In this document: positions 1-50,318 of the stretch, piece after piece | How the letters are laid out: each line of letters begins with the position of its first letter | Position numbering within the stretch: the stretch's first letter is position 1 | Virus record (IMG/VR): IMGVR_UViG_3300035670_000311 | Span: 1 to 50,318 of that record | Strand: one strand, 5' to 3' | Source of the DNA: a virus | Length of the DNA: 50,318 nt | Translations under genes and position numbers: made by a program | Notes under the pieces: generated by a model | Database searches by the model: none | Seen by the model: only the letters and a program-made list of their open reading frames with translations | What the model was told of the DNA's origin: nothing

Positions 1-1
1 T

Positions 2-286
2 AAGTCCGAATTTGCAGACCAATCTGCACTTTTGGATGGTGATGATGAGAAGCTTGAAGCTCTCTGGAAATCAGAGTTTTCTCTGAAAGAGTTTACAGAG
101 AAGAAACAGTTTAAATCTTATGAACAACTGAAAGGTCGTTTAGATAAGGTTCTTGGACTTGCAGGTGCTGCACCTAAGTCTAAGGCTTCTGATCTGCCTT
201 CTATTGATGAGGAAGAAGAAATTAGTTTTTCCAACTCTGAAGATGAAGATTTAGACTACTTCAAATCTCTCGCAGGACAAGATTAA
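2..286 (+). CDS. 32: Single-stranded DNA-binding protein gp32, C-terminal part (5' truncated by window)
   Basis: The frame is open from the first bases, so the gene starts before the window. The 94 visible residues align by eye with the end of T4 gp32: the segment around DQSALLDGDDEKLEALWKSE matches T4's region after the core OB fold, and KQFKSYEQLKGRLDKVLGLA matches T4 KFKSFEELNTKFGQVMGTA. The protein then ends in a Ser/Asp/Glu-rich acidic tail with DLDYF, the type of tail through which gp32 contacts replication and recombination partners. gp32 binds ssDNA cooperatively during phage replication, recombination and repair in the host cytoplasm. A strong terminator follows. An ATG in this frame is not needed because the coding frame continues upstream. 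I am confident of the family; the DNA-binding core itself is outside the window. Confidence 0.92.
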   Translation, partial: KSEFADQSALLDGDDEKLEALWKSEFSLKEFTEKKQFKSYEQLKGRLDKVLGLAGAAPKSKASDLPSIDEEEEISFSNSEDEDLDYFKSLAGQD

Positions 287-312
287 AAATTCCCATGCAA
301 GTGTAGTTCCAG

Positions 313-339
313 ACACCCGCTTCGGCGGGTGTTTTTTTT
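313..339 (+). terminator. Rho-independent terminator after gp32
   Basis: An 8-bp stem, ACACCCGC at 313-320 pairing with GCGGGTGT at 325-332, is closed by a TTCG loop (321-324) on a C-G pair, an extra-stable tetraloop arrangement. A run of T follows at 332-339. It ends the gp32 transcript at a convergent junction. The T-run overlaps the stop codon of the minus-strand gene (338-340). On the minus strand the same hairpin has A's before it and no T-run after it, so it should act mainly on the plus strand. Confidence 0.92.
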
Positions 340-2062
340 ATGCGCCGGTCATTGCTTGCGTTAGTAGTTTATTGAAGTCATCATTATAGGTTGACGCTAT
401 TGGTCCACCTTGGCCAGATGAAGTATTATTCGTTCTGACCGAATTATCAACGTTAACGTTTGTAACACCACCATTAGCGGCCAGCTTACGGCTCTCGTCA
501 GCAACACTTGCTGTGGCCGTAGAAACTTTTGTCCCAAGTGAAGTTGTTGACATTTCTCTTGCGATTTTCGTTCTCTTCTCTATTGCTCCAGCTTGATCTT
601 TAGGTCTTTCAACATCCGTTACAAATGCTTTTGTAGCTTGTTCTAATGTAGATGCACCAACAAAGTCTTTGGATTGTTTTGCAGCGGCAATTGCTAATCC
701 AATATTTGTATTTGGATCTTTCAATTGTTCAACGGAATAACCTTTACCTAAACCACCATTTCTATTCATTTGAAACAATCCAACAGAATCTTCACCATTC
801 TTTGTATTGTGTGCTGTTGGGTCTAATGATGATTCGGCTTGAGCATTTGCTACCGCAGCTCTTGCTTGAACATCTGTAAATCCGGCAGATATGAAACTAT
901 CATAAATTAAATTTGCCATATCCGATTGACTTTGTTTCATATTTGTTGGTGAAGAGCTCGACTCATCACCACTATCATTTAATAGATCGTCTATAATCTT
1001 AGTTATATCACTTAAAGTCCAAATCGCAAGAATTGCAGTTAAAATCCAACCTACTGGTCCAGAGAAAGCTAAAGCACCAACAACCCAACCTAATCCACGT
1101 TTAGCCATTATGGCACCAAATTTGGCCCACGCTTTCGGACTTTTCATAAGTCTCGATAACTTTTGTGCTAGAGTTTTCTTTCCTGCTTCTTTTTGACCTT
1201 GAATTGTTAGTGAGCCTGCTCCACCACCTTTGGAAGATATTTTTGGTTTACCATCTGATCTAGTTGCAGTGTCTCCGCCTTTTTGGCCTGGTATGACTGT
1301 TCCTGGTGACTTCCGACCTGTTGGTGGTTGTGTTGTTGGTGCTGGCGTCGTTCTTGGTGTCGGAATTAATGCTTTAGCACCAGCAAATTTTAATGCGCCG
1401 ACGGCAAGTGATAACGCGGCCAGTCCAGCAATTACTTTATATAAAACACCAGATAGTGAATCAAATAAAGGTTTTAATTTGTCAGCAAAAGCCACAGCCA
1501 AACCTGACAATACACCTAATGCCATACCACCAAGAAGCCCAGTCATTGCAGAATTATCTTTAGATTCCGGTCTGTTTAAATTTGTTGGTGAGTTATTTGT
1601 TTTGCCAAATTGTTTTTCATATTCGTTTTCTCTTTGTTTTGATCGCATGAAAAACATATCAGGTCTTTTTGCAACTTTACCACCTTGAAGACTGACGAGT
1701 TTCATAATATTCAACTTCATCAAATTCATGTCCATAGCCATCTTTGGTAGAACCACAGAATTTTTAGCTGATATTTTTGTATCTTGTCTTATGCTTGATA
1801 AGATTTCAACGGATTCTGTTGAGAGTGTCGAATCCAGTGAGGATATTTTAGAAACAGGACTTTCTCTATCAGCAGTCGCACTATAACCTTTTCCAAATAT
1901 TTTTTTGCCAATAGTTGACGTTAGTCCGCCACCAGAAAATAAAAAGTTTCTGACATCAAAGATTTCTTTCAGTCTTTTTCCACCAGCAGAAACGGCACCA
2001 CCAACGATGCCTTTTGTTTTATATTCTTGTTCTAATATCTTGGCTAGTCTTCCTGTTGCCAT
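338..2062 (-). CDS. Tape-measure-like tail protein with C-terminal lysozyme domain
   Basis: 574 residues, close to T4 gp29 (590). The N-terminal 160 residues are basic and partly helical. Hydrophobic stretches lie near residues 171-193, 203-232 and 323-350, separated by a Pro/Thr/Gly-rich linker (about 233-285). Residues about 380-495 look like a phage lysozyme-type domain: E410 in AQAESSLDP is the probable catalytic acid, followed by SVGLFQMN. Hydrophobic segments plus a peptidoglycan hydrolase are common in tape-measure proteins, and this gene lies directly downstream of the gp26/gp51 tail-chaperone-like pair, the usual place for a tape measure. It starts 2 bases after the gp51-like stop, with GAGGA just upstream. 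The role is an inference from size, domains and position; the lysozyme call is firmer than the tape-measure call. It could supply the cell-wall activity that gp5 lacks here. Confidence 0.7.
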   Translation of the reverse strand: MATGRLAKILEQEYKTKGIVGGAVSAGGKRLKEIFDVRNFLFSGGGLTSTIGKKIFGKGYSATADRESPVSKISSLDSTLSTESVEILSSIRQDTKISAKNSVVLPKMAMDMNLMKLNIMKLVSLQGGKVAKRPDMFFMRSKQRENEYEKQFGKTNNSPTNLNRPESKDNSAMTGLLGGMALGVLSGLAVAFADKLKPLFDSLSGVLYKVIAGLAALSLAVGALKFAGAKALIPTPRTTPAPTTQPPTGRKSPGTVIPGQKGGDTATRSDGKPKISSKGGGAGSLTIQGQKEAGKKTLAQKLSRLMKSPKAWAKFGAIMAKRGLGWVVGALAFSGPVGWILTAILAIWTLSDITKIIDDLLNDSGDESSSSPTNMKQSQSDMANLIYDSFISAGFTDVQARAAVANAQAESSLDPTAHNTKNGEDSVGLFQMNRNGGLGKGYSVEQLKDPNTNIGLAIAAAKQSKDFVGASTLEQATKAFVTDVERPKDQAGAIEKRTKIAREMSTTSLGTKVSTATASVADESRKLAANGGVTNVNVDNSVRTNNTSSGQGGPIASTYNDDFNKLLTQAMTGA

Positions 2063-2064
2063 TT

Positions 2065-2205
2065 TTATCCTCGTTTTTGTGCGTTAAGCAATTTTATTTT
2101 TTCGTTTTCCTCATCCAAATATTTTATTAATAATGTAATATAGATGCTTCTTTCCCACGGCATCATATTTTCAATTTCAGTCAAACTATATTTGTGGTGT
2201 TGCAT
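2065..2205 (-). CDS. 51: gp51-like baseplate hub assembly / tail chaperone protein, likely also made as a gp26 frameshift extension
   Basis: A 46-residue frame starts at the ATG at 2205 (MQHHKYSLTEIENMMPWERS...) and ends KLLNAQKRG. The MPWER-IY block is, from memory, typical of short gp51-like proteins in marine T4-like phages; T4 gp51 is much longer (249 residues). The frame stays open upstream of this ATG through protein-like sequence (RLIFGYDNLSNYFQTNFSL) and runs back into the end of gp26 at a T TTT TTC heptamer. There is no clear Shine-Dalgarno sequence in front of the ATG at 2205, which favours synthesis as a gp26 fusion of about 308 residues. The stop lies 2 bases before the tape-measure-like gene. 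gp51 acts in assembly of the central baseplate hub. Confidence 0.65.
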   Translation of the reverse strand: MQHHKYSLTEIENMMPWERSIYITLLIKYLDEENEKIKLLNAQKRG

Positions 2206-2255
2206 CAAAGAAAAATTAGTTTGAAAGTAATTACTTAAATTGTCATAACCAAAAA

Positions 2256-2990
2256 TTAAACGAAAAAATTTTCAAGTCCTTCTACTAAAACATCTTCTTC
2301 ATACTTACACTTTGGACAAACAAACTTTATATTCTTTCTTATCCTAGGTGTCGAATCAAAAAAATCTTTAAATTTCTGCAAGTCTTTTGTTTGCAATGAT
2401 TCTACAAATTCTTCTAACTCTTTCTTTGTTACGTCTTTTGCATAATAAACATTGTCTTTATCATAAACGTAATCGATACAACCAATAAGTGTTTCTAAAA
2501 TAGAATTAACCTCATCCTCAGCATTGTAATTTTCTAAAACTTTAAAGTTTGGGTATTTCAGTACAACGCCAACATTTTCAGTAATTTCAATTTTATTATT
2601 TTGTTTCTTATCTATTTTTGGTATGATGTCGTTAATATTTACATCAATCTCAACAATATTATTACAGTTTTTATCTTCTTTAGATTCACTATCAAAAATT
2701 TTATTGTTGCAACGATATTTTAAATTAACAACTTCACCAACCGATTTAGCCCTCAATTGCAAAAAGATCTGTTCAATATCAAATAGCGGTAACTCTTCAA
2801 CATCAACTTTATCAAGTATGCAATTGTTAATTACTTGTTTTGCTGTTTCGATTACACCAGAAACATCATCACTTTCTGCTGCCATCAAAAACAACTTTTC
2901 TTCTTTCACCGTAAACGGTCTAAATCTTATCTTTTTTCCAGTAGATAAAAGTTTTAGATCATAAATCGGTACGTCAATTTTAGGTAACAT
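2256..2990 (-). CDS. 26: Baseplate hub subunit gp26 / tail assembly chaperone-like
   Basis: 244 residues, beginning MLPKIDVPIYDLKLLSTGKK with the conserved RFRPFTVKEEKLFLMAAES block of the T4 baseplate protein family (gp26). Cysteine pairs suggest small metal-binding knuckles: RCNN...C near the middle and CPKCKYEED near the C-terminus. T4 gp26 has 208 residues and takes part in central hub assembly. The start is supported by GGAGAAA a few bases upstream. The gene ends in the slippery run used to propose frameshifting into the gp51-like frame, the arrangement known for tail assembly chaperones (lambda G/GT type). Family call is confident; chaperone function is inferred. Confidence 0.85.
   Translation of the reverse strand: MLPKIDVPIYDLKLLSTGKKIRFRPFTVKEEKLFLMAAESDDVSGVIETAKQVINNCILDKVDVEELPLFDIEQIFLQLRAKSVGEVVNLKYRCNNKIFDSESKEDKNCNNIVEIDVNINDIIPKIDKKQNNKIEITENVGVVLKYPNFKVLENYNAEDEVNSILETLIGCIDYVYDKDNVYYAKDVTKKELEEFVESLQTKDLQKFKDFFDSTPRIRKNIKFVCPKCKYEEDVLVEGLENFFV
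2262..2268 (-). other. Putative -1 programmed ribosomal frameshift site joining gp26 to gp51
   Basis: On the minus strand the gp26 frame reads AAT TTT TTC GTT TAA. The T TTT TTC heptamer fits the X XXY YYZ slippery pattern. A slip of -1 continues as CGT TTA ATT TTT GGT TAT and enters the gp51-like frame without a stop. An AAGGA (plus positions 2277-2281) lies 8 bases before the heptamer, where an internal Shine-Dalgarno can stimulate -1 slippage, as in dnaX. No strong downstream stem is obvious. Confidence 0.6.
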
Positions 2991-3005
2991 AATTTCTCCA
3001 TATTT

Positions 3006-3746
3006 TTAAAAGATTCTTTCTAACAAGCGAGCACCAGCCAAACCAAATAAAGAAGCGGCAGCTTGTGTTAGATCATATTCTCCCTCATAAAGTGTTCTAA
3101 ACTTTTGATAAGAAAATTGCACTGTCACACGATGAAAATTGTCATCGGTCCAAGCTAAAGGTTGTGATGCTACTCCTATTGGAAAGGCATCAATCAATTC
3201 TACAGCATAAATTTGTTTAATAAAATCATCGTATTGGATGATCTTTATATTTGTCATGTATCTAGTTTCTTCATCTTTGGCATAACGAAGATTGTTTGTA
3301 TCATTAGGCATTATTGCATCAATCCATTGGTCAAACAACTTTCTTTCATAAAAGTCATTTGTACATAAGAAACCTAAATTAATATCGGAAAATTGTTTTT
3401 GGTATGGAACTTTAAATGTGGGTCCATAAATTTTAACATCATTTGTCTGTAATGTTTTTCCTGGTAATTCTGCACTCTCACATTGCAATGAGAGATATCT
3501 GGAGATCGAAGCGTTACTCGTTCTAGATTGTGGGTTAACAGTATTCGTGCCTAACGCATTTGTAACTGCACCGGTGATATCTGTAACAATAGTATTTGGT
3601 AAATTCAATAATCTTTCGAGTACACTCGATTCAATAAAATTATTAATGTATGGTGGAATAGGTAAAATTACCTGAAAACGATTTGGTTTAGCCAAACCAT
3701 CTTTGGCTTTAATGTTTGATAAAAATAAATTTGGTGCGAATGACAT
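3006..3746 (-). CDS. 54: Tail-tube-fold baseplate protein, gp54-like (tube initiator)
   Basis: 246 residues from the ATG at 3746, which overlaps the previous stop (TAATG) and has AGGA upstream; a longer frame to 3833 exists but would run through the preceding gene. The sequence fits the gp19/gp54 tube-fold pattern: a start like AKPNRFQVILP, then LQCESAELPGK, a central FKVPYQKQFSDINLGFLC strand region, FDQWIDAIMP, and a late LAWTDDNFHRVTVQFSYQKF resembling the T4 tube motif D-N-x-x-x-F-x-V-x-x. gp54 sits on the hub and, with gp48, nucleates tail tube assembly. It is shorter than T4 gp54 (320). Another tube-like role is possible. Confidence 0.65.
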   Translation of the reverse strand: MSFAPNLFLSNIKAKDGLAKPNRFQVILPIPPYINNFIESSVLERLLNLPNTIVTDITGAVTNALGTNTVNPQSRTSNASISRYLSLQCESAELPGKTLQTNDVKIYGPTFKVPYQKQFSDINLGFLCTNDFYERKLFDQWIDAIMPNDTNNLRYAKDEETRYMTNIKIIQYDDFIKQIYAVELIDAFPIGVASQPLAWTDDNFHRVTVQFSYQKFRTLYEGEYDLTQAAASLFGLAGARLLERIF

Positions 3747-4324
3747 TAGAATTTTGTCCTTGAATTTGCATATACTTTGTTTGATGTGGCACCAACAAAA
3801 GTTTCCATTGGTAACATACAAGCAATATCCCACTCATCAGCAAATATCTCAACGAATCTAGATTTGATTTGTTTATAAAGATATTTTTTAATGCATGGTC
3901 TAGCTTCAAATGCCTTCGTTGCCGCTCTTAAATAATTGTAACTGATTCTTAATCTGGTGTTCATACTGTAACTTTGGTCACTCGCAATATCATCCATCTT
4001 ATCTAACAATACCATTCTTTCCCTTGGATGAATATAGTGCAGATTTAATCCTAAGAAACTATCTGCATACTGTTCAACTGGTATCACCAAAGGAAAAGTA
4101 TCATAGAACGGTAACTTATCTTTTGTTTTTGGGTCATAAGAAAAGAAATACATGTGGCCGATAAATGGTGTTGTAGTAGTTCGGTCTCTATCTCTCATCA
4201 ATGACTGTTGCGAAGGATTCATATTCTGAATCTTTGCTTGCAACCATGCACGAGCCTGGCGACTTCTTGGTGCCAGACCTTCTTTTGAAAGAGATGTTTG
4301 TATTCTATCTAATAGACTTGCCAT
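3746..4324 (-). CDS. Conserved T4-like virion protein, gp2-like (DNA end protector) candidate
   Basis: 192 residues with a basic N-terminus (LDRIQTSLSKEG...RSRQARAWLQAKI) and a conserved core around GHMYFFSYDPKTKDKLPFYD, followed by TFPLVIPVEQ and FLGLNLHYIHPRERM. This core recurs in many T4-like phages. The gene lies next to gp4 as gene 2 does in T4, and from memory the family is sometimes labelled gp2, the protein that caps DNA ends in the finished head; gp3 (tail completion) is an alternative. The start at 4324 follows the gp4 stop by 12 bases, with a CATAAATA motif between them. It overlaps the next gene by 1 base. Function is not proven by sequence. Confidence 0.55.
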   Translation of the reverse strand: MASLLDRIQTSLSKEGLAPRSRQARAWLQAKIQNMNPSQQSLMRDRDRTTTTPFIGHMYFFSYDPKTKDKLPFYDTFPLVIPVEQYADSFLGLNLHYIHPRERMVLLDKMDDIASDQSYSMNTRLRISYNYLRAATKAFEARPCIKKYLYKQIKSRFVEIFADEWDIACMLPMETFVGATSNKVYANSRTKF

Positions 4325-4328
4325 CGTC

Positions 4329-4336
4329 TATTTATG
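4329..4336 (-). promoter_or_regulatory. Late-promoter-like motif CATAAATA on minus strand
   Basis: Reads CATAAATA on the minus strand, one base from the T4 late consensus TATAAATA, between the gp4 stop and the next start. The start codon is only about 4 bases downstream, so a transcript from here would have almost no leader. It may be only an AT-rich stop/start junction. Confidence 0.3.
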
Positions 4337-4768
4337 CTATAGTCCGAGGTCTTTCTCTGTTATGACCTTGAATTGCCAGCCATGTTCTTGGCAAAATATA
4401 TCGGCTGCTCGCCACTTCTCCTGGTTTACCGCATATGTTACCGATTCTTCAATGAACCGCTTGGTTTTGCGTTTCTTGACTGGTTGCCGAGTCTGAGATT
4501 CTGGCTTTACTTCCAAAACATAAGTCATCACCAGACCGTCTTTCCGTTTGACCTTGACGATGAAATCTGGAAAGTAACGATGTATTTTTTGGTCAATAGG
4601 CGAACGGTACGGTATCGGTAACTCTTCCGATGCCCACCAGATGATATTTGGGTTGTCATCCAACCACTTCATTACCCTCAGTTCCCAAGTAGAACGATAG
4701 ATGATATTTGATGGATCACCATTGTATTTCTTAGGGTTCTTTGGGGAAAACCTTCCTTTATATGACAT
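4337..4768 (-). CDS. 4: Head completion protein gp4
   Basis: 143 residues. The first half matches T4 gp4 (gp50) closely by eye: YKGRFSPKNPKKYNGDPSNI, then IIYRSTWELRVMKWLDDNP, WASEELPIPYRSPIDQKIHR and YFPDFIVKV...VLEVKP. The D-F-x-V ... E-V-K-P pattern recalls the PD-(D/E)xK nuclease fold, which has been proposed for this family. gp4 acts at the end of head maturation, making filled heads competent to join tails. It is the first gene of the minus-strand operon and diverges from gp48 across 30 bases. It ends KVITEKDLGL. Confidence 0.93.
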   Translation of the reverse strand: MSYKGRFSPKNPKKYNGDPSNIIYRSTWELRVMKWLDDNPNIIWWASEELPIPYRSPIDQKIHRYFPDFIVKVKRKDGLVMTYVLEVKPESQTRQPVKKRKTKRFIEESVTYAVNQEKWRAADIFCQEHGWQFKVITEKDLGL

Positions 4769-4773
4769 AAATA
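4766..4773 (+). promoter_or_regulatory. Candidate late promoter CATAAATA for the plus-strand baseplate operon
   Basis: CATAAATA lies 25 bases before the gp48 start, leaving a short leader. It overlaps the start codon of the divergent gp4. The only intergenic DNA between the two operons is 4769-4798, so promoters for both must sit here or inside the coding ends. Confidence 0.45.
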
Positions 4774-4798
4774 CTATCTAGTCAACCTAGGAACTAAG

Positions 4799-6055
4799 AT
4801 GGCACTCTTTTCTCTAACAGATATAAAAATAGGAAAAACAACTGGTTCAGTATCAGTTGGTAGAATAAACACAGGAACATTAGGACTGAATAGTAGATAC
4901 GAGTCCAATACTTACAGATATCCAATCGATCTCGGTAGTTATGATAAAGGCCACTATATGGTCATTCATATCAACCAGCAAGACAGAACAACATTTCCAG
5001 GAGAAACAACTGGAGATTTACCAACGATTTTTGATAATCGAAAGAGTAAGCCAACAACAGCAGTATCTCAATCACTACAAAATGCAGCTAGTCTAGGTTT
5101 AGGTGTACTTAATAATTATCAATCGAGTGATATTGCATCCAGAGGTGTTGATATTGCTTCAGAATTACTTAATAAAGTTCCAGAGTTGAGGAGTGCAGAG
5201 GCATTTATTAAGGGTGCAGCTGGCCAAGGTTTCGATTTTTTAGTTGACAGTTTACAAAGATTGCAGTCTGGAAAATTCACAAGAACTATCAGTAGAACTA
5301 CTGACACGATAGCTCTGTACATGCCTGATACATTAACTTTCTCAAATCAACAAGATTACTCTGGTGTTGGAATGGCCAGTGTTGGTACTCTAGCTGCCGG
5401 TTTCGAAGTTGGCCAATCAATGGTAGATAAAATATTAAAAGGTGATGTTAGTGGTGCTGGAAAAAGTTTGGGTAATTTGTCACCATTTATTGCAGCCAAA
5501 GGATTAGAGTCTCTTTTAGGAAATGCAGGTACTGCACTATTTGCTGGCGCTACAGGAACGGTTCTAAATCCTCAATTAGAATTGATTTATTCTTCTCCTT
5601 CGTTTAGACAGTTTGAGTTTGAATTCATGTTTTATCCGAGAAGCGAACAAGAGGCTTTAGAGGTGCAAAATATACTTGAGCGATTGAGATTCCATCAAGC
5701 ACCAGAAATATTAAAAGGTCCTGTTGGAGGTTTCTTTTTAGTCCCTCCTTCTGAATTTGATATTAAGTTTTATTATAATGGTTCTGAGAACCCAAATATA
5801 ACGCCGATATCTACTTGTGTTCTAACTAGAATTGGTGTTGATTATGCGCCATCTGGTTTTGCAGCCTATGAGAAACCAACGCAAGATAGACCCGTTTTAG
5901 GTGGAACAGGTATGCCTGTAGCCATAAGATTGAATCTATCATTCACAGAAACAGAAATACTCACCAAAGATAATTATAGATATGGTGGGTTAGGCGGTTT
6001 TAACTTGGAAGGAAACGCAAGAGCCAGTCAAGCTGGAGAATTTGGATCAACCTAA
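4799..6055 (+). CDS. 48: Baseplate tail tube cap gp48
   Basis: 418 residues (T4 gp48 has 364). The N-terminal region SRYESNTYRYPIDLGSYDKG followed by HYMVIHINQ is the hallmark of the gp48 family. A middle segment is rich in Ala/Gly/Ser, and the C-terminal part (from about residue 255, QLELIYSSPSFRQFEFEFMF then YPRSEQEALEVQNI) carries the tube-like fold with FYYNG and VLTRIGVDYAP. gp48 sits on the central hub with gp54 and caps or starts the tail tube. It is the first plus-strand gene after the divergent junction and is followed by gp53 with a TAATG overlap. Call based on motif and position. Confidence 0.8.
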   Translation: MALFSLTDIKIGKTTGSVSVGRINTGTLGLNSRYESNTYRYPIDLGSYDKGHYMVIHINQQDRTTFPGETTGDLPTIFDNRKSKPTTAVSQSLQNAASLGLGVLNNYQSSDIASRGVDIASELLNKVPELRSAEAFIKGAAGQGFDFLVDSLQRLQSGKFTRTISRTTDTIALYMPDTLTFSNQQDYSGVGMASVGTLAAGFEVGQSMVDKILKGDVSGAGKSLGNLSPFIAAKGLESLLGNAGTALFAGATGTVLNPQLELIYSSPSFRQFEFEFMFYPRSEQEALEVQNILERLRFHQAPEILKGPVGGFFLVPPSEFDIKFYYNGSENPNITPISTCVLTRIGVDYAPSGFAAYEKPTQDRPVLGGTGMPVAIRLNLSFTETEILTKDNYRYGGLGGFNLEGNARASQAGEFGST

Positions 6056-6693
6056 TGGCAAACTATTTCAATTATTTTTCTAAAACACCATACACATTAG
6101 ACGACACCAAAACGTCAGTCGAAAATGTTGTTAATATAACCAAAACATTTAGATTCGATTCCGATTTTTTAGAAAATTCTGCCGTCTATTACGAATATAA
6201 TGTTAAAGATGGAGAAACACCAGAAATTCTTGCAGATAAAATCTATGGCTCACCAGAGAGGCATTGGATAATACTTTCTTATAATAATATAGTTGATCCA
6301 AAGAGCGAATGGGTGATGTCATATAACACCTTAATAGACTTTGTTGATAAAAAATATTCTTCTGAAGCTAATACGCAATTACAAGAGACGGGTTTTTCAT
6401 GGTCACAAAGTAATTATAAGTTGCACACTAAAATAATAACGAAAACTATAAATTCTAATGGTTTAACGGAAATACAAAAATTGGTAATTTCTCAAGATGA
6501 ATATACTACACTGACACCAACAACAGAAACTTTTACGCTTGCTGATGGTACAAGTGTTACCTATTCGATTTCTAAAGAGAGAAAATCTTATTATGACTAT
6601 GAAGTTGATTTAAATGAATCTAAGCGTTCTATAAAATTATTGAGACCTGAATTTGTGTTTAGTGTAGAACAAGAGTTCCAGAAATTACAATGA
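6055..6693 (+). CDS. 53: Baseplate wedge subunit gp53
   Basis: 212 residues (T4 gp53 has 196). The core YYEYNVKDGETPEILADKIY followed by GSPERHWIILSYNNIVDP corresponds to T4's YYIKGSPRPEELANAIYGNP...YWVLLMCNDNYDP, a LysM-like fold. gp53 clamps the wedges around the hub. Start and stop overlap the neighbours: the ATG shares a base with the gp48 stop (TAATG), and the 3' end overlaps the next gene as ATGA, so translation is probably coupled. Confidence 0.92.
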   Translation: MANYFNYFSKTPYTLDDTKTSVENVVNITKTFRFDSDFLENSAVYYEYNVKDGETPEILADKIYGSPERHWIILSYNNIVDPKSEWVMSYNTLIDFVDKKYSSEANTQLQETGFSWSQSNYKLHTKIITKTINSNGLTEIQKLVISQDEYTTLTPTTETFTLADGTSVTYSISKERKSYYDYEVDLNESKRSIKLLRPEFVFSVEQEFQKLQ

Positions 6694-8036
6694 ATTCTTT
6701 ATTGACAACAACACAATTTGAAATCGAAACACTTTCTATTGTAACAAAAAGTGGTGTCGTAGATATATCTGGAATATTTGAAGAACTGAATATTTTCGAT
6801 TCGGTTTTGACACCATGTATGAGTGGTAGTATTGTATTAAAAGACGCCAACAGCCTAATCGAAAAATTTTCCTTTGATGGTACAGAATTATTAAATGTCG
6901 TTATTGGTAAAACAAAACAAGATTTAAAAATAAAGAAAATTTTTAGATTACATAAGTTGACAAATAGAAAAAGAATAAACCAAAGTACAGAAGTTTATAC
7001 TTTACATTTTGTGTCAGAAGAATTCTTTTTGTCAATGCAACAAAAATTATCTAGAATTTATAGAACAACTTATTCAGAAGCTGTAGTACAGATACTTACA
7101 GACAATTTAAATGTTCCATTAGATAATTTATACGGTATTTTCGATTCTTCTTTAGGTGTAAAAAATATTGTAGTACCAAACAAAGATCCAATTTCGGCTA
7201 TCAATTGGATGTCTAAACGTGCAATTGATAATAGTGGTGTACCAGGTTTCTTATTTTTTGAAAATGTTTTAGGTTATAATTTTGCAAGCCTATCTACGTT
7301 ATTAGCTGCACAAACAGTCGCTGAATTAAATTTTAATATAAAGAACATTAATCAAAATTCTTTCGAGGGTGAAATGTTTGGTATTAGAGATTTTGAGGTT
7401 TTGCAACAGTACGATTTATTGAACAAAGTAAAAAACGGTGTTTATGCTGGCCAATTTTTAGGATTTGATCCTATTACTAGAACTATTTCTAGTAGACCAT
7501 TATCATATACTGATCATTTCAATTCAATAAAAAATAGAAAAGAAAAAGGACCAATAAGTTCAGACATTAAAACATTTTTAGGTTCTTTGATGAAACAATC
7601 GGATGCAGCCGTAGAAACATATCCCTTTTCGTATTTTAGGAGAGACAGTAACTTTGTTGGTGAAAATGATCCTTCTTCTTTACAAGAAATGTTTGATACG
7701 GAAAATTATATTTTACAGAGAAAAGCTATCTTTTCTAATTTGACGGATAAAAGAGTCAAGTTTGTTATCCCTGGAAATTTTAGTATCTCTTCTGGATTAA
7801 ATGTATTTTTGAAAGTTCCGAAATATTCTTTCAAAGATCGAGATGAAAACTTATTTGACGAATCTTTGTTTGGTAATTATTTTGTTATAGCAACAAGGCA
7901 CATTATAAATCCAATTAAACATGAAGTGATTGTTGAAGCTGTATCGGATACCGCTTTTTATAAGAAAGATAGAACTATTTACTCGAGCACAGAAGAACAG
8001 TATGGTTATTCTGATATATCATCATCAAAAGTATAA
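6690..8036 (+). CDS. 27: Baseplate central hub subunit gp27
   Basis: 448 residues (T4 gp27 has 391). The N-terminus FEIETLSIVTKSGVVDISGI, with FEELNIFDSVLTPCMSGSIV, is the first hub beta domain; the middle EAVVQILTDNL...IVVPNKDPISAINWMSKRA is typical of gp27/VgrG-type hubs; a C-terminal beta domain follows with YFVIATRHIINPIKHEVIVE. gp27 trimers form the hub torus that connects the tube to the gp5 needle. The gene overlaps gp53 by ATGA and is followed after 3 bases by the gp5 OB-fold gene, as expected for a hub-spike pair. Confidence 0.85.
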   Translation: MNSLLTTTQFEIETLSIVTKSGVVDISGIFEELNIFDSVLTPCMSGSIVLKDANSLIEKFSFDGTELLNVVIGKTKQDLKIKKIFRLHKLTNRKRINQSTEVYTLHFVSEEFFLSMQQKLSRIYRTTYSEAVVQILTDNLNVPLDNLYGIFDSSLGVKNIVVPNKDPISAINWMSKRAIDNSGVPGFLFFENVLGYNFASLSTLLAAQTVAELNFNIKNINQNSFEGEMFGIRDFEVLQQYDLLNKVKNGVYAGQFLGFDPITRTISSRPLSYTDHFNSIKNRKEKGPISSDIKTFLGSLMKQSDAAVETYPFSYFRRDSNFVGENDPSSLQEMFDTENYILQRKAIFSNLTDKRVKFVIPGNFSISSGLNVFLKVPKYSFKDRDENLFDESLFGNYFVIATRHIINPIKHEVIVEAVSDTAFYKKDRTIYSSTEEQYGYSDISSSKV

Positions 8037-8039
8037 GAA

Positions 8040-8996
8040 ATGATAACAAAAAATAATTGGCAAGGCGTAGTAGAAGATCGACAAGATCCATTAAAGCTTG
8101 GAAGATGTCGTGTTAGAATTATTGGTCTCCATTCACCAAATAGAAATATTCTTCCTACAGAATTTCTTCCTTGGGCACCAACTTTACAAGTAAGCCAAAC
8201 AATAAACATACCAAAAGAGGGTGACTGGGTAACTGGTTATTTTCAAGAAGGCGATGCAGATTATCCAATTATCATTGGTGTTATTCCTGGTATTAAATTG
8301 GTTGAAAATAATCCGCAACAAGGATTTGGTGATCCAAGAACCGAAGCCGAAAAACAAGCAGCACCAATGTGGCCAGAAAGAACAACATATCAAAAAATAG
8401 ATGAACCTGCTGTACCTAGAATTTCTAGAGGCGACATATCTGACACACCAACTAAAATTGCAAATGATAGTAAAGAACATGTCTGTGACATATCCCAAGA
8501 AATAAAATTACAAATAGCTCTAACTAAATTACAAACAAGTTCTTTCGTACAAACAATTAGAGCCGAAATAGAAGCTCTGGTTAAATCGACTAGCAATTCT
8601 GCATTTGCTCAAGAATTACAACAAGCAATCAGAATGATAACCGCAAAACTCAAGGAAGTGCAGAAGATAGCAAAATTCATTGACGATGTTGTTGCCGCTA
8701 TAGCACAGGCAGTACAAGAAATAAGAGAAATCATACAATGGATTTTAAGTCTACCAGAAAGAATTTTAGCCTTCATGCAAGAATGTTTAACTAAATTCCT
8801 GTCTTCTGTGCAAGACGCTCTTTCAGATTCTTTTGGTGGAATAACAGGTGTAGGTGGTGAAATGACTTTAATTTCTGACGTTAAAGAACTAATATCTACC
8901 GCGTCATCAACAGTTGCAACAGCAGCATCTACCATACAGAATACAACAAGAATTTATAGTGACGTAACAGATTTAACAAAGTTTGCGAAAGTTTAA
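8040..8996 (+). CDS. 5: gp5-like hub protein, N-terminal OB-fold part without lysozyme
   Basis: 318 residues. Residues 1-90 form the gp5/VgrG OB-fold: WQGVVEDRQDPLKLGRCRVR, then IIGLH, LPWAPTLQ and GDWVTGYFQEGDADYPIIIG. In T4 gp5 this domain is followed by lysozyme and then the beta-helix. Here the rest (about 150-300) is helical with Ala/Ile/Gln-rich stretches and no lysozyme motif, and the needle is in the next gene. It should bind the gp27 torus. The lysozyme activity appears to have moved to the 574-residue minus-strand protein. Starts ATG ATA ACA 4 bases after the gp27 stop. Confidence 0.85.
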   Translation: MITKNNWQGVVEDRQDPLKLGRCRVRIIGLHSPNRNILPTEFLPWAPTLQVSQTINIPKEGDWVTGYFQEGDADYPIIIGVIPGIKLVENNPQQGFGDPRTEAEKQAAPMWPERTTYQKIDEPAVPRISRGDISDTPTKIANDSKEHVCDISQEIKLQIALTKLQTSSFVQTIRAEIEALVKSTSNSAFAQELQQAIRMITAKLKEVQKIAKFIDDVVAAIAQAVQEIREIIQWILSLPERILAFMQECLTKFLSSVQDALSDSFGGITGVGGEMTLISDVKELISTASSTVATAASTIQNTTRIYSDVTDLTKFAKV

Positions 8997-8997
8997 A

Positions 8998-9795
8998 ATG
9001 GCAGAAAAGACACCTAATAACGCTGCGTGGTATGAACCAGACTCTCAAGCTGAGTTTTCTCAGTATCCATATAATCATGTCCAACAGACAGAATCGGGAC
9101 ATTCTTTAGAGTTTGATGATACACCAAATTACGAAAGAATTCGTTTACAGCATCGTATAGGAAACTATACAGAAATACAATCTAATGGTGATGAGATACA
9201 TAAAATTATAGGTGATAATTATGAAATTGTAGTTAAAAACAATCATGTTTTAATTAAAGGTTATTGCACAGTCACCATTCAAGGCGATTCTATAATGAAC
9301 GTTGAAGGTGACGTATATCAAAAAGTTGTTGGTGATGTTAACCAAAAAATACAAGGTGATTTAACTTGTGCTGTTGGTGGAGATGCAACAATCACGGCAG
9401 ACAATGATGTTAATATTACAGCTGGTGGTGCTACTGGTCAAATAGATTTAAATGCACCATTTGGTGTACATATTAATAGTGACTTAACGGTTAGTGGTGC
9501 AATCAGTTCTTTGAGTACAGTCTACGCTGCAGATAACCTTGTTGCAGGTAAAAAAACTTATGCTATAGAGGGTATGTCAACTCTCGGTGGTTTAAATGTT
9601 GGTGCTCCAGATACTCCGGGTCCTATGATGCCTGGCGTTATCAATGCAACTACTCAAATTGATGTTCCAGTAGTAAATGCGATGGTCGTAAATGATTTAT
9701 ATGGTCCAGTGCATATTATGAGAGCGGTGTTTACAACACACAAACACCCAGCACCAAAAGGAATTACTGGTGTTCCATTTAAAGGACAATTTTGA
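8998..9795 (+). CDS. 5: gp5-like needle, C-terminal beta-helix part
   Basis: 265 residues from the ATG at 8998 (MAEKTPNNAAWYEPDSQAEF); an upstream TTG at 8983 lies inside the previous gene and is less likely. Residues about 40-150 hold Gp5_C/VgrG-type repeats: GHSLEFDDTPNYERIRLQHR, then GNYTEIQSNGDEIHKIIGDN and repeats with the x-V-x-G-D pattern (NVEGDVYQKVVGDVNQKIQG). These fold as a triple-stranded beta-helix that pierces the outer membrane. The C-terminal part with TTHKHPAPKG may bind metal or a tip protein, an inference. It is the separate second half of gp5. It ends TGATG with the next start. Confidence 0.85.
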   Translation: MAEKTPNNAAWYEPDSQAEFSQYPYNHVQQTESGHSLEFDDTPNYERIRLQHRIGNYTEIQSNGDEIHKIIGDNYEIVVKNNHVLIKGYCTVTIQGDSIMNVEGDVYQKVVGDVNQKIQGDLTCAVGGDATITADNDVNITAGGATGQIDLNAPFGVHINSDLTVSGAISSLSTVYAADNLVAGKKTYAIEGMSTLGGLNVGAPDTPGPMMPGVINATTQIDVPVVNAMVVNDLYGPVHIMRAVFTTHKHPAPKGITGVPFKGQF

Positions 9796-10610
9796 TGGCT
9801 AGTATTTTAGACAGATTAAGTTCCAGTTTTGATACGACCAAATTTGGTGATGATATCAATTTAAGTGAACAAGCGAAAAATTATTTAAATGTTTCTCCGA
9901 TTAAAGTTGAGACTTGGGTCAAAAATGATTTAGCTAATGGTTCTATTTTGAAAACAGATTACTTTCAAAATCCTGTTGCTTCATATGTCTCTTCTTTAAC
10001 ATCAAATGTAAATTCTATTATTTCCATTTGTCTTGATGATCCAGACACAAATTTTCCAAATGCAAATGCAGCTATGAAAGATTTAGCAAATACAGCAAAT
10101 TCTTTCATCGTACAATTAAATAGTTTTTTGGACCATACGAATAGAATTTCTAATGTATCCGATGATATTTTAGATACTGAAACTGGTGCTTTATTGCCAA
10201 ATTATTCTATGTGTATCTCAACAGGAGGTTTGTTAACAACAATTACTGCAAATACCGATGGTGTTGACGATGCATCTATTATATTGAAGAATTTTACAAG
10301 CCTTTACATTGAAGATGAATTGGCATCGAATAATTGGACTATTGGAAACTCAACTGTATTTTTGACTACCGTCGCCAACGTTTCTACGGTAACTAGTGAA
10401 ATAAATGAAATAAAAGATAAGATATTGACTGCAAACACTTTAATTTACACCAGAAGAACTTCGGATGAGAACTACTTTTATTCGTCCCAACAAATAGTTG
10501 ACGAATTTCAATTCTTAAATTCATTGCAGAAGTCGGGAAGTACAGAAAGAAATCTGATACAAAACAAGATTGGTACCACAAAACTCAAGAATTCTTTATC
10601 CGGTAGTTGA
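9795..10610 (+). CDS. Baseplate-associated protein of unknown function
   Basis: 271 residues from the ATG at 9795, which overlaps the needle stop (TGATG). I do not recognise a T4 homologue. It is predicted soluble, acidic to neutral, mostly helical, with Asn/Thr/Ser-rich stretches, a central hydrophobic segment around CISTGGLLTTITANTD, and a C-terminal helix (IVDEFQFLNSLQKSGSTERN). Its place between the gp5 needle and gp25 suggests a structural or assembly role in the baseplate. Function not assigned. Confidence 0.75.
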   Translation: MASILDRLSSSFDTTKFGDDINLSEQAKNYLNVSPIKVETWVKNDLANGSILKTDYFQNPVASYVSSLTSNVNSIISICLDDPDTNFPNANAAMKDLANTANSFIVQLNSFLDHTNRISNVSDDILDTETGALLPNYSMCISTGGLLTTITANTDGVDDASIILKNFTSLYIEDELASNNWTIGNSTVFLTTVANVSTVTSEINEIKDKILTANTLIYTRRTSDENYFYSSQQIVDEFQFLNSLQKSGSTERNLIQNKIGTTKLKNSLSGS

Positions 10611-10617
10611 ATAAATA
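10610..10617 (+). promoter_or_regulatory. ATAAATA late-promoter-like motif before gp25
   Basis: AATAAATA begins at the last base of the preceding stop codon, with the gp25 ATG only 4 bases after it. The same layout recurs before gp8 and before the gene at 49081. Spacing is too short for a normal leader, so promoter activity is uncertain. Confidence 0.25.
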
Positions 10618-10621
10618 AAAC

Positions 10622-11026
10622 ATGGCCACGATAACAACTAAAACGACCAGAGCATATAAAGATTTGGATTTGAATTTCACTATTCATCCAGTCAGAAAAG
10701 ATATTAATAAACACACCGCCGAGATGGCAGTTATTAATTCTATAAAAAATTTGGTTTTAACAAATCACTATGAGAGATTGTTCCAACCAAGTATTGGTTC
10801 AAATGTAAAGAAATTTCTTTTTGAAAATTTAGATGCAGTTACAGCTGCATCTTTAGAACGAGAAATAAGAAACGTCATATTAAATTTTGAACCGAGAGCA
10901 ACAATCTATAAACTCTCTGTTATACCGGCCTATGAACAAAATGGATTTACGGTTGATATGGAGTTTTTAATTAATAACTTAACCGAACCTGTTACAATAA
11001 ACTTTTTCTTAGAACGAGTACGATAA
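10622..11026 (+). CDS. 25: Baseplate wedge subunit gp25
   Basis: 134 residues, nearly the same length as T4 gp25 (132). The fold's motifs are present: DLDLNFTIHPVRKDI near the N-terminus, AVINSIKNLVLTNHYERLFQ, and the conserved E-P-R in ILNFEPRATIYKL that marks the gp25/TssE family. gp25 forms the wedge core with gp6 and joins it to the sheath. It is followed without a gap by gp6 (TAAATG). Confidence 0.95.
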   Translation: MATITTKTTRAYKDLDLNFTIHPVRKDINKHTAEMAVINSIKNLVLTNHYERLFQPSIGSNVKKFLFENLDAVTAASLEREIRNVILNFEPRATIYKLSVIPAYEQNGFTVDMEFLINNLTEPVTINFFLERVR

Positions 11027-13099
11027 ATGGCTAATAAAATTAATGTGTCGGAATTAGACTTCGACACAATAAAATCAAATCTAAAAGAATTTCTCAGATC
11101 TCAAAATGAATTTTCGGATTATGATTTCGATGGTTCTGGCCTTAGTGTTCTTCTAGATGTCTTAGCATACAATACGCACTATAATGCATATTATTTAAAT
11201 ATGTTAGCCAATGAATCTTTTTTGGATAGTGCTCTACTAAGAAATTCGGTTGTTTCTCATGCAAAAAGATTAGGTTATACACCTAGATCAACTAAAGCAC
11301 CTGTTGCAAAAATTGATTTTACAATTGAAACTTTAAATACGACGGCCGGCAACTTAACATTACCAGCCGGATATACATTCATGTCTGAAATTATCGACAA
11401 TAAATTTTATAATTTTGTGACACTCGATGATGTTACTGTTGCAAAATCCAATACTAAATTCATCTTTGAAGATTTGCAAATATATGAAGGTATTCTAAAT
11501 TCTTATAATTATACACAATCCGATGCATCAAATCCAAAACAGATATTTGAGATTCCTGATGAAAATATCGACACTTCAACTTTAAAAATTTCAGTAAGAG
11601 AATCTTCTTCAAATACTGATTCTGTTGTTTATGCTGTTAATGATGATGTTTTAAACGTTGATGCTAATTCAGAGGTTTATTATTTGCAAGAAGGTAAAAA
11701 TGGAAACTATGAAATTTATTTTGGTGACGGCATTTTAGGTAAAAAAATACCTGATGGTGGCATCGTCACAATGACATATCTAACAACGAATGGCCCGGCA
11801 GCAAATAAAGCTAATAATTTTATTGCGACAGATATAATAGAATCGTATAATAATTTTACTGTCAATTCTGTATCTGCTGCAGCTGGTGGATCTACAAGAG
11901 AAACTGTCGATCAAATAAAATTTGCAGCTCCTTTACAATATACGTCTCAAAATAGAGCTGTCACTAAAAATGATTATATTAAACTCATTCAACAAAAGTA
12001 CCCACAGTTTGAATCGGTTAACGTTTGGGGTGGCGAAGAAAATGATCCACCTATCTATGGAAAAGTTTTTATTGCTGCTAAGCCAAGAGAAGGTTTTGAG
12101 GTTACTGATACTCAGAAAGAATACATTAAAGAACAAATTTTAAAACCTATTAGTATACTTACAGTTTCACCAGAAATAGTTGACGTTGATTACAATTATG
12201 TAAAAATTAATTCAACAGTTTATTATGATCCAACAAAAACGACTACCAATTTAAATACCCTAAGAACACAGATTAGAAATAAGATCATTTCTTTCTGTAA
12301 CACAAACTTAAACCAATTTAACTCATATTTTAAATCGTCCAATTTACATACAGAAATCGATAATATTTCAAAATCGGTATTGTCAAATGAATTAGAGATT
12401 TTTGTGACAAAGAAATTTAGACCAGATTTGATAAATTCTAATAGTTATGTTTTAGATTTTGGTGTTGAGTTAGATAGAGGAACAACAGAAGATAACTTCT
12501 ATTCATCTCCAGAGTTCGTTATGTTGGATGAACAAGGCGTGCAGAGAAAGTGTTTCTTTGAAGAAGTGCCATCTTCATATACTGGTGTGGAATCAGTTCG
12601 AATTACTAATCCAGGATTAAACTTTTCTAACACTCCAATTATCGAGATTGTTGGTGACGGTCAAGGAGCAACGGCAGAAGCTTTAATTGTAAATTCTAGA
12701 CTGGAGTCTATTACAGTTACCAATCCTGGTGTTGGTTATACTACTGCAACTGTTAGAATTTTAGGTGGTGGTGGCCAACTTGCTGAAGCTGAGGCTGTTT
12801 TAGAAGGAAGATATGGCCAATTGAGAATTGTTTACTTTAAACCCGACGAAGTTACAAATCAGAATACAAAAGTTATTTTGAATTATGGTAACAATCAAGG
12901 AGTAATGGGAAGAATAGATTATCTAAGAGGTGTTTTTTATATTAACAACTTTAATCCACTTTCCGTTGAAAATGATTTTGATGAAATCTCATTGAGTATT
13001 CGCCCAAGGAGTTCTGTTATCAATTCGAGTCGAAATAAAATGTTGGCTTTTGACGCTGAAGATCCAACAAGTATCGTAATAGATTTGGTTAGAGTATAA
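11027..13099 (+). CDS. 6: Baseplate wedge subunit gp6
   Basis: 690 residues (T4 gp6 has 660). The N-terminal block FDGSGLSVLLDVLAYNTHYN followed by AYYLNMLANESFLDSA is the conserved baseplate wedge gp6/Baseplate_J signature. A middle region includes YFGDGILGKKIPDGGIV and APLQYTSQNRAVTKNDYIKL. gp6 dimers form the inner ring of the baseplate and hold the gp25-gp53-gp7 core. Near residues 520-585 there is a small repeat with ITNPG...NF and VTNPGVGY that also occurs in gp7, gp8 and the DUF4815 protein. It overlaps gp7 by one base (TAATG). Confidence 0.93.
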   Translation: MANKINVSELDFDTIKSNLKEFLRSQNEFSDYDFDGSGLSVLLDVLAYNTHYNAYYLNMLANESFLDSALLRNSVVSHAKRLGYTPRSTKAPVAKIDFTIETLNTTAGNLTLPAGYTFMSEIIDNKFYNFVTLDDVTVAKSNTKFIFEDLQIYEGILNSYNYTQSDASNPKQIFEIPDENIDTSTLKISVRESSSNTDSVVYAVNDDVLNVDANSEVYYLQEGKNGNYEIYFGDGILGKKIPDGGIVTMTYLTTNGPAANKANNFIATDIIESYNNFTVNSVSAAAGGSTRETVDQIKFAAPLQYTSQNRAVTKNDYIKLIQQKYPQFESVNVWGGEENDPPIYGKVFIAAKPREGFEVTDTQKEYIKEQILKPISILTVSPEIVDVDYNYVKINSTVYYDPTKTTTNLNTLRTQIRNKIISFCNTNLNQFNSYFKSSNLHTEIDNISKSVLSNELEIFVTKKFRPDLINSNSYVLDFGVELDRGTTEDNFYSSPEFVMLDEQGVQRKCFFEEVPSSYTGVESVRITNPGLNFSNTPIIEIVGDGQGATAEALIVNSRLESITVTNPGVGYTTATVRILGGGGQLAEAEAVLEGRYGQLRIVYFKPDEVTNQNTKVILNYGNNQGVMGRIDYLRGVFYINNFNPLSVENDFDEISLSIRPRSSVINSSRNKMLAFDAEDPTSIVIDLVRV

Positions 13100-15900
13100 T
13101 GACACAAAGTTTAACTTCCGTATTTGTAAAAGAACAAGTTCCGGGATTTATTCGGGACGAGTATTCAACATTCATAACTTTCTTAGAAAAATATTATGAA
13201 TGGATGGAATCACAAGGTAATGCTCTATTTGAGATTGATACTATTTCAAATTCAAAAGACGTTGATCTGACAACAGATTTTTACTTAGATCAGATTAAAC
13301 AAGAATTAGCTCCTTATTTTCCTGAAGATATACTCTTACAAAAATCAAAATTCATAAAATTTTTAAATCAATTTTATGCAGCTAAAGGTACACCAAATTC
13401 TGTAAAATTTTTATTTAAGATTTTATACAATGAGAATATTGATATCTATTACCCAAAAGAAGAGATATTAATTGCTTCAGATGGTAAGTGGGTTTTACCA
13501 TTGGCACTCCGAATTGATACAGACGATGAAAATATTTTTAATTTAGTTGGTTCTAAAATTACAGGACAAACATCTAAATCAACAGCTATCGTTGAAAAGG
13601 TCCAGAGATCGATTGATAGACAATTGGGTATTGAATATGTCGAATTGTATATTTCAAACATTGTTAAATTGTTTGAAACTGGTGAAATTGTTTCTGGTTA
13701 TTTTATTGATGGTTCTGGTAACTCAGTCTTATCTTCTGGTCGTCTAATTGGTTCACTTTCAGAAATAAAAATAGATCCAAACTTTAGAGGATTGTTTTAT
13801 AATGCCTATGATACAACAACAGGTTACGAGGGAGATCCTGTAACGATTGTTGGCGGTTTAAATCCTACTTCAGGAACCCCAATAGGCGCTAGTGCAACGG
13901 TTGGCGAAGTAACAAAAGGTTCCGTTATTCAAGTTGAAATTATAAACGGAGGATTTGGATTCAGAGATCCAACAACAGATTTAAATTCCTCTTTAATTGA
14001 TTTTGTTGGTGGCTTTGAAAATTCTATATTAGGTCAAGAATCTAGGGCTAGTATCTCTTTAGTTGATAAAGAAACAAGTAGAACGGTCAATGTCAGTAAC
14101 GTAAGTATCGAAACACTGGGATATGCATTAACATTAGATCAAGCTGCAAATACTGCAAATATAGAAAATTGCAGAATTGATTTCGTTTCAACAAATCAAA
14201 GTTTAAATGTGCATCCTATTGCTTATGTTACAACTGACGGTTCTGGTGGAGGTTACAAATCATTACCAACTTCAAATTTTTATAGTTTATATTTGGAAGA
14301 TTACGATGATCTTCTAGTTATAAACTCCTGTGTTGCAGTTAAAGACACAAAAGTTTTATCAGATTTTTCTCAAGACTTAACCGTTTCATTTTCTCAGGGC
14401 GATTTGGTTAGATTGTTTTTATTAAATCGATTTGAAGAAATACGAAAAGTTGCTTCTGTTACAACAAATACGATAACACTAGAAGGTGATCTATTTGAAA
14501 ATGACATAGCAGGTTTACAGGTATATAAAGTTCTAAAACGTCCATTGAATGATGTTGGTGCGTTAGGTCGAATTGAAATTATAGATGGCGGTGATGGTTA
14601 TGCTGTAGGCGAATATTTAATTTTTACTGGCGGTACAGGTTATGGTGCAAATGCAGAAATTACAGAAGTGCATGTTGCAAATAACGGTATCAAATCAATA
14701 CAATTTAATGATAATGGATCACTAATTAAAGGCGGTGAGGGTTATACGCAAGATAATCTTCCCGTAATAACAGTAGATACGGCTTCTGGTGCAAATGCTT
14801 CATTGATTGTAACAGAAATTTTAGGTGATGGTGTTGATGCTAGACTTTATGTTTCCAGAATCGGATCTATTACCAAATTGAGAATATCTAGTTATGGATA
14901 CGATTATGTTGAGGCACCATCAATATCTTTAAGGAATGCCGATCTAGTTGTTTCGAATGTTACTGAAGGACAATTGTTCGTTTCAAATACAAGAATATAT
15001 CAAGGTACATCAAATACATTGACGACATTTAGTGCTTTGGTCGACAGTTATGAAAATTCTACAGGACTATTAAGAATATTTAATTATAACGGTCAACTAA
15101 ACACCTCTATACAAATAATTTCAGACGATGGTGTTGTTTCGGCTAATGTAAATTCCGTCACTTTCTATGGCGACGGAAAAGCAAAAGCAACTGCAAAATT
15201 TGAAGAAGGTTTGATTCGTTATCCAGGAATTTATTTGAACACTGATGGCCAATTAAGTGCTGATAAGAGATTACAAGATGGAAGAAAGTACCACAACTTC
15301 TCTTATCTGATTAATACCAGAAATGATTACTCAAAGTTTAAGAAAACATTAAATGAGGTTGCACATCCACTAGGAACTAAAACCTTCGTTAATACAATTA
15401 TTGAAAATACGGAAGATTTAACAGATCCAACAATAAACACAATTTTCTTGAGTAGAACCACTTTAGCTAACACCTTTAATATCACAACTGGTTCCAATAC
15501 TATGATTGCAACTGGAGATTATTCAGACCTCTCCACATCTGTAAATGTTGGTGATTTGGTCATATTAACGTCACTCACGAAAGAAATTAGTGGAACGGTG
15601 AATGTAACATCAAGCTCAAATACGATTGTTGGTACAGATACAAACTTTATAAATGATCTTTATGACAATGCCAGCATTTATATTGCTACAGGAAATACAG
15701 ACATCGTTTCATATGTTGTCGATGAAGAAACTTTATATTTGGCCAATACACTAGGTGTAACAGCAAATGATCAAACAATGAATATCATTTTTGATGATGT
15801 AAAAACGGTGACTTTTGTGAACGCTAATACAATTATGGTGACTGGAACATTTACTACAAATGCAGATTTTGTAACAACAATACTCCAAAAAAGTGAATAA
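13099..15900 (+). CDS. 7: Baseplate wedge subunit gp7-like
   Basis: 933 residues (T4 gp7 has 1032). The N-terminus VKEQVPGFIRDEYSTFITFL followed by EKYYEWMESQGNAL is typical of the marine T4-like protein in this slot and matches by position between gp6 and gp8. Residues about 270-300 and 490-615 carry Gly-x-Gly-Tyr beta repeats (GRIEIIDGGDGYAVGEYLIF; GGTGYGANAEI; GGEGYTQD). A conserved block DGRKYHNFSYLINTRNDYSK with LNEVAHPLGTKTF lies near residues 725-770. The last 150 residues are Thr/Asn-rich beta structure. gp7 links the wedge to the peripheral baseplate. Confidence comes from order and the conserved blocks. Confidence 0.82.
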   Translation: MTQSLTSVFVKEQVPGFIRDEYSTFITFLEKYYEWMESQGNALFEIDTISNSKDVDLTTDFYLDQIKQELAPYFPEDILLQKSKFIKFLNQFYAAKGTPNSVKFLFKILYNENIDIYYPKEEILIASDGKWVLPLALRIDTDDENIFNLVGSKITGQTSKSTAIVEKVQRSIDRQLGIEYVELYISNIVKLFETGEIVSGYFIDGSGNSVLSSGRLIGSLSEIKIDPNFRGLFYNAYDTTTGYEGDPVTIVGGLNPTSGTPIGASATVGEVTKGSVIQVEIINGGFGFRDPTTDLNSSLIDFVGGFENSILGQESRASISLVDKETSRTVNVSNVSIETLGYALTLDQAANTANIENCRIDFVSTNQSLNVHPIAYVTTDGSGGGYKSLPTSNFYSLYLEDYDDLLVINSCVAVKDTKVLSDFSQDLTVSFSQGDLVRLFLLNRFEEIRKVASVTTNTITLEGDLFENDIAGLQVYKVLKRPLNDVGALGRIEIIDGGDGYAVGEYLIFTGGTGYGANAEITEVHVANNGIKSIQFNDNGSLIKGGEGYTQDNLPVITVDTASGANASLIVTEILGDGVDARLYVSRIGSITKLRISSYGYDYVEAPSISLRNADLVVSNVTEGQLFVSNTRIYQGTSNTLTTFSALVDSYENSTGLLRIFNYNGQLNTSIQIISDDGVVSANVNSVTFYGDGKAKATAKFEEGLIRYPGIYLNTDGQLSADKRLQDGRKYHNFSYLINTRNDYSKFKKTLNEVAHPLGTKTFVNTIIENTEDLTDPTINTIFLSRTTLANTFNITTGSNTMIATGDYSDLSTSVNVGDLVILTSLTKEISGTVNVTSSSNTIVGTDTNFINDLYDNASIYIATGNTDIVSYVVDEETLYLANTLGVTANDQTMNIIFDDVKTVTFVNANTIMVTGTFTTNADFVTTILQKSE

Positions 15901-15903
15901 ATA
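15896..15903 (+). promoter_or_regulatory. ATAAATA late-promoter-like motif before gp8
   Basis: AATAAATA spans the gp7 stop codon; the gp8 ATG follows 5 bases after it. It has the same layout as the motif before gp25, and promoter activity is uncertain because of the short spacing. Confidence 0.25.
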
Positions 15904-15908
15904 GAACT

Positions 15909-17249
15909 ATGGCTTCTACCTTAACATATCAATTTTCAACACTTTTAGCACAAAATTTCTACGAATCTTTAGATATTGGTGCAAATTCTTATCTTCCTTT
16001 AAATCGTAGGAACTATTTTTTCGTATCTTTAGGTAAACCAATTCCTTGGAACTCAGGAACAGAAGTTCCGCCGACTCCGGAACAAGCAACAAGAGACTTA
16101 ATTGCATATTACGATAGAGCTATCGTAGCTAAAAGAATAAGTCAAGAAAATGCATCTTTTGTCGTAAATAGAGTTAACTGGACATCAGGTACATTGTATA
16201 AAGCATATGGTTGCACTCTCTGTCCGGCTGGCACAAATTTCTATGTTTTAAATAGTAAAGATCAAGTTTTCAAGTGTCTCGACAATAATGGACAGTCTTT
16301 ATCTACTTCAGAACCAGAACTAAGTTTGTCTTCTACTGCTTTAGAAGAACCATTCTTTAAAACTGCCGATGGTTATAAGTGGAAATATTTGTATACTTTA
16401 ACACCATTTCAGAAACAAAAGTTTTTGACTGAAGAATGGATGCCTGTTGTTTATAACAGATTCGTTCGTGCAGCTGCGGTTAATAGAAGTTTAGATATTG
16501 TTAGGATAACCAACTCTGGAAATAATTATACAGATGGTGGTTCACAAGCTATTATAACTGTCGATGGTGATGGTACTGGAGCAATTTTCAAAGCAAACGT
16601 TTCTGATGGCCAGATTGTTGATATTATTGTTCAAGATAGAGGCCAAAATTACACCAAAGCAAATTTAATATTTACTGATGTTGCTGGAGGTATAGGAACA
16701 GAAGCGGCAGCTGCTGTTGTTCTTTCACCACAAAATGGTCACGGCTACGATCCAGTAGAAGAATTATATACTTCAACAATAATGTTCAATGTTGATTTTG
16801 ATGGAAATGAATCTGATTTTTTTCCAACAGAAAACGAATATAGAGAAATAACAATTATTAAAAATCCTTACGAATTTGGTACAACAAATTTTGCTGGTGC
16901 AGAATTGTATTCTCTATACACTAAAGTTAAAACTTCTCCTGGTGTAGGCAATTTCAATAATGATGAGAGAGTCTATCAGGGATTTGATTATGGAACTGCA
17001 ACATTCAGTGCTGATGTAGTTTCTTTTGATGAATCCAATAATTTTCTCTATTTGAATAATATTTTAGGTACACTATCGACAAACGAACCTATTAAAGGTT
17101 TAGATAGTGGCTCTATCCGAGTAGCGATAAATAAAGTTAATCCAACAATGGAACTTTATTCAGGTAAAGTTTTATACATTTCAGACCAACAACCAGTAAG
17201 CAGAGATGACGATCAAACCGATAGAATTCGGTTTATTTTAAGTTTTTAA
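15909..17249 (+). CDS. 8: Baseplate wedge subunit gp8
   Basis: 446 residues, longer than T4 gp8 (334). The N-terminal RNYFFVSLGKPIPWNSGTEV and the YKAYGCTLCPAGTNFYVLNS region, followed by KTADGYKWKYLYTLTPFQKQ, are the recognised gp8 family blocks. A Gly/Asn/Tyr beta repeat (ITNSGNNYTDGG; VQDRGQNYTKAN) near residues 197-275 resembles those in gp6 and gp7 and explains most of the extra length. The C-terminus PVSRDDDQTDRIRFILSF is also typical. gp8 binds gp7 and gp6 at the wedge periphery. Confidence 0.92.
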   Translation: MASTLTYQFSTLLAQNFYESLDIGANSYLPLNRRNYFFVSLGKPIPWNSGTEVPPTPEQATRDLIAYYDRAIVAKRISQENASFVVNRVNWTSGTLYKAYGCTLCPAGTNFYVLNSKDQVFKCLDNNGQSLSTSEPELSLSSTALEEPFFKTADGYKWKYLYTLTPFQKQKFLTEEWMPVVYNRFVRAAAVNRSLDIVRITNSGNNYTDGGSQAIITVDGDGTGAIFKANVSDGQIVDIIVQDRGQNYTKANLIFTDVAGGIGTEAAAAVVLSPQNGHGYDPVEELYTSTIMFNVDFDGNESDFFPTENEYREITIIKNPYEFGTTNFAGAELYSLYTKVKTSPGVGNFNNDERVYQGFDYGTATFSADVVSFDESNNFLYLNNILGTLSTNEPIKGLDSGSIRVAINKVNPTMELYSGKVLYISDQQPVSRDDDQTDRIRFILSF

Positions 17250-17260
17250 TCGAGGAATAA

Positions 17261-20200
17261 ATGACTACTACATTTAATTACGATCCATATTTTGACGATT
17301 TTGATGAAGATAAGAACTTCATGCGAGTTCTATTCAAGCCTGGATATTCTGTTCAATCCAGAGAGTTAACACAGTTACAAACAATTTTATCAGATCAAAT
17401 CGAAAAATTTGGTAATCACATTTTCAAAAGTGGTAGTCCAATCATCGGCGGTAAAATTTCTCTTGATGACAGAGCATATTATCTGGTTTTAAATTCTCAA
17501 TATAATGATCAAGATATAGACGTAACTCAGTTTGAAGGTAAAATTATTGTTGGTTATAACACAACTAAAAGTGTTAGAGCTAAAGTTATTGCTGTCGATA
17601 ATAGCACAACAAATCCAATTTTAGTTTTAAAATACTTGACCGCCTCTGTTTTCGAAGAGTCTGATGAAATTAAAGTTTATGGCCAAAACATTTTTGCTCA
17701 AGCAAAAGATACTAGTGCTGTCGGTAGATCATATGTTGCCAGCATTTTAGATGGCGTTTATTATTTTAAAGGACAATTTGTTAAGGTTGTTCCGCAATTT
17801 TTAGTGTTAGAACTTTTTTACAAAATTGGTTATAATGCATCTACAACTAATAAACAACCATCATATAAAATTGGTATTGAATTTGAACCAACAATTGTAG
17901 ATTACATTGACGACTCTTCTTTATTAGATCCAGCTCAAGGTGCCTTCAACTATCAGGCCCCTGGTGCAGATCGATTCGCTATCAATACAAGACTCTCGAA
18001 GAGAACATTGGATTCTGCCGACGAATCTTCTTTCTTTGAAGTCATACGTATTGTTGATGGTATCAAAACGAAAGAAGTTGAATACCCAATTTACAGTGAA
18101 ATCGAAAAAACTTTAGCTCGCAGAACATATGAAGAATCCGGAAACTATACAGTAGATCCTTTTGTTCTATCTTTAGAAGAAACTGCTTATAACGCCAACA
18201 ATGAAGTTGATCCTAATTATTTTACAGCAGTTTTGGATCCAGGTAAAGGATATGTTGGTGGTTATGAATTACAAACAATTGCTCCAACAAAAATTAAAAT
18301 TCCGAGAGCTAGACAAACAAATTCGGTAAATCAATACGATTTACCAACAAATTATAATAGTACGGTTGCCATTGAAACTTTATTTGGTACACTAAACATC
18401 ACTGCTTTCCCAGTAATTGATATTCATTGTACTACTCAAAGTACAATTAACTCATCTGGAACAACAGAATACGAATCAACTAAAATTGGTACAGCTCGAG
18501 TAGATATGTTGAAATACAATGATGCCACAGATTCAAATGATGGCACGACTCACTCTTTCTTGATGCACCTGTTCGATGTTAATTCGACACCAATTACTGG
18601 AACTTTACAATCTAGTGGTCATACAACTACATCCATAAAGTTTGATAGTGATTTTTCTGGAACAGCTACCGCTAATTCTTATGCAAATATGTATTTTAGA
18701 ATTACTGACGGTGCCGGAACATCTTTATCGCCAATTAGAATCGTTTCTTCAGATGCTTCGACTAAAACATTAGTTCTTTCTCAAGCTCTGCCCTTTACAC
18801 CAAGTTCAAATACCTTCTCCATCGAATCAGATTTTAAAGTTGCAAAATCTTTTTCTGTTAGAACTGGTTCAAGCATTTCCTTCTCGGCCAACATAAATTC
18901 AGATTCAATTTCTACTGAAGGTTTTGCTTATATCAACGAGCCAAAGAGAACAAGTTTAATTTTTGATACTCCCTATCAGTCAATAAAAGCTGACACCATT
19001 GAGAATTTGGACTTCTATGCTAGAAAGTTATATTCAAATAAAGTCTCTAGTGCTGGTGGAATTATAACCATCGAGACTGATGGTACCGATACTTTTGCCT
19101 TTGCTGGTTCTCCAGGATCATTATCTGATCCACAAATTTTAAATAATATTGTGTGCTTTGTTAGATCAGATTCGGTTGAAGTTTCTGCTGATGGAATTTT
19201 CCAAAATAGAATTTTAAGTTTGGCTAATAGTGCTTTTACTGTTACTGCAATAAGTTCTTCTCAGATCGACATTGACGTTGGTGCTGCAGGTGTTCGTGCT
19301 GATTTCTTGATAACCACAAAAATTAATTCTGCTGAAAGTGGTAGTACAGGTGCAATCAGAGGCAAACAACTTTTACCATTAAGTGATTCTCTACATGAAA
19401 AAGTTCCTTATAATTTAGGTGATCCACTCAATGATGGATTAGACGTTGCAAATACTGGTACGGTAACAACTGTAACCGGTGGTTATGTTTTCCAAGATGT
19501 TGGTGGTGTTTTCTTTGATACTCCTGCTACTGTTACACAATTAAAAACTCCTGGCGTTTCAGTAAGTTTAAACATTCCAGATGTTTATGAAATCGTTAAA
19601 ATTATTGATTCGAGATCAACGGGCAACGTAACGACCGCTATGTTGACGGATGATGCGTATGATGTGACAAATAATTATGAATTTGATAATGGCCAAAGAA
19701 AGACTCATTATGACCATGCATCTATCAAACTAAAACGTGGTTATAGTTCACCTGTTGGTTCCACAATTTACGTTCAATTAAAGTATCTGAAACATCAATC
19801 TGCTCCATCACCACAAAATAATGGACTCTTTACTGTTGATTCATATGTTAAGACTGGTTCAAACTTTACATATGATGACATGTCCAGATTCTTAAATAGT
19901 GAAGATGGTAAATTTATTTCAATGAGATCTTGTTTAGACTTTAGACCAACAAGAGGTATCGGTTCAGATACTTTGAGTGGTGCATTAAACGTTGAACCAG
20001 ATTACACAGCTGAATTCGATTTTGAATATTATCTCTCTAGAATCGATCGAATTGTAGCCAAACCTTCTAAAGAGTTTGTTGTCATTTCCGGTAAATCGGA
20101 TGTGAATCCAGTTCCTCCGCCGGTACAACCAACAGATATGCTCTTATATACATTGAGTATTCCTGCATATACTGAAACTACAAAAGAAATTGTTTCGGAA

Positions 20201-23200
20201 TTTAAAAATAATCGGCGATTTACAATGAATGACATCGGCTCATTCGAAAACAGAATTAAAGGTTTAGAATACTATGTTGCACTCTCTAGCCTAGAAAAAA
20301 ATGCGGCAGATTCAAAAGTTTTAGATGCCAATGGATTGGAGAGATCGAAATACGGTATTGTTGTTGATAACTTTACAAATAGAGATGTACAAGCCACTTA
20401 TGGTGATGCTGGATTCGACAACAGAAACTTAATTGAAAATGGCGAACTAAAACCAGCATCATTGATGAGAACATTTAAACTCAAATGGTCAGAAGCCAAT
20501 TCGACAGGAAGTTTTGTTGCGACAGGTGTAAACGACCAAAAATCTCTGATGTTGGATTATACAACAGATACGTTTGCAGAACAAAAATATGCAACAAAAT
20601 TTGTTCCTGTAGCTAGTGCTCTGTTTGCAAACTTCAACGGAAAAATGAAATTGTTCCCAGAATTCACTAGTGAAGTGGATACTGGCCACACAGCTCAAGT
20701 AACATTGGATTCTTTAAATGGTATCGATAGTGCATTTAACTTTATCAATGATGCGTTTAAATGGGTGTCAGACCAAAATCCAACTTGGGTAAATGATGCC
20801 GACAATCCTTTTGCTAAAATTGTTGATAGTAAGTGGTTTGAAACTGTTACAACCGTAAACGACCAAACTGTTGACTTAGGAAACTGGACAAGAGGAAACT
20901 TACAAACGACAACAGATCAAGTATTCATTTCTCAAGGCGCAGAATTGAATATGAATCAGATATCAACATCTAAATCTACTGTTGATGTTGGTACTTTCAT
21001 TACAGATCTTTCGATTCAACCATACATCAAACCAGTTCCAATTATCTTTAATGCAACAGGATTAAAACCAAATTCTAGATACTATTCTTTCTTCGATAAA
21101 GTCTCAGTTGATAATTATATTGTTAATCCTACAAAGTTGAGAACAACTTCATCTGATATCGGCGGCCGCCATTTTATTTCTGGCGAGTTTGCACTAATAT
21201 CAGATTCTCCTGCAAATTTAAATATTGCTATTGGCAATTATAATTCAGGTATAACTGGAGGTTATAAGTTGGTTCGCGTAACCAACGTTGAAATTGTAAC
21301 CGATTCTTTACTCACAAAAGTTGATGATATTCATATTGTAAATGAGGTTGAAGATAATTTAGATGGTCAATGGTTATTTGGCTTAGATAGCAAATCATAT
21401 TTTGCCATTTCTTCAGTAACCAATCATAAATCTGGTTTGACAAGAGCAGTAGGAACATCAACAATAACTTTAGCTGCTGATGCTCCTTCTGTCGATATTT
21501 CTGGTAATACAGTAACACTTGTACATTCCACAGATAGTGATGATGGCCACGGCGTAACTTATACTGTCACATCTTATAATACTTCTACAAAAGTAGCCAC
21601 AATTAGTGGAACAACTTCTGCAATTGAAAGAGCCAAAACATGGACTTACTCAATTGGAAATAATAATGCAAACGCAAGAGGCGATTTGTCTGGTGTATTT
21701 TATCCGCCTGCTGCAACATTTAGAAATGGTGAAAGAAACTTTAGAGTAACCGAATCTTCAAATGACACATATGATACGGACGCTATTTCTTTTGCAGAAA
21801 AAACTTTCGTATCTTCCGGTGTTAAAGTAAACAAAACGAATCTTTTAAATACTGTTTACAACGTTGATGTTGGTGTTCAATTTGTCGGTAATGCTACTAG
21901 TGATCTCTTACAATCTACATCAACAACATCTAGAATAACAAATACTTGGAGTGTACCAAGACCGGATCCATTAGCACAAACTTTCTATGTGGATCCAGAT
22001 GTCTATCCAAATGGAATGTTTATTTCTAATACTAAGTTATTCTTTAGAAGTAAAGATACAGATTTACCAGTAACTATACAAATTAGACCCACTGTAAATG
22101 GAAGTCCTTCTTCTGACTTTGCTTATCCTGAATCGATCGTCGTCAAGTATCCTACAGAAGTTATAACATCAGATACACCAGATGTTAATAATTCGGAAAC
22201 TTACACACAATTTGATTTTAAATCTCCTGTTTATTTGGCTCCAGGTTTATATGCTCTAGTAATCTTAACAGACAGTCCTGATTATTCTGTTTGGGTGGCA
22301 GAAAAAGGTAAGACGACTTTAAACAACGAATATGTTTCTATTAATCCATATGTTGGAACATTGTACAAATCTCAGAATACTATGGAATATGCAGAGTATC
22401 TGAATGAAGACTTGATGTTTACTATGGATAGATGTGTATTCTCCTCTTCAGCTGCTACGTTCTCATTACAAACAGAAACACAAAATAGAAAATATTATTT
22501 TGATAAGTTTAGAGTGTTAACGAAAACTTTAGAAAATCTTACAAATGGTCCAACAACTATAACATATTCTTTCGTATCCACAGATACAAATGGAATTAAA
22601 GAAACTTCTTATAGAGAAATACAACCTTTTGTGACATATTCTTTAGGTTCAGACACCCTATATTCAATTGGAAACAAGAGAAAGCAAATACAAAATCAGT
22701 CTGATTTCAATTTGTCAATAACAATTTCTTCAACTGATAATGCAGTTTCTCCTTTAATTTCCCTCGAAAGTTTATTCTTGAATGCTTGGGAGAATTTCGT
22801 TGATAACGCTGAAGTTAATACAGAAGACTTCAACATAATTGCACCGGGTTCTGGTTATGCAAACACTCATCAGATAACAATTAATTCATCAACTGGTACT
22901 GGCGCACAAGTATACTTTGTTGTCGATAATAGTCCAACAGGAAATGTTGTTGGTATTAATGTTGCATCAGCAGGTTCTGGATATTATGATGACTTTACCA
23001 TTTCTTATCCTTTGGCTGGCGAAAGCACGGTCACCTCAAATGCATCAATCATATTGAACACAGAATATGATTCATCTGGTGGTCCTTGTCTGGCTCGTTA
23101 TATTACGAAACCAATTACTTTAGCTGATGGATTTGACGCCGGTGACCTAAGAGTTTTCTTGTCTGCAAATAGACCAGGAAATTCCGAAATACATGTTTAC

Positions 23201-23485
23201 TATAAATTATTATCGGGATCAGATACAACAAGCTTCAAAGATAGACCATATCAGAAAATGGAATGTTTCAATCCATCAACGGTACCATCGTTAACTGATA
23301 CTGATTATAGAGAATTCGAATATCGACCATCATTAACAGATGATTTCGTCACTTATACATCTGACTCGGGTGTGACATACGATAGCTTTAAAACATTCTC
23401 AATTAAAATTGTTATGACGACTAATGATACTACTGTTGTTCCAAAAGTTAAAGATTTGAGAATAATTGCTTTACCAGCCGGTTAA
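17261..23485 (+). CDS. Giant baseplate/fibre-base protein with DUF4815-type N-terminus
   Basis: 2074 residues, the largest gene here. The N-terminus FNYDPYFDDFDEDKNFMRVL followed by FKPGYSVQSRELTQLQTILS and IEKFGNHIFKSGSPIIGG is the DUF4815 signature seen in marine myoviruses next to gp8. The middle is a long series of beta-rich, Ser/Thr/Asp-rich domains. Around 1580-1700 a RPDPLAQTFYVDPDVYPNGM block with TIQIRPTVNGSPSS is also typical of the family. A Gly-Ser-Gly-Tyr repeat pair sits near 1856-1920, and the C-terminus (VVPKVKDLRIIALPAG) is a beta domain. T4 genes 9-12 are not seen here, so this protein probably takes over the outer baseplate and fibre attachment; this is an inference. A clear ribosome site (CGAGGAATAAATG) defines the start. 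Confidence 0.85.
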   Translation: MTTTFNYDPYFDDFDEDKNFMRVLFKPGYSVQSRELTQLQTILSDQIEKFGNHIFKSGSPIIGGKISLDDRAYYLVLNSQYNDQDIDVTQFEGKIIVGYNTTKSVRAKVIAVDNSTTNPILVLKYLTASVFEESDEIKVYGQNIFAQAKDTSAVGRSYVASILDGVYYFKGQFVKVVPQFLVLELFYKIGYNASTTNKQPSYKIGIEFEPTIVDYIDDSSLLDPAQGAFNYQAPGADRFAINTRLSKRTLDSADESSFFEVIRIVDGIKTKEVEYPIYSEIEKTLARRTYEESGNYTVDPFVLSLEETAYNANNEVDPNYFTAVLDPGKGYVGGYELQTIAPTKIKIPRARQTNSVNQYDLPTNYNSTVAIETLFGTLNITAFPVIDIHCTTQSTINSSGTTEYESTKIGTARVDMLKYNDATDSNDGTTHSFLMHLFDVNSTPITGTLQSSGHTTTSIKFDSDFSGTATANSYANMYFRITDGAGTSLSPIRIVSSDASTKTLVLSQALPFTPSSNTFSIESDFKVAKSFSVRTGSSISFSANINSDSISTEGFAYINEPKRTSLIFDTPYQSIKADTIENLDFYARKLYSNKVSSAGGIITIETDGTDTFAFAGSPGSLSDPQILNNIVCFVRSDSVEVSADGIFQNRILSLANSAFTVTAISSSQIDIDVGAAGVRADFLITTKINSAESGSTGAIRGKQLLPLSDSLHEKVPYNLGDPLNDGLDVANTGTVTTVTGGYVFQDVGGVFFDTPATVTQLKTPGVSVSLNIPDVYEIVKIIDSRSTGNVTTAMLTDDAYDVTNNYEFDNGQRKTHYDHASIKLKRGYSSPVGSTIYVQLKYLKHQSAPSPQNNGLFTVDSYVKTGSNFTYDDMSRFLNSEDGKFISMRSCLDFRPTRGIGSDTLSGALNVEPDYTAEFDFEYYLSRIDRIVAKPSKEFVVISGKSDVNPVPPPVQPTDMLLYTLSIPAYTETTKEIVSEFKNNRRFTMNDIGSFENRIKGLEYYVALSSLEKNAADSKVLDANGLERSKYGIVVDNFTNRDVQATYGDAGFDNRNLIENGELKPASLMRTFKLKWSEANSTGSFVATGVNDQKSLMLDYTTDTFAEQKYATKFVPVASALFANFNGKMKLFPEFTSEVDTGHTAQVTLDSLNGIDSAFNFINDAFKWVSDQNPTWVNDADNPFAKIVDSKWFETVTTVNDQTVDLGNWTRGNLQTTTDQVFISQGAELNMNQISTSKSTVDVGTFITDLSIQPYIKPVPIIFNATGLKPNSRYYSFFDKVSVDNYIVNPTKLRTTSSDIGGRHFISGEFALISDSPANLNIAIGNYNSGITGGYKLVRVTNVEIVTDSLLTKVDDIHIVNEVEDNLDGQWLFGLDSKSYFAISSVTNHKSGLTRAVGTSTITLAADAPSVDISGNTVTLVHSTDSDDGHGVTYTVTSYNTSTKVATISGTTSAIERAKTWTYSIGNNNANARGDLSGVFYPPAATFRNGERNFRVTESSNDTYDTDAISFAEKTFVSSGVKVNKTNLLNTVYNVDVGVQFVGNATSDLLQSTSTTSRITNTWSVPRPDPLAQTFYVDPDVYPNGMFISNTKLFFRSKDTDLPVTIQIRPTVNGSPSSDFAYPESIVVKYPTEVITSDTPDVNNSETYTQFDFKSPVYLAPGLYALVILTDSPDYSVWVAEKGKTTLNNEYVSINPYVGTLYKSQNTMEYAEYLNEDLMFTMDRCVFSSSAATFSLQTETQNRKYYFDKFRVLTKTLENLTNGPTTITYSFVSTDTNGIKETSYREIQPFVTYSLGSDTLYSIGNKRKQIQNQSDFNLSITISSTDNAVSPLISLESLFLNAWENFVDNAEVNTEDFNIIAPGSGYANTHQITINSSTGTGAQVYFVVDNSPTGNVVGINVASAGSGYYDDFTISYPLAGESTVTSNASIILNTEYDSSGGPCLARYITKPITLADGFDAGDLRVFLSANRPGNSEIHVYYKLLSGSDTTSFKDRPYQKMECFNPSTVPSLTDTDYREFEYRPSLTDDFVTYTSDSGVTYDSFKTFSIKIVMTTNDTTVVPKVKDLRIIALPAG

Positions 23486-23486
23486 T

Positions 23487-23717
23487 ATGAAAATACCGGT
23501 TAAAGGAACAAACTTTGTGAAAGACACCAGCAATGGTGCTCTTCTCACAACAAACAGGTCAGTACTATTGGAAAATGAAGCAAGAAAACGTTTAAGTAAT
23601 AGATTATCGTCTAAGGACGATGAAATAAATAAACTAAAGATGCAAGTACAAGAGATTAATGAAGACGTTAGTGAAATCAAATCTTTATTAAAACAGTTAA
23701 TTAACCAGAGAGTTTAA
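23487..23717 (+). CDS. Small coiled-coil virion-associated protein
   Basis: 76 residues from the ATG at 23487, one base after the preceding stop; an upstream in-frame start lies inside the previous gene and is less likely. The N-terminus MKIPVKGTNFVKDTSNGALL, with TTNRSVLLENEARK, is followed by a heptad-rich helix (DDEINKLKMQVQEINEDVSE) that should form a coiled coil. From memory, small proteins of this type follow the DUF4815 gene in related marine phages. It may trimerise and join the giant protein to a fibre; this is an inference. Confidence 0.75.
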   Translation: MKIPVKGTNFVKDTSNGALLTTNRSVLLENEARKRLSNRLSSKDDEINKLKMQVQEINEDVSEIKSLLKQLINQRV

Positions 23718-23725
23718 GTTAAGAA

Positions 23726-26700
23726 ATGACTATCAACATTATAACCAGAACAAACACCATCGATGAATGGAGAATAGAAACCAATAAAGCTGGTATTCTA
23801 TTAAACAATTTAGAGACAGGTGATTTCACTAAAACTGCCGGAAAATTTGAATTCACCAATGATTCAACATTGGTACTTTCTTCAGAAGGCACATCTCTTA
23901 CTGTTGCGAATAATGCTCTGATAGGACAAAATTTATCTATTGGTAAATCTGTTACGATTGGTACTACAGGTTCTGGTGTTGGTAACGTAACAGTCGGTGG
24001 TACTGTATACTTAACTGGACCTGGTTATTCTGCTAACGTTTCTAATAATGTAATTATACATAAAAATGCTGTTGTTGTCGGTAATGCGTTCTCAGAAAAT
24101 GCGACCGTCAATGCAAACGCTTATGTTGGAAATAATGTCACTGTAGCCGGCACTGTCTTATTGACTAAAACTGGCGTTGTTATGCAAGCTGAAAATGGTG
24201 ATGTTATACTGAATCATGCAGACCTAGTTTCTGCAAATTTAGAAATTGCCAATGTTGATTTCATTTATGCTCTTGATGCTACTATTGATAACCTAAGAGA
24301 TATTGCTACTGCTAGAATTGGTATAGTTACTGCAAATGATATTATTTCTTACAACATCACTTCAGACAATTCGTTCTCTGATGTTGGTATAATACCAACA
24401 TTTACATCAAACACTTTGGCGACAATTGAAAATCTTGAAGCCAATAACGCAACAATAAACACTTCTGCACTTTTAGAAACAACAATTACAAATGCATATG
24501 TTGATTATGCTGAAGTTGAAATATTAGTTGCAAATGTCTCATCGACAAATACTGCCACAATACTTGATGCTACGATTACAGATGCTTCAATTACAGATGC
24601 ATCGATCACCAATGCATCAATCACAACAGGTGGAATCACTACATTAAGTGCAACGAATGCTACAATTCTTTCTGGTAATGTTGTATCGTTGACTTCTAAT
24701 AATGCGTTACTTAATAATTCGACAACAAATGCTGCAACCATTTTACGTGCAACCATTTCAACAGCAAATATATCGTCAGCACTAAACGTTGACAATGGAC
24801 TGTTAACTATTGGCCGCGTAAGTAGTACGGATGATGCTTTAGTTGTTCGTAATGGTATTATAAGAACAAAAGATTCTGTTGTTGAAGGAAACTTAACTGT
24901 TTCAGGAAGTTTCACTCAAACTGGAAATATTAATTTTGAAATTGATAGGTTTGTTTTAAATGCAAATACTGGAACAAACAAAGATGCTTCAGTCGTAAAT
25001 GAAAGAGTAACGGGTAATGATGCAGTAATCCTTTGGAGTGAAGCCAACGAACGTTGGGAGATTTCAACAGGAAATACTTGGTCGAGCACTTATAAGATTT
25101 TAGATGGTGCTGACATTTATGATGGCATCGATTCTCAAAGTTCAACGAAGGTCGCTTCGGCAAATGCAGTATATACTGCTTATGTTCAAGGCGGTGTTGT
25201 TGCATTCGCTAGAGCTAATGCGGCTTACCAACAAGCAAATACTCCGAGTGAAAGAGCAAACTCATCATACGTACATGCCAATGCAGCATTTAATCAAGCA
25301 AATTCAGCATTTAATAAAGCAAATACCAACGCAACAAATATAACAATTAATGGAACATTTGCTAATGCGGCTTTCTTAAAGGCAAATTCTGGTAATGTAT
25401 TGGCACAAGCTGCATTTGATGCTGCAAATAATGCTTACAACGTTGGTGGACAAGTTGCCTTTGCCAGAGCCAATGCAGCATTTGAAGTCGCTAATACAGT
25501 TTATGCTGGTTTGGCTGGCACGCACGTTAACTCGGCCTTTGCTGTTGCTAATACCGCTTTAGTTAATTCTGCAACAAATAGATTAATTGCAGAGAGTGGT
25601 TCAAACTTTGCTAATGCGGCTTTTGATAGAGCCAATTCTTCATATGCCAAGGCTAATTCAGCTGGTAATTTTGCAAATGGTGCTTTCGATAGAGCAAATG
25701 CGTCATTTATTCGCGCCAATAATTCGCTCGATCGAACAACAGGCGGCACAATTACTGGTGATTTAGTTATCACTGGTGGTCTGAGTGTTGCAGGTGGAAC
25801 AAGCATCAATGCACAACAATTAAGAATTGCAGATAACGTTATCACTTTAAATGCTGACTTTACAACTGGTACACCATCTGAAAATGCTGGTTTTGAAGTC
25901 AATCGTGGAGTTTCAAACGCTATATTACAATGGACAGAAACAGGTTCACCGACATCATCTAAGTGGCAATTTGGTACCGTAGGAAATTTACAGAACATTG
26001 TTGGCCAAACTGATTTGAATACCACATTAGGAAATTATGTTCTGAAGTCCGGTAGTACAATGACAGGAGCATTAATACTGCATGATTCTCCAACGGTTTC
26101 TTCTCCTGGACTACAGGCGGCCACTAAAGCTTATGTTGATACTGCTGTTGATAATGCTGGATCTGGTTTACCTGCGACACCGGTTGATGCATCTATTCCA
26201 GGAACATACTATTATCTATCTGTTACAACTGGTGGAGCTTATTGGAAACAATTTACAACAAGTGCTGGAAATTATCCAATTAACATCGGCGGCAATGCTG
26301 CAACGGCTGATTATGCGACTGATGCTGGCCATGCAGATTCGGCTGACACCGCAACTTCTGCGGGAAGTATTAACTCTGGTGGTAACTCGCTCAGTAGTAG
26401 TGGATTTAATATAACTGCCGGATCTTTCACCGTATCCAGACCAGCCACTTTTACTTCAACTATAACTGGTTCCACTATCAATGCAACTACTTTTAATGGA
26501 TCTTTCGTTGGTAACTTAAGCGGTACAGCATCTTCCGCCAGATACGCTGACTTGGCCGAAAAATATCTTGCTGATGCTGAATATGATGAGGGTACAGTTT
26601 TAGCTGTTGGAGGTAGAAAAGAAGTTACCGCTGCAAAAGATACCCACTTTAGAGCGTTAGGTGTAGTATCATTGAGGCCCGCATATTTGATGAACTCAGA

Positions 26701-26896
26701 TCTGAAAAAAGGTACAACTGTTGCACTTAAAGGTCGAGTTCCGGTTAAAGTTGTTGGACCGGTGAAAAAAGGAGAACCTTTAGGTCTAAGTAATGTTCCA
26801 GGGTTTGCAAAAGTTAATACTGAAAAATATTTTGCGATCTCATTAGAAAACAAAAAAGACAATGAAGAAGGAGTGGTTGAAGCTGTAATTTTATAA
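23726..26896 (+). CDS. Long tail fibre with alanine heptads and C-terminal G2-like domain
   Basis: 1056 residues. Residues about 20-360 are beta-rich with short tandem repeats (ATITDASITDASITNASI around residue 280). A shared beta module appears near residues 375-460 (FVLNANTGTNKDASVVNERV) and again near 680-755 (LRIADNVITLNADF; NAGFEVNRG). Between and around them lie heptads Ala-Asn-x-Ala-Phe/Tyr-x-x, likely a trimeric coiled coil. The last about 120 residues (YADLAEKYLADAEYDEGTVL then LGVVSLRPAYLMNSDLKKGT) resemble the intramolecular chaperone/peptidase G2-type ends of phage fibres, which help folding and may be cleaved off. Likely a receptor-binding fibre. The modification cluster starts 4 bases later. 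Confidence 0.8.
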   Translation: MTINIITRTNTIDEWRIETNKAGILLNNLETGDFTKTAGKFEFTNDSTLVLSSEGTSLTVANNALIGQNLSIGKSVTIGTTGSGVGNVTVGGTVYLTGPGYSANVSNNVIIHKNAVVVGNAFSENATVNANAYVGNNVTVAGTVLLTKTGVVMQAENGDVILNHADLVSANLEIANVDFIYALDATIDNLRDIATARIGIVTANDIISYNITSDNSFSDVGIIPTFTSNTLATIENLEANNATINTSALLETTITNAYVDYAEVEILVANVSSTNTATILDATITDASITDASITNASITTGGITTLSATNATILSGNVVSLTSNNALLNNSTTNAATILRATISTANISSALNVDNGLLTIGRVSSTDDALVVRNGIIRTKDSVVEGNLTVSGSFTQTGNINFEIDRFVLNANTGTNKDASVVNERVTGNDAVILWSEANERWEISTGNTWSSTYKILDGADIYDGIDSQSSTKVASANAVYTAYVQGGVVAFARANAAYQQANTPSERANSSYVHANAAFNQANSAFNKANTNATNITINGTFANAAFLKANSGNVLAQAAFDAANNAYNVGGQVAFARANAAFEVANTVYAGLAGTHVNSAFAVANTALVNSATNRLIAESGSNFANAAFDRANSSYAKANSAGNFANGAFDRANASFIRANNSLDRTTGGTITGDLVITGGLSVAGGTSINAQQLRIADNVITLNADFTTGTPSENAGFEVNRGVSNAILQWTETGSPTSSKWQFGTVGNLQNIVGQTDLNTTLGNYVLKSGSTMTGALILHDSPTVSSPGLQAATKAYVDTAVDNAGSGLPATPVDASIPGTYYYLSVTTGGAYWKQFTTSAGNYPINIGGNAATADYATDAGHADSADTATSAGSINSGGNSLSSSGFNITAGSFTVSRPATFTSTITGSTINATTFNGSFVGNLSGTASSARYADLAEKYLADAEYDEGTVLAVGGRKEVTAAKDTHFRALGVVSLRPAYLMNSDLKKGTTVALKGRVPVKVVGPVKKGEPLGLSNVPGFAKVNTEKYFAISLENKKDNEEGVVEAVIL
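24570..24650 (+). repeat. Short tandem repeat in tail fibre (T-x-A-S-I)
   Basis: About five copies of a 15-18 base unit encode ATITDASITDASITNASIT. The five-residue rhythm suggests beta-helix turns and is a likely site of copy-number change. Confidence 0.7.
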
Positions 26897-26900
26897 GAAA

Positions 26901-27371
26901 ATGAACATTGAAGAATTTGAGAATTTCATACAAAATGATTTAGTTTATGATGAATGTTTGATATCGATAATAGACGATCTAGGTAGGCAGATATATCTAG
27001 ATCGTCTTGGTGATTTATATAAACATCAAAAAAATACGATCAAGGTTGAGGGACTTGAAAAATACAACGAGTCTCTCTTTTTAAAATGTCAAGAGTTGGG
27101 TAAAAGATATAATCACTTTGGCCCAATTACCTGCCACGCTTTTCGTGGTTTTAATTCTTCCCATTCTTTTCCACTACATACTGATCCAGATGATATACTA
27201 TTGTATATGGTTTATGGTGAAAAGAAAATTATAATAAATGATAAAGAAGTATCGCTTAAAGAGGGTGATGAAATTTTTATTCCTGCAAACACAAAACACA
27301 AAGCAATTTATACGGGCGATTCTTTAATGTTAAGTTTTGGTTTGGAAAAATTTTTAGTTGATAAATTATGA
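26901..27371 (+). CDS. Cupin/JmjC-like oxygenase, first gene of the modification cluster
   Basis: 156 residues. The C-terminal half is a cupin barrel: SFPLHTDPDDILLYMVYGEK carries H93-x-D95, and IPANTKHKAIYTGD supplies H133, giving the HxD...H metal triad of Fe(II)/2-oxoglutarate oxygenases. The phrase LHTDPDD followed by a glycine-lysine segment resembles JmjC/cupin-4 proteins, some of which hydroxylate protein Arg or His. No arginine for 2OG binding can be assigned with certainty. It overlaps the radical SAM gene by ATGA, so the two are probably made together. It lies before the internal late promoter. Substrate is unknown; a plain metal-binding cupin is an alternative. Confidence 0.65.
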   Translation: MNIEEFENFIQNDLVYDECLISIIDDLGRQIYLDRLGDLYKHQKNTIKVEGLEKYNESLFLKCQELGKRYNHFGPITCHAFRGFNSSHSFPLHTDPDDILLYMVYGEKKIIINDKEVSLKEGDEIFIPANTKHKAIYTGDSLMLSFGLEKFLVDKL

Positions 27372-28402
27372 ATTATTCTTTCTATTTGAAAACGACCGAA
27401 ACGTGCAATTTGAATTGTAAACACTGTTTCACGAACGGCATCAATGGCCCAAAAATTTATTGGGACTATAAAAAAGTCACTGATTGGATAAAAAGGTTTA
27501 CAGAAGTTAATACTGGCACATTACATTGTGAGTTTCACGGTGGAGAACCATTTCTCGCACCACTTGAACAGATGCAATATGTTTGGAATGAATGTAAAGA
27601 TTTGTGGCCAAACATTTCTTGGGGCGTAACAACAAATTTAGTTTTTAAGTTAACACCAGAACATGTTGATTTTATCAAAGGACCCCTTGGTGGTAGAATT
27701 GGCACATCTTGGGACCCAAAGATAAGATTCGATAACGAAAAACAATCTGATCTTTGGTTAAGAAATGTAAAATTTCTTTTAAGTGAAGGTGTTGTAATAA
27801 AATTATTCGTAAGTGTAACTAAAGATACAGTTAATATAGAACCTATACATTTATTATCTTGGCTGAAAGAATTGGGAGTTCAAGAAGTTTCTTTTGAACG
27901 ACTAACAGGTAACGGAAGTGCAAATAAACATCCTGAAATATTTCCAACAAATATTGAACAGGATCAATGGTTTCTAAAAATGCACAAACAATCAGAACAA
28001 TATGAAGCTAGACACTGGTTCGAAAATGAATTTTTGGAAACGGTTTATGATAAATTCGAAAAAAATTTTCTAGCCGGAGGTACTTTTTGCCGAGATTGTG
28101 AAGAAAAGTTGTTTACAATTAACGCAGACGGATCAATTTCTGGATGTCCAAATGCAGCACCAGAATTTCAATTTGGACATATTAACGACAATATAATCGA
28201 TCTTTTAAATAGTCCTAAAAGAATAGAAAATATAGTATGTGAGAGAAGTCGTGACGCAAGATGCCTTTCATGTGAAGTCTTTGAGTATTGTGGTGGTGAC
28301 TGCCATCAATTAGAATGGCAAGGAGACATTTGTGGTGCACCAAAAAGTTTAATGAAATATCTTAAAGGCGATAAAAAAGTTTGGTTTTTTAAGTCTGTTT
28401 AG
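27368..28402 (+). CDS. Radical SAM protein with SPASM-like C-terminus (rSAM 1)
   Basis: 344 residues. The [4Fe-4S] motif CNLNCKHC has C13, C17 and C20 (CxxxCxxC), and HGGEP at 57-61 is the usual SAM-contacting GGE/P motif. The C-terminal third is Cys-rich: CRDCEE, SGCPNAA, ARCLSCEVFEYCGGDCHQLE and a final DICGAPK, the pattern of a SPASM/auxiliary-cluster domain found in peptide- and protein-modifying radical SAM enzymes. It is the last gene before the candidate substrate, which starts 38 bases downstream. This is the enzyme I would first suspect of acting on the Cys-His repeats. The exact chemistry cannot be read from the sequence. Confidence 0.88.
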   Translation: MNYSFYLKTTETCNLNCKHCFTNGINGPKIYWDYKKVTDWIKRFTEVNTGTLHCEFHGGEPFLAPLEQMQYVWNECKDLWPNISWGVTTNLVFKLTPEHVDFIKGPLGGRIGTSWDPKIRFDNEKQSDLWLRNVKFLLSEGVVIKLFVSVTKDTVNIEPIHLLSWLKELGVQEVSFERLTGNGSANKHPEIFPTNIEQDQWFLKMHKQSEQYEARHWFENEFLETVYDKFEKNFLAGGTFCRDCEEKLFTINADGSISGCPNAAPEFQFGHINDNIIDLLNSPKRIENIVCERSRDARCLSCEVFEYCGGDCHQLEWQGDICGAPKSLMKYLKGDKKVWFFKSV

Positions 28403-28405
28403 TTG

Positions 28406-28413
28406 TATAAATA
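28406..28413 (+). promoter_or_regulatory. T4-type late promoter TATAAATA in front of the candidate substrate
   Basis: A perfect TATAAATA lies 28 bases before the start codon, in the only real intergenic gap of the cluster (28403-28440). An expected transcript would begin about 6-8 bases later and carry a leader with the AAAGGA ribosome site (28426-28431). It gives the candidate substrate its own late, high-level expression. Confidence 0.8.
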
Positions 28414-28440
28414 GCATATAAAACGAAAGGATATTTAAAA

Positions 28441-29028
28441 ATGGCAATCGCTTCAGGAAGTATAATTGATGACCAAGACGTATATAACAGAGTTAATTCT
28501 GTAATATCGTCTTATGCAAATTCTGGAATAGTTTATGGAACAAACAATTATCATTTTTCCGACATGCCGGCCGAATTTAAAACCGCATATGAAGGTACGA
28601 CCAGTGGTATTCCACTTTCTAATTACGGAAATTTTAGTGGACAGATCATTGAAGCTCGAGCTGGCGGAACAAATCCTATAGTAGATTATATCATGGTTGT
28701 AGGCATAGTTTATTGTAGAATCAGAAAAGTTGCAGTTAAAAGAATCGTCACAGCAAGTAATGGAAAATTACCAACAGATGAAACTAGAACCGGCGTGAGT
28801 TATATGAAAGATACTTACGCTTCTTATTATTCTAATGGATTTCCCGAACCATCATCTGGTTCAAACATATCTTCTGGAAATGTAATACGAGCAAGCGACT
28901 TAATTAATTTTATAGACGCAGTTAAAAATCAATATGCAAATCTTAGAGATGTAGTGTTTGAAGCGGAATATAGTGTTTGCCATAACTCATGTCATCAAAG
29001 CTGTCATGGATCAAGAGGAAGAAGATAA
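28441..29028 (+). CDS. Candidate modified virion protein with C-terminal Cys-His-x-Ser repeats
   Basis: 195 residues. The body (1-175) looks like a small phage structural or adhesin domain rich in Ser/Gly/Tyr/Asn (GTNNYHFSDMPAEFKTAYEG; YGNFSGQIIEARAGGTNPIV) and ends with a helix IRASDLINFIDAVKNQY of the kind seen in fibre proteins. The last 16 residues are CHNSCHQSCHGSRGRR: three exact four-residue repeats C-H-x-S (C180, C184, C188; H181, H185, H189) and a basic tail. Only one other Cys (C92) and one other His (H38) occur. It has its own late promoter and a strong ribosome site, as expected for an abundant protein. Surrounded by radical SAM and oxygenase genes, it is the best candidate substrate. 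An alternative is that the CH repeats simply bind metal. Confidence 0.8.
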   Translation: MAIASGSIIDDQDVYNRVNSVISSYANSGIVYGTNNYHFSDMPAEFKTAYEGTTSGIPLSNYGNFSGQIIEARAGGTNPIVDYIMVVGIVYCRIRKVAVKRIVTASNGKLPTDETRTGVSYMKDTYASYYSNGFPEPSSGSNISSGNVIRASDLINFIDAVKNQYANLRDVVFEAEYSVCHNSCHQSCHGSRGRR

Positions 29029-29030
29029 TT

Positions 29031-29708
29031 ATGAACATTATTGAAAGTATTGTACCTATAAGTATCGAAAATTTAAAATCTTATTTTTCTAATAAAGATC
29101 AAACGTTTCTTATAGACTACGATAAGAGTGAAATTAAAGGTGAAAAATTTTTAATATATCTATCGAATTTAGATTTGCCATGTAATGTTAAATTGGATAT
29201 TTCTAAAGAAGAACATAGAGAATTATTGAAATATTATTTCACAACAAAAAATATCGTTAATATACCTTCTTTGGAAATAACTGCACTGCACGTTTGTTTG
29301 GATTACAAATATAATTTGGAAAGTTTGAGCCGACAATTCATTTCTGAAAATGAAGATTTGGTGAAAAGTTGGTTGAGTGTTTTAGAAAGTTTAACACTAT
29401 ACAATTTTTATTGTATTAACTCGAAAAAATTTAAAGAACATGTCACTTCACATGAACATGCTGATTGCTCGAATATAGGTCTAAACTTTGTAAATTTAAT
29501 AAAGTATGATGATTTTCAATATGTAGTTACAAACATAAAAAAAGAAAATTTAAAATACTATGAAAGTTTTTTCAATGACTACATGTTCAAAGGAAATAAT
29601 TTGTATCGATATTGGGCCACAGAAGAAAATAATCTATTCTTAATTACTTGGAAAATTATTCATGATGTAGAAAATCAAAAGGAAAAAGAAAATGTTGCAT
29701 CTGTTTAA
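29031..29708 (+). CDS. Unknown protein directly behind the candidate substrate
   Basis: 225 residues from the ATG at 29031, supported by AGAGGAAGAAG upstream; a longer frame would begin inside the previous gene. I do not recognise a family. It is acidic, helical and rich in Lys/Asn/Phe/Tyr, with two features: HVCLDYKYNLESLSRQFISE near residue 85 and HVTSHEHADCSNIGLNFVNL near residue 140, a His/Asp/Cys cluster that could bind metal. The gap to the substrate gene is only 2 bases. A partner, chaperone or recognition protein for the substrate is possible but not shown. It overlaps the next gene by 17 bases. Confidence 0.7.
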   Translation: MNIIESIVPISIENLKSYFSNKDQTFLIDYDKSEIKGEKFLIYLSNLDLPCNVKLDISKEEHRELLKYYFTTKNIVNIPSLEITALHVCLDYKYNLESLSRQFISENEDLVKSWLSVLESLTLYNFYCINSKKFKEHVTSHEHADCSNIGLNFVNLIKYDDFQYVVTNIKKENLKYYESFFNDYMFKGNNLYRYWATEENNLFLITWKIIHDVENQKEKENVASV

Positions 29709-30765
29709 TAAAATTTATATCGATCAAGATAAATTTTTAAGTAATAGTGTAAAGTACATAAAAATAACGGATGCTTATTCGTTTGAGGGTGTGGAATTTC
29801 ATGAAAATAAAGTATCTTCTTATTCTAACTATTATGATTTCATAGAAGGAGAAGGAAGTTTAGGAGATTTTTTTGAAAAATTATTAGCAAAAGAAGAAAA
29901 AATTATTATTTACGCGGACAATTTTTCTTTCGCTAAAATAATTACTTTTTGGTATAAATCTATAACGAATATGGATAAAGCTTCTTTTTCATTTTTCATA
30001 GATTGTTATGAACATAAAATGGATGTTTATAGTAAGACGAATACTCAAACAATAGAACTTTCCAAAACATTTTGGGAAGAAGCTGAGACTAAAGATTTTT
30101 CTGGCTTTAGTTTTAGGCCACCATATGAATTCAATTTTCCTACTTGTCTAATAGATAGGAATTCAAAATACATAGAAATTTTCAAAAAAACATTATTGTC
30201 TTTCATTAAGAGAGATTATGAACTGTTAATTTTAGAAGCAAGAAAACATTTAGACACTTACATATTAAATTATGACATACAAAAATTATTAGGTGGCGAA
30301 AATAAAGGTATAAAAAATTATAAAGAATTACCTAGATTTTCGGTGTATTCTGAACCTTATTGGAAAGAAATCGTAAGTGTACCAACATTTGCAAGTTATC
30401 AGCCAGGTTCAGATTCTAAAATTGATTTGTCTCTAACAACAAAAGAACAAATCAAACAGCTTTGTTTATTGACTGATGAAATAAATTTGGAAATCATGAA
30501 TGAAAAAGGTTCGCCTGGTGCAACAGGAATTTCCAGTCCAAAATTAGACAATAATAATTGGAAATACATTGATGCTATTTTGAGGGGCGGTTTAACTGAC
30601 GAAGAAACGGACACCCTAATACAAGAAATCTTAGATGAAAAAATTGCTTTAATTTATACTCCATTTGACCTTAGAGAAAGTATATTGTTTGTTTTTTTAG
30701 TTTATGTGAAGTCTCTAATCAAACAAGGCAACTTAGAAGAGGCTAAAAAATTCACACTTAAATGA
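29692..30765 (+). CDS. Unknown cluster protein (357 residues)
   Basis: No family recognised. The N-terminal part (IIIYADNFSFAKIITFWYKS near residue 75) looks like an alpha/beta fold; the middle is helical; a Gly/Pro-rich segment MNEKGSPGATGISSPKLDNN near residue 270 is unusual for this cluster; the C-terminus is a helical region with RESILFVFLVYVKSL. Few cysteines and no clear catalytic motif. RBS AAAGGAAAAAGAAA precedes the start, and the 3' end overlaps the next oxygenase as ATGA. Its size and place suggest a scaffold or peptide-binding partner, which is only a guess. Confidence 0.65.
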   Translation: MLHLFNKIYIDQDKFLSNSVKYIKITDAYSFEGVEFHENKVSSYSNYYDFIEGEGSLGDFFEKLLAKEEKIIIYADNFSFAKIITFWYKSITNMDKASFSFFIDCYEHKMDVYSKTNTQTIELSKTFWEEAETKDFSGFSFRPPYEFNFPTCLIDRNSKYIEIFKKTLLSFIKRDYELLILEARKHLDTYILNYDIQKLLGGENKGIKNYKELPRFSVYSEPYWKEIVSVPTFASYQPGSDSKIDLSLTTKEQIKQLCLLTDEINLEIMNEKGSPGATGISSPKLDNNNWKYIDAILRGGLTDEETDTLIQEILDEKIALIYTPFDLRESILFVFLVYVKSLIKQGNLEEAKKFTLK

Positions 30766-31385
30766 TTTTTTGTCCTTTTTATAATAAAATATTAATCAAA
30801 GATTATTCTTTTTCTGATTCGTGGAATGAAGAATTGATAACGACTTTAAAATATTTGTCATTAGAAAAGGACAAATATTGCGGTCATACAGAAAAGTTAG
30901 AAGAAAATTATGAGTTATTAAAGTATGATGAACAAAAAAATGATAAACCTTACATTGTAACAGAAAAAAATTCTCATAGTTTTCCTATAATAAAAACTCT
31001 TAGGAATTTATTTTTAGAATGCTTCCACGAATATAATAATTCTTTTGAAGAAAAAATTGATAATATTGATAAAATATTTCTTAAAGATGAAGGTAACTTA
31101 GCAACATTAAAATATGGCCAACGAGTGGGGTTACACCAACATCCATCCTATTGTTTTGCTATATTTTATCTTACAGACGTAGACAATGAAAAAGATGGAG
31201 GTGAATTGGTTCTTTTAGATCCTTCCTTCAATACGCAAAATAATTTCTGTTCTGCAAAAGAATATAAAGTAAAAACTAAAAAAAATAGGATGGTTGTAGC
31301 ATCATCTTACATATGGCATGAAGTGACTCCTTATTATGGAAAAAAAGAAAGACTTTGTGCCGTTATAGATTTGGGTAGAAAATGA
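30762..31385 (+). CDS. 2OG-Fe(II)-oxygenase-like protein, HxH type (Oxy 1)
   Basis: 207 residues. The C-terminal half has the double-stranded beta-helix pattern: GLHQHPSYCFAIFYLTDVDN (H125-x-H127), GGELVLLDPSF, then SSYIWHEVTPYYGKKERLCA with distal H186 and R197 as possible 2OG ligand. The pattern resembles the TIGR02466/P4H-like oxygenases common in cyanophages. The first metal position reads H-x-H instead of H-x-D, so the metal triad is atypical. It is a close relative of the gene at 32065. Starts and stops overlap neighbours by ATGA. Confidence 0.72.
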   Translation: MIFCPFYNKILIKDYSFSDSWNEELITTLKYLSLEKDKYCGHTEKLEENYELLKYDEQKNDKPYIVTEKNSHSFPIIKTLRNLFLECFHEYNNSFEEKIDNIDKIFLKDEGNLATLKYGQRVGLHQHPSYCFAIFYLTDVDNEKDGGELVLLDPSFNTQNNFCSAKEYKVKTKKNRMVVASSYIWHEVTPYYGKKERLCAVIDLGRK

Positions 31386-32068
31386 AAAAGATGTTAGTTT
31401 GTGGAACTAGTTTTTCAGACAAATCAAGAAATCCAAAAATAAAAAAATGGCCAGAAATATTGTCTGAAAAAATAAATTTCGAATTGAAAAATATTTCAAG
31501 TAGTGGTATATCAAATAGAACCATATTCAATAATATTTTTGTCGAAATTGAAAAAGAAAAATATGATTTAATTGTGGTTTCTTGGTCTTATTCTTTAAAG
31601 ACAAATATTTTTAATGCATTAGAATTAAATTTTATCAATATTGATGAGAGTGGTGACAAATTCGAAAAACAAATTTCAGAAAAAATATCAAAACAAATTT
31701 TACAAAATGAGGAAAAAATACTAAAAGCTTTTGAAGATACTTTAATATCTATTTGCCTATTACAAAATTTATGTGAGAATAGAGGAATAATGCTCATTCA
31801 TTATCCACTACTAAATATATTTCACCTGAAAGAAAAGAACCCATCAATTTTAAGTAAAATAAAGGAAAATTATTTTTTCAAAAAAATTTCTAAATTTGAA
31901 AATATTTTAGGTTGGCCATGTGATGATAGTTTAAATGGGTATTCTTATAATATGAAGTATAAAGGATTGACAATATCAAAATTAGATAGACATCCTAACT
32001 CTATTGGCCAAGAATTAGTATCTCAAGAATTGTATGAATTTTATGAAAAATTAAGGAATAAAAAATGA
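31382..32068 (+). CDS. SGNH/GDSL-hydrolase-like protein
   Basis: 228 residues. Features of the SGNH fold: an N-terminal strand ending in LVCGTSFSD with candidate nucleophile S10; SSGISNRTIFNNIF (40-53) with Gly and Asn in the oxyanion positions; VVSWSY at 65-70; and a C-terminal LDRHPNSIGQELVSQELYEF with D202 and H204 in the block V position. Such proteins are esterases or acyltransferases; in phages, related proteins act on glycans or fibre decoration. Within this cluster it may add or remove an acyl group on the modified product, an inference. ATGA overlaps on both sides. Confidence 0.65.
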   Translation: MKKMLVCGTSFSDKSRNPKIKKWPEILSEKINFELKNISSSGISNRTIFNNIFVEIEKEKYDLIVVSWSYSLKTNIFNALELNFINIDESGDKFEKQISEKISKQILQNEEKILKAFEDTLISICLLQNLCENRGIMLIHYPLLNIFHLKEKNPSILSKIKENYFFKKISKFENILGWPCDDSLNGYSYNMKYKGLTISKLDRHPNSIGQELVSQELYEFYEKLRNKK

Positions 32069-32664
32069 TAAAGAACATTTTTCCAGTAAACATATACCTA
32101 AAAGATTCTGTTGTTGAAGAGACCGATCTATTGGAGTTAAATACCGCGGTCAAAACAATTTTCAACAACTATAAAACGAGGACCGGCCACAGTTATTCCG
32201 ATGTTGGTGACAATGAAATTCCTTTTTTCACGAAAGAGAACCTAGAACTTTTTCCAGTATTGAAGAATTTGCAGGAGAAGTTTATTGATGGTTTTTATGA
32301 GTTGGCCAATTCTTTTGAACAGAATACTTTAAGTAGAGAAAAAATAGAACACATGGTCAGCAAAAATAGTGGTAAATTACCTTTGATGAAAAAAGGTGAT
32401 TATAAAAAAACACATAATCATCATGGCGCTTGCGCTTTTGCCGTTTTTTACCTTAGTGATGTCGATAATGATAAACATGGAGGAAAATTAATTTTGAAAG
32501 ATCCTTCATTTCATTCAAATTTAAATTTTCATCCTGTTGAAGAGTGTGAAATAGAAACGAAAAGTAATAGATTAGTTATAGCGCCGGCGTATGTTTGGCA
32601 TGAAGTTAGCCCCTATTTTGGTGACGAAGAAAGAATTACAATAGTTATAAATTTGGATTATTAA
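32065..32664 (+). CDS. 2OG-Fe(II)-oxygenase-like protein, HxH type (Oxy 2)
   Basis: 199 residues, paralogous to Oxy 1: THNHHGACAFAVFYLSDVDN (H117, H119/H120), GGKLILKDPSF, then APAYVWHEVSPYFGDEERIT with H179 and R190. The residues between them align over the whole C-terminal half, including the Asp-Pro-Ser-Phe turn, so the pair arose by duplication. H-x-H instead of H-x-D at the first metal site is shared. Local base composition is slightly less AT-rich than in the flanking genes. It is followed directly by a radical SAM gene (TAAATG). Confidence 0.75.
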   Translation: MIKNIFPVNIYLKDSVVEETDLLELNTAVKTIFNNYKTRTGHSYSDVGDNEIPFFTKENLELFPVLKNLQEKFIDGFYELANSFEQNTLSREKIEHMVSKNSGKLPLMKKGDYKKTHNHHGACAFAVFYLSDVDNDKHGGKLILKDPSFHSNLNFHPVEECEIETKSNRLVIAPAYVWHEVSPYFGDEERITIVINLDY

Positions 32665-33708
32665 ATGATTGATGATGATTTTTTTTATGATGTAATAAAA
32701 GATAAAGTTATAGATTACGTTGAAGTAGTCGTTTTACTTTTTGAGCATTGTAATATGTCTTGCGTTTTTTGTCCTCAAGACCATAACGATTTATTGGGGG
32801 CAACAAGAGAAGAAATTCTAAGTAAATGCCCACAAATCATAAAATTCATAAATGAAAATCCTAAAAAAGATTTTCTTATGCATATTATGGGAGGTGAACT
32901 TTTTCAAGATAAATTTATAAATTCTGGTTTTATAAATTACTATCAAGAATTTATTGATACGATAAAATCAAATGTAAAAGAAGATAAGAATATTACTTTT
33001 CTTTTTGTTACAAATTTAGTTTATGATTGTATAGATGAAGTTGTAGAATTTTGTAAGAAAAATAAATTAAAAATGAATGTTTCTTATGATTTAGCTGGAA
33101 GATTTACTCAACCACAATTGGAAATCTACAAGAAAAATATTGAAAAATTTAAAGAATATGTCAATATAATAAGTTTAGTAATAACTAAACAAAACATAGA
33201 TAAGCTTTTAAAAGGTGACGAATACTTTGATTATCTATATGAAAATTTTATTTGTGATTGGGATAAATTATTACCAGGAAAAAACTTTAATGATGCTTTG
33301 ATGCCAAAACAATCTGAACTTTTTATGTTTTATAAACATCTTGTTGATAAGTATCCAAGGTGTAATAATGTAAAATATTTTACAGATAAAGAACAAAGAC
33401 ATAAAATGTCTTGCACTAGAGGCAGTAGTTACACTATTTTAAATGATAACAGTGTTCCTAAAGGATGTTCAGGTAGTGTTCTATTAAAAGATCCTAAAAC
33501 ACAAGAATTAGGCGGCACAAAAATTATTCAGTTTTTTATGAAAGAACATGATTGTTTTTCATGTGAGTTTTATAGTAGATGTGGTTTCACTTGTTTTATA
33601 AGAAATGATTATAAAAATTTAATAAAAGATATGGATGAGTGCGTGTTCAAAGAAGTTTTTAAGTATGTTGAATCAAAAAATAATATTTCAAAAGAAAATT
33701 CAAACTGA
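32665..33708 (+). CDS. Radical SAM protein with Cys-rich C-terminus (rSAM 2)
   Basis: 347 residues. CNMSCVFC at 29-36 is the CxxxCxxC cluster motif, and MGGEL the GGE motif. The C-terminal region has SCTRGSSYTILNDNSVPKGC, then CFSCEFYSRCGFTCF and DECVF, a SPASM/twitch-like auxiliary cluster set. This kind of enzyme modifies peptides or proteins, for example by forming thioether or C-C crosslinks or epimerising residues. It overlaps the next gene by 44 bases. Substrate unknown; the Cys-His protein is the obvious candidate in the cluster. Confidence 0.85.
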   Translation: MIDDDFFYDVIKDKVIDYVEVVVLLFEHCNMSCVFCPQDHNDLLGATREEILSKCPQIIKFINENPKKDFLMHIMGGELFQDKFINSGFINYYQEFIDTIKSNVKEDKNITFLFVTNLVYDCIDEVVEFCKKNKLKMNVSYDLAGRFTQPQLEIYKKNIEKFKEYVNIISLVITKQNIDKLLKGDEYFDYLYENFICDWDKLLPGKNFNDALMPKQSELFMFYKHLVDKYPRCNNVKYFTDKEQRHKMSCTRGSSYTILNDNSVPKGCSGSVLLKDPKTQELGGTKIIQFFMKEHDCFSCEFYSRCGFTCFIRNDYKNLIKDMDECVFKEVFKYVESKNNISKENSN

Positions 33709-35392
33709 CAAAAGATTAAAAATATCTTTTGTTAATCCTCCTCACGCTGATTGGTCACTATGTAACAATATGACCTTTTTGATGTGTCAAACTCACTATA
33801 ATATTTTTGGTAAATATAAAGAAAATGTTGACTGGATAAAAGCGCCATACAAATGGAATACGTACAAAAGTGTAATGGAAGTATTCCAAGAGCTATCTGA
33901 ATGTGATATTATTATGTTTAGTTCTTATGCTTGGAATTATGGTATAAATGATGATTTAGCCAAGTATATAAAACAAAATTTTCCTCAAAAAATTTGTGTT
34001 TTAGGTGGCCCACATATTGGAACAAATGAACCTAAATTTTTGCAGTCTAGAAAATTTTACGATTTTATTTGTCAACCAACTAAACCTGGTGAACCTTTTA
34101 TCGAAGATTTAATTGATAGTTGGTTTGAAAATAACGGAAAACCTAAAGTTGAAGATATATGTTGGGAATTAAAAAGTTGTAAACAAAAAAAACATGATAT
34201 CGATTCAGAAATTTCTGTTTATGAAGAACACTTGGATTACTTAAAAGAGATGTTACAATATGCAAAAAGTAATAAAATGGAACCTTTCATTGTCTTAGAG
34301 ACAACAAGAGGTTGTCCTTATGGTTGCGTGTTCTGTGAATGGGGTGGTGGAATAGGAACAAAAATTATTAAAAAAAGTGTTGACTTGGTAAAAAGAGACA
34401 TTATGGCTTTAAAGAAGGCCGGTTTCAGAGATGCCTATTTGACTGATGCCAATTTTGGTGCATTTAAAGATAGAGATATAGAAATATTCAAATTTGCTTG
34501 GGAAAATAATTTTAACTTAACTGATATATCTACCGTAAAAATTAAAAATTTGGAAAGAAGAAAACAGTTAATAGACGCTTGGTTTGATGTGGTTGGTAAA
34601 GGACCAGAAAAACATAGCAAAAGTGAAGGTGGAACTGATATGTGGGGAGAAACAGAATATATTTCAGTTGTACCAACTGTTAGTATACAGAGTATCAGTG
34701 AAGAAGCTATGAAAGTTGCCGATAGGACAGATTTATGCACTAAAGATAAAATAGAGTTGAGTAGATACATAAAAGAAAGATGTGAAAACGAAGGGTATCC
34801 TGTTCCAGCTATAGAGTTAATATTAGGAATGCCAGGATCTACAATAGAAGATTTCTATTCTGAGATGGAAATAATATGGAATTTTCAAGCTTGGTCGAGC
34901 TTTAGGCATGATTATATGTTTTTACCAGACAGTAAATTAAACTCTAAAGAATATCGAGAAAAATATAAAATTAAAACCGTTGAAGTTTTTTCAGATATTG
35001 TGGATGAAGACGGTATAGATAATTGGAATAGTCTGTATAAGAATAAAAAAACATATTTTAAAACAATGCAGTCTTGTTATTCCTATACAAAAGAAGAGAT
35101 GCATGAGATGTGGTTTATGAATAACGCAGGTAATTTTTTACTTAAAAATATTTACCCATCTTTGCAATCTTATATTGATCCTAAAAATTTTGGTAAAAAG
35201 TGTTTTAAAATAATTTCTAAATTGGATGATTTTGAAAACATACACAAAGAGATTATAGATATATTTGATGAAAATACTGAACCAAAATCGATTAGAAAAT
35301 TACAAGGAAAATTTAGAACCGAGGTTATAGAAGATATGTTAAAGAAAAATGAAATTATCATAAAAAATGAAATAATGAAAAAAGTATTATGA
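33665..35392 (+). CDS. B12-binding-domain radical SAM protein (rSAM 3)
   Basis: 575 residues from the ATG at 33665; a longer frame reaches 33635 but both starts lie inside the previous gene. Residues 18-150 resemble a cobalamin-binding Rossmann domain (KISFVNPPHADW; ECDIIMFSSYAWNYG; ICVLGGPHIGTNEP). The radical SAM domain follows with ETTRGCPYGCVFCEWGGGIG (C217, C221, C224), and a GMPGSTIEDF motif typical of this class near residue 390. B12-dependent radical SAM enzymes often methylate unactivated carbons, and several act on peptides. Helical C-terminal domain of about 120 residues. It overlaps the next gene by ATGA. Confidence 0.88.
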   Translation: MLNQKIIFQKKIQTDKRLKISFVNPPHADWSLCNNMTFLMCQTHYNIFGKYKENVDWIKAPYKWNTYKSVMEVFQELSECDIIMFSSYAWNYGINDDLAKYIKQNFPQKICVLGGPHIGTNEPKFLQSRKFYDFICQPTKPGEPFIEDLIDSWFENNGKPKVEDICWELKSCKQKKHDIDSEISVYEEHLDYLKEMLQYAKSNKMEPFIVLETTRGCPYGCVFCEWGGGIGTKIIKKSVDLVKRDIMALKKAGFRDAYLTDANFGAFKDRDIEIFKFAWENNFNLTDISTVKIKNLERRKQLIDAWFDVVGKGPEKHSKSEGGTDMWGETEYISVVPTVSIQSISEEAMKVADRTDLCTKDKIELSRYIKERCENEGYPVPAIELILGMPGSTIEDFYSEMEIIWNFQAWSSFRHDYMFLPDSKLNSKEYREKYKIKTVEVFSDIVDEDGIDNWNSLYKNKKTYFKTMQSCYSYTKEEMHEMWFMNNAGNFLLKNIYPSLQSYIDPKNFGKKCFKIISKLDDFENIHKEIIDIFDENTEPKSIRKLQGKFRTEVIEDMLKKNEIIIKNEIMKKVL

Positions 35393-35910
35393 TAAAAGAT
35401 ATTTACACCAAAGGATTTGTAAAATTTAGTGAACCTGAAGCTCTAGATTTAATAAAAATTGATCAGTTCAAACTGATAAATGTTGAAGAAAGAACTAGAG
35501 ACAATGGAGTAAAAGATGTTCCTTTAGAATTGACTAAAAGGATGGAAGCGTTTGCTTTTTATTTAAAAGAAAAATATATTACTCCAGAATGGTCTAATGC
35601 CAAATATAACAAGTTTTTAGTTTGGGATGGTGTTGACAGAGACAATCAAGGTTGGCACACAGACATGTTTGAAGATTACGATGTATTCTTTCTGTATTAT
35701 ATGGACGATACTTTTGAAGAAACAGGAGGAGCTATAAATTTTAAATGGGGGTCTTTAGAAGGATCAGAAGAAACTGCTACATTTCAACCTAAAGCCGGAG
35801 ATTTATTTTTGGTCAGTAACCTCAGAGGTTTTTGGCATAAAGCGGATAGTACAAAAATTGTTAGAAGGGTGGCAAGTTTTGATTTTACAGTAGGGTTAAA
35901 AGATGATTAA
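35389..35910 (+). CDS. 2OG-Fe(II)-oxygenase-like protein, HxD type (Oxy 3)
   Basis: 173 residues. The canonical metal triad is visible: WHTDMFEDYDVFFLYYMDD gives H90 and D92, and FWHKADSTKIVRRVASFDFT gives H150, with R159 or R160 as 2OG ligand. A Gly-Asp-Leu-Phe-Leu-Val strand precedes the distal His. Spacing of all these is the same as in the 169-residue paralogue at 36866. Likely a small hydroxylase acting on a peptide side chain in this cluster. ATGA overlap with the rSAM 3 stop; overlaps the next gene by 8 bases. Confidence 0.82.
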   Translation: MIKDIYTKGFVKFSEPEALDLIKIDQFKLINVEERTRDNGVKDVPLELTKRMEAFAFYLKEKYITPEWSNAKYNKFLVWDGVDRDNQGWHTDMFEDYDVFFLYYMDDTFEETGGAINFKWGSLEGSEETATFQPKAGDLFLVSNLRGFWHKADSTKIVRRVASFDFTVGLKDD

Positions 35911-36202
35911 AGATTTGATTGGAAAAAAAGAAGAACTAATGAAAGAACGTGATCTGTGTGCTGAAATTTATAATATATGGATCACAAAACTTCATGACTA
36001 CCAAAAAGATAAAGAGACATATGAATTGTACATAAAAATGATTAATAATATGGAACCTTATGGTAGCATGTTAAAAGAACAGATACGAGAAATAAACAGA
36101 AAAATATGTGAGATAGAAGGTGTAGATAGTATTGGTGAAACACCTTACGCTAAAGATTGTGATAACAAATATGGATTCGACAAACCAAATTCCAACAATT
36201 GA
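35903..36202 (+). CDS. Small helical coiled-coil protein, unknown
   Basis: 99 residues, nearly all helical and strongly charged: KDLIGKKEELMKERDLCAEI, a middle HDYQKDKETYELYIKMINNM, and EQIREINRKICEIEGVDSIG. It may form a coiled coil. The C-terminus (CDNKYGFDKPNSNN) is disordered and overlaps the next gene by 32 bases. No family recognised. A scaffold or subunit role is possible. Confidence 0.6.
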   Translation: MIKDLIGKKEELMKERDLCAEIYNIWITKLHDYQKDKETYELYIKMINNMEPYGSMLKEQIREINRKICEIEGVDSIGETPYAKDCDNKYGFDKPNSNN

Positions 36203-36875
36203 TCTAATAGAAAAAATTTTATATTATTTGCCTAAAATTGATGAAGAGAACCTTTTTTCAATTTTAAACATAATAAATCAAAGCCAAAAATTTGGAAATT
36301 TTAAAGATAAAAATGTTCCAAATAACAATTTTGAATTGTCTTATGCAAACTATATTGTAACCAAAAATAATTTGTTTTTATTAGAATATGAAAAAGTAGT
36401 TCAAGAAGCTTGCTTTAGAGAATTTATGGAGTGGTACGAGTACCTAACAAAACACATTTTAAGAAAAGATGTGCAAGAAGTTTTAAATATAGAAATAAAT
36501 GAAACTGGAGACTGGGAAATAATTTTTAAACAATCAGATATTATAGGTTGGGCATATCAATTAGAAGACTTAAATATTTTTTTAAAAAATGTTGATAAGG
36601 TTGAAAAAATAGCCAATTTTATGTTTTCATTTTTTAACAAAAGAAAACCTTTAAGTACACTAGACTTAAACTATTTTGAATCAAATCATGCACAATTAGT
36701 TTATGAAAGTATTAAAAAAGTTTTAATAGAAAAAAATATAGAAGAATTACATAAACAAATTTTGAGTGATAAAATTTTATGTATGGTTGAAGTTTATGGT
36801 TGGGAAAATAAATTTAATCCAATACTATTAAATTGGTTTTATGAAAATAAAGAAAAAATTAAGTTATGGATATAA
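36171..36875 (+). CDS. Unknown cluster protein (234 residues)
   Basis: 234 residues from the ATG at 36171; an earlier in-frame start at 36132 is also possible. No family recognised. It is helical and rich in Asn/Lys/Phe/Trp, with aromatic-rich segments EACFREFMEWYEYLTKHILR and GDWEIIFKQSDIIGWAYQLE. In general character it recalls the unknown protein at 29031 (helical, single oligomeric-looking domain, followed by an oxygenase within a gene or two), but I cannot show homology. It overlaps genes on both sides. Confidence 0.6.
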   Translation: MDSTNQIPTIDLIEKILYYLPKIDEENLFSILNIINQSQKFGNFKDKNVPNNNFELSYANYIVTKNNLFLLEYEKVVQEACFREFMEWYEYLTKHILRKDVQEVLNIEINETGDWEIIFKQSDIIGWAYQLEDLNIFLKNVDKVEKIANFMFSFFNKRKPLSTLDLNYFESNHAQLVYESIKKVLIEKNIEELHKQILSDKILCMVEVYGWENKFNPILLNWFYENKEKIKLWI

Positions 36876-37375
36876 AGAATTTTTTTGACAATGGATTTTG
36901 TTCTTTGTTTGATTATGAATTGGCTCAAGAAATAAACTTAAAAACCATCAATTGGAAATATGAAGGTGGAGAAAAAAACGATTTTGTACCAGAAAAAAAT
37001 TCATTTTTAGATGCTGAGTTATTAAATGTTCATATGAAAATAGCGGAAAAATATGTCGATAAATATTTCTCCGAGTATCATGTAAAAAAACGAAGAATAT
37101 GGAAAGGTGTAAATGAAGACGCTACATTTTGGCATAATGATTTAAGGGAAGGACCAAATTGTTTTTTCTTATTGTATTTTTCAAATATGGAAAAAATTAA
37201 TGAGGGAGCCGTATATTTTAAAAGTGGTAAAAAAGAATTCAAAATATATCCTAAACCAGGAACATTAATTGCCGTAAATTGTAGTGAAAATTTTTTCCAC
37301 AAAGCCGACTTTACGGATAAGGAAAGAATACAAGCGTCTTTTTGTTTTGATATAAATTATGGAACTTATAATTAA
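36866..37375 (+). CDS. 2OG-Fe(II)-oxygenase-like protein, HxD type (Oxy 4)
   Basis: 169 residues. FWHNDLREGPNCFFLLYFSN gives H90 and D92; ENFFHKADFTDKERIQASFC gives H145 and R154. The arrangement copies Oxy 3 (H90, D92, then H-K-A-D), so the two are paralogues. Between them lies a PKPGTLIAVN strand-turn. All residues needed for Fe(II) and 2OG binding appear present. Likely side-chain hydroxylase; substrate unknown. Overlaps the previous gene by 10 bases and the next by 17. Confidence 0.82.
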   Translation: MDIKNFFDNGFCSLFDYELAQEINLKTINWKYEGGEKNDFVPEKNSFLDAELLNVHMKIAEKYVDKYFSEYHVKKRRIWKGVNEDATFWHNDLREGPNCFFLLYFSNMEKINEGAVYFKSGKKEFKIYPKPGTLIAVNCSENFFHKADFTDKERIQASFCFDINYGTYN

Positions 37376-38426
37376 ACCTACTGAAAAATGTAACTTTAAA
37401 TGTACATTTTGTTCGAGCACACACATCTCTGAGGATAAAACCGCAGAGTTAGACCATCAAAAAATATTTCAATTTTTAGAAAGATTTCCAGAAACAAATA
37501 CTATTATTGTTAATGGTGGTGACCCATTAATGATGAGTCCAGATTATTACTGGAAAATAATAGATTGGTTAGATAAAAACAATTATAAAACTACCATAAG
37601 TTTAACGACAAATCTTTGGCCATTTTACAAAAACGTGAATAAGTGGAAAGACTTATTTTTAAATGAAAGAATAGGCATAGCAACAAGTTTTCAATATGGT
37701 GGTGGCCGATTAAAGGGTGATTTAACCGAATATACAGAAGAAGATTTCTGGAAAGTAAGTGACTGTATGTTGGAACATATAGGTTATAGGCCAGGATTCA
37801 TTACAGTAATAACAAAAGAAAACGAAAAAGACGCTATAAAAAATGTAGAGTTAGCGCAAAAAATGGACGTTGAATGTAAATTAAATTATGCTTTAAGTTC
37901 TGGACCGCCAGTAAAATTTAAGAATATAATCATGGGCCAACAGGGACAACCATATTTGCTTTCCGATATCTATGAAATTTATGTTGAAATTTATAAAAGA
38001 GGACTTTGGCAATGGGAATACAATACAAAACAAATGATGGTCAGATTAAAAGGTATGCAAACAACATGTCCGCAAAATAGAAGTTGTGATGAAAATATAA
38101 GAACCTTACAACCAGCTGGTGACTATTATAGTTGTGGTGCTTTTGGAGATGACATGTCACATTCAATAAATTTTGATGATGAAATGTCAGGTAAAAAGAT
38201 TTTTATTTTACAACAAGACCAAAATTTATTAAGTTTAAAACAAAGTTGTTTTACTTGTCCAATGTTTCAAATATGCAATGGTTGTAAGAAAACAATAAAA
38301 GATTTGAAAGACCATAATTTAGTTGAAAAACATTGTTTCAAAATGAAAACTTTAGCTAAAGATATAATTGAAATAAATGGTGTTGATTTGGAACCTACTG
38401 AGTACGTTAATGAACATATCAATTAA
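37359..38426 (+). CDS. Radical SAM protein with Cys-rich C-terminus (rSAM 4)
   Basis: 355 residues. KCNFKCTFCSS gives C11, C15 and C18; NGGDP at 52-56 is the SAM-binding motif. The C-terminal part carries TTCPQNRSCDENIRTLQPAG, DYYSCGAFGDD, CFTCPMFQICNGCKKT and KHCFKM, an auxiliary-cluster (SPASM-like) layout. The start at 37359 overlaps the oxygenase Oxy 4 by 17 bases, and the end overlaps rSAM 5 by 17 bases, so Oxy 4, rSAM 4 and rSAM 5 are translated as a coupled set. Confidence 0.87.
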   Translation: MELIIKPTEKCNFKCTFCSSTHISEDKTAELDHQKIFQFLERFPETNTIIVNGGDPLMMSPDYYWKIIDWLDKNNYKTTISLTTNLWPFYKNVNKWKDLFLNERIGIATSFQYGGGRLKGDLTEYTEEDFWKVSDCMLEHIGYRPGFITVITKENEKDAIKNVELAQKMDVECKLNYALSSGPPVKFKNIIMGQQGQPYLLSDIYEIYVEIYKRGLWQWEYNTKQMMVRLKGMQTTCPQNRSCDENIRTLQPAGDYYSCGAFGDDMSHSINFDDEMSGKKIFILQQDQNLLSLKQSCFTCPMFQICNGCKKTIKDLKDHNLVEKHCFKMKTLAKDIIEINGVDLEPTEYVNEHIN

Positions 38427-39327
38427 CCCAACATATTATTGTAATTTTCGATGTCATTTTTGTTACCTAACAAAAAAACAATTAGGTGATAGAAAATTAT
38501 TAAATTTAAATACTTTATTTGATAGACTATCTGAAATAATAATTTATGATAGAATAGAACACATCGATCTGTATGGAGGAGAAATAGGTCTATTACCAGA
38601 AAATTACATAAAAGAGATGAAAGGTATACTTAAAAGATTTGGTGTAAAAAGTATAAACATCAATACGAACTTATCTATGGTAAATGACACTTTGATCGAT
38701 GATGATTTTTATTTGTCCGTTAGTTATGATTTTGATGTAAGAGAACAACATGAAAGAGTTTGGAATAACATGTTTAAATTGGAAAGACCTTTTAGTATAC
38801 TCATGTTAGCCAGTGATAGGTTAGTTGAAAAAAATGTTGATGAAATGATACAACAATTTAACCTGTTAAAAAATCTTCAATCGGTAGAGATAAAACCATA
38901 TAGTTCTAACCAAGCAAATAATTTACAGGTCACATTTTCAGAATTCGAAGATTTTGTTAAAAGGTGGATCACAAGCCCTATTCAAAAAAAATTTGAATTT
39001 ATTAATGAGTATTTGATACAAGACGTAATTACAAAAGAAAGAAACAGTTTTTCTGATGACCATATATACATTACACCAGAAGGAAAATTTGCTGTTTTAG
39101 AATTTGACTTGAATGATAATGAGTATTTTTTACATTGTGAAACATTTGAAGATTATTTAAATTGGTGTGAAAAAGAAAAAAGAAGAGTTGCAAAAAATGA
39201 ATTTTGTTCTTCTTGCGAATATTTTGGTAACTGTTTGTCTGAACATTTACGGGAAGTTAAAGATTTAAAAAATAGTTGCAATGGATTTAAAAATATGATT
39301 GATTGGTATAAAAATGGAAAAATATAA
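38410..39327 (+). CDS. Radical SAM protein with short Cys-rich C-terminus (rSAM 5)
   Basis: 305 residues from the ATG at 38410, just before the stop of rSAM 4; a longer frame to 38377 adds non-conserved residues. YYCNFRCHFCYL gives C11, C15 and C18; LYGGEIG at 54-60 is the GGE motif. The C-terminal FCSSCEYFGNCLSEHLREVK, with a final SCNGF, is a shorter SPASM/twitch-like region than in rSAM 1, 2 and 4. Strong in Lys/Asn/Ile. Overlaps the next oxygenase by 14 bases. Confidence 0.85.
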   Translation: MNISINPTYYCNFRCHFCYLTKKQLGDRKLLNLNTLFDRLSEIIIYDRIEHIDLYGGEIGLLPENYIKEMKGILKRFGVKSININTNLSMVNDTLIDDDFYLSVSYDFDVREQHERVWNNMFKLERPFSILMLASDRLVEKNVDEMIQQFNLLKNLQSVEIKPYSSNQANNLQVTFSEFEDFVKRWITSPIQKKFEFINEYLIQDVITKERNSFSDDHIYITPEGKFAVLEFDLNDNEYFLHCETFEDYLNWCEKEKRRVAKNEFCSSCEYFGNCLSEHLREVKDLKNSCNGFKNMIDWYKNGKI

Positions 39328-39769
39328 AATAGATACCACTCAAAAAATCTTTAATTTTTTAATTGAGATAAATGAAAATAATGTAGTGGAACCCATTAGT
39401 AAAAATAAAAAAAGATTTGAATTGATATTTGAATCTGTTTTAAAATATAAAATAGAAATTAAAAATTCTTGGTTGAATAAAACTTTTTATAACAAAAATA
39501 CTAAGAATGATTTTCCATGGCACAACGAAAAGGGTGTTGGTTATAAAACAGTAACTATGCCAGGAAAATATTCTGGAATTTGTTGGATATCTGGAGAAGA
39601 AAATTGTGGTGGTAGTTTAGATATTTTAAAGTCTGATGGTGAAATAAAAAATATACCTTTTGAAATTGGATCCTTTATTGTTTTCGAAGCCGACGTACTC
39701 CATAGAGTGAATCAGTATTTTGGATCTATTCCTAGAATAAGTTTAAACATAACATTTGACAAAAAATGA
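39314..39769 (+). CDS. 2OG-Fe(II)-oxygenase-like protein, HxE variant (Oxy 5)
   Basis: 151 residues from the ATG at 39314 (an upstream TTG is less likely). FPWHNEKGVGYKTVTMPGKY supplies H70 with E72 in place of Asp; YSGICWISGEENCGGSLDIL follows; then FIVFEADVLHRVNQYFGSIP gives H130 and RISLNITFD gives R141. The C-terminal half fits the double-stranded beta-helix of this superfamily. The H-x-E variant may still bind Fe(II) or may lower activity. ATGA overlap with the next gene. Confidence 0.68.
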   Translation: MEKYKIDTTQKIFNFLIEINENNVVEPISKNKKRFELIFESVLKYKIEIKNSWLNKTFYNKNTKNDFPWHNEKGVGYKTVTMPGKYSGICWISGEENCGGSLDILKSDGEIKNIPFEIGSFIVFEADVLHRVNQYFGSIPRISLNITFDKK

Positions 39770-40179
39770 AAGAATGGCAAATTAGACAGAAAGTCTATCA
39801 CTCATTAAATACAGAGTATGATGACGATTTGAAGACAAAAGAAATAACCATAACTAAAAATATAGTTGAAGATGCAATAAGATATTTTAAAGAGAAAGAT
39901 ATCGGATGGATTTACCCGTCAAAAAGTTATATGGTTGCAATTTGTTATTCCAGATGGTTATCTGAAAATTTTGGTAAAAGACCATTAGAATATTTAAATG
40001 ACGAATCTTTACTATATTATAATGACCCCTATTTTAAAACATATGAGCAAGACACACTAAATTATATTAAAATACTAGAAAATGTTGGTTGGGATTTTGA
40101 TGAAAATTTAGGTATGGTACCTGACGTTAAACAATATTTTTTAAAAGAATTTATGTTAGAGGAAAATTATGCTGACTAA
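39766..40179 (+). CDS. Unknown small cluster protein (137 residues)
   Basis: 137 residues, starting MKEWQIRQKVYHSLNTEYDD. Helical and acidic, aromatic-rich (IGWIYPSKSYMVAICYSRWL; ESLLYYNDPYFKTYEQDTLN). No catalytic motif or known family. It lies between two oxygenase genes and overlaps both (ATGA at its start, 11 bases at its end), so it is part of the coupled operon. Possible oxygenase partner. Confidence 0.6.
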   Translation: MKEWQIRQKVYHSLNTEYDDDLKTKEITITKNIVEDAIRYFKEKDIGWIYPSKSYMVAICYSRWLSENFGKRPLEYLNDESLLYYNDPYFKTYEQDTLNYIKILENVGWDFDENLGMVPDVKQYFLKEFMLEENYAD

Positions 40180-40729
40180 AGGATGGCCAAGTCCTATATT
40201 AATAGACACGATGGAAAACAAAAACTTGGTCGATGAGACTGCAAATTATATATTAAAAACTTATGATTTAAATTTGCCACCGTCTGAAAATAATAAAGAA
40301 AATATCTTTGACGATAAAAATTTGAAAGAATTTAAACAAGAAATAGTAGAACCGGCTTTTGATTCTTGGTTTAAACAAGTCAGAAATCAATCAATATATG
40401 ATTATCGACAGAGAAGTTACACTTCTTGGATAACAAATTTTAACAATGGTTATAGTATGGTTACACATAACCATAATGGATCTCAATTGAGTGCAGTTTT
40501 TTACTTATTGAATGAAGAGTCTGATTTTGGTGGAGAAATAGTTTTTTTTGATCCGAGATCAAATGCAAATAGAGCTTATAATAATAAGATGTGGAAAGAT
40601 TTTTTCGAGCCTTTAGTATTAAAAGTACCTTCATACACCTTTGCTGTTTTTCCTAGTTTTATTTACCATCAGGTTACAAATTTTAGAGGAAAAATTCGCT
40701 TAGCGGTACCAGTAGACCTGTATGTCTGA
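40169..40729 (+). CDS. 2OG-Fe(II)-oxygenase-like protein, HxH type (Oxy 6)
   Basis: 186 residues with GAGGAAAATT before the ATG. SYTSWITNFNNGYSMVTHNH followed by NGSQLSAVFYLLN gives H100 and H102; GGEIVFFDPRS follows; FPSFIYHQVTNFRGKIRLAV gives H167 and R177. This is the TIGR02466-like pattern common in cyanophages next to tail genes, so this last gene may be a general phage gene rather than part of the cluster. It again has H-x-H at the first metal site. The cluster ends here. Confidence 0.78.
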   Translation: MLTKGWPSPILIDTMENKNLVDETANYILKTYDLNLPPSENNKENIFDDKNLKEFKQEIVEPAFDSWFKQVRNQSIYDYRQRSYTSWITNFNNGYSMVTHNHNGSQLSAVFYLLNEESDFGGEIVFFDPRSNANRAYNNKMWKDFFEPLVLKVPSYTFAVFPSFIYHQVTNFRGKIRLAVPVDLYV

Positions 40730-40741
40730 TGTTCCAATTTG

Positions 40742-40749
40742 ACTAAATA
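40742..40749 (+). promoter_or_regulatory. Late-promoter-like ACTAAATA before the fibre region
   Basis: CTAAATA within GACTAAATAGAC, 30 bases before the next start, with normal leader spacing. It would restart late transcription of the fibre genes after the modification cluster. Confidence 0.5.
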
Positions 40750-40763
40750 GACAATAATAGTCT

Positions 40764-40772
40764 AAGGGGGAG
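40764..40772 (+). promoter_or_regulatory. Strong ribosome binding site that fixes a TTG start
   Basis: AAGGGGGAG lies 7 bases before TTG at 40780. No ATG is available nearby in this frame, so the site decides a TTG start for the following gene. Confidence 0.8.
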
Positions 40773-40779
40773 TGTCATT

Positions 40780-41112
40780 TTGGCAGAATTTGTAGAACTA
40801 ACCATCGATCAAGGTGCAACTTTTAATACAGTAATCAATGTAAATGATGGTACTGGTGCTCCCCAAAATCTGACAGGATATACGGCCAGGTCTATGATGC
40901 GCCGGTCCTACTACACTTCCTCCTACAAAGAATTCGAAGTCGCTGTTTCCACACCATCTTTAGGTGAAATAACCATGTCCATGTCTGCGGCCAATACTGC
41001 GTCATTGACACCCGGAAGATATGTTTACGATGTTGAAATTGATGATGGCCAAGGAGAAGTCACACGAATCTTTGAGGGTATAATCACAGTTTTACCTAAC
41101 GTAACGAGATAA
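40780..41112 (+). CDS. Small Ig/BppU-like virion protein with TTG start
   Basis: 110 residues. FVELTIDQGATFNTVINVND, LTGYTARSMMRRSYY, and LTPGRYVYDVEIDDGQGEVT followed by RIFEGIITVLPNVTR form a beta-sandwich pattern like the N-terminal domain of BppU-type and other phage fibre-base proteins. Likely connects a fibre to the baseplate. First gene after the cluster; preceded by a late-type promoter and strong ribosome site. Followed 2 bases later by a 66-residue gene. Confidence 0.75.
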   Translation: MAEFVELTIDQGATFNTVINVNDGTGAPQNLTGYTARSMMRRSYYTSSYKEFEVAVSTPSLGEITMSMSAANTASLTPGRYVYDVEIDDGQGEVTRIFEGIITVLPNVTR

Positions 41113-41114
41113 AA

Positions 41115-41315
41115 ATGGCGATAACTGTACAAGTAAAACCAAAAAAGACAACAATTTCATCAGTGACAGTAGCCAGAACGGCCAATTTAAATTTGGCACA
41201 AATTAACAATGTTGACCTGAATACTGTTGCAAATAATCACGTATTGACATATGAAGAAGCGTCAGGTAAGTGGGTAAATAAACCAATAGATATTATCACT
41301 GGCGGAACCTTCTAA
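41115..41315 (+). CDS. Small fibre-associated protein
   Basis: 66 residues: MAITVQVKPKKTTISSVTVA, then NLAQINNVDLNTVANNHVLT and YEEASGKWVNKPI. The phrase 'hold ... tyr-glu-glu-ala-ser-gly-lys-trp-val-asn' is common at fibre N-termini in marine phages, where it forms a short beta domain. No own function assigned. The next fibre starts directly after its stop (TAAATG), so the two may act as one unit. Confidence 0.7.
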   Translation: MAITVQVKPKKTTISSVTVARTANLNLAQINNVDLNTVANNHVLTYEEASGKWVNKPIDIITGGTF

Positions 41316-44300
41316 ATGGCAATTATTCAGATAAAGTATTCTACAGCGAATACTGCACCGGCTAATGGTGACTTACTTGCTGGAGAACTTGCGTATTCAT
41401 ATGTCTCCGATAAACTTTTTATTGGAGACTCAACTGCTACCGGATCATATATTGTTGGTGGTAAGTATTATACAGATTTACTTAATGCCAATACGCCTTA
41501 TGCAAACGCAGGAACAATAGTAGTAAGAGATGGAAATGGTTCTTTTTCTGCCAATGTTGTAACTGCAAATCTATTTACTGGGTCATTTTCAGGTAATGCT
41601 GAAACCGCCACAAAGTTAAGAAGTCCTTTCACAATATCTCTTGACGGTGATGTAACAGGTTCAGTTTCAACAAACGGTTCTTCAAATGTAACACTAACCG
41701 TATCTCTAAACAATACTTCTGTTGTTGCTGGTTCATATGGCAACACAAGATACATTCCAACATTTACAGTAGATTCTGATGGTAGATTAACTTCAGCAGG
41801 AAATGTTGCGATCGATTTTCCAGATGCAGCTGATTTTTCACAGGCTTCATTTGATAATTCTAATACAGCTTTAATTTTAGCAAACGCAGCTTTCGAAAAG
41901 GCAAATAGTGCAGTTGATGATTGGGTAAGAGAACAAGCAAATTTAGCCTTTAATCAAGCAAATACTGGTGTAGATTTAGCACAACTAGCTTTTGATGCTG
42001 CAAATAATGCTGGTACTGGCACTTTCGACCAAGCATCTTTCGACCATGCAAACGCTTCATATGATTTTGCAAATACAATTTCTCTAAGAACAGATGCTGC
42101 GTTTGCTGCGGCCAATTCTGCAAATACAGAAGAAGTTTTTGCCAGAACAAATGCGGCTTTCAATATTGCAAACGTTTCTTTAGCGCAAGCAGTAAATACT
42201 TCTCTACTTGTAACAAATATCTACGCAAACAACTTAGAAGTTTTGGCCGAAGTTGGTTTCTTTAGGCAACTAATAAACACATCGGCCGATTTGGCGCAAG
42301 CTGCCTATAATGAGGCCAACAGTAAATTAGATTTAACTGGAGGAACAATTTCTGGTGATCTATCTCTAACTGGTAATTTACTTGTTGCAGGCAATACAAC
42401 TATCATCAACACTAATCAATTAAATGTTGGTGATAATATTGTAGTATTAAATTCTGATTGGCCAGCTGGAACAGCACCATCACAAAATGCTGGAATAGAA
42501 GTTTATAGAGGACTATATCAAAATTCTTCTATACTTTGGAATGAAAGTGTTGGTAATTGGCAGATAACAACTAATAATACCACTGCTAATATTGCAACAG
42601 AAAGTACAGAACTTTATGCCAATCTTGCTTTTGAAACTGCAAATTTAGCATATGTTGCTGGTCAGCAAGGTTATCTTGCTGGTACTGAAGCAAGAACAAT
42701 TGCAGAAAATGCTGGAACCTTTGCTAACTTAGCTTTTGCAAGAGCAAATTCTGCATATACTGGTAATGTTGGTTCTGCTGCATACTATGCTTATGCACAT
42801 GCCAATGCGGCGTTTGAAGTTGCAAACTCTTCCGGCCTATTGTTTATTTCTGAAACTGCTGAAAGAACTAATGCTTCTTTTGATTTGGCAAATTCATTAT
42901 ATGATTTGTCGAACACGATTTACATTTCTTCAAATACAACATCTAATAGTGTAAATGCTGCGTTTAATAGAGCAAACTCTGGTTACATACATGCAAATTC
43001 TGGTTATATTCATGCCAATTCTTCTTATGATCGTGCAAACAGTGCAGAATTATTAGCATCAGCCGCCTACGCAAAAGCAAATGCTGTGGCACTATCTGCT
43101 GCTGCGGTTGTTGCGGCAGCTCAAGCTAATGCCTCATACGATCACGCTAATGCTGCATATAATGTAGCCAATACTGCATCAGCACAAGCAAATGCAGCAT
43201 ACGCTAAAGCAAATAGTGATGGTGAATTTGCTAATGCTGCATTCGCTTTAGCAAATACAAAATATAATGCTTCTGGTGGTACAATTTCTGGTGACGTTAC
43301 TATTTCTGGAAATCTTCGTGTTGACGGAGATCAAGCCACATTCTATGTTGCTTCTTTAGCTATTGAAGATAATCTAATTGATCTGAGTGTTGGTCAAATT
43401 GGTCAACCATCTCAAAATACTGGTATTCGTGTACTTCGTGGTGATGAACCATTTGTAATTTTAAGATGGAATGAATACTATGACAAATGGACATTCACCA
43501 ATGACGGAACAACTTATTCTAATATTGCGTCTGATGCTGCCGAAACAGTTGCAAACTTAGCTTTTGACAAAGCAAATTCGGCAGGAAATTTTGCAAATTC
43601 TGGTTACTCATTAGCAAATGTAACAAACGTTTTGGCGCAGGCCGCATTTGATACTGCTAATAATGCTGGTACTAGTGACTACACCCAATCGGCTTTTGAT
43701 CAGGCAAATACTGCCGCATCATTTGCAAATTCATCTTACACTCATGCCAACTCGGCCTACAATCAAGCAAACTCTGCAACTAGTGCCGCATCGACAGCGC
43801 AAACTCTTGCCATCAATGCGGATGGAAAAGCACAAAATGCTTGGGATACTGCAAACAACGTTAACTTAAAAGCAACATACGGATGGCGTCAGGCTAACGC
43901 AGCATACGATCAAGCAAACCTAGCATTTGATTTAGCGAATACGAAGTTTGATTCTGATGGTGGCACGATTGATGGTAGTGTGGTTATTATGGGTGACCTA
44001 ACTGTCGATGGAAATACTTTATACATTGGATCAGTAACAACCAAATTTGCTGATAATATCTTAACTGTAAACTCTGCAATTTCTTCTTTAGATACTCCAT
44101 TGTTTAATGCTGGTTTAGAAGTTGATCGCGGCATATTAGATAATGTTGCTTTGATCTATAATGAAGATGAGAATAAATGGCAATTTACAAATGATGGTTC
44201 ATATTATAACGAGATAGTATCAAATACTATAATTGAAACCATTTCTACGGCAGCTAACACACCAAGTATAACTGCTAATCTGGCTTATGGTCAATCAAAT

Positions 44301-45056
44301 CTTTCTGGTTCTTTTGCAAACTCTGCATATGCTCATGCAAATGCATCGTATAATACTGCCAATTCAGCTGAAAGTTTTGCAAATTCTGCTTTTGCTCGTG
44401 CTAATGTTGGTATTAGATTTACATTTAATTCTTTCCCACCAGAAAATCCAACTCACGGCGACCGTTGGTTAGACTCCGATCTTGGCCAAGAATTTGTTTA
44501 CATTAGTGATGGTGATTCAGAACAATGGATTGAAATTTCTCCATTTGTTGATCAAAATGTAATTGAAAGTAGGAACTATTATATTTTAGAATCCGTACAT
44601 ATTGGTTCAGATTCAGATGCAACTCAAAGTATTTTTGGTGTTAGTACCGTACTAAATTCAAGCACAGTATATGAGTTTGAGGCCATATTTGCACTTGAAG
44701 CTTCTTCCACATCAGTTTCACATAGTATTGGATTGAGTTTTGGTGGTACCGCAACAATAAATCACATATTATATCGAGCAACACATGACGATTCTCAGTT
44801 AAATACTTTGAGTACACCGTCTTCAATTATGATAAATAGTAAAACAAATACAACAATTTCGAATTCTGGAACTACAAATAATCATAATGTTAGAATTAAG
44901 GGTATGATTTCAGTAGATGTTGGTGGAACATTTACACCGGAATATACTCTCTCAGCGGCACCTGGTGCTGCTTTTACGACAAAACAAGGTTCGTATTTTA
45001 GATTGCTTCCACTAGGTTCTGCGGGTTCTGATATCAATTTAGGGTCTTGGACTTAA
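41316..45056 (+). CDS. Long modular tail fibre (1246 residues)
   Basis: The N-terminus IQIKYSTANTAPANGDLLAG followed by ELAYSYVSDKLFIGD is the short beta domain found at the head of tropism-determinant-like fibre proteins. Alanine heptads Ala-Asn-x-Ala-Phe/Tyr-x-x occupy much of the rest, interrupted by three copies of a beta module near nt 42340-42600, 43275-43540 and 43960-44230 (each LxVxDNxIxLN, then N-A-G-I/L-E-V-x-R-G, then W-x-F-T-N-D-G). The C-terminus has PTHGDRWLDSDLGQEFVYIS and a final beta domain ending INLGSWT. Probably a trimeric receptor-binding fibre. Confidence 0.8.
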   Translation: MAIIQIKYSTANTAPANGDLLAGELAYSYVSDKLFIGDSTATGSYIVGGKYYTDLLNANTPYANAGTIVVRDGNGSFSANVVTANLFTGSFSGNAETATKLRSPFTISLDGDVTGSVSTNGSSNVTLTVSLNNTSVVAGSYGNTRYIPTFTVDSDGRLTSAGNVAIDFPDAADFSQASFDNSNTALILANAAFEKANSAVDDWVREQANLAFNQANTGVDLAQLAFDAANNAGTGTFDQASFDHANASYDFANTISLRTDAAFAAANSANTEEVFARTNAAFNIANVSLAQAVNTSLLVTNIYANNLEVLAEVGFFRQLINTSADLAQAAYNEANSKLDLTGGTISGDLSLTGNLLVAGNTTIINTNQLNVGDNIVVLNSDWPAGTAPSQNAGIEVYRGLYQNSSILWNESVGNWQITTNNTTANIATESTELYANLAFETANLAYVAGQQGYLAGTEARTIAENAGTFANLAFARANSAYTGNVGSAAYYAYAHANAAFEVANSSGLLFISETAERTNASFDLANSLYDLSNTIYISSNTTSNSVNAAFNRANSGYIHANSGYIHANSSYDRANSAELLASAAYAKANAVALSAAAVVAAAQANASYDHANAAYNVANTASAQANAAYAKANSDGEFANAAFALANTKYNASGGTISGDVTISGNLRVDGDQATFYVASLAIEDNLIDLSVGQIGQPSQNTGIRVLRGDEPFVILRWNEYYDKWTFTNDGTTYSNIASDAAETVANLAFDKANSAGNFANSGYSLANVTNVLAQAAFDTANNAGTSDYTQSAFDQANTAASFANSSYTHANSAYNQANSATSAASTAQTLAINADGKAQNAWDTANNVNLKATYGWRQANAAYDQANLAFDLANTKFDSDGGTIDGSVVIMGDLTVDGNTLYIGSVTTKFADNILTVNSAISSLDTPLFNAGLEVDRGILDNVALIYNEDENKWQFTNDGSYYNEIVSNTIIETISTAANTPSITANLAYGQSNLSGSFANSAYAHANASYNTANSAESFANSAFARANVGIRFTFNSFPPENPTHGDRWLDSDLGQEFVYISDGDSEQWIEISPFVDQNVIESRNYYILESVHIGSDSDATQSIFGVSTVLNSSTVYEFEAIFALEASSTSVSHSIGLSFGGTATINHILYRATHDDSQLNTLSTPSSIMINSKTNTTISNSGTTNNHNVRIKGMISVDVGGTFTPEYTLSAAPGAAFTTKQGSYFRLLPLGSAGSDINLGSWT

Positions 45057-45073
45057 CATAAAAAGAGAAAAAC

Positions 45074-46879
45074 ATGGCGACAATTAATTTTCCTTCAAAT
45101 CCAGTTTTAAACGACATATACTCGTTTGGTGGTAAAACTTGGAAATATAACGGAACCGCGTGGGAACTGCAATCAACTAGTGTAACTAGTGCAATCGCAA
45201 ACACAGCCCAAGGCGCATACGACAAAGCAAATACAAATGCTAGTCAAATACAAGTCGTATTCGACAGAGGCAATTCAGCATTTGCATTAGCAAATTTAAA
45301 TGCTGGTGACATAGTAACCGTTGGCGATTATGCAAATAATGCAGGTTCGTTTGCAAATGGTGCTTTCGACAGAGCAAATGCTGCTTATACAAAAGCCAAT
45401 ACAGTAGGTGTAACTGCAAATGCTGCCTACGATGAAGCAAACGTTATTGCCATCCTTGCACAAGCCGCATTCGATGCTGCAAACTCTGCACAGTTTGAGG
45501 GTGGACAATTAGCATACTATCAAGCTAATGCTGCATATTCTCATGCTAATGCTGCTTATGACGTTGCAAACTCTGGATACATTTTAGCTGACTCTGGATT
45601 TGATGCTGCAAATGCTGCTCAAGCAACAGCTGATGGTGCTTATGACCAAGCAAACTCTGCGGCTTCATTTGCAAATGGCGCCTTTGCTAGAGCAAATTCT
45701 GCTTATGCTGAAGCCAATTTAAAATTAGATATTGCTGGTGGTTCTATTACTGGCGATTTAACTGTTTCTGGAAACTTAACTGTTGGTGGTAATGTTGTAA
45801 CAATTAGTGCGACAACATTAGAAGTTGAAGATAATATGATTTATCTCAACGCCAATAATGATACTGCCAATCCTGATTTAGGTTTTGCTGGTAACTATAA
45901 TGATGGGACGTATGCTCACGCCGGTCTCTTTAGAGATGCTGATGATGGTATTTGGAAATTCTATGATGGTTATACTCCAGAACCAGATGCTTCTCCGTTT
46001 ATTGATACGAATGACGCTTCTTTCCAAATTGCCACAGTTCAAGCCAATTTAACTTCACAGTTAGTTAACATCCGTGGTTATGAAATTTTAGACTATGCAA
46101 ATGCTGCTTTTGATGCCGCAAACCTAGCATATACACAAGGTGGCACTATTGCGTTTGCACAAGCAAATGCTGCTTATGACCATGCAAACTCTGCATATGA
46201 TGCGGCTAATACTGCTTATACACAAGGTGGCCAAGTTGCTTTTGCAAGAGCCAATGCTGCTTATGACCATGCAAACTCATCATATGATAAAGCCAACTCA
46301 GCAGGTTCATTTGCTAATGGTGCCTATGGTGTAGCAAATACAGGTTCTTCGTTTGCAAATGGTGCCTTTGCTAGAGCAAATGCCGCTTATTCTACTGCAA
46401 ACTCAACAGCAATTTATGCTGATGCCGGATTTAATCAAGCAAACTCTGCCGCAGCGTTTGCCAATGGTGCTTTCGCTAGAGCAAATGCTGCTTACGGTGT
46501 TGCAAACTCTGGCGCTTCATTTGCTAACGGTGCTTTTGAAACTGCCAATTCTGCTGCTTCGTTTGCTAACGGAGCCTTTACAACAGCAAATACTGCGTTA
46601 ACGAATTCTGGTGCCGCATTTACTAGAGCTAATAGTGCATACGAGAAAGCAAACTCTGCGGCTTCATTTGCAAATGGTGCCTTTGTTGTTGCTAACTCTG
46701 CTGCAAGTTTTGCAAATGGTGCTTTCACTACTGCCAATACAAAATCTCAATTCTTCTATTCTTCAACAGAGCCGACTGGATTTGCTGTTGGTGATAGATG
46801 GTATCATGCAGATTTAGGAATAGAATTTGTTTACATCGATGATGGATCCTCAAGTCAGTGGGTTCAACTTGGTCTGTAA
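45074..46879 (+). CDS. Tail fibre with head domain and alanine heptads (601 residues)
   Basis: The head MATINFPSNPVLNDIYSFGG, with KTWKYNGTAWELQ, is shared with the 90-residue protein at 46886. Heptads such as SFANGAFARANAAYGVANSG follow. A beta module at nt about 45735-46060 (LEVEDNMIYLNANNDTANPD; AGNYNDGTYAHAGLFRDA; WKFYDGYTPEPD) has a near copy in the last gene of the window. The C-terminus PTGFAVGDRWYHADLGIEFV with YIDDGSSSQW matches the C-terminal domain of the previous fibre. Likely a second fibre or a fibre segment. Confidence 0.78.
   Translation: MATINFPSNPVLNDIYSFGGKTWKYNGTAWELQSTSVTSAIANTAQGAYDKANTNASQIQVVFDRGNSAFALANLNAGDIVTVGDYANNAGSFANGAFDRANAAYTKANTVGVTANAAYDEANVIAILAQAAFDAANSAQFEGGQLAYYQANAAYSHANAAYDVANSGYILADSGFDAANAAQATADGAYDQANSAASFANGAFARANSAYAEANLKLDIAGGSITGDLTVSGNLTVGGNVVTISATTLEVEDNMIYLNANNDTANPDLGFAGNYNDGTYAHAGLFRDADDGIWKFYDGYTPEPDASPFIDTNDASFQIATVQANLTSQLVNIRGYEILDYANAAFDAANLAYTQGGTIAFAQANAAYDHANSAYDAANTAYTQGGQVAFARANAAYDHANSSYDKANSAGSFANGAYGVANTGSSFANGAFARANAAYSTANSTAIYADAGFNQANSAAAFANGAFARANAAYGVANSGASFANGAFETANSAASFANGAFTTANTALTNSGAAFTRANSAYEKANSAASFANGAFVVANSAASFANGAFTTANTKSQFFYSSTEPTGFAVGDRWYHADLGIEFVYIDDGSSSQWVQLGL
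45330..46740 (+). repeat. Coding repeats of a 21-base heptad unit
   Basis: Many imperfect 21-base units encode Ala-Asn-x-Ala-Phe/Tyr-x-x, for example runs of GCAAATGGTGCTTT and GCAAACTCTGC. The same unit occurs in the fibres at 23726, 41316, 47184 and 49415. The DNA similarity could support recombination between fibre genes. Confidence 0.75.
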
Positions 46880-46885
46880 TGAATA

Positions 46886-47158
46886 ATGGCAACAATAAAT
46901 TTTCCAACTAATCCTGCTACGAATGAACAATATACATTCGAAGGTAAAACTTGGACATTTAATGGTACTGCATGGTTATTAACCGGAACTAATTTAACAG
47001 TTAAGTTAGATTCTGCTTATGACCATGCAAATGCCGCGTTTGATAAAGCCAATACAGTCACATCTCAAGGTGAAGGTCCTTTTCCTTTCATTGATCTAGG
47101 CTACATTTATGAAGATACAGGTCCAGCACCAGCAAATTTTGATTGTGGAACACTCTAA
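46886..47158 (+). CDS. Short fibre-head-only protein (90 residues)
   Basis: Starts MATINFPTNPATNEQYTFEG, then KTWTFNGTAWLL, matching the head domain of the fibre at 45074. Only two or three heptads follow (LDSAYDHANAAFDKANTVTS), then a distinct end FIDLGYIYEDTGPAPANFDC. It may be a complete small adaptor or the remnant of a shortened fibre. Because the end looks like an ordinary domain and the frame is intact, I call it a functional gene. Confidence 0.65.
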   Translation: MATINFPTNPATNEQYTFEGKTWTFNGTAWLLTGTNLTVKLDSAYDHANAAFDKANTVTSQGEGPFPFIDLGYIYEDTGPAPANFDCGTL

Positions 47159-47164
47159 TAAATA
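47157..47164 (+). promoter_or_regulatory. Late-promoter-like AATAAATA before the beta-helix gene
   Basis: AATAAATA overlaps the previous stop and lies 19 bases before the next ATG, leaving an A-rich leader. It is one base from TATAAATA. Confidence 0.4.
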
Positions 47165-47183
47165 AAAGAAAAATAGAAAAATA

Positions 47184-49073
47184 ATGGCGACACAACTACA
47201 ACTAAGAAGAGGTAATACATCACAAACAAACGCATTTACTGGTGCGGTTGGTGAGATTACTGCCGATATCGAAAAAAAGACCGTTGTACTCCATGATGGA
47301 GTAACTGCCGGTGGTGTTCCTCTCGCTCAAGAAAATTATACTATTTCTGCATATGCTCATGCTAATGCAGCTTATGATCAAGCCAATACAGCCAACGTTA
47401 TTGCTGCAAATGCAATAGATGTTTTTGCTAGAACACAAGCTAATGCTGCTTTCGATGCGGCCAATAATTTAAACATATTTGTTACATTTAATGCCAATGG
47501 CACAAATATTGTAGCAGACTCAAATACTGATACCGTTTCTCTTGTTGCAACAAATGGTATTACTATTGAAGCAAATGCTCAAACAGACACGATAACATTT
47601 GGCCTTACAGAACTTGCACAAGGAAATACTGGAAGCCAAATTTGGGTTGCACCAAATGGTAGTGATGATAATGATGGTTTAGCATTCTCTAGGCCAAAGA
47701 GATCAATCAAATCTGCTATGAGTGTCGCTAGACCAGGAATGCAAGTTACAATTGCTTCTGGTATATACGAAGAAGACAATCCAATTATTGTCCCTCAAGG
47801 CGTTCAAGTTAAAGGTGATGGTGAAAGAACAACTATCATTAGACCTAATAATCCAAACGAAGACATTCTTTGGGTAAATAATGGTTGTTGGATTAATAGT
47901 ATGAAATTCGAAAACTACGTTGGTTCAGCTGTTGCTTTTCCAGCGCCAGTTATTTCTTCCAATACAGCACAAGCTGCCGATTCAACATCTGTAACATTGG
48001 CAGCATCAGAAGAAATTTATGATGAATACTACACAGAAATGCAAATAGTCATTACTGGTGGAACAGGTTCAGGCCAAACAAAAACTATCAATTCTTATGA
48101 CGGAACAACAAAAGTAGCTATAGTTGATTCTCCTTGGGCAACTCAACCAGACAACACTTCAACTTACGAAATTAAAATACCTTTAAGAACCACACCTGCT
48201 CCAACAACTGCCAGATGGTCAACATATATTACTGCTTCTCCATATGTGTATGTCTGTTCTTCAGGCACAACAACAGGTACAGGATTGAAGGTAGACGGAA
48301 GCCGTGCAACAGGAAACAAGAGTATGGTTTCTGCACAGTTTACGCAAATCAATTTAGGCGGTATTGGTTTCCATGTATTGAATGATGGCTACGCTCAGTT
48401 AGTTTCTATGTACGCTATTTTCTGCGATATTGGTTTCTTAGCCGAATCTGGCGGTACTGCTTCTATGGGTAACTGTAACGTCAACTTTGGCAATAAAGGC
48501 CTTGTTGCAAATGGCAAAGGTGCTTTAGCTTTCACAGCAGAATTCAATGGAACTGCCGAAATAGGTTCATTTACAGCCAATCTAAATAACGTAGTTGCAA
48601 ATACAGATACATATTTTAATGTTACTGCAACTGAACCTTATGTTGGTTTAATAGGAATTGTTGATGGTGATACATCAGGAACTTTCTATTATGTTGTAAC
48701 TTCTTCACCAATTTCTGGAGGAGAAACAACTGTTGAATTTAGAGAATCATTAGATAACGCATTTGCAAGTGGAACAACAATTAGTTTTTATCAACAAAGT
48801 CAGTTAAGAGCTTCAGGACAAACCTTTGAATTTGTTGGTGCAGGTACTACATTGACAACAGCGTTACCAAGAAATGGTGGAGTACCAAATACTTCACTAC
48901 AAATTGTTAGAGAAGGTGAAGGTGCAGTATTCTGTACATCGACCGACCAAAACGGAAACTTCTTGGTGTCTGATTTGTCGATTGACCAAGCAACAGGAAC
49001 AATTTCTGGTACAACATTCACAAAGAGTTTATTTGCTCAAATGACCCCATTTATTCTCGCATTAGAAGGCTAA
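47184..49073 (+). CDS. Tail fibre/tailspike-like protein with beta-helix domain
   Basis: 629 residues. The N-terminus LQLRRGNTSQTNAFTGAVGE, with VVLHDGVTAGGVPL, is the tropism-determinant-like head. Two or three Ala heptads follow. From about residue 150, QIWVAPNGSDDNDGLAFSRP with KRSIKSAMSVARPGMQVTIA and QGVQVKGDGERTTIIRPN marks a right-handed beta-helix of the pectate-lyase type; the DG-turn motifs recur. Insertions with SGTFYYVVTSSPISGGETTV resemble beta domains of other baseplate proteins. The C-terminus (FTKSLFAQMTPFILALEG) is short. Likely binds, and possibly digests, a surface glycan; catalytic residues cannot be assigned. Confidence 0.75.
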   Translation: MATQLQLRRGNTSQTNAFTGAVGEITADIEKKTVVLHDGVTAGGVPLAQENYTISAYAHANAAYDQANTANVIAANAIDVFARTQANAAFDAANNLNIFVTFNANGTNIVADSNTDTVSLVATNGITIEANAQTDTITFGLTELAQGNTGSQIWVAPNGSDDNDGLAFSRPKRSIKSAMSVARPGMQVTIASGIYEEDNPIIVPQGVQVKGDGERTTIIRPNNPNEDILWVNNGCWINSMKFENYVGSAVAFPAPVISSNTAQAADSTSVTLAASEEIYDEYYTEMQIVITGGTGSGQTKTINSYDGTTKVAIVDSPWATQPDNTSTYEIKIPLRTTPAPTTARWSTYITASPYVYVCSSGTTTGTGLKVDGSRATGNKSMVSAQFTQINLGGIGFHVLNDGYAQLVSMYAIFCDIGFLAESGGTASMGNCNVNFGNKGLVANGKGALAFTAEFNGTAEIGSFTANLNNVVANTDTYFNVTATEPYVGLIGIVDGDTSGTFYYVVTSSPISGGETTVEFRESLDNAFASGTTISFYQQSQLRASGQTFEFVGAGTTLTTALPRNGGVPNTSLQIVREGEGAVFCTSTDQNGNFLVSDLSIDQATGTISGTTFTKSLFAQMTPFILALEG

Positions 49074-49076
49074 ATA
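49069..49076 (+). promoter_or_regulatory. Late-promoter-like GCTAAATA at gene junction
   Basis: GCTAAATA overlaps the previous stop, 4 bases before the next ATG. It belongs to the recurrent junction motif, with uncertain activity. Confidence 0.25.
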
Positions 49077-49080
49077 AAAG

Positions 49081-49422
49081 ATGGCACAAAATATTCCTTT
49101 AAATACTTTTAAAACGGTTGCGCTGCCGGTTACTACATCAGCGAATACCGTTTATACTTGCCCAGCAGGAGTAACAACTGTTGTCCTTCTAGCACAAGTA
49201 TCAAACATTAATACTACAAGTACAATTGAAGTTACTGCATCACATACAAGAGGTGGTGATGTCACACGTTTAATTGCCAACACAGAAATTCCTACAAACG
49301 ATGCTGCTTCTTTGTTACTAGGTAAATTAGTTCTAGAAGCCGGCGATGGTTTTTCTATTTTAGCAAATGCAAATAATAGCGCAGAATTGACTTTATCGAT
49401 ACTAGAAACTTCAAATGGTTAA
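49081..49422 (+). CDS. Small beta-sandwich virion protein
   Basis: 113 residues: FKTVALPVTTSANTVYTCPA, VLLAQVSNINTTSTIEVTAS and LLLGKLVLEAGDGFSILANA. This is the pattern of small virion proteins seen beside fibres in marine phages, probably a beta-sandwich decorating the fibre base. No catalytic motif. The next gene overlaps its end by 8 bases. Confidence 0.7.
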   Translation: MAQNIPLNTFKTVALPVTTSANTVYTCPAGVTTVVLLAQVSNINTTSTIEVTASHTRGGDVTRLIANTEIPTNDAASLLLGKLVLEAGDGFSILANANNSAELTLSILETSNG

Positions 49423-50318
49423 AAATAAATTACTAAGTGGCCGTGTAAAGGTAACACCTTCGGCCAATGTAACAGCAGATCGTTACAGTTTTTTAGGATT
49501 AGAACAGGCAGAACCTAACCTTGGTCAAGGTACTGAAGGTTATGTTTTAACTTATGATTCAAATTCTCCAGGCGAAAGAGCTTGGGCACCAGGTGGTGTA
49601 GAATCTGCAGCGGCTTTTGATAGAGCCAATTCTTCATACGAAACAGCTAATTCTTCTGGTGTATTTGCTAATGCCGCATTTATTCATGCAAATGCAGCTT
49701 ATGAGGCTGCTAATAATGCTGTAGATACTTGGGTTAGAGACCAAGCCAACTCTGCATTTGATGCGGCCAATACAGCTCAAGTTACTGCTGATGCAGCCTT
49801 TGATACAGCAAACACAAAATACGATAAAACTGGTGGTGAAATTACAGGAAATGTTTTAATTACTGGAAACTTAACCGTTTCAGGTAATGTAACCTCAATT
49901 GAAGCTACCAATTTAAGCGTTGAAGATAATATGATTTATCTTAACGCAAACAATACGGTTACAAATCCAGATTTAGGTTTTGCTGGTAATTATAATGATG
50001 GCACTTATGCTCACGCTGGATTGTTCCGCGATGCTTCAGATGGTGTTTGGAAATTCTATGATGGTTATTTGCCAGAACCGGATGAATCGGCCTTTATTGA
50101 TACTACAAACGCTTCTTTCCATATTGCCACAGTTCAAGCAAACATAACATCTCAATTAGTAAACATTCGAGGCTTAGAAGTTGGTTATCATACTAATGCT
50201 GCTTTTGATACGGCTAATGCAGCTTTTGAGGCCGCTAACAATGCTGTAGATACTTGGATTAGAGACCAAGCAAATTCTGCTTATGATCATGCTAATGCTG
50301 CTTACGATGCGGCCAACA
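49415..50318 (+). CDS. Tail fibre with alanine heptads, 3' end outside window
   Basis: The ATG at 49415 overlaps the stop of the previous gene; the frame remains open to the last base (301 codons seen). The start MVKNKLLSGRVKVTPSANVT is followed by RYSFLGLEQAEPNLGQGTEG, a head typical of fibre proteins. Then Ala heptads, a beta module at nt about 49830-50150 (LSVEDNMIYLNANNTVTNPD; AGNYNDGTYAHAGLFRDA; WKFYDGYLPEPD) nearly the same as in the fibre at 45074, and more heptads. It continues past the window, so its receptor end is not visible. Confidence 0.8.
   Translation, partial: MVKNKLLSGRVKVTPSANVTADRYSFLGLEQAEPNLGQGTEGYVLTYDSNSPGERAWAPGGVESAAAFDRANSSYETANSSGVFANAAFIHANAAYEAANNAVDTWVRDQANSAFDAANTAQVTADAAFDTANTKYDKTGGEITGNVLITGNLTVSGNVTSIEATNLSVEDNMIYLNANNTVTNPDLGFAGNYNDGTYAHAGLFRDASDGVWKFYDGYLPEPDESAFIDTTNASFHIATVQANITSQLVNIRGLEVGYHTNAAFDTANAAFEAANNAVDTWIRDQANSAYDHANAAYDAAN

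Follow-up and report, generated by a model that had tools for sequence, protein, structure and literature searches.

We analysed a viral DNA of 50,318 bases, positions 1 to 50,318 of IMG/VR record IMGVR_UViG_3300035670_000311 (the window). At one locus it carries what we read as the tail assembly chaperone of a T4-superfamily virus, made in a short and a long form by -1 ribosomal frameshifting. We put the probability of this reading at roughly 0.93. It is based on the sequence of the locus, its conservation in relatives, the coding signature of the -1 frame, the paralogy of T4 gp51 and the predicted fold, from which we infer that slippage occurs, its rate and the chaperone role. Most ribosomes would finish the gp26 frame and produce the short form, in which an alpha/beta and zinc-ribbon-like part comes after the chaperone domain. 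A minority would slip back by one base with TTT and TTC in the P and A sites, both tRNAs re-pairing with TTT TTT, and would continue in the -1 frame to yield the 308-residue long form, which has a helical C-terminal extension (the "gp51" part). Before tube polymerisation, both forms would probably serve as a coat for the tape measure protein.

Organization of the Locus

The features of the locus are listed in Table 1. The gp26-like ORF matched PF12322 (T4_baseplate, gp26/gp51) with E = 1.2e-58 and a score of 198.9 bits, compared to a curated cut-off of 24.5, and phrog_150 with E = 3.1e-63. Its 3' end reads GAA GGA CTT GAA AAT TTT TTC GTT TAA, corresponding to the peptide EGLENFFV followed by the stop. 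A preliminary description of this DNA had placed the end of the gp26 frame three codons after the start of the heptamer, an AAGGA 8 bases upstream of it, and an open -1 frame giving a joined product of about 308 residues. All three features were recovered: the heptamer codons TTT TTC are followed by GTT and the stop, the AAGGA lies at 2281..2277, and the fusion has 308 residues. The -1 frame is closed by a TGA (2274..2272) directly before the heptamer, and is open from the heptamer to a TAA at 2067..2065, which amounts to 67 codons counted from the Phe-Phe (FF) pair, or a run-on of 65 codons. The extension matched phrog_634 (E = 1.7e-27) and the C-terminal end of phrog_150 (E = 3.3e-8). Its first ATG is codon 22 (index 21), and codon 21 is a TTG.

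Table 1. Features of the predicted tail assembly chaperone locus and its neighbors in the window.
Feature	Position	Strand	Details
Upstream gene, tail tube-like protein	3006..3746	-	Same strand; phrog_45, E = 4.3e-36
gp26-like ORF, predicted short tail assembly chaperone (TAC-N, G-like)	2256..2990	-	244 aa; stop TAA 2258..2256
AAGGA, Shine-Dalgarno-like, possible stimulator	2277..2281	-	8 nt upstream of the heptamer
Slippery heptamer T TTT TTC, predicted -1 frameshift site	2262..2268 (2268..2262)	-	Encodes Phe-Phe
-1 extension, gp51-like C-terminal part (TAC-C, T-like)	2065..2268	-	67 codons from FF plus stop
Predicted frameshift fusion (TAC-NC, GT-like)	2065..2990	-	308 aa; layout as T4 gp51
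Next gene, candidate tape measure	338..2062	-	574 aa; starts 2 nt after the gp51 stop

The gene that follows had been described as tape-measure-like. This is plausible in view of its three hydrophobic segments and a match, local only, to phrog_9570 (tape measure; E = 1.4e-7), but T4 gp29 gave no match to it at E <= 1. In the record of HTVC008M, the putative tape measure is found two genes on, and the next annotated gene in Shigella phage Ag3 is gp5. An order of G/GT and then tape measure is likely in the window, though it is not universal among relatives. The candidate tape measure also contains a lysozyme-like domain (Phage_lysozyme2, SLT; E = 5.2e-13 for the Pfam family Phage_lysozyme2), and the tape may carry a peptidoglycan-cutting part.

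Several features elsewhere in the window were also observed. Two radical SAM proteins, both matching phrog_1802, are encoded in one region (27368-28402 and 37359-38426, plus strand). A 2074-aa protein matching phrog_358, a PHROG without known function, lies downstream of the baseplate wedge genes (17261-23485, plus strand), and a 585-aa ORF (33635-35392, plus strand) had no PHROG match at E <= 1e-5.

Conservation of the Predicted Slip Site

A first set (166 loci and the window) was widened by adding more distant seeds, giving 267 loci plus the slice from the window (268 in all). Removal of 42 identical sequences, 8 without a gp26 end, 5 without a gp51 match and the window's own locus left 212 usable distinct loci. 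(In four of the five loci without a gp51 match, the contig ends directly behind an intact T TTT TTC; the fifth is a T4-type fragment.) When used as seeds, T4 gp26 and gp51 retrieved only 6 and 10 loci, and the gp26 sequences of Vibrio phages D525 and D509 found no matches in viral_contigs.

The gp26 and gp51 parts are joined in the -1 frame in 199 of the 212 loci; in the remaining 13, gp51 is a long gene of its own (T4 type), which in one of them (L188) is split over two ORFs. Conservation of the heptamer, and of the -1 frame upstream of the ATG, had been proposed as a check, and both are kept in all 199 loci of the joined layout, with TTTTTTC at the junction in 185, TTTTTTT in 13 and TTTTTTG in one. 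None of the 13 T4-type loci has the site; their FF pair is encoded as G/A TTC TTT or G TTT TTT, or is missing. In the first set (166 sequences tallied), 162 had TTTTTTC and three TTTTTTT, and Escherichia phage EcS1, which is of the T4 type, was without the site. Clustering at 50% protein identity gave 32 clusters, all with T TTT TTN (27 C, 4 T and 1 G). The taxa that carry the site include Kyanoviridae cyanophages, a Sinorhizobium phage, a Rhizobium phage, Acidovorax phage ACP17 and large Vibrio phages. It was also present in 5 of 11 records fetched later (Stenotrophomonas Moby, Pelagibacter HTVC008M, Vibrio V07, Cronobacter S13 and Rhizobium AF3); the remaining six were the T4-type RB43 and five without the run, and none of the 11 is among the 212. 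In public records, the gp51-like extension is unannotated in, for example, Synechococcus phage ACG-2014b (L002, 2501-2690) and Acidovorax phage ACP17 (L166, 2501-2670).

Silent positions were analysed in 92 clusters drawn from the 134 of the 166 loci that were kept. The third base before the FF pair is T in all 92 representatives, whatever the amino acid, and the first Phe of the pair is TTT in all 92; Phe elsewhere upstream is encoded by TTT 631 times and by TTC 221 times.

In the window itself, TTTTTTC occurs 43 times, compared to 44.2 ± 6.5 expected. The heptamer by itself thus carries no meaning, and the decisive evidence is comparative. The layout of the site, unlike the frequency of the motif, exceeds chance. 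There are 28 in-frame T TTT TTN sites in the stop-to-stop ORFs of at least 100 codons in the window; among these, the gp26 heptamer alone lies within 12 codons of its 0-frame stop. None of the others has so long a -1 extension (67 codons, compared to 34 for the runner-up).

Possible stimulators of slippage were sought on both sides of the site. A Shine-Dalgarno-like match of 4-5 nt, located 4-18 nt upstream, was found in 50 of 51 representatives. It coincides with a Gly that is kept in 92/92 representatives, and since T4-type gp26 has the same Gly, the AAGGA-like match may be a coding effect only. No strong downstream RNA structure was detected among the 60 of 92 representatives that were compared (mean z of -0.67 and -0.79, vs. 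+0.54 and -0.20 for controls), and a downstream stimulatory structure is weak at best.

Evidence for Translation of the -1 Frame

Of the alternatives to frameshifting, the one that survives best is a small gp51 gene of its own, with translation beginning at the Met at codon 22 (or the TTG at codon 21) or by re-initiation once the gp26 frame has terminated. In 162 of the 199 joined loci, the -1 frame reaches its first ATG at index 20 or 21, and gp51 is called as a separate gene in public annotations. In 14 of the 199 loci, moreover, an ATG lies within 4 nt of the gp26 stop, and coupled re-initiation is possible there. However, about 20 conserved codons of the -1 frame precede the Met and align in frame with T4 gp51. 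We examined this stretch in 51 representatives, taken from 102 sequences with the Met at index 21 and the stop three codons on. Codons 5-20 of the -1 frame contained stops in 0/51 representatives and had a pN/pS of 0.24; the same stretch contained stops in 51/51 in both the 0 and the +1 frame, with pN/pS values of 0.79 and 1.41. The stretch before the first conserved Met is under purifying selection, and in the -1 frame only.

The preliminary description had regarded a clear ribosome site for a separate gp51 as evidence against frameshifting. We found no such site before the first Met in the -1 frame, where the Shine-Dalgarno match was only 0 to 3 nt in the 51 representatives; by comparison, gp26 starts had matches of 4 to 7 nt in 49/50 cases (best candidate start each). 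In the record of phage Ag3, the annotators remarked of the equivalent ORF that it has "no identifiable ribosome-binding site". Ten of the 199 loci have no ATG at all within the first 25 codons of the -1 frame, and a separate start would leave the invariant silent Ts unexplained. A separate gp51 gene is consequently very unlikely, and frameshifting is strongly preferred.

The fusion might also be made by slippage of RNA polymerase, rather than the ribosome, on the T run, which could serve as the signal either way and would lead to an identical product. Longer runs would serve transcriptional slippage better. The run here is only six T, ended by C in 185 of the 199 loci, and the canonical X XXY YYZ register is observed in all 199, which makes this explanation even less probable than a separate gene. 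That AT-rich codon use and a conserved Phe-Phe produced the heptamer incidentally, as the chance-level frequency of the motif might suggest, is scarcely credible, considering that the pair is kept in 9 of 13 T4-type gp26 sequences with other codons or another preceding base, that the silent Ts are invariant, that only one of the 28 sites has this layout, and that the run is conserved over distant lineages in 32 clusters.

Relatives without the T Run

Relatives that lack the slippery run and keep both frames had also been named as evidence that would speak against frameshifting. Such relatives do exist, at family distance, in the Ackermannviridae and in Vibrio phages D509 and VPALA, but most of them are without a separate start for gp51. 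The Ackermannviridae loci (L268, L274, L278 and L280-L297, at the gp26 stop) comprise 17 distinct junctions and 4 duplicates, and all 17 have the form (A/G) ATT TTC AT(C/T) TAA. The -1 frame is kept, and has MPWHLD in place of the window's MPWERS motif. An ATG overlaps the stop in 4 of the 17; in the other 13, the first ATG of the -1 ORF comes only at index 14 to 19. The loci of D509 and VPALA (L272, 2481-2560, and L277, 2430-2560) both read A CTT TTC, then a Lys or Arg codon (AAG/AGA) and TAA, with an open -1 frame. D509 has an overlapping ATG, and in VPALA there is no ATG until index 43. (Like the later-fetched records, these loci are outside the 212.) The second ORF, i.e., the gp51-like -1 frame, is unannotated in many Ackermannviridae records.

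Because most of the run-less relatives have no usable ATG, we consider them to carry a changed slip site rather than to be evidence against frameshifting. The N NTT TTC core that they retain is also the slip core used in T7 gene 10. Judging from these sequences, the odds are slightly in favor of an exchange of the slip site during evolution in the Ackermannviridae and at least two Vibrio phages, which would have lost the heptamer and would still frameshift on the N NTT TTC core. Together with the T4 group, in which a duplicated and fused gene would have taken the place of slippage, this would represent three ways to the same pair of proteins in one family.

T4 gp26 and gp51

Both T4 proteins belong to PF12322, with E = 8.8e-64 for gp26 and E = 2.4e-51 for gp51 (over the Pfam cut-off). 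In phrog_150, T4 gp51 covers positions 13-280 of 282, to the end of the profile, and T4 gp26 only extends to 235. Comparison of T4-type gp51 and gp26 profiles gave E = 1.3e-11, and T4 gp51 matched the window fusion by blastp (E = 3.6e-11, over residues 22-290). In a further alignment, the gp26 domain, the slip site and the extension follow each other residue by residue and in frame. At the position of the slip site, T4 has GAG TTC TTT and EcS1 has GAA TTC TTT. T4 gp51 is accordingly a gp26 paralogue that carries the extension in frame. It is built like the predicted frameshift product, and T4 gp26 like the short one. The proposal that gp26/gp51 are the equivalent of G/GT is backed by this relationship and by the predicted fold (see below).

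In T4, the two genes lie on opposite strands and the slip site is lacking. This two-gene arrangement was not found in the window, which has the slip site and a single PF12322 match, a count that covers the 50318 bases of the record, so that a second copy could sit elsewhere in the genome. In the Pseudotevenvirus RB43, a long gp51 and a gp26-like ORF share one strand, gp51 being the upstream one.

In the literature, gp26 and gp51 have been listed as hub assembly chaperones, with gp51 described as required but not part of the final particle, and as a protein whose function is not known (PMC3004832). A role as the long form of a tail assembly chaperone would offer a reason why T4 gp51 is needed yet absent from the particle.

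Predicted Fold

The model of the window gp26 had a pLDDT of 94.0. Its best matches among solved structures were 3fgx (Z = 7.9), 2ob9, the HK97 chaperone (Z = 7.5), 3klu, which is YqbN (Z = 7.3), and 5ir0 (Z = 5.0); the fifth match had a Z of only 2.8. The matches cover about residues 1-94. 2ob9, 3klu and 3fgx are described as phage tail assembly chaperones in a passage that cites Pell et al. 2013 (PMC9603447). With all Z scores below 8, the model gives moderate support to a tail assembly chaperone fold for the N-terminal domain of gp26. Foldseek returned no significant E-value for the gp26 model (HK97 at 0.48 at best), and sequence searches found no solved relatives.

The model of a T4-type gp51 (pLDDT 91.4) has the same order of elements as the gp26 model, and adds predicted helices at 196-203, 208-221, 226-231 and 234-246, the first of which spans the position of the slip site. 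Compared to a viral library, it matched gp26 and gp51 relatives. Chaperones were missing from the list of its matches in the PDB, which counts against the chaperone reading, though the domain is common to both proteins by homology.

Comparison with Known Systems

For genes annotated in databases as "baseplate hub subunit" or "baseplate hub assembly catalyst", the second of which is often missed, the present reading offers a chaperone function and a two-product mechanism. It may be of use for better annotation of uncultured T4-like viruses, and provides a lead on slip-site turnover in the Ackermannviridae.

The abstract of a study by Vladimirov, Gautam and Davidson (2022, Virology 566:9-15) reportedly names genes 26 and 51. 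In later texts, Vladimirov et al. 2022 are credited with reporting that TAC-N genes of T4-like phages carry polyT signals for frameshifting (PMC12846349), and that some T4-like phages have one short and one fused gene (PMC10274946). A frameshifted chaperone is therefore already in print for T4-like phages, and the window represents another virus of the frameshifting group. According to the former text, the TAC locus of Vandenendeviridae and Andersonviridae has a -1 frameshift before the tape measure gene and a conserved T-run, much as predicted for the window, but with GTTTTT as the motif instead of T TTT TTC (PMC12846349).

Lambda G/GT and the HK97 chaperones likewise comprise a short form and a -1 frameshifted long form. 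In its predicted fold, the window protein is near HK97 2ob9, YqbN 3klu and 3fgx over residues 1-94, and differs from lambda and HK97 in the extra alpha/beta and zinc-ribbon-like part that follows the chaperone fold. The slip site differs as well, the window having a T-run where lambda has another heptamer, G GGA AAG.

Follow-up and report, generated by a model that had tools for sequence, protein, structure and literature searches.

The DNA analysed here (the window: the whole stretch of 50,318 nucleotides, from IMG/VR record IMGVR_UViG_3300035670_000311) is a fragment of a T4-like myovirus in which an enzyme cassette, at 26901-40729, adjoins tail-fibre genes. The cassette includes five radical SAM (rSAM) genes, a cupin gene, six 2OG-oxygenase-like genes and the gene for one protein with a C-terminal CHxS tail, and all genes and elements itemised below by start and end position lie on the plus strand. 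Its position between tail-fibre genes, as described in the first-pass annotation, is borne out by the fibre gene upstream (23726..26896) and by fibre-assembly-like and fibre genes from 40780 onward. The upstream gene, a conserved partner of the cassette, encodes a 1056 aa protein with a C-terminal phrog_22593/Peptidase_G2-like domain (E = 1e-17, residues 916-1052). Fractions of 54 given below refer to long rS1 cassettes, rS1 being the first rSAM gene.

The first cassette gene (26901..27371) encodes a cupin/JmjC-like protein, an assignment that Pfam upholds, with both Cupin_2 (35.9 bits) and JmjC_2 (26.4 bits) above their cut-offs; this gene is found upstream of rS1 in 44/54 long loci. It is followed by rS1 (27368..28402), a radical SAM/SPASM enzyme, and by a T4-type late promoter sequence, TATAAATA (28406..28413), 27 nt ahead of the start codon of the CHxS gene (28441..29028). 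The 195 aa CHxS protein matches phrog_35144 over residues 18-195 (E = 1.6e-8) and ends in the tail CHNSCHQSCHGSRGRR (28978..29025). Two genes present in all 54 long cassettes come next: p20767 (28989..29708; phrog_20767), which lacks an assigned function or fold and for which an AlphaFold2 model of pLDDT 88 found no PDB match in a fold search, and a gene for another conserved protein without assigned function (29692..30765; weak phrog_36207).

PF04055 matches exactly five proteins in the window, each with a CxxxCxxC motif, in agreement with the earlier count of rSAM genes. Three exceed the cut-off in the genome search and that at 33635 also passes in hmmscan, such that four are above it in at least one search; the match of rS2 (32665..33708) is weak and falls below it, though rS2 has SPASM-like C-terminal cysteines, matches phrog_1802 (E = 9e-27) and is found in 52/54 long cassettes. 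A SPASM C-terminus was recovered by profile search for rS1 (TIGR04085, 38.5 bits against a cut-off of 27), with rS3 (37359..38426; PF04055 43.6 bits; 53/54) just short of the same cut-off at 25.9 bits. The protein at 33635..35392 resembles a B12-binding rSAM enzyme, a KedN5-like methyltransferase, at scores below the cut-offs (NF033712 95 bits, cut-off 700; B12-binding 24.2 bits, cut-off 32.1), and is optional (21/54). The last of the five, rS4 (38377..39327; PF04055 36.2 bits; 50/54), was considered as a viperin-like defence enzyme, a reading rejected on a score of 36.6 bits against a cut-off of 180.

The six oxygenase-like genes fall into two groups. Those at 30762..31385 (PF13640, 35.8 bits), 32065..32664 (PF13759, 41.7 bits) and 40169..40729 (PF13759, 40.4 bits; the final cassette gene, in 31/54) exceed the Pfam cut-off of 27. 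Those at 35389..35910 (phrog_19592, E = 1e-6; PF13640 23.2 bits, under the cut-off), 36866..37375 (phrog_19592, E = 4e-5) and 39299..39769 (phrog_81, E = 4e-7) are weak in Pfam, match phage oxygenase-related families and retain an HxD...H motif, or HxE...H in the last case. The SGNH-like call made for the optional gene at 31382..32068 (2/54) is not supported by any family match in Pfam or phrog. The remaining genes encode an optional small protein (35903..36202; 10/54) and an optional protein (36132..36875), neither with a family match, and p20737 (39766..40179; phrog_20737, E = 9e-49; 47/54), conserved and without assigned function.

An invariant tail paired with rS1

The C-terminal CHxS repeats reported from the first reading are real, comprising three units followed by RGRR at the extreme end of the protein. 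In an unbiased scan of viral contigs, the motif CHxSCHxSCHxxRxRR was found in 97 ORFs, in every one of which it forms the exact C-terminus. The family has 139 distinct members; the Cys, His and three Arg of the tail are identical in all 139, encoded with synonymous codon variation, and the top-residue frequency is 0.89 in the tail versus 0.43 in the body. The body is without Cys in 107/139 members. A direct search of viral contigs for close relatives of the protein found none, because the body diverges quickly, and relatives were instead recovered through the tail motif and rS1. In the AlphaFold2 model (pLDDT 83) a confidently folded body is followed by the tail, which makes up the last 16 residues. 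This body has no structural match in the PDB, and among viral structure models it retrieves only its own relatives, including gp170 of Agrobacterium phage Atu_ph07, and three large proteins (one uncultured myovirus).

The enzyme set and the CHxS protein are a conserved module. The first-pass annotation had named enzymes occurring apart from the CHxS protein as evidence against its proposal. For rS1 this was looked for and not found: wherever the contig leaves room downstream, rS1 is accompanied by a CHxS-tail gene (75/75 loci). Such genetic pairing of precursor and maturase is also one of the features by which RiPP precursors are recognised. Conversely, rSAM genes are found at 71/77 CHxS loci and at 4/39 control loci, and chance is excluded because synteny is conserved in more than 50 other contigs. 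Searches with rS1, rS3, p20767 and the CHxS protein all match the same seven of 50,697 phage records, which are unrelated jumbo phages. Where small CHxS genes occur in tandem, rS1 is in some cases located at another position on the same contig, and a Pfam search of one 18-kb contig that carries a CHxS gene gave no rSAM match. A cellular origin was rejected: only 19 pattern matches were found among 84,980 genomes. Where cassette genes accompany the match, it is mostly in metagenome-assembled bins and resembles a phage contig, and several other matches have no cassette gene.

Fibre context and alternative tails

At 67/76 rS1 loci the cassette is preceded, at a distance of no more than 4 kb and almost always of no more than 100 nt, by a fibre of the phrog_22593 type, which is upstream in both Atu_ph07 and Phosso as well. 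In the phiKZ-like phages that have the cassette, a spike or baseplate gene is located close by. According to the cluster limits stated in PMC6102473, the virion-protein cluster of Atu_ph07 extends over CDS 170-215, and the CHxS homologue gp170 (CDS 170) is the edge gene at which it starts; going by these limits, gp170 may be present in the virion. The range given there also covers the enzymes gp171 and gp172.

The late promoter sequence provides a separate line of evidence. TATAAATA occurs once in the window, where shuffles predict 7.6 occurrences, and is found within 80 nt upstream of 25/121 precursor genes, as against 0/89 for rS1 and 0/86 for p20767. Such a dedicated promoter, as predicted from sequence, independently supports the view that the CHxS protein is fibre-associated.

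In sibling phages, the site behind this type of fibre is occupied by other rSAM cassettes, which encode Cys-rich tails of different sequence. One such tail consists of (CTCNCNY)n, with the S74 chaperone of tail fibres coming after it, and some tails are fused to Peptidase_S74. All rSAM clusters lacking CHxS in the siblings examined are of this kind, each with another Cys-rich tail protein, and hence extend the original idea rather than refute it; the chaperone on the alternative tails independently supports association with the fibre. A comparison of the CHxS protein body with that of the CTCNCNY proteins gave no case for homology, the only shared feature being a short helix pattern (I.A..IN.LI) that is not significant.

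Proposed maturation of the tail

Taken with the linkage, the late promoter and the S74 chaperone, which favour the earlier suggestion of post-translational decoration of a fibre-associated protein, these observations make it likely that the locus is a swappable, phage-encoded protein-maturation cassette modifying the exposed tail of such a protein; its chemistry and any role in host recognition we infer. The CHxS gene, transcribed from its own late promoter, would give rise to a small protein with a folded body, which becomes part of the tail or fibre apparatus and exposes a disordered C-terminal tail, CHxSCHxSCHxSRGRR. The first enzyme to act on the Cys/His/Ser units would be rS1, which, by analogy with SPASM enzymes that mature peptides, most likely forms cross-links derived from Cys or comparable C-H modifications. 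Further changes could be made by rS2-rS4, the optional B12-rSAM enzyme, the cupin and a variable set of Fe(II)/2OG oxygenases. In this way a virion protein associated with the fibre would acquire a rigid tip of unusual chemistry, which probably serves to contact the host surface, and related phages may exchange tail and enzymes as one unit at the single site behind the fibre gene. Why one short tail should require so many enzymes is difficult to see, and the fibre or a cofactor may be the target of some of them.

An unmodified tail acting as a metal-binding tip through its Cys and His ligands (Fe, Zn or Cu, comparable with iron-capped phage spikes), with the rSAM and oxygenase genes serving some other purpose, would fit the three CH pairs as a plausible ligand set, the rarity of body cysteines and the nearby spike or baseplate genes of the phiKZ-like carriers. 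It is nevertheless unlikely, as rS1 and the tail are fully paired whichever of the two is taken as the starting point, other tails accompany other rSAM sets, and five rSAM enzymes are not needed to bind metal. It is still less probable that the protein is the leader-core precursor of a diffusible RiPP, cut free to act on hosts or competing phages: rSAM/SPASM, B12-rSAM and oxygenase enzymes are indeed RiPP tools, and the best named relatives of rS1 are peptide maturases, but family searches recognised no protease or exporter among the cassette proteins (several of which have no family assignment), the body is predicted to fold confidently with only the final 16 residues forming the tail, and the S74 chaperone on the alternative tails, the late promoter and the fibre context all point towards the virion.

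Phage rSAM genes have usually been read as metabolic (PMC2853527, PMC5332604), and FLC-type cassettes contain two DHFR-like genes, as might be expected of an auxiliary metabolic, cofactor or glycan pathway with the CHxS protein as an unrelated neighbour. This seems very improbable given that the enzymes and the tail always occur together in phages unrelated to one another, that the tail is conserved beside a variable body, and that the core conserved across the 54 long cassettes contains no sugar or cofactor genes.

Maturation of the tail by its neighbouring enzymes is thus preferred, and there is a slight balance in favour of its being one case of a general strategy of tailed phages, in which exchangeable cassettes located behind a conserved fibre gene would each combine a small fibre-associated protein bearing a Cys-rich repeat tail (of CHxS, CTCNCNY or CQxxC type) with a matching rSAM/oxygenase set, and would form an unusual receptor-contacting tip by RiPP-type maturation on the virion. 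To our knowledge, chemical rebuilding of the tip of a tail protein is known for no phage, and no published phage system of this kind was found in the open literature searched. The pairing with a C-terminal Cys tail provides a concrete candidate substrate for phage rSAM clusters and a signature by which further systems can be recognised from sequence. If the proposal is correct, phages build part of their host-contact surface enzymatically, which would add a new layer to the evolution of host range and offer new chemistry for modifying peptides.

Relation to described systems

The closest parallels are with rSAM/SPASM maturation of RiPPs (ranthipeptide PapB, DynA/DarE, TIGR04083), in which a SPASM rSAM gene likewise adjoins a gene for a repeated Cys-containing C-terminus. 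The CNLNCKHC motif and SPASM cysteines of rS1 are invariant across 34 homologues, and among NCBIfam profiles it scores best against peptide maturases, PapB being the top (52.7 bits); however, all scores against named SPASM equivalogs are far under the curated cut-offs (340 for PapB; HxsB 36.6 versus 370; anSME 43.8 versus 349). The system here also differs in that the substrate is a folded phage protein of ~125-300 aa, no exporter or peptidase is recognised, and the usual set is four rSAM enzymes plus oxygenases. In proteusins, a folded leader region accompanies maturation by rSAM, B12-rSAM and oxygenase enzymes. The kit and the folded region are shared, but the CHxS protein has neither a PDB fold match nor a match to proteusin, nitrile-hydratase-like or Nif11-like leader families in Pfam and NCBIfam, and its tail is only 16 residues.

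The His-Xaa-Ser system (HxsA/B/C/D) similarly places two rSAM genes beside a protein with C-terminal HxS repeats, and weak HxsB/HxsC matches are found for rS1, rS2 and rS3. These scores are approximately a tenth of the cut-off, though, a Cys precedes each HxS here, and the CHxS protein has no NCBIfam match, and thus no HxsA-type recognition. The literature searched yielded no study that characterises Hxs functionally.

Reports of rSAM gene clusters in phages, both marine ones and those of Campylobacter, go back to at least 2010; the clusters were read as metabolic helpers (PMC2853527, PMC5332604) or noted without a function (PMC7029224). The pelagimyophage rSAM cassettes of PMC7029224, behind VrlC among tail-fibre genes, are alike in genome position; this likeness is one of position, and no substrate or function is given there. 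Campylobacter phages CP220 and CPt10, with their interchangeable radical SAM module, are also T4-like, have 11-12 rSAM genes and encode a (CTCDCNY)n repeat protein, CPT_0180, to which PMC2853527, reading the rSAM genes as metabolic, draws no link. They differ from the present phage in having no CHxS cassette and a single rSAM gene close to the repeat gene.

Gene content of the cassette and its linkage to the CHxS gene

On the virus record of 50,318 bases, a gene for a VrlC-like giant protein (phrog_358) accompanies T4-like baseplate genes and tail-fibre genes, the latter bordering the cassette (26901-40729) upstream (23726-26896, encoding 1056 aa) and downstream (from 40780). Between these two fibre regions lie 19 genes on one strand, most of them overlapping. 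The five radical SAM (rSAM) genes and single JmjC/cupin-like gene described in the first-pass annotation are both found, as is the protein with C-terminal CHxS repeats, a product of 195 aa (28441-29028) ending in CHNSCHQSCHGSRGRR. Six genes do resemble 2OG-Fe(II) oxygenases, with three passing Pfam cut-offs, while the SGNH-like reading of the gene at 31382-32068 is without support. With only this last assignment unconfirmed, the original observation is confirmed almost in full.

An independent scan using the rSAM/SPASM protein rS1 (27368-28402) as the query identified 80 loci. The CHxS gene lies -22 to +31 nt from rS1 in 67 of these and slightly further downstream in eight; the other five stop within 250 nt of the end of rS1 and were left out as untestable, such that the gene is present at 75/75 testable loci. 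One rS1 homologue (G017:C1:10799-11806) contains a single in-frame TAA, which may reflect a sequencing error, a pseudogene or recoding. In the 54 loci that extend 9 kb or more downstream of rS1, p20767 (phrog_20767, 28989-29708) and the 29692 family (29692-30765) are both universal, with rS3 (37359-38426) found in 53, rS2 (32665-33708) in 52, rS4 (38377-39327) in 50, p20737 (39766-40179) in 47, the upstream cupin gene in 44 and the B12-rSAM gene (33635-35392) in 21; each such locus has three to six rSAM genes. Hence the cassette consists of a fixed core, to which oxygenases and the B12-rSAM are optional additions. The two proteins present in all 54 long cassettes are candidates for substrate delivery. 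The structure model of p20767 is confident and has no match in the PDB.

The association is also evident when starting from the tail: rSAM genes are present in 71/77 CHxS loci, against 4/39 control loci, these being viral loci of the same size matched by an unrelated pattern and lacking an in-frame repeat (Fisher p = 5e-19). Eighteen CHxS contigs have no adjoining rS1; 17 of them carry rSAM genes, and in 14 rS1 lies elsewhere on the contig. A second CHxS subtype, seen at L012, L023, L055, L061 and other viral loci, comprises two tandem CHxS proteins (124-140 aa) with as many as five rSAMs of a different subgroup behind them; both subtypes occur on one 151-kb contig (L065/L079).

Conservation of the CHxS tail and its alternatives

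When 2.9 million viral contigs were scanned at the DNA level for CHx[S/T]CHx[S/T]CHxxRxRR, with no stop codon demanded, at least 80 loci matched. Among the matches listed, the motif forms the exact C-terminal end of 97/97 ORFs holding it, a count that leaves out the window's own ORF (the 98th row of the same output). In the tail, three each of Cys, His and Arg are invariant across 139 distinct proteins; the search pattern itself fixes these residues in pattern-derived loci, and the rS1-derived loci, gathered without it, agree on them. Their codons vary synonymously (first Cys: TGT 78, TGC 57), the mean frequency of the top residue in the alignment is 0.89 in the tail versus 0.43 in the body, and the body lacks Cys in 107/139 proteins. 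By these comparisons, the tail (28978-29025) is a real feature under selection. AlphaFold2 predicts a confident body (mean pLDDT 83), the last strand of which runs into a low-confidence tail. A fold search of the PDB with this model returned no match; a search of a viral model library retrieved the homologue from phage Atu_ph07, at 14% identity. The body fold is shared by three proteins of 500-660 aa from uncultured Myoviridae sp. ctijX18 (BFVD A0A8S5USJ7, A0A8S5USV2 and A0A8S5USJ8).

Of 15 T4-like relatives picked by a baseplate gene, independently of the cassette, one has the CHxS cassette, five a different rSAM cluster and nine neither. In all six rSAM-bearing relatives, a protein with a Cys-rich tail adjoins the rSAM genes and a G2-type fibre gene, i.e. 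one with the C-terminal phrog_22593/Peptidase_G2-like domain; these represent four tail types, with G028/G029 and G036/G039 being near duplicates. No G2-type fibre or comparable tail was found in the region searched, which may be incomplete, in the nine rSAM-free relatives. The non-CHxS types are (CTCNCNY)4, a CQxxCQ tail and a CxCxCNY-like run that leads straight into Peptidase_S74 (PF13884, 30.1 bits). Scanning for the CTCNCNY unit revealed repeat proteins at 41 loci; rSAM genes are present at 36 of them (mean 3.5), compared to 4/39 controls (p = 1e-12). The cassette principle thereby appears to extend beyond CHxS. In 22/47 of the proteins the repeats run straight into SDxRLK, where the S74 chaperone begins, and another 14 have their C-terminal end at the repeat. 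The S74 chaperones of tail fibres and spikes are self-cleaving, and cleavage before the serine of S74 would again leave a mature protein that ends in the Cys tail. The placement of S74 directly after the repeats connects Cys-rich tails with fibre proteins by a route that does not rely on the CHxS family.

The (CTCNCNY)n tails are borne by phage proteins of approximately 170-430 aa (L310:7447-8043, L312:4960-5667 and L313-L392). A third tail type (CQRSCQIQCQTACQTSCQGCNTSQCHNQKCGVH) belongs to an rSAM cassette that likewise follows a G2-type fibre (L311:5556-6152, L405:12631-13227). Some cassettes hold diverged CTCNCNY-tail genes in tandem sets of three or four (L335:4721-7282, L351:7389-9443), of which one has a complete S74 domain and the rest a remnant of 12 residues.

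Fibre context and late promoter

A fibre gene with the phrog_22593 C-terminal domain, which is related to the Peptidase_G2 autoproteolytic domain, lies directly upstream of the cassette in 67/76 rS1 loci, and also in Atu_ph07 and Phosso; in phiKZ-like phages a virion structural protein (phrog_2163) is encoded at this position. Across the window, the T4 late-promoter octamer TATAAATA is heavily under-represented (one copy versus 7.6 expected from shuffles), the sole copy being at 28406-28413, 27 nt before the CHxS gene. It occurs within 80 nt upstream of 25/121 CHxS genes, against 0/89 for rS1 and 0/86 for p20767, and near variants stand ahead of baseplate and fibre transcription units elsewhere in the window (4799, 40780 and 47184). 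Such a putative dedicated late promoter within an enzyme operon fits a protein required in structural amounts. In Atu_ph07, virion proteins identified by published ESI-MS/MS delimit a cluster of CDS 170-215 (PMC6102473). The CHxS homologue is gp170, a numbering verified via the portal protein (gp198) and baseplate genes (gp181/182); its position at the edge of that cluster is suggestive, if indirectly, of a virion protein. Given the upstream fibre, its own late promoter and the Atu_ph07 cluster, the CHxS gene seems to encode a virion protein that belongs to the fibre region.

Proposed chemistry, earlier descriptions and distribution

The named families nearest to rS1, a SPASM enzyme, are peptide maturases, although all scores are far below the cut-offs, and hence its exact reaction cannot be named; across the cassette, membership tests were passed by no named family beyond rSAM and SPASM. 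Based on established SPASM chemistry, the likeliest first step would centre on the Cys of each CHxS unit and form a cross-link or modify a C-H bond in another way, with further rSAM and oxygenase reactions following. The exchange of whole cassettes at the fibre position hints at a role in host contact.

While peptide maturation by rSAM enzymes is a known type of process, the open literature searched (subscription papers and preprints being outside the scope) yielded no description of a conserved multi-enzyme set that acts on a fibre-associated phage protein at its C-terminal tail. Phage rSAM clusters have been read as metabolic (PMC2853527, PMC8541153, PMC5332604), or mentioned as cassettes in a host-recognition cluster without a function (PMC7029224). 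The Campylobacter phages CP220 and CPt10 have 11-12 rSAM genes; an 'interchangeable module' among them went without an explanation in 2010 (PMC2853527). CPT_0180, a (CTCDCNY)n repeat protein of 534 aa, is encoded near tail genes in the cultured group II phages CP220 (L409:8001-9605), IBB_35 (L408:9001-10605), CPt10, CP21 and others. The group II phages carry many rSAM genes, to which the Campylobacter phage papers do not link it.

Searching 50,697 phage records by tblastn with rS1, rS3 and p20767 retrieved the same seven records each time. The CHxS protein is matched in six and adjoins rS1 in the seventh, Phosso. Carriers include the phiKZ-like Burkholderia phages FLC6, FLC8 and SURPRISE13, Pseudomonas phage pPa_SNUABM_DT01, and the Agrobacterium/Sinorhizobium jumbo phages Atu_ph07 and Phosso, a span which implies that the module moves between distant phage groups with its gene order largely fixed. 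The tail pattern occurs 19 times in 84,980 cellular genomes, where matches accompanied by cassette genes fall mostly into metagenome-assembled bins and resemble phage contigs. The Burkholderia phage cassettes also hold two adjoining DHFR-like genes (L006:14406-15583, L010:14319-15532).
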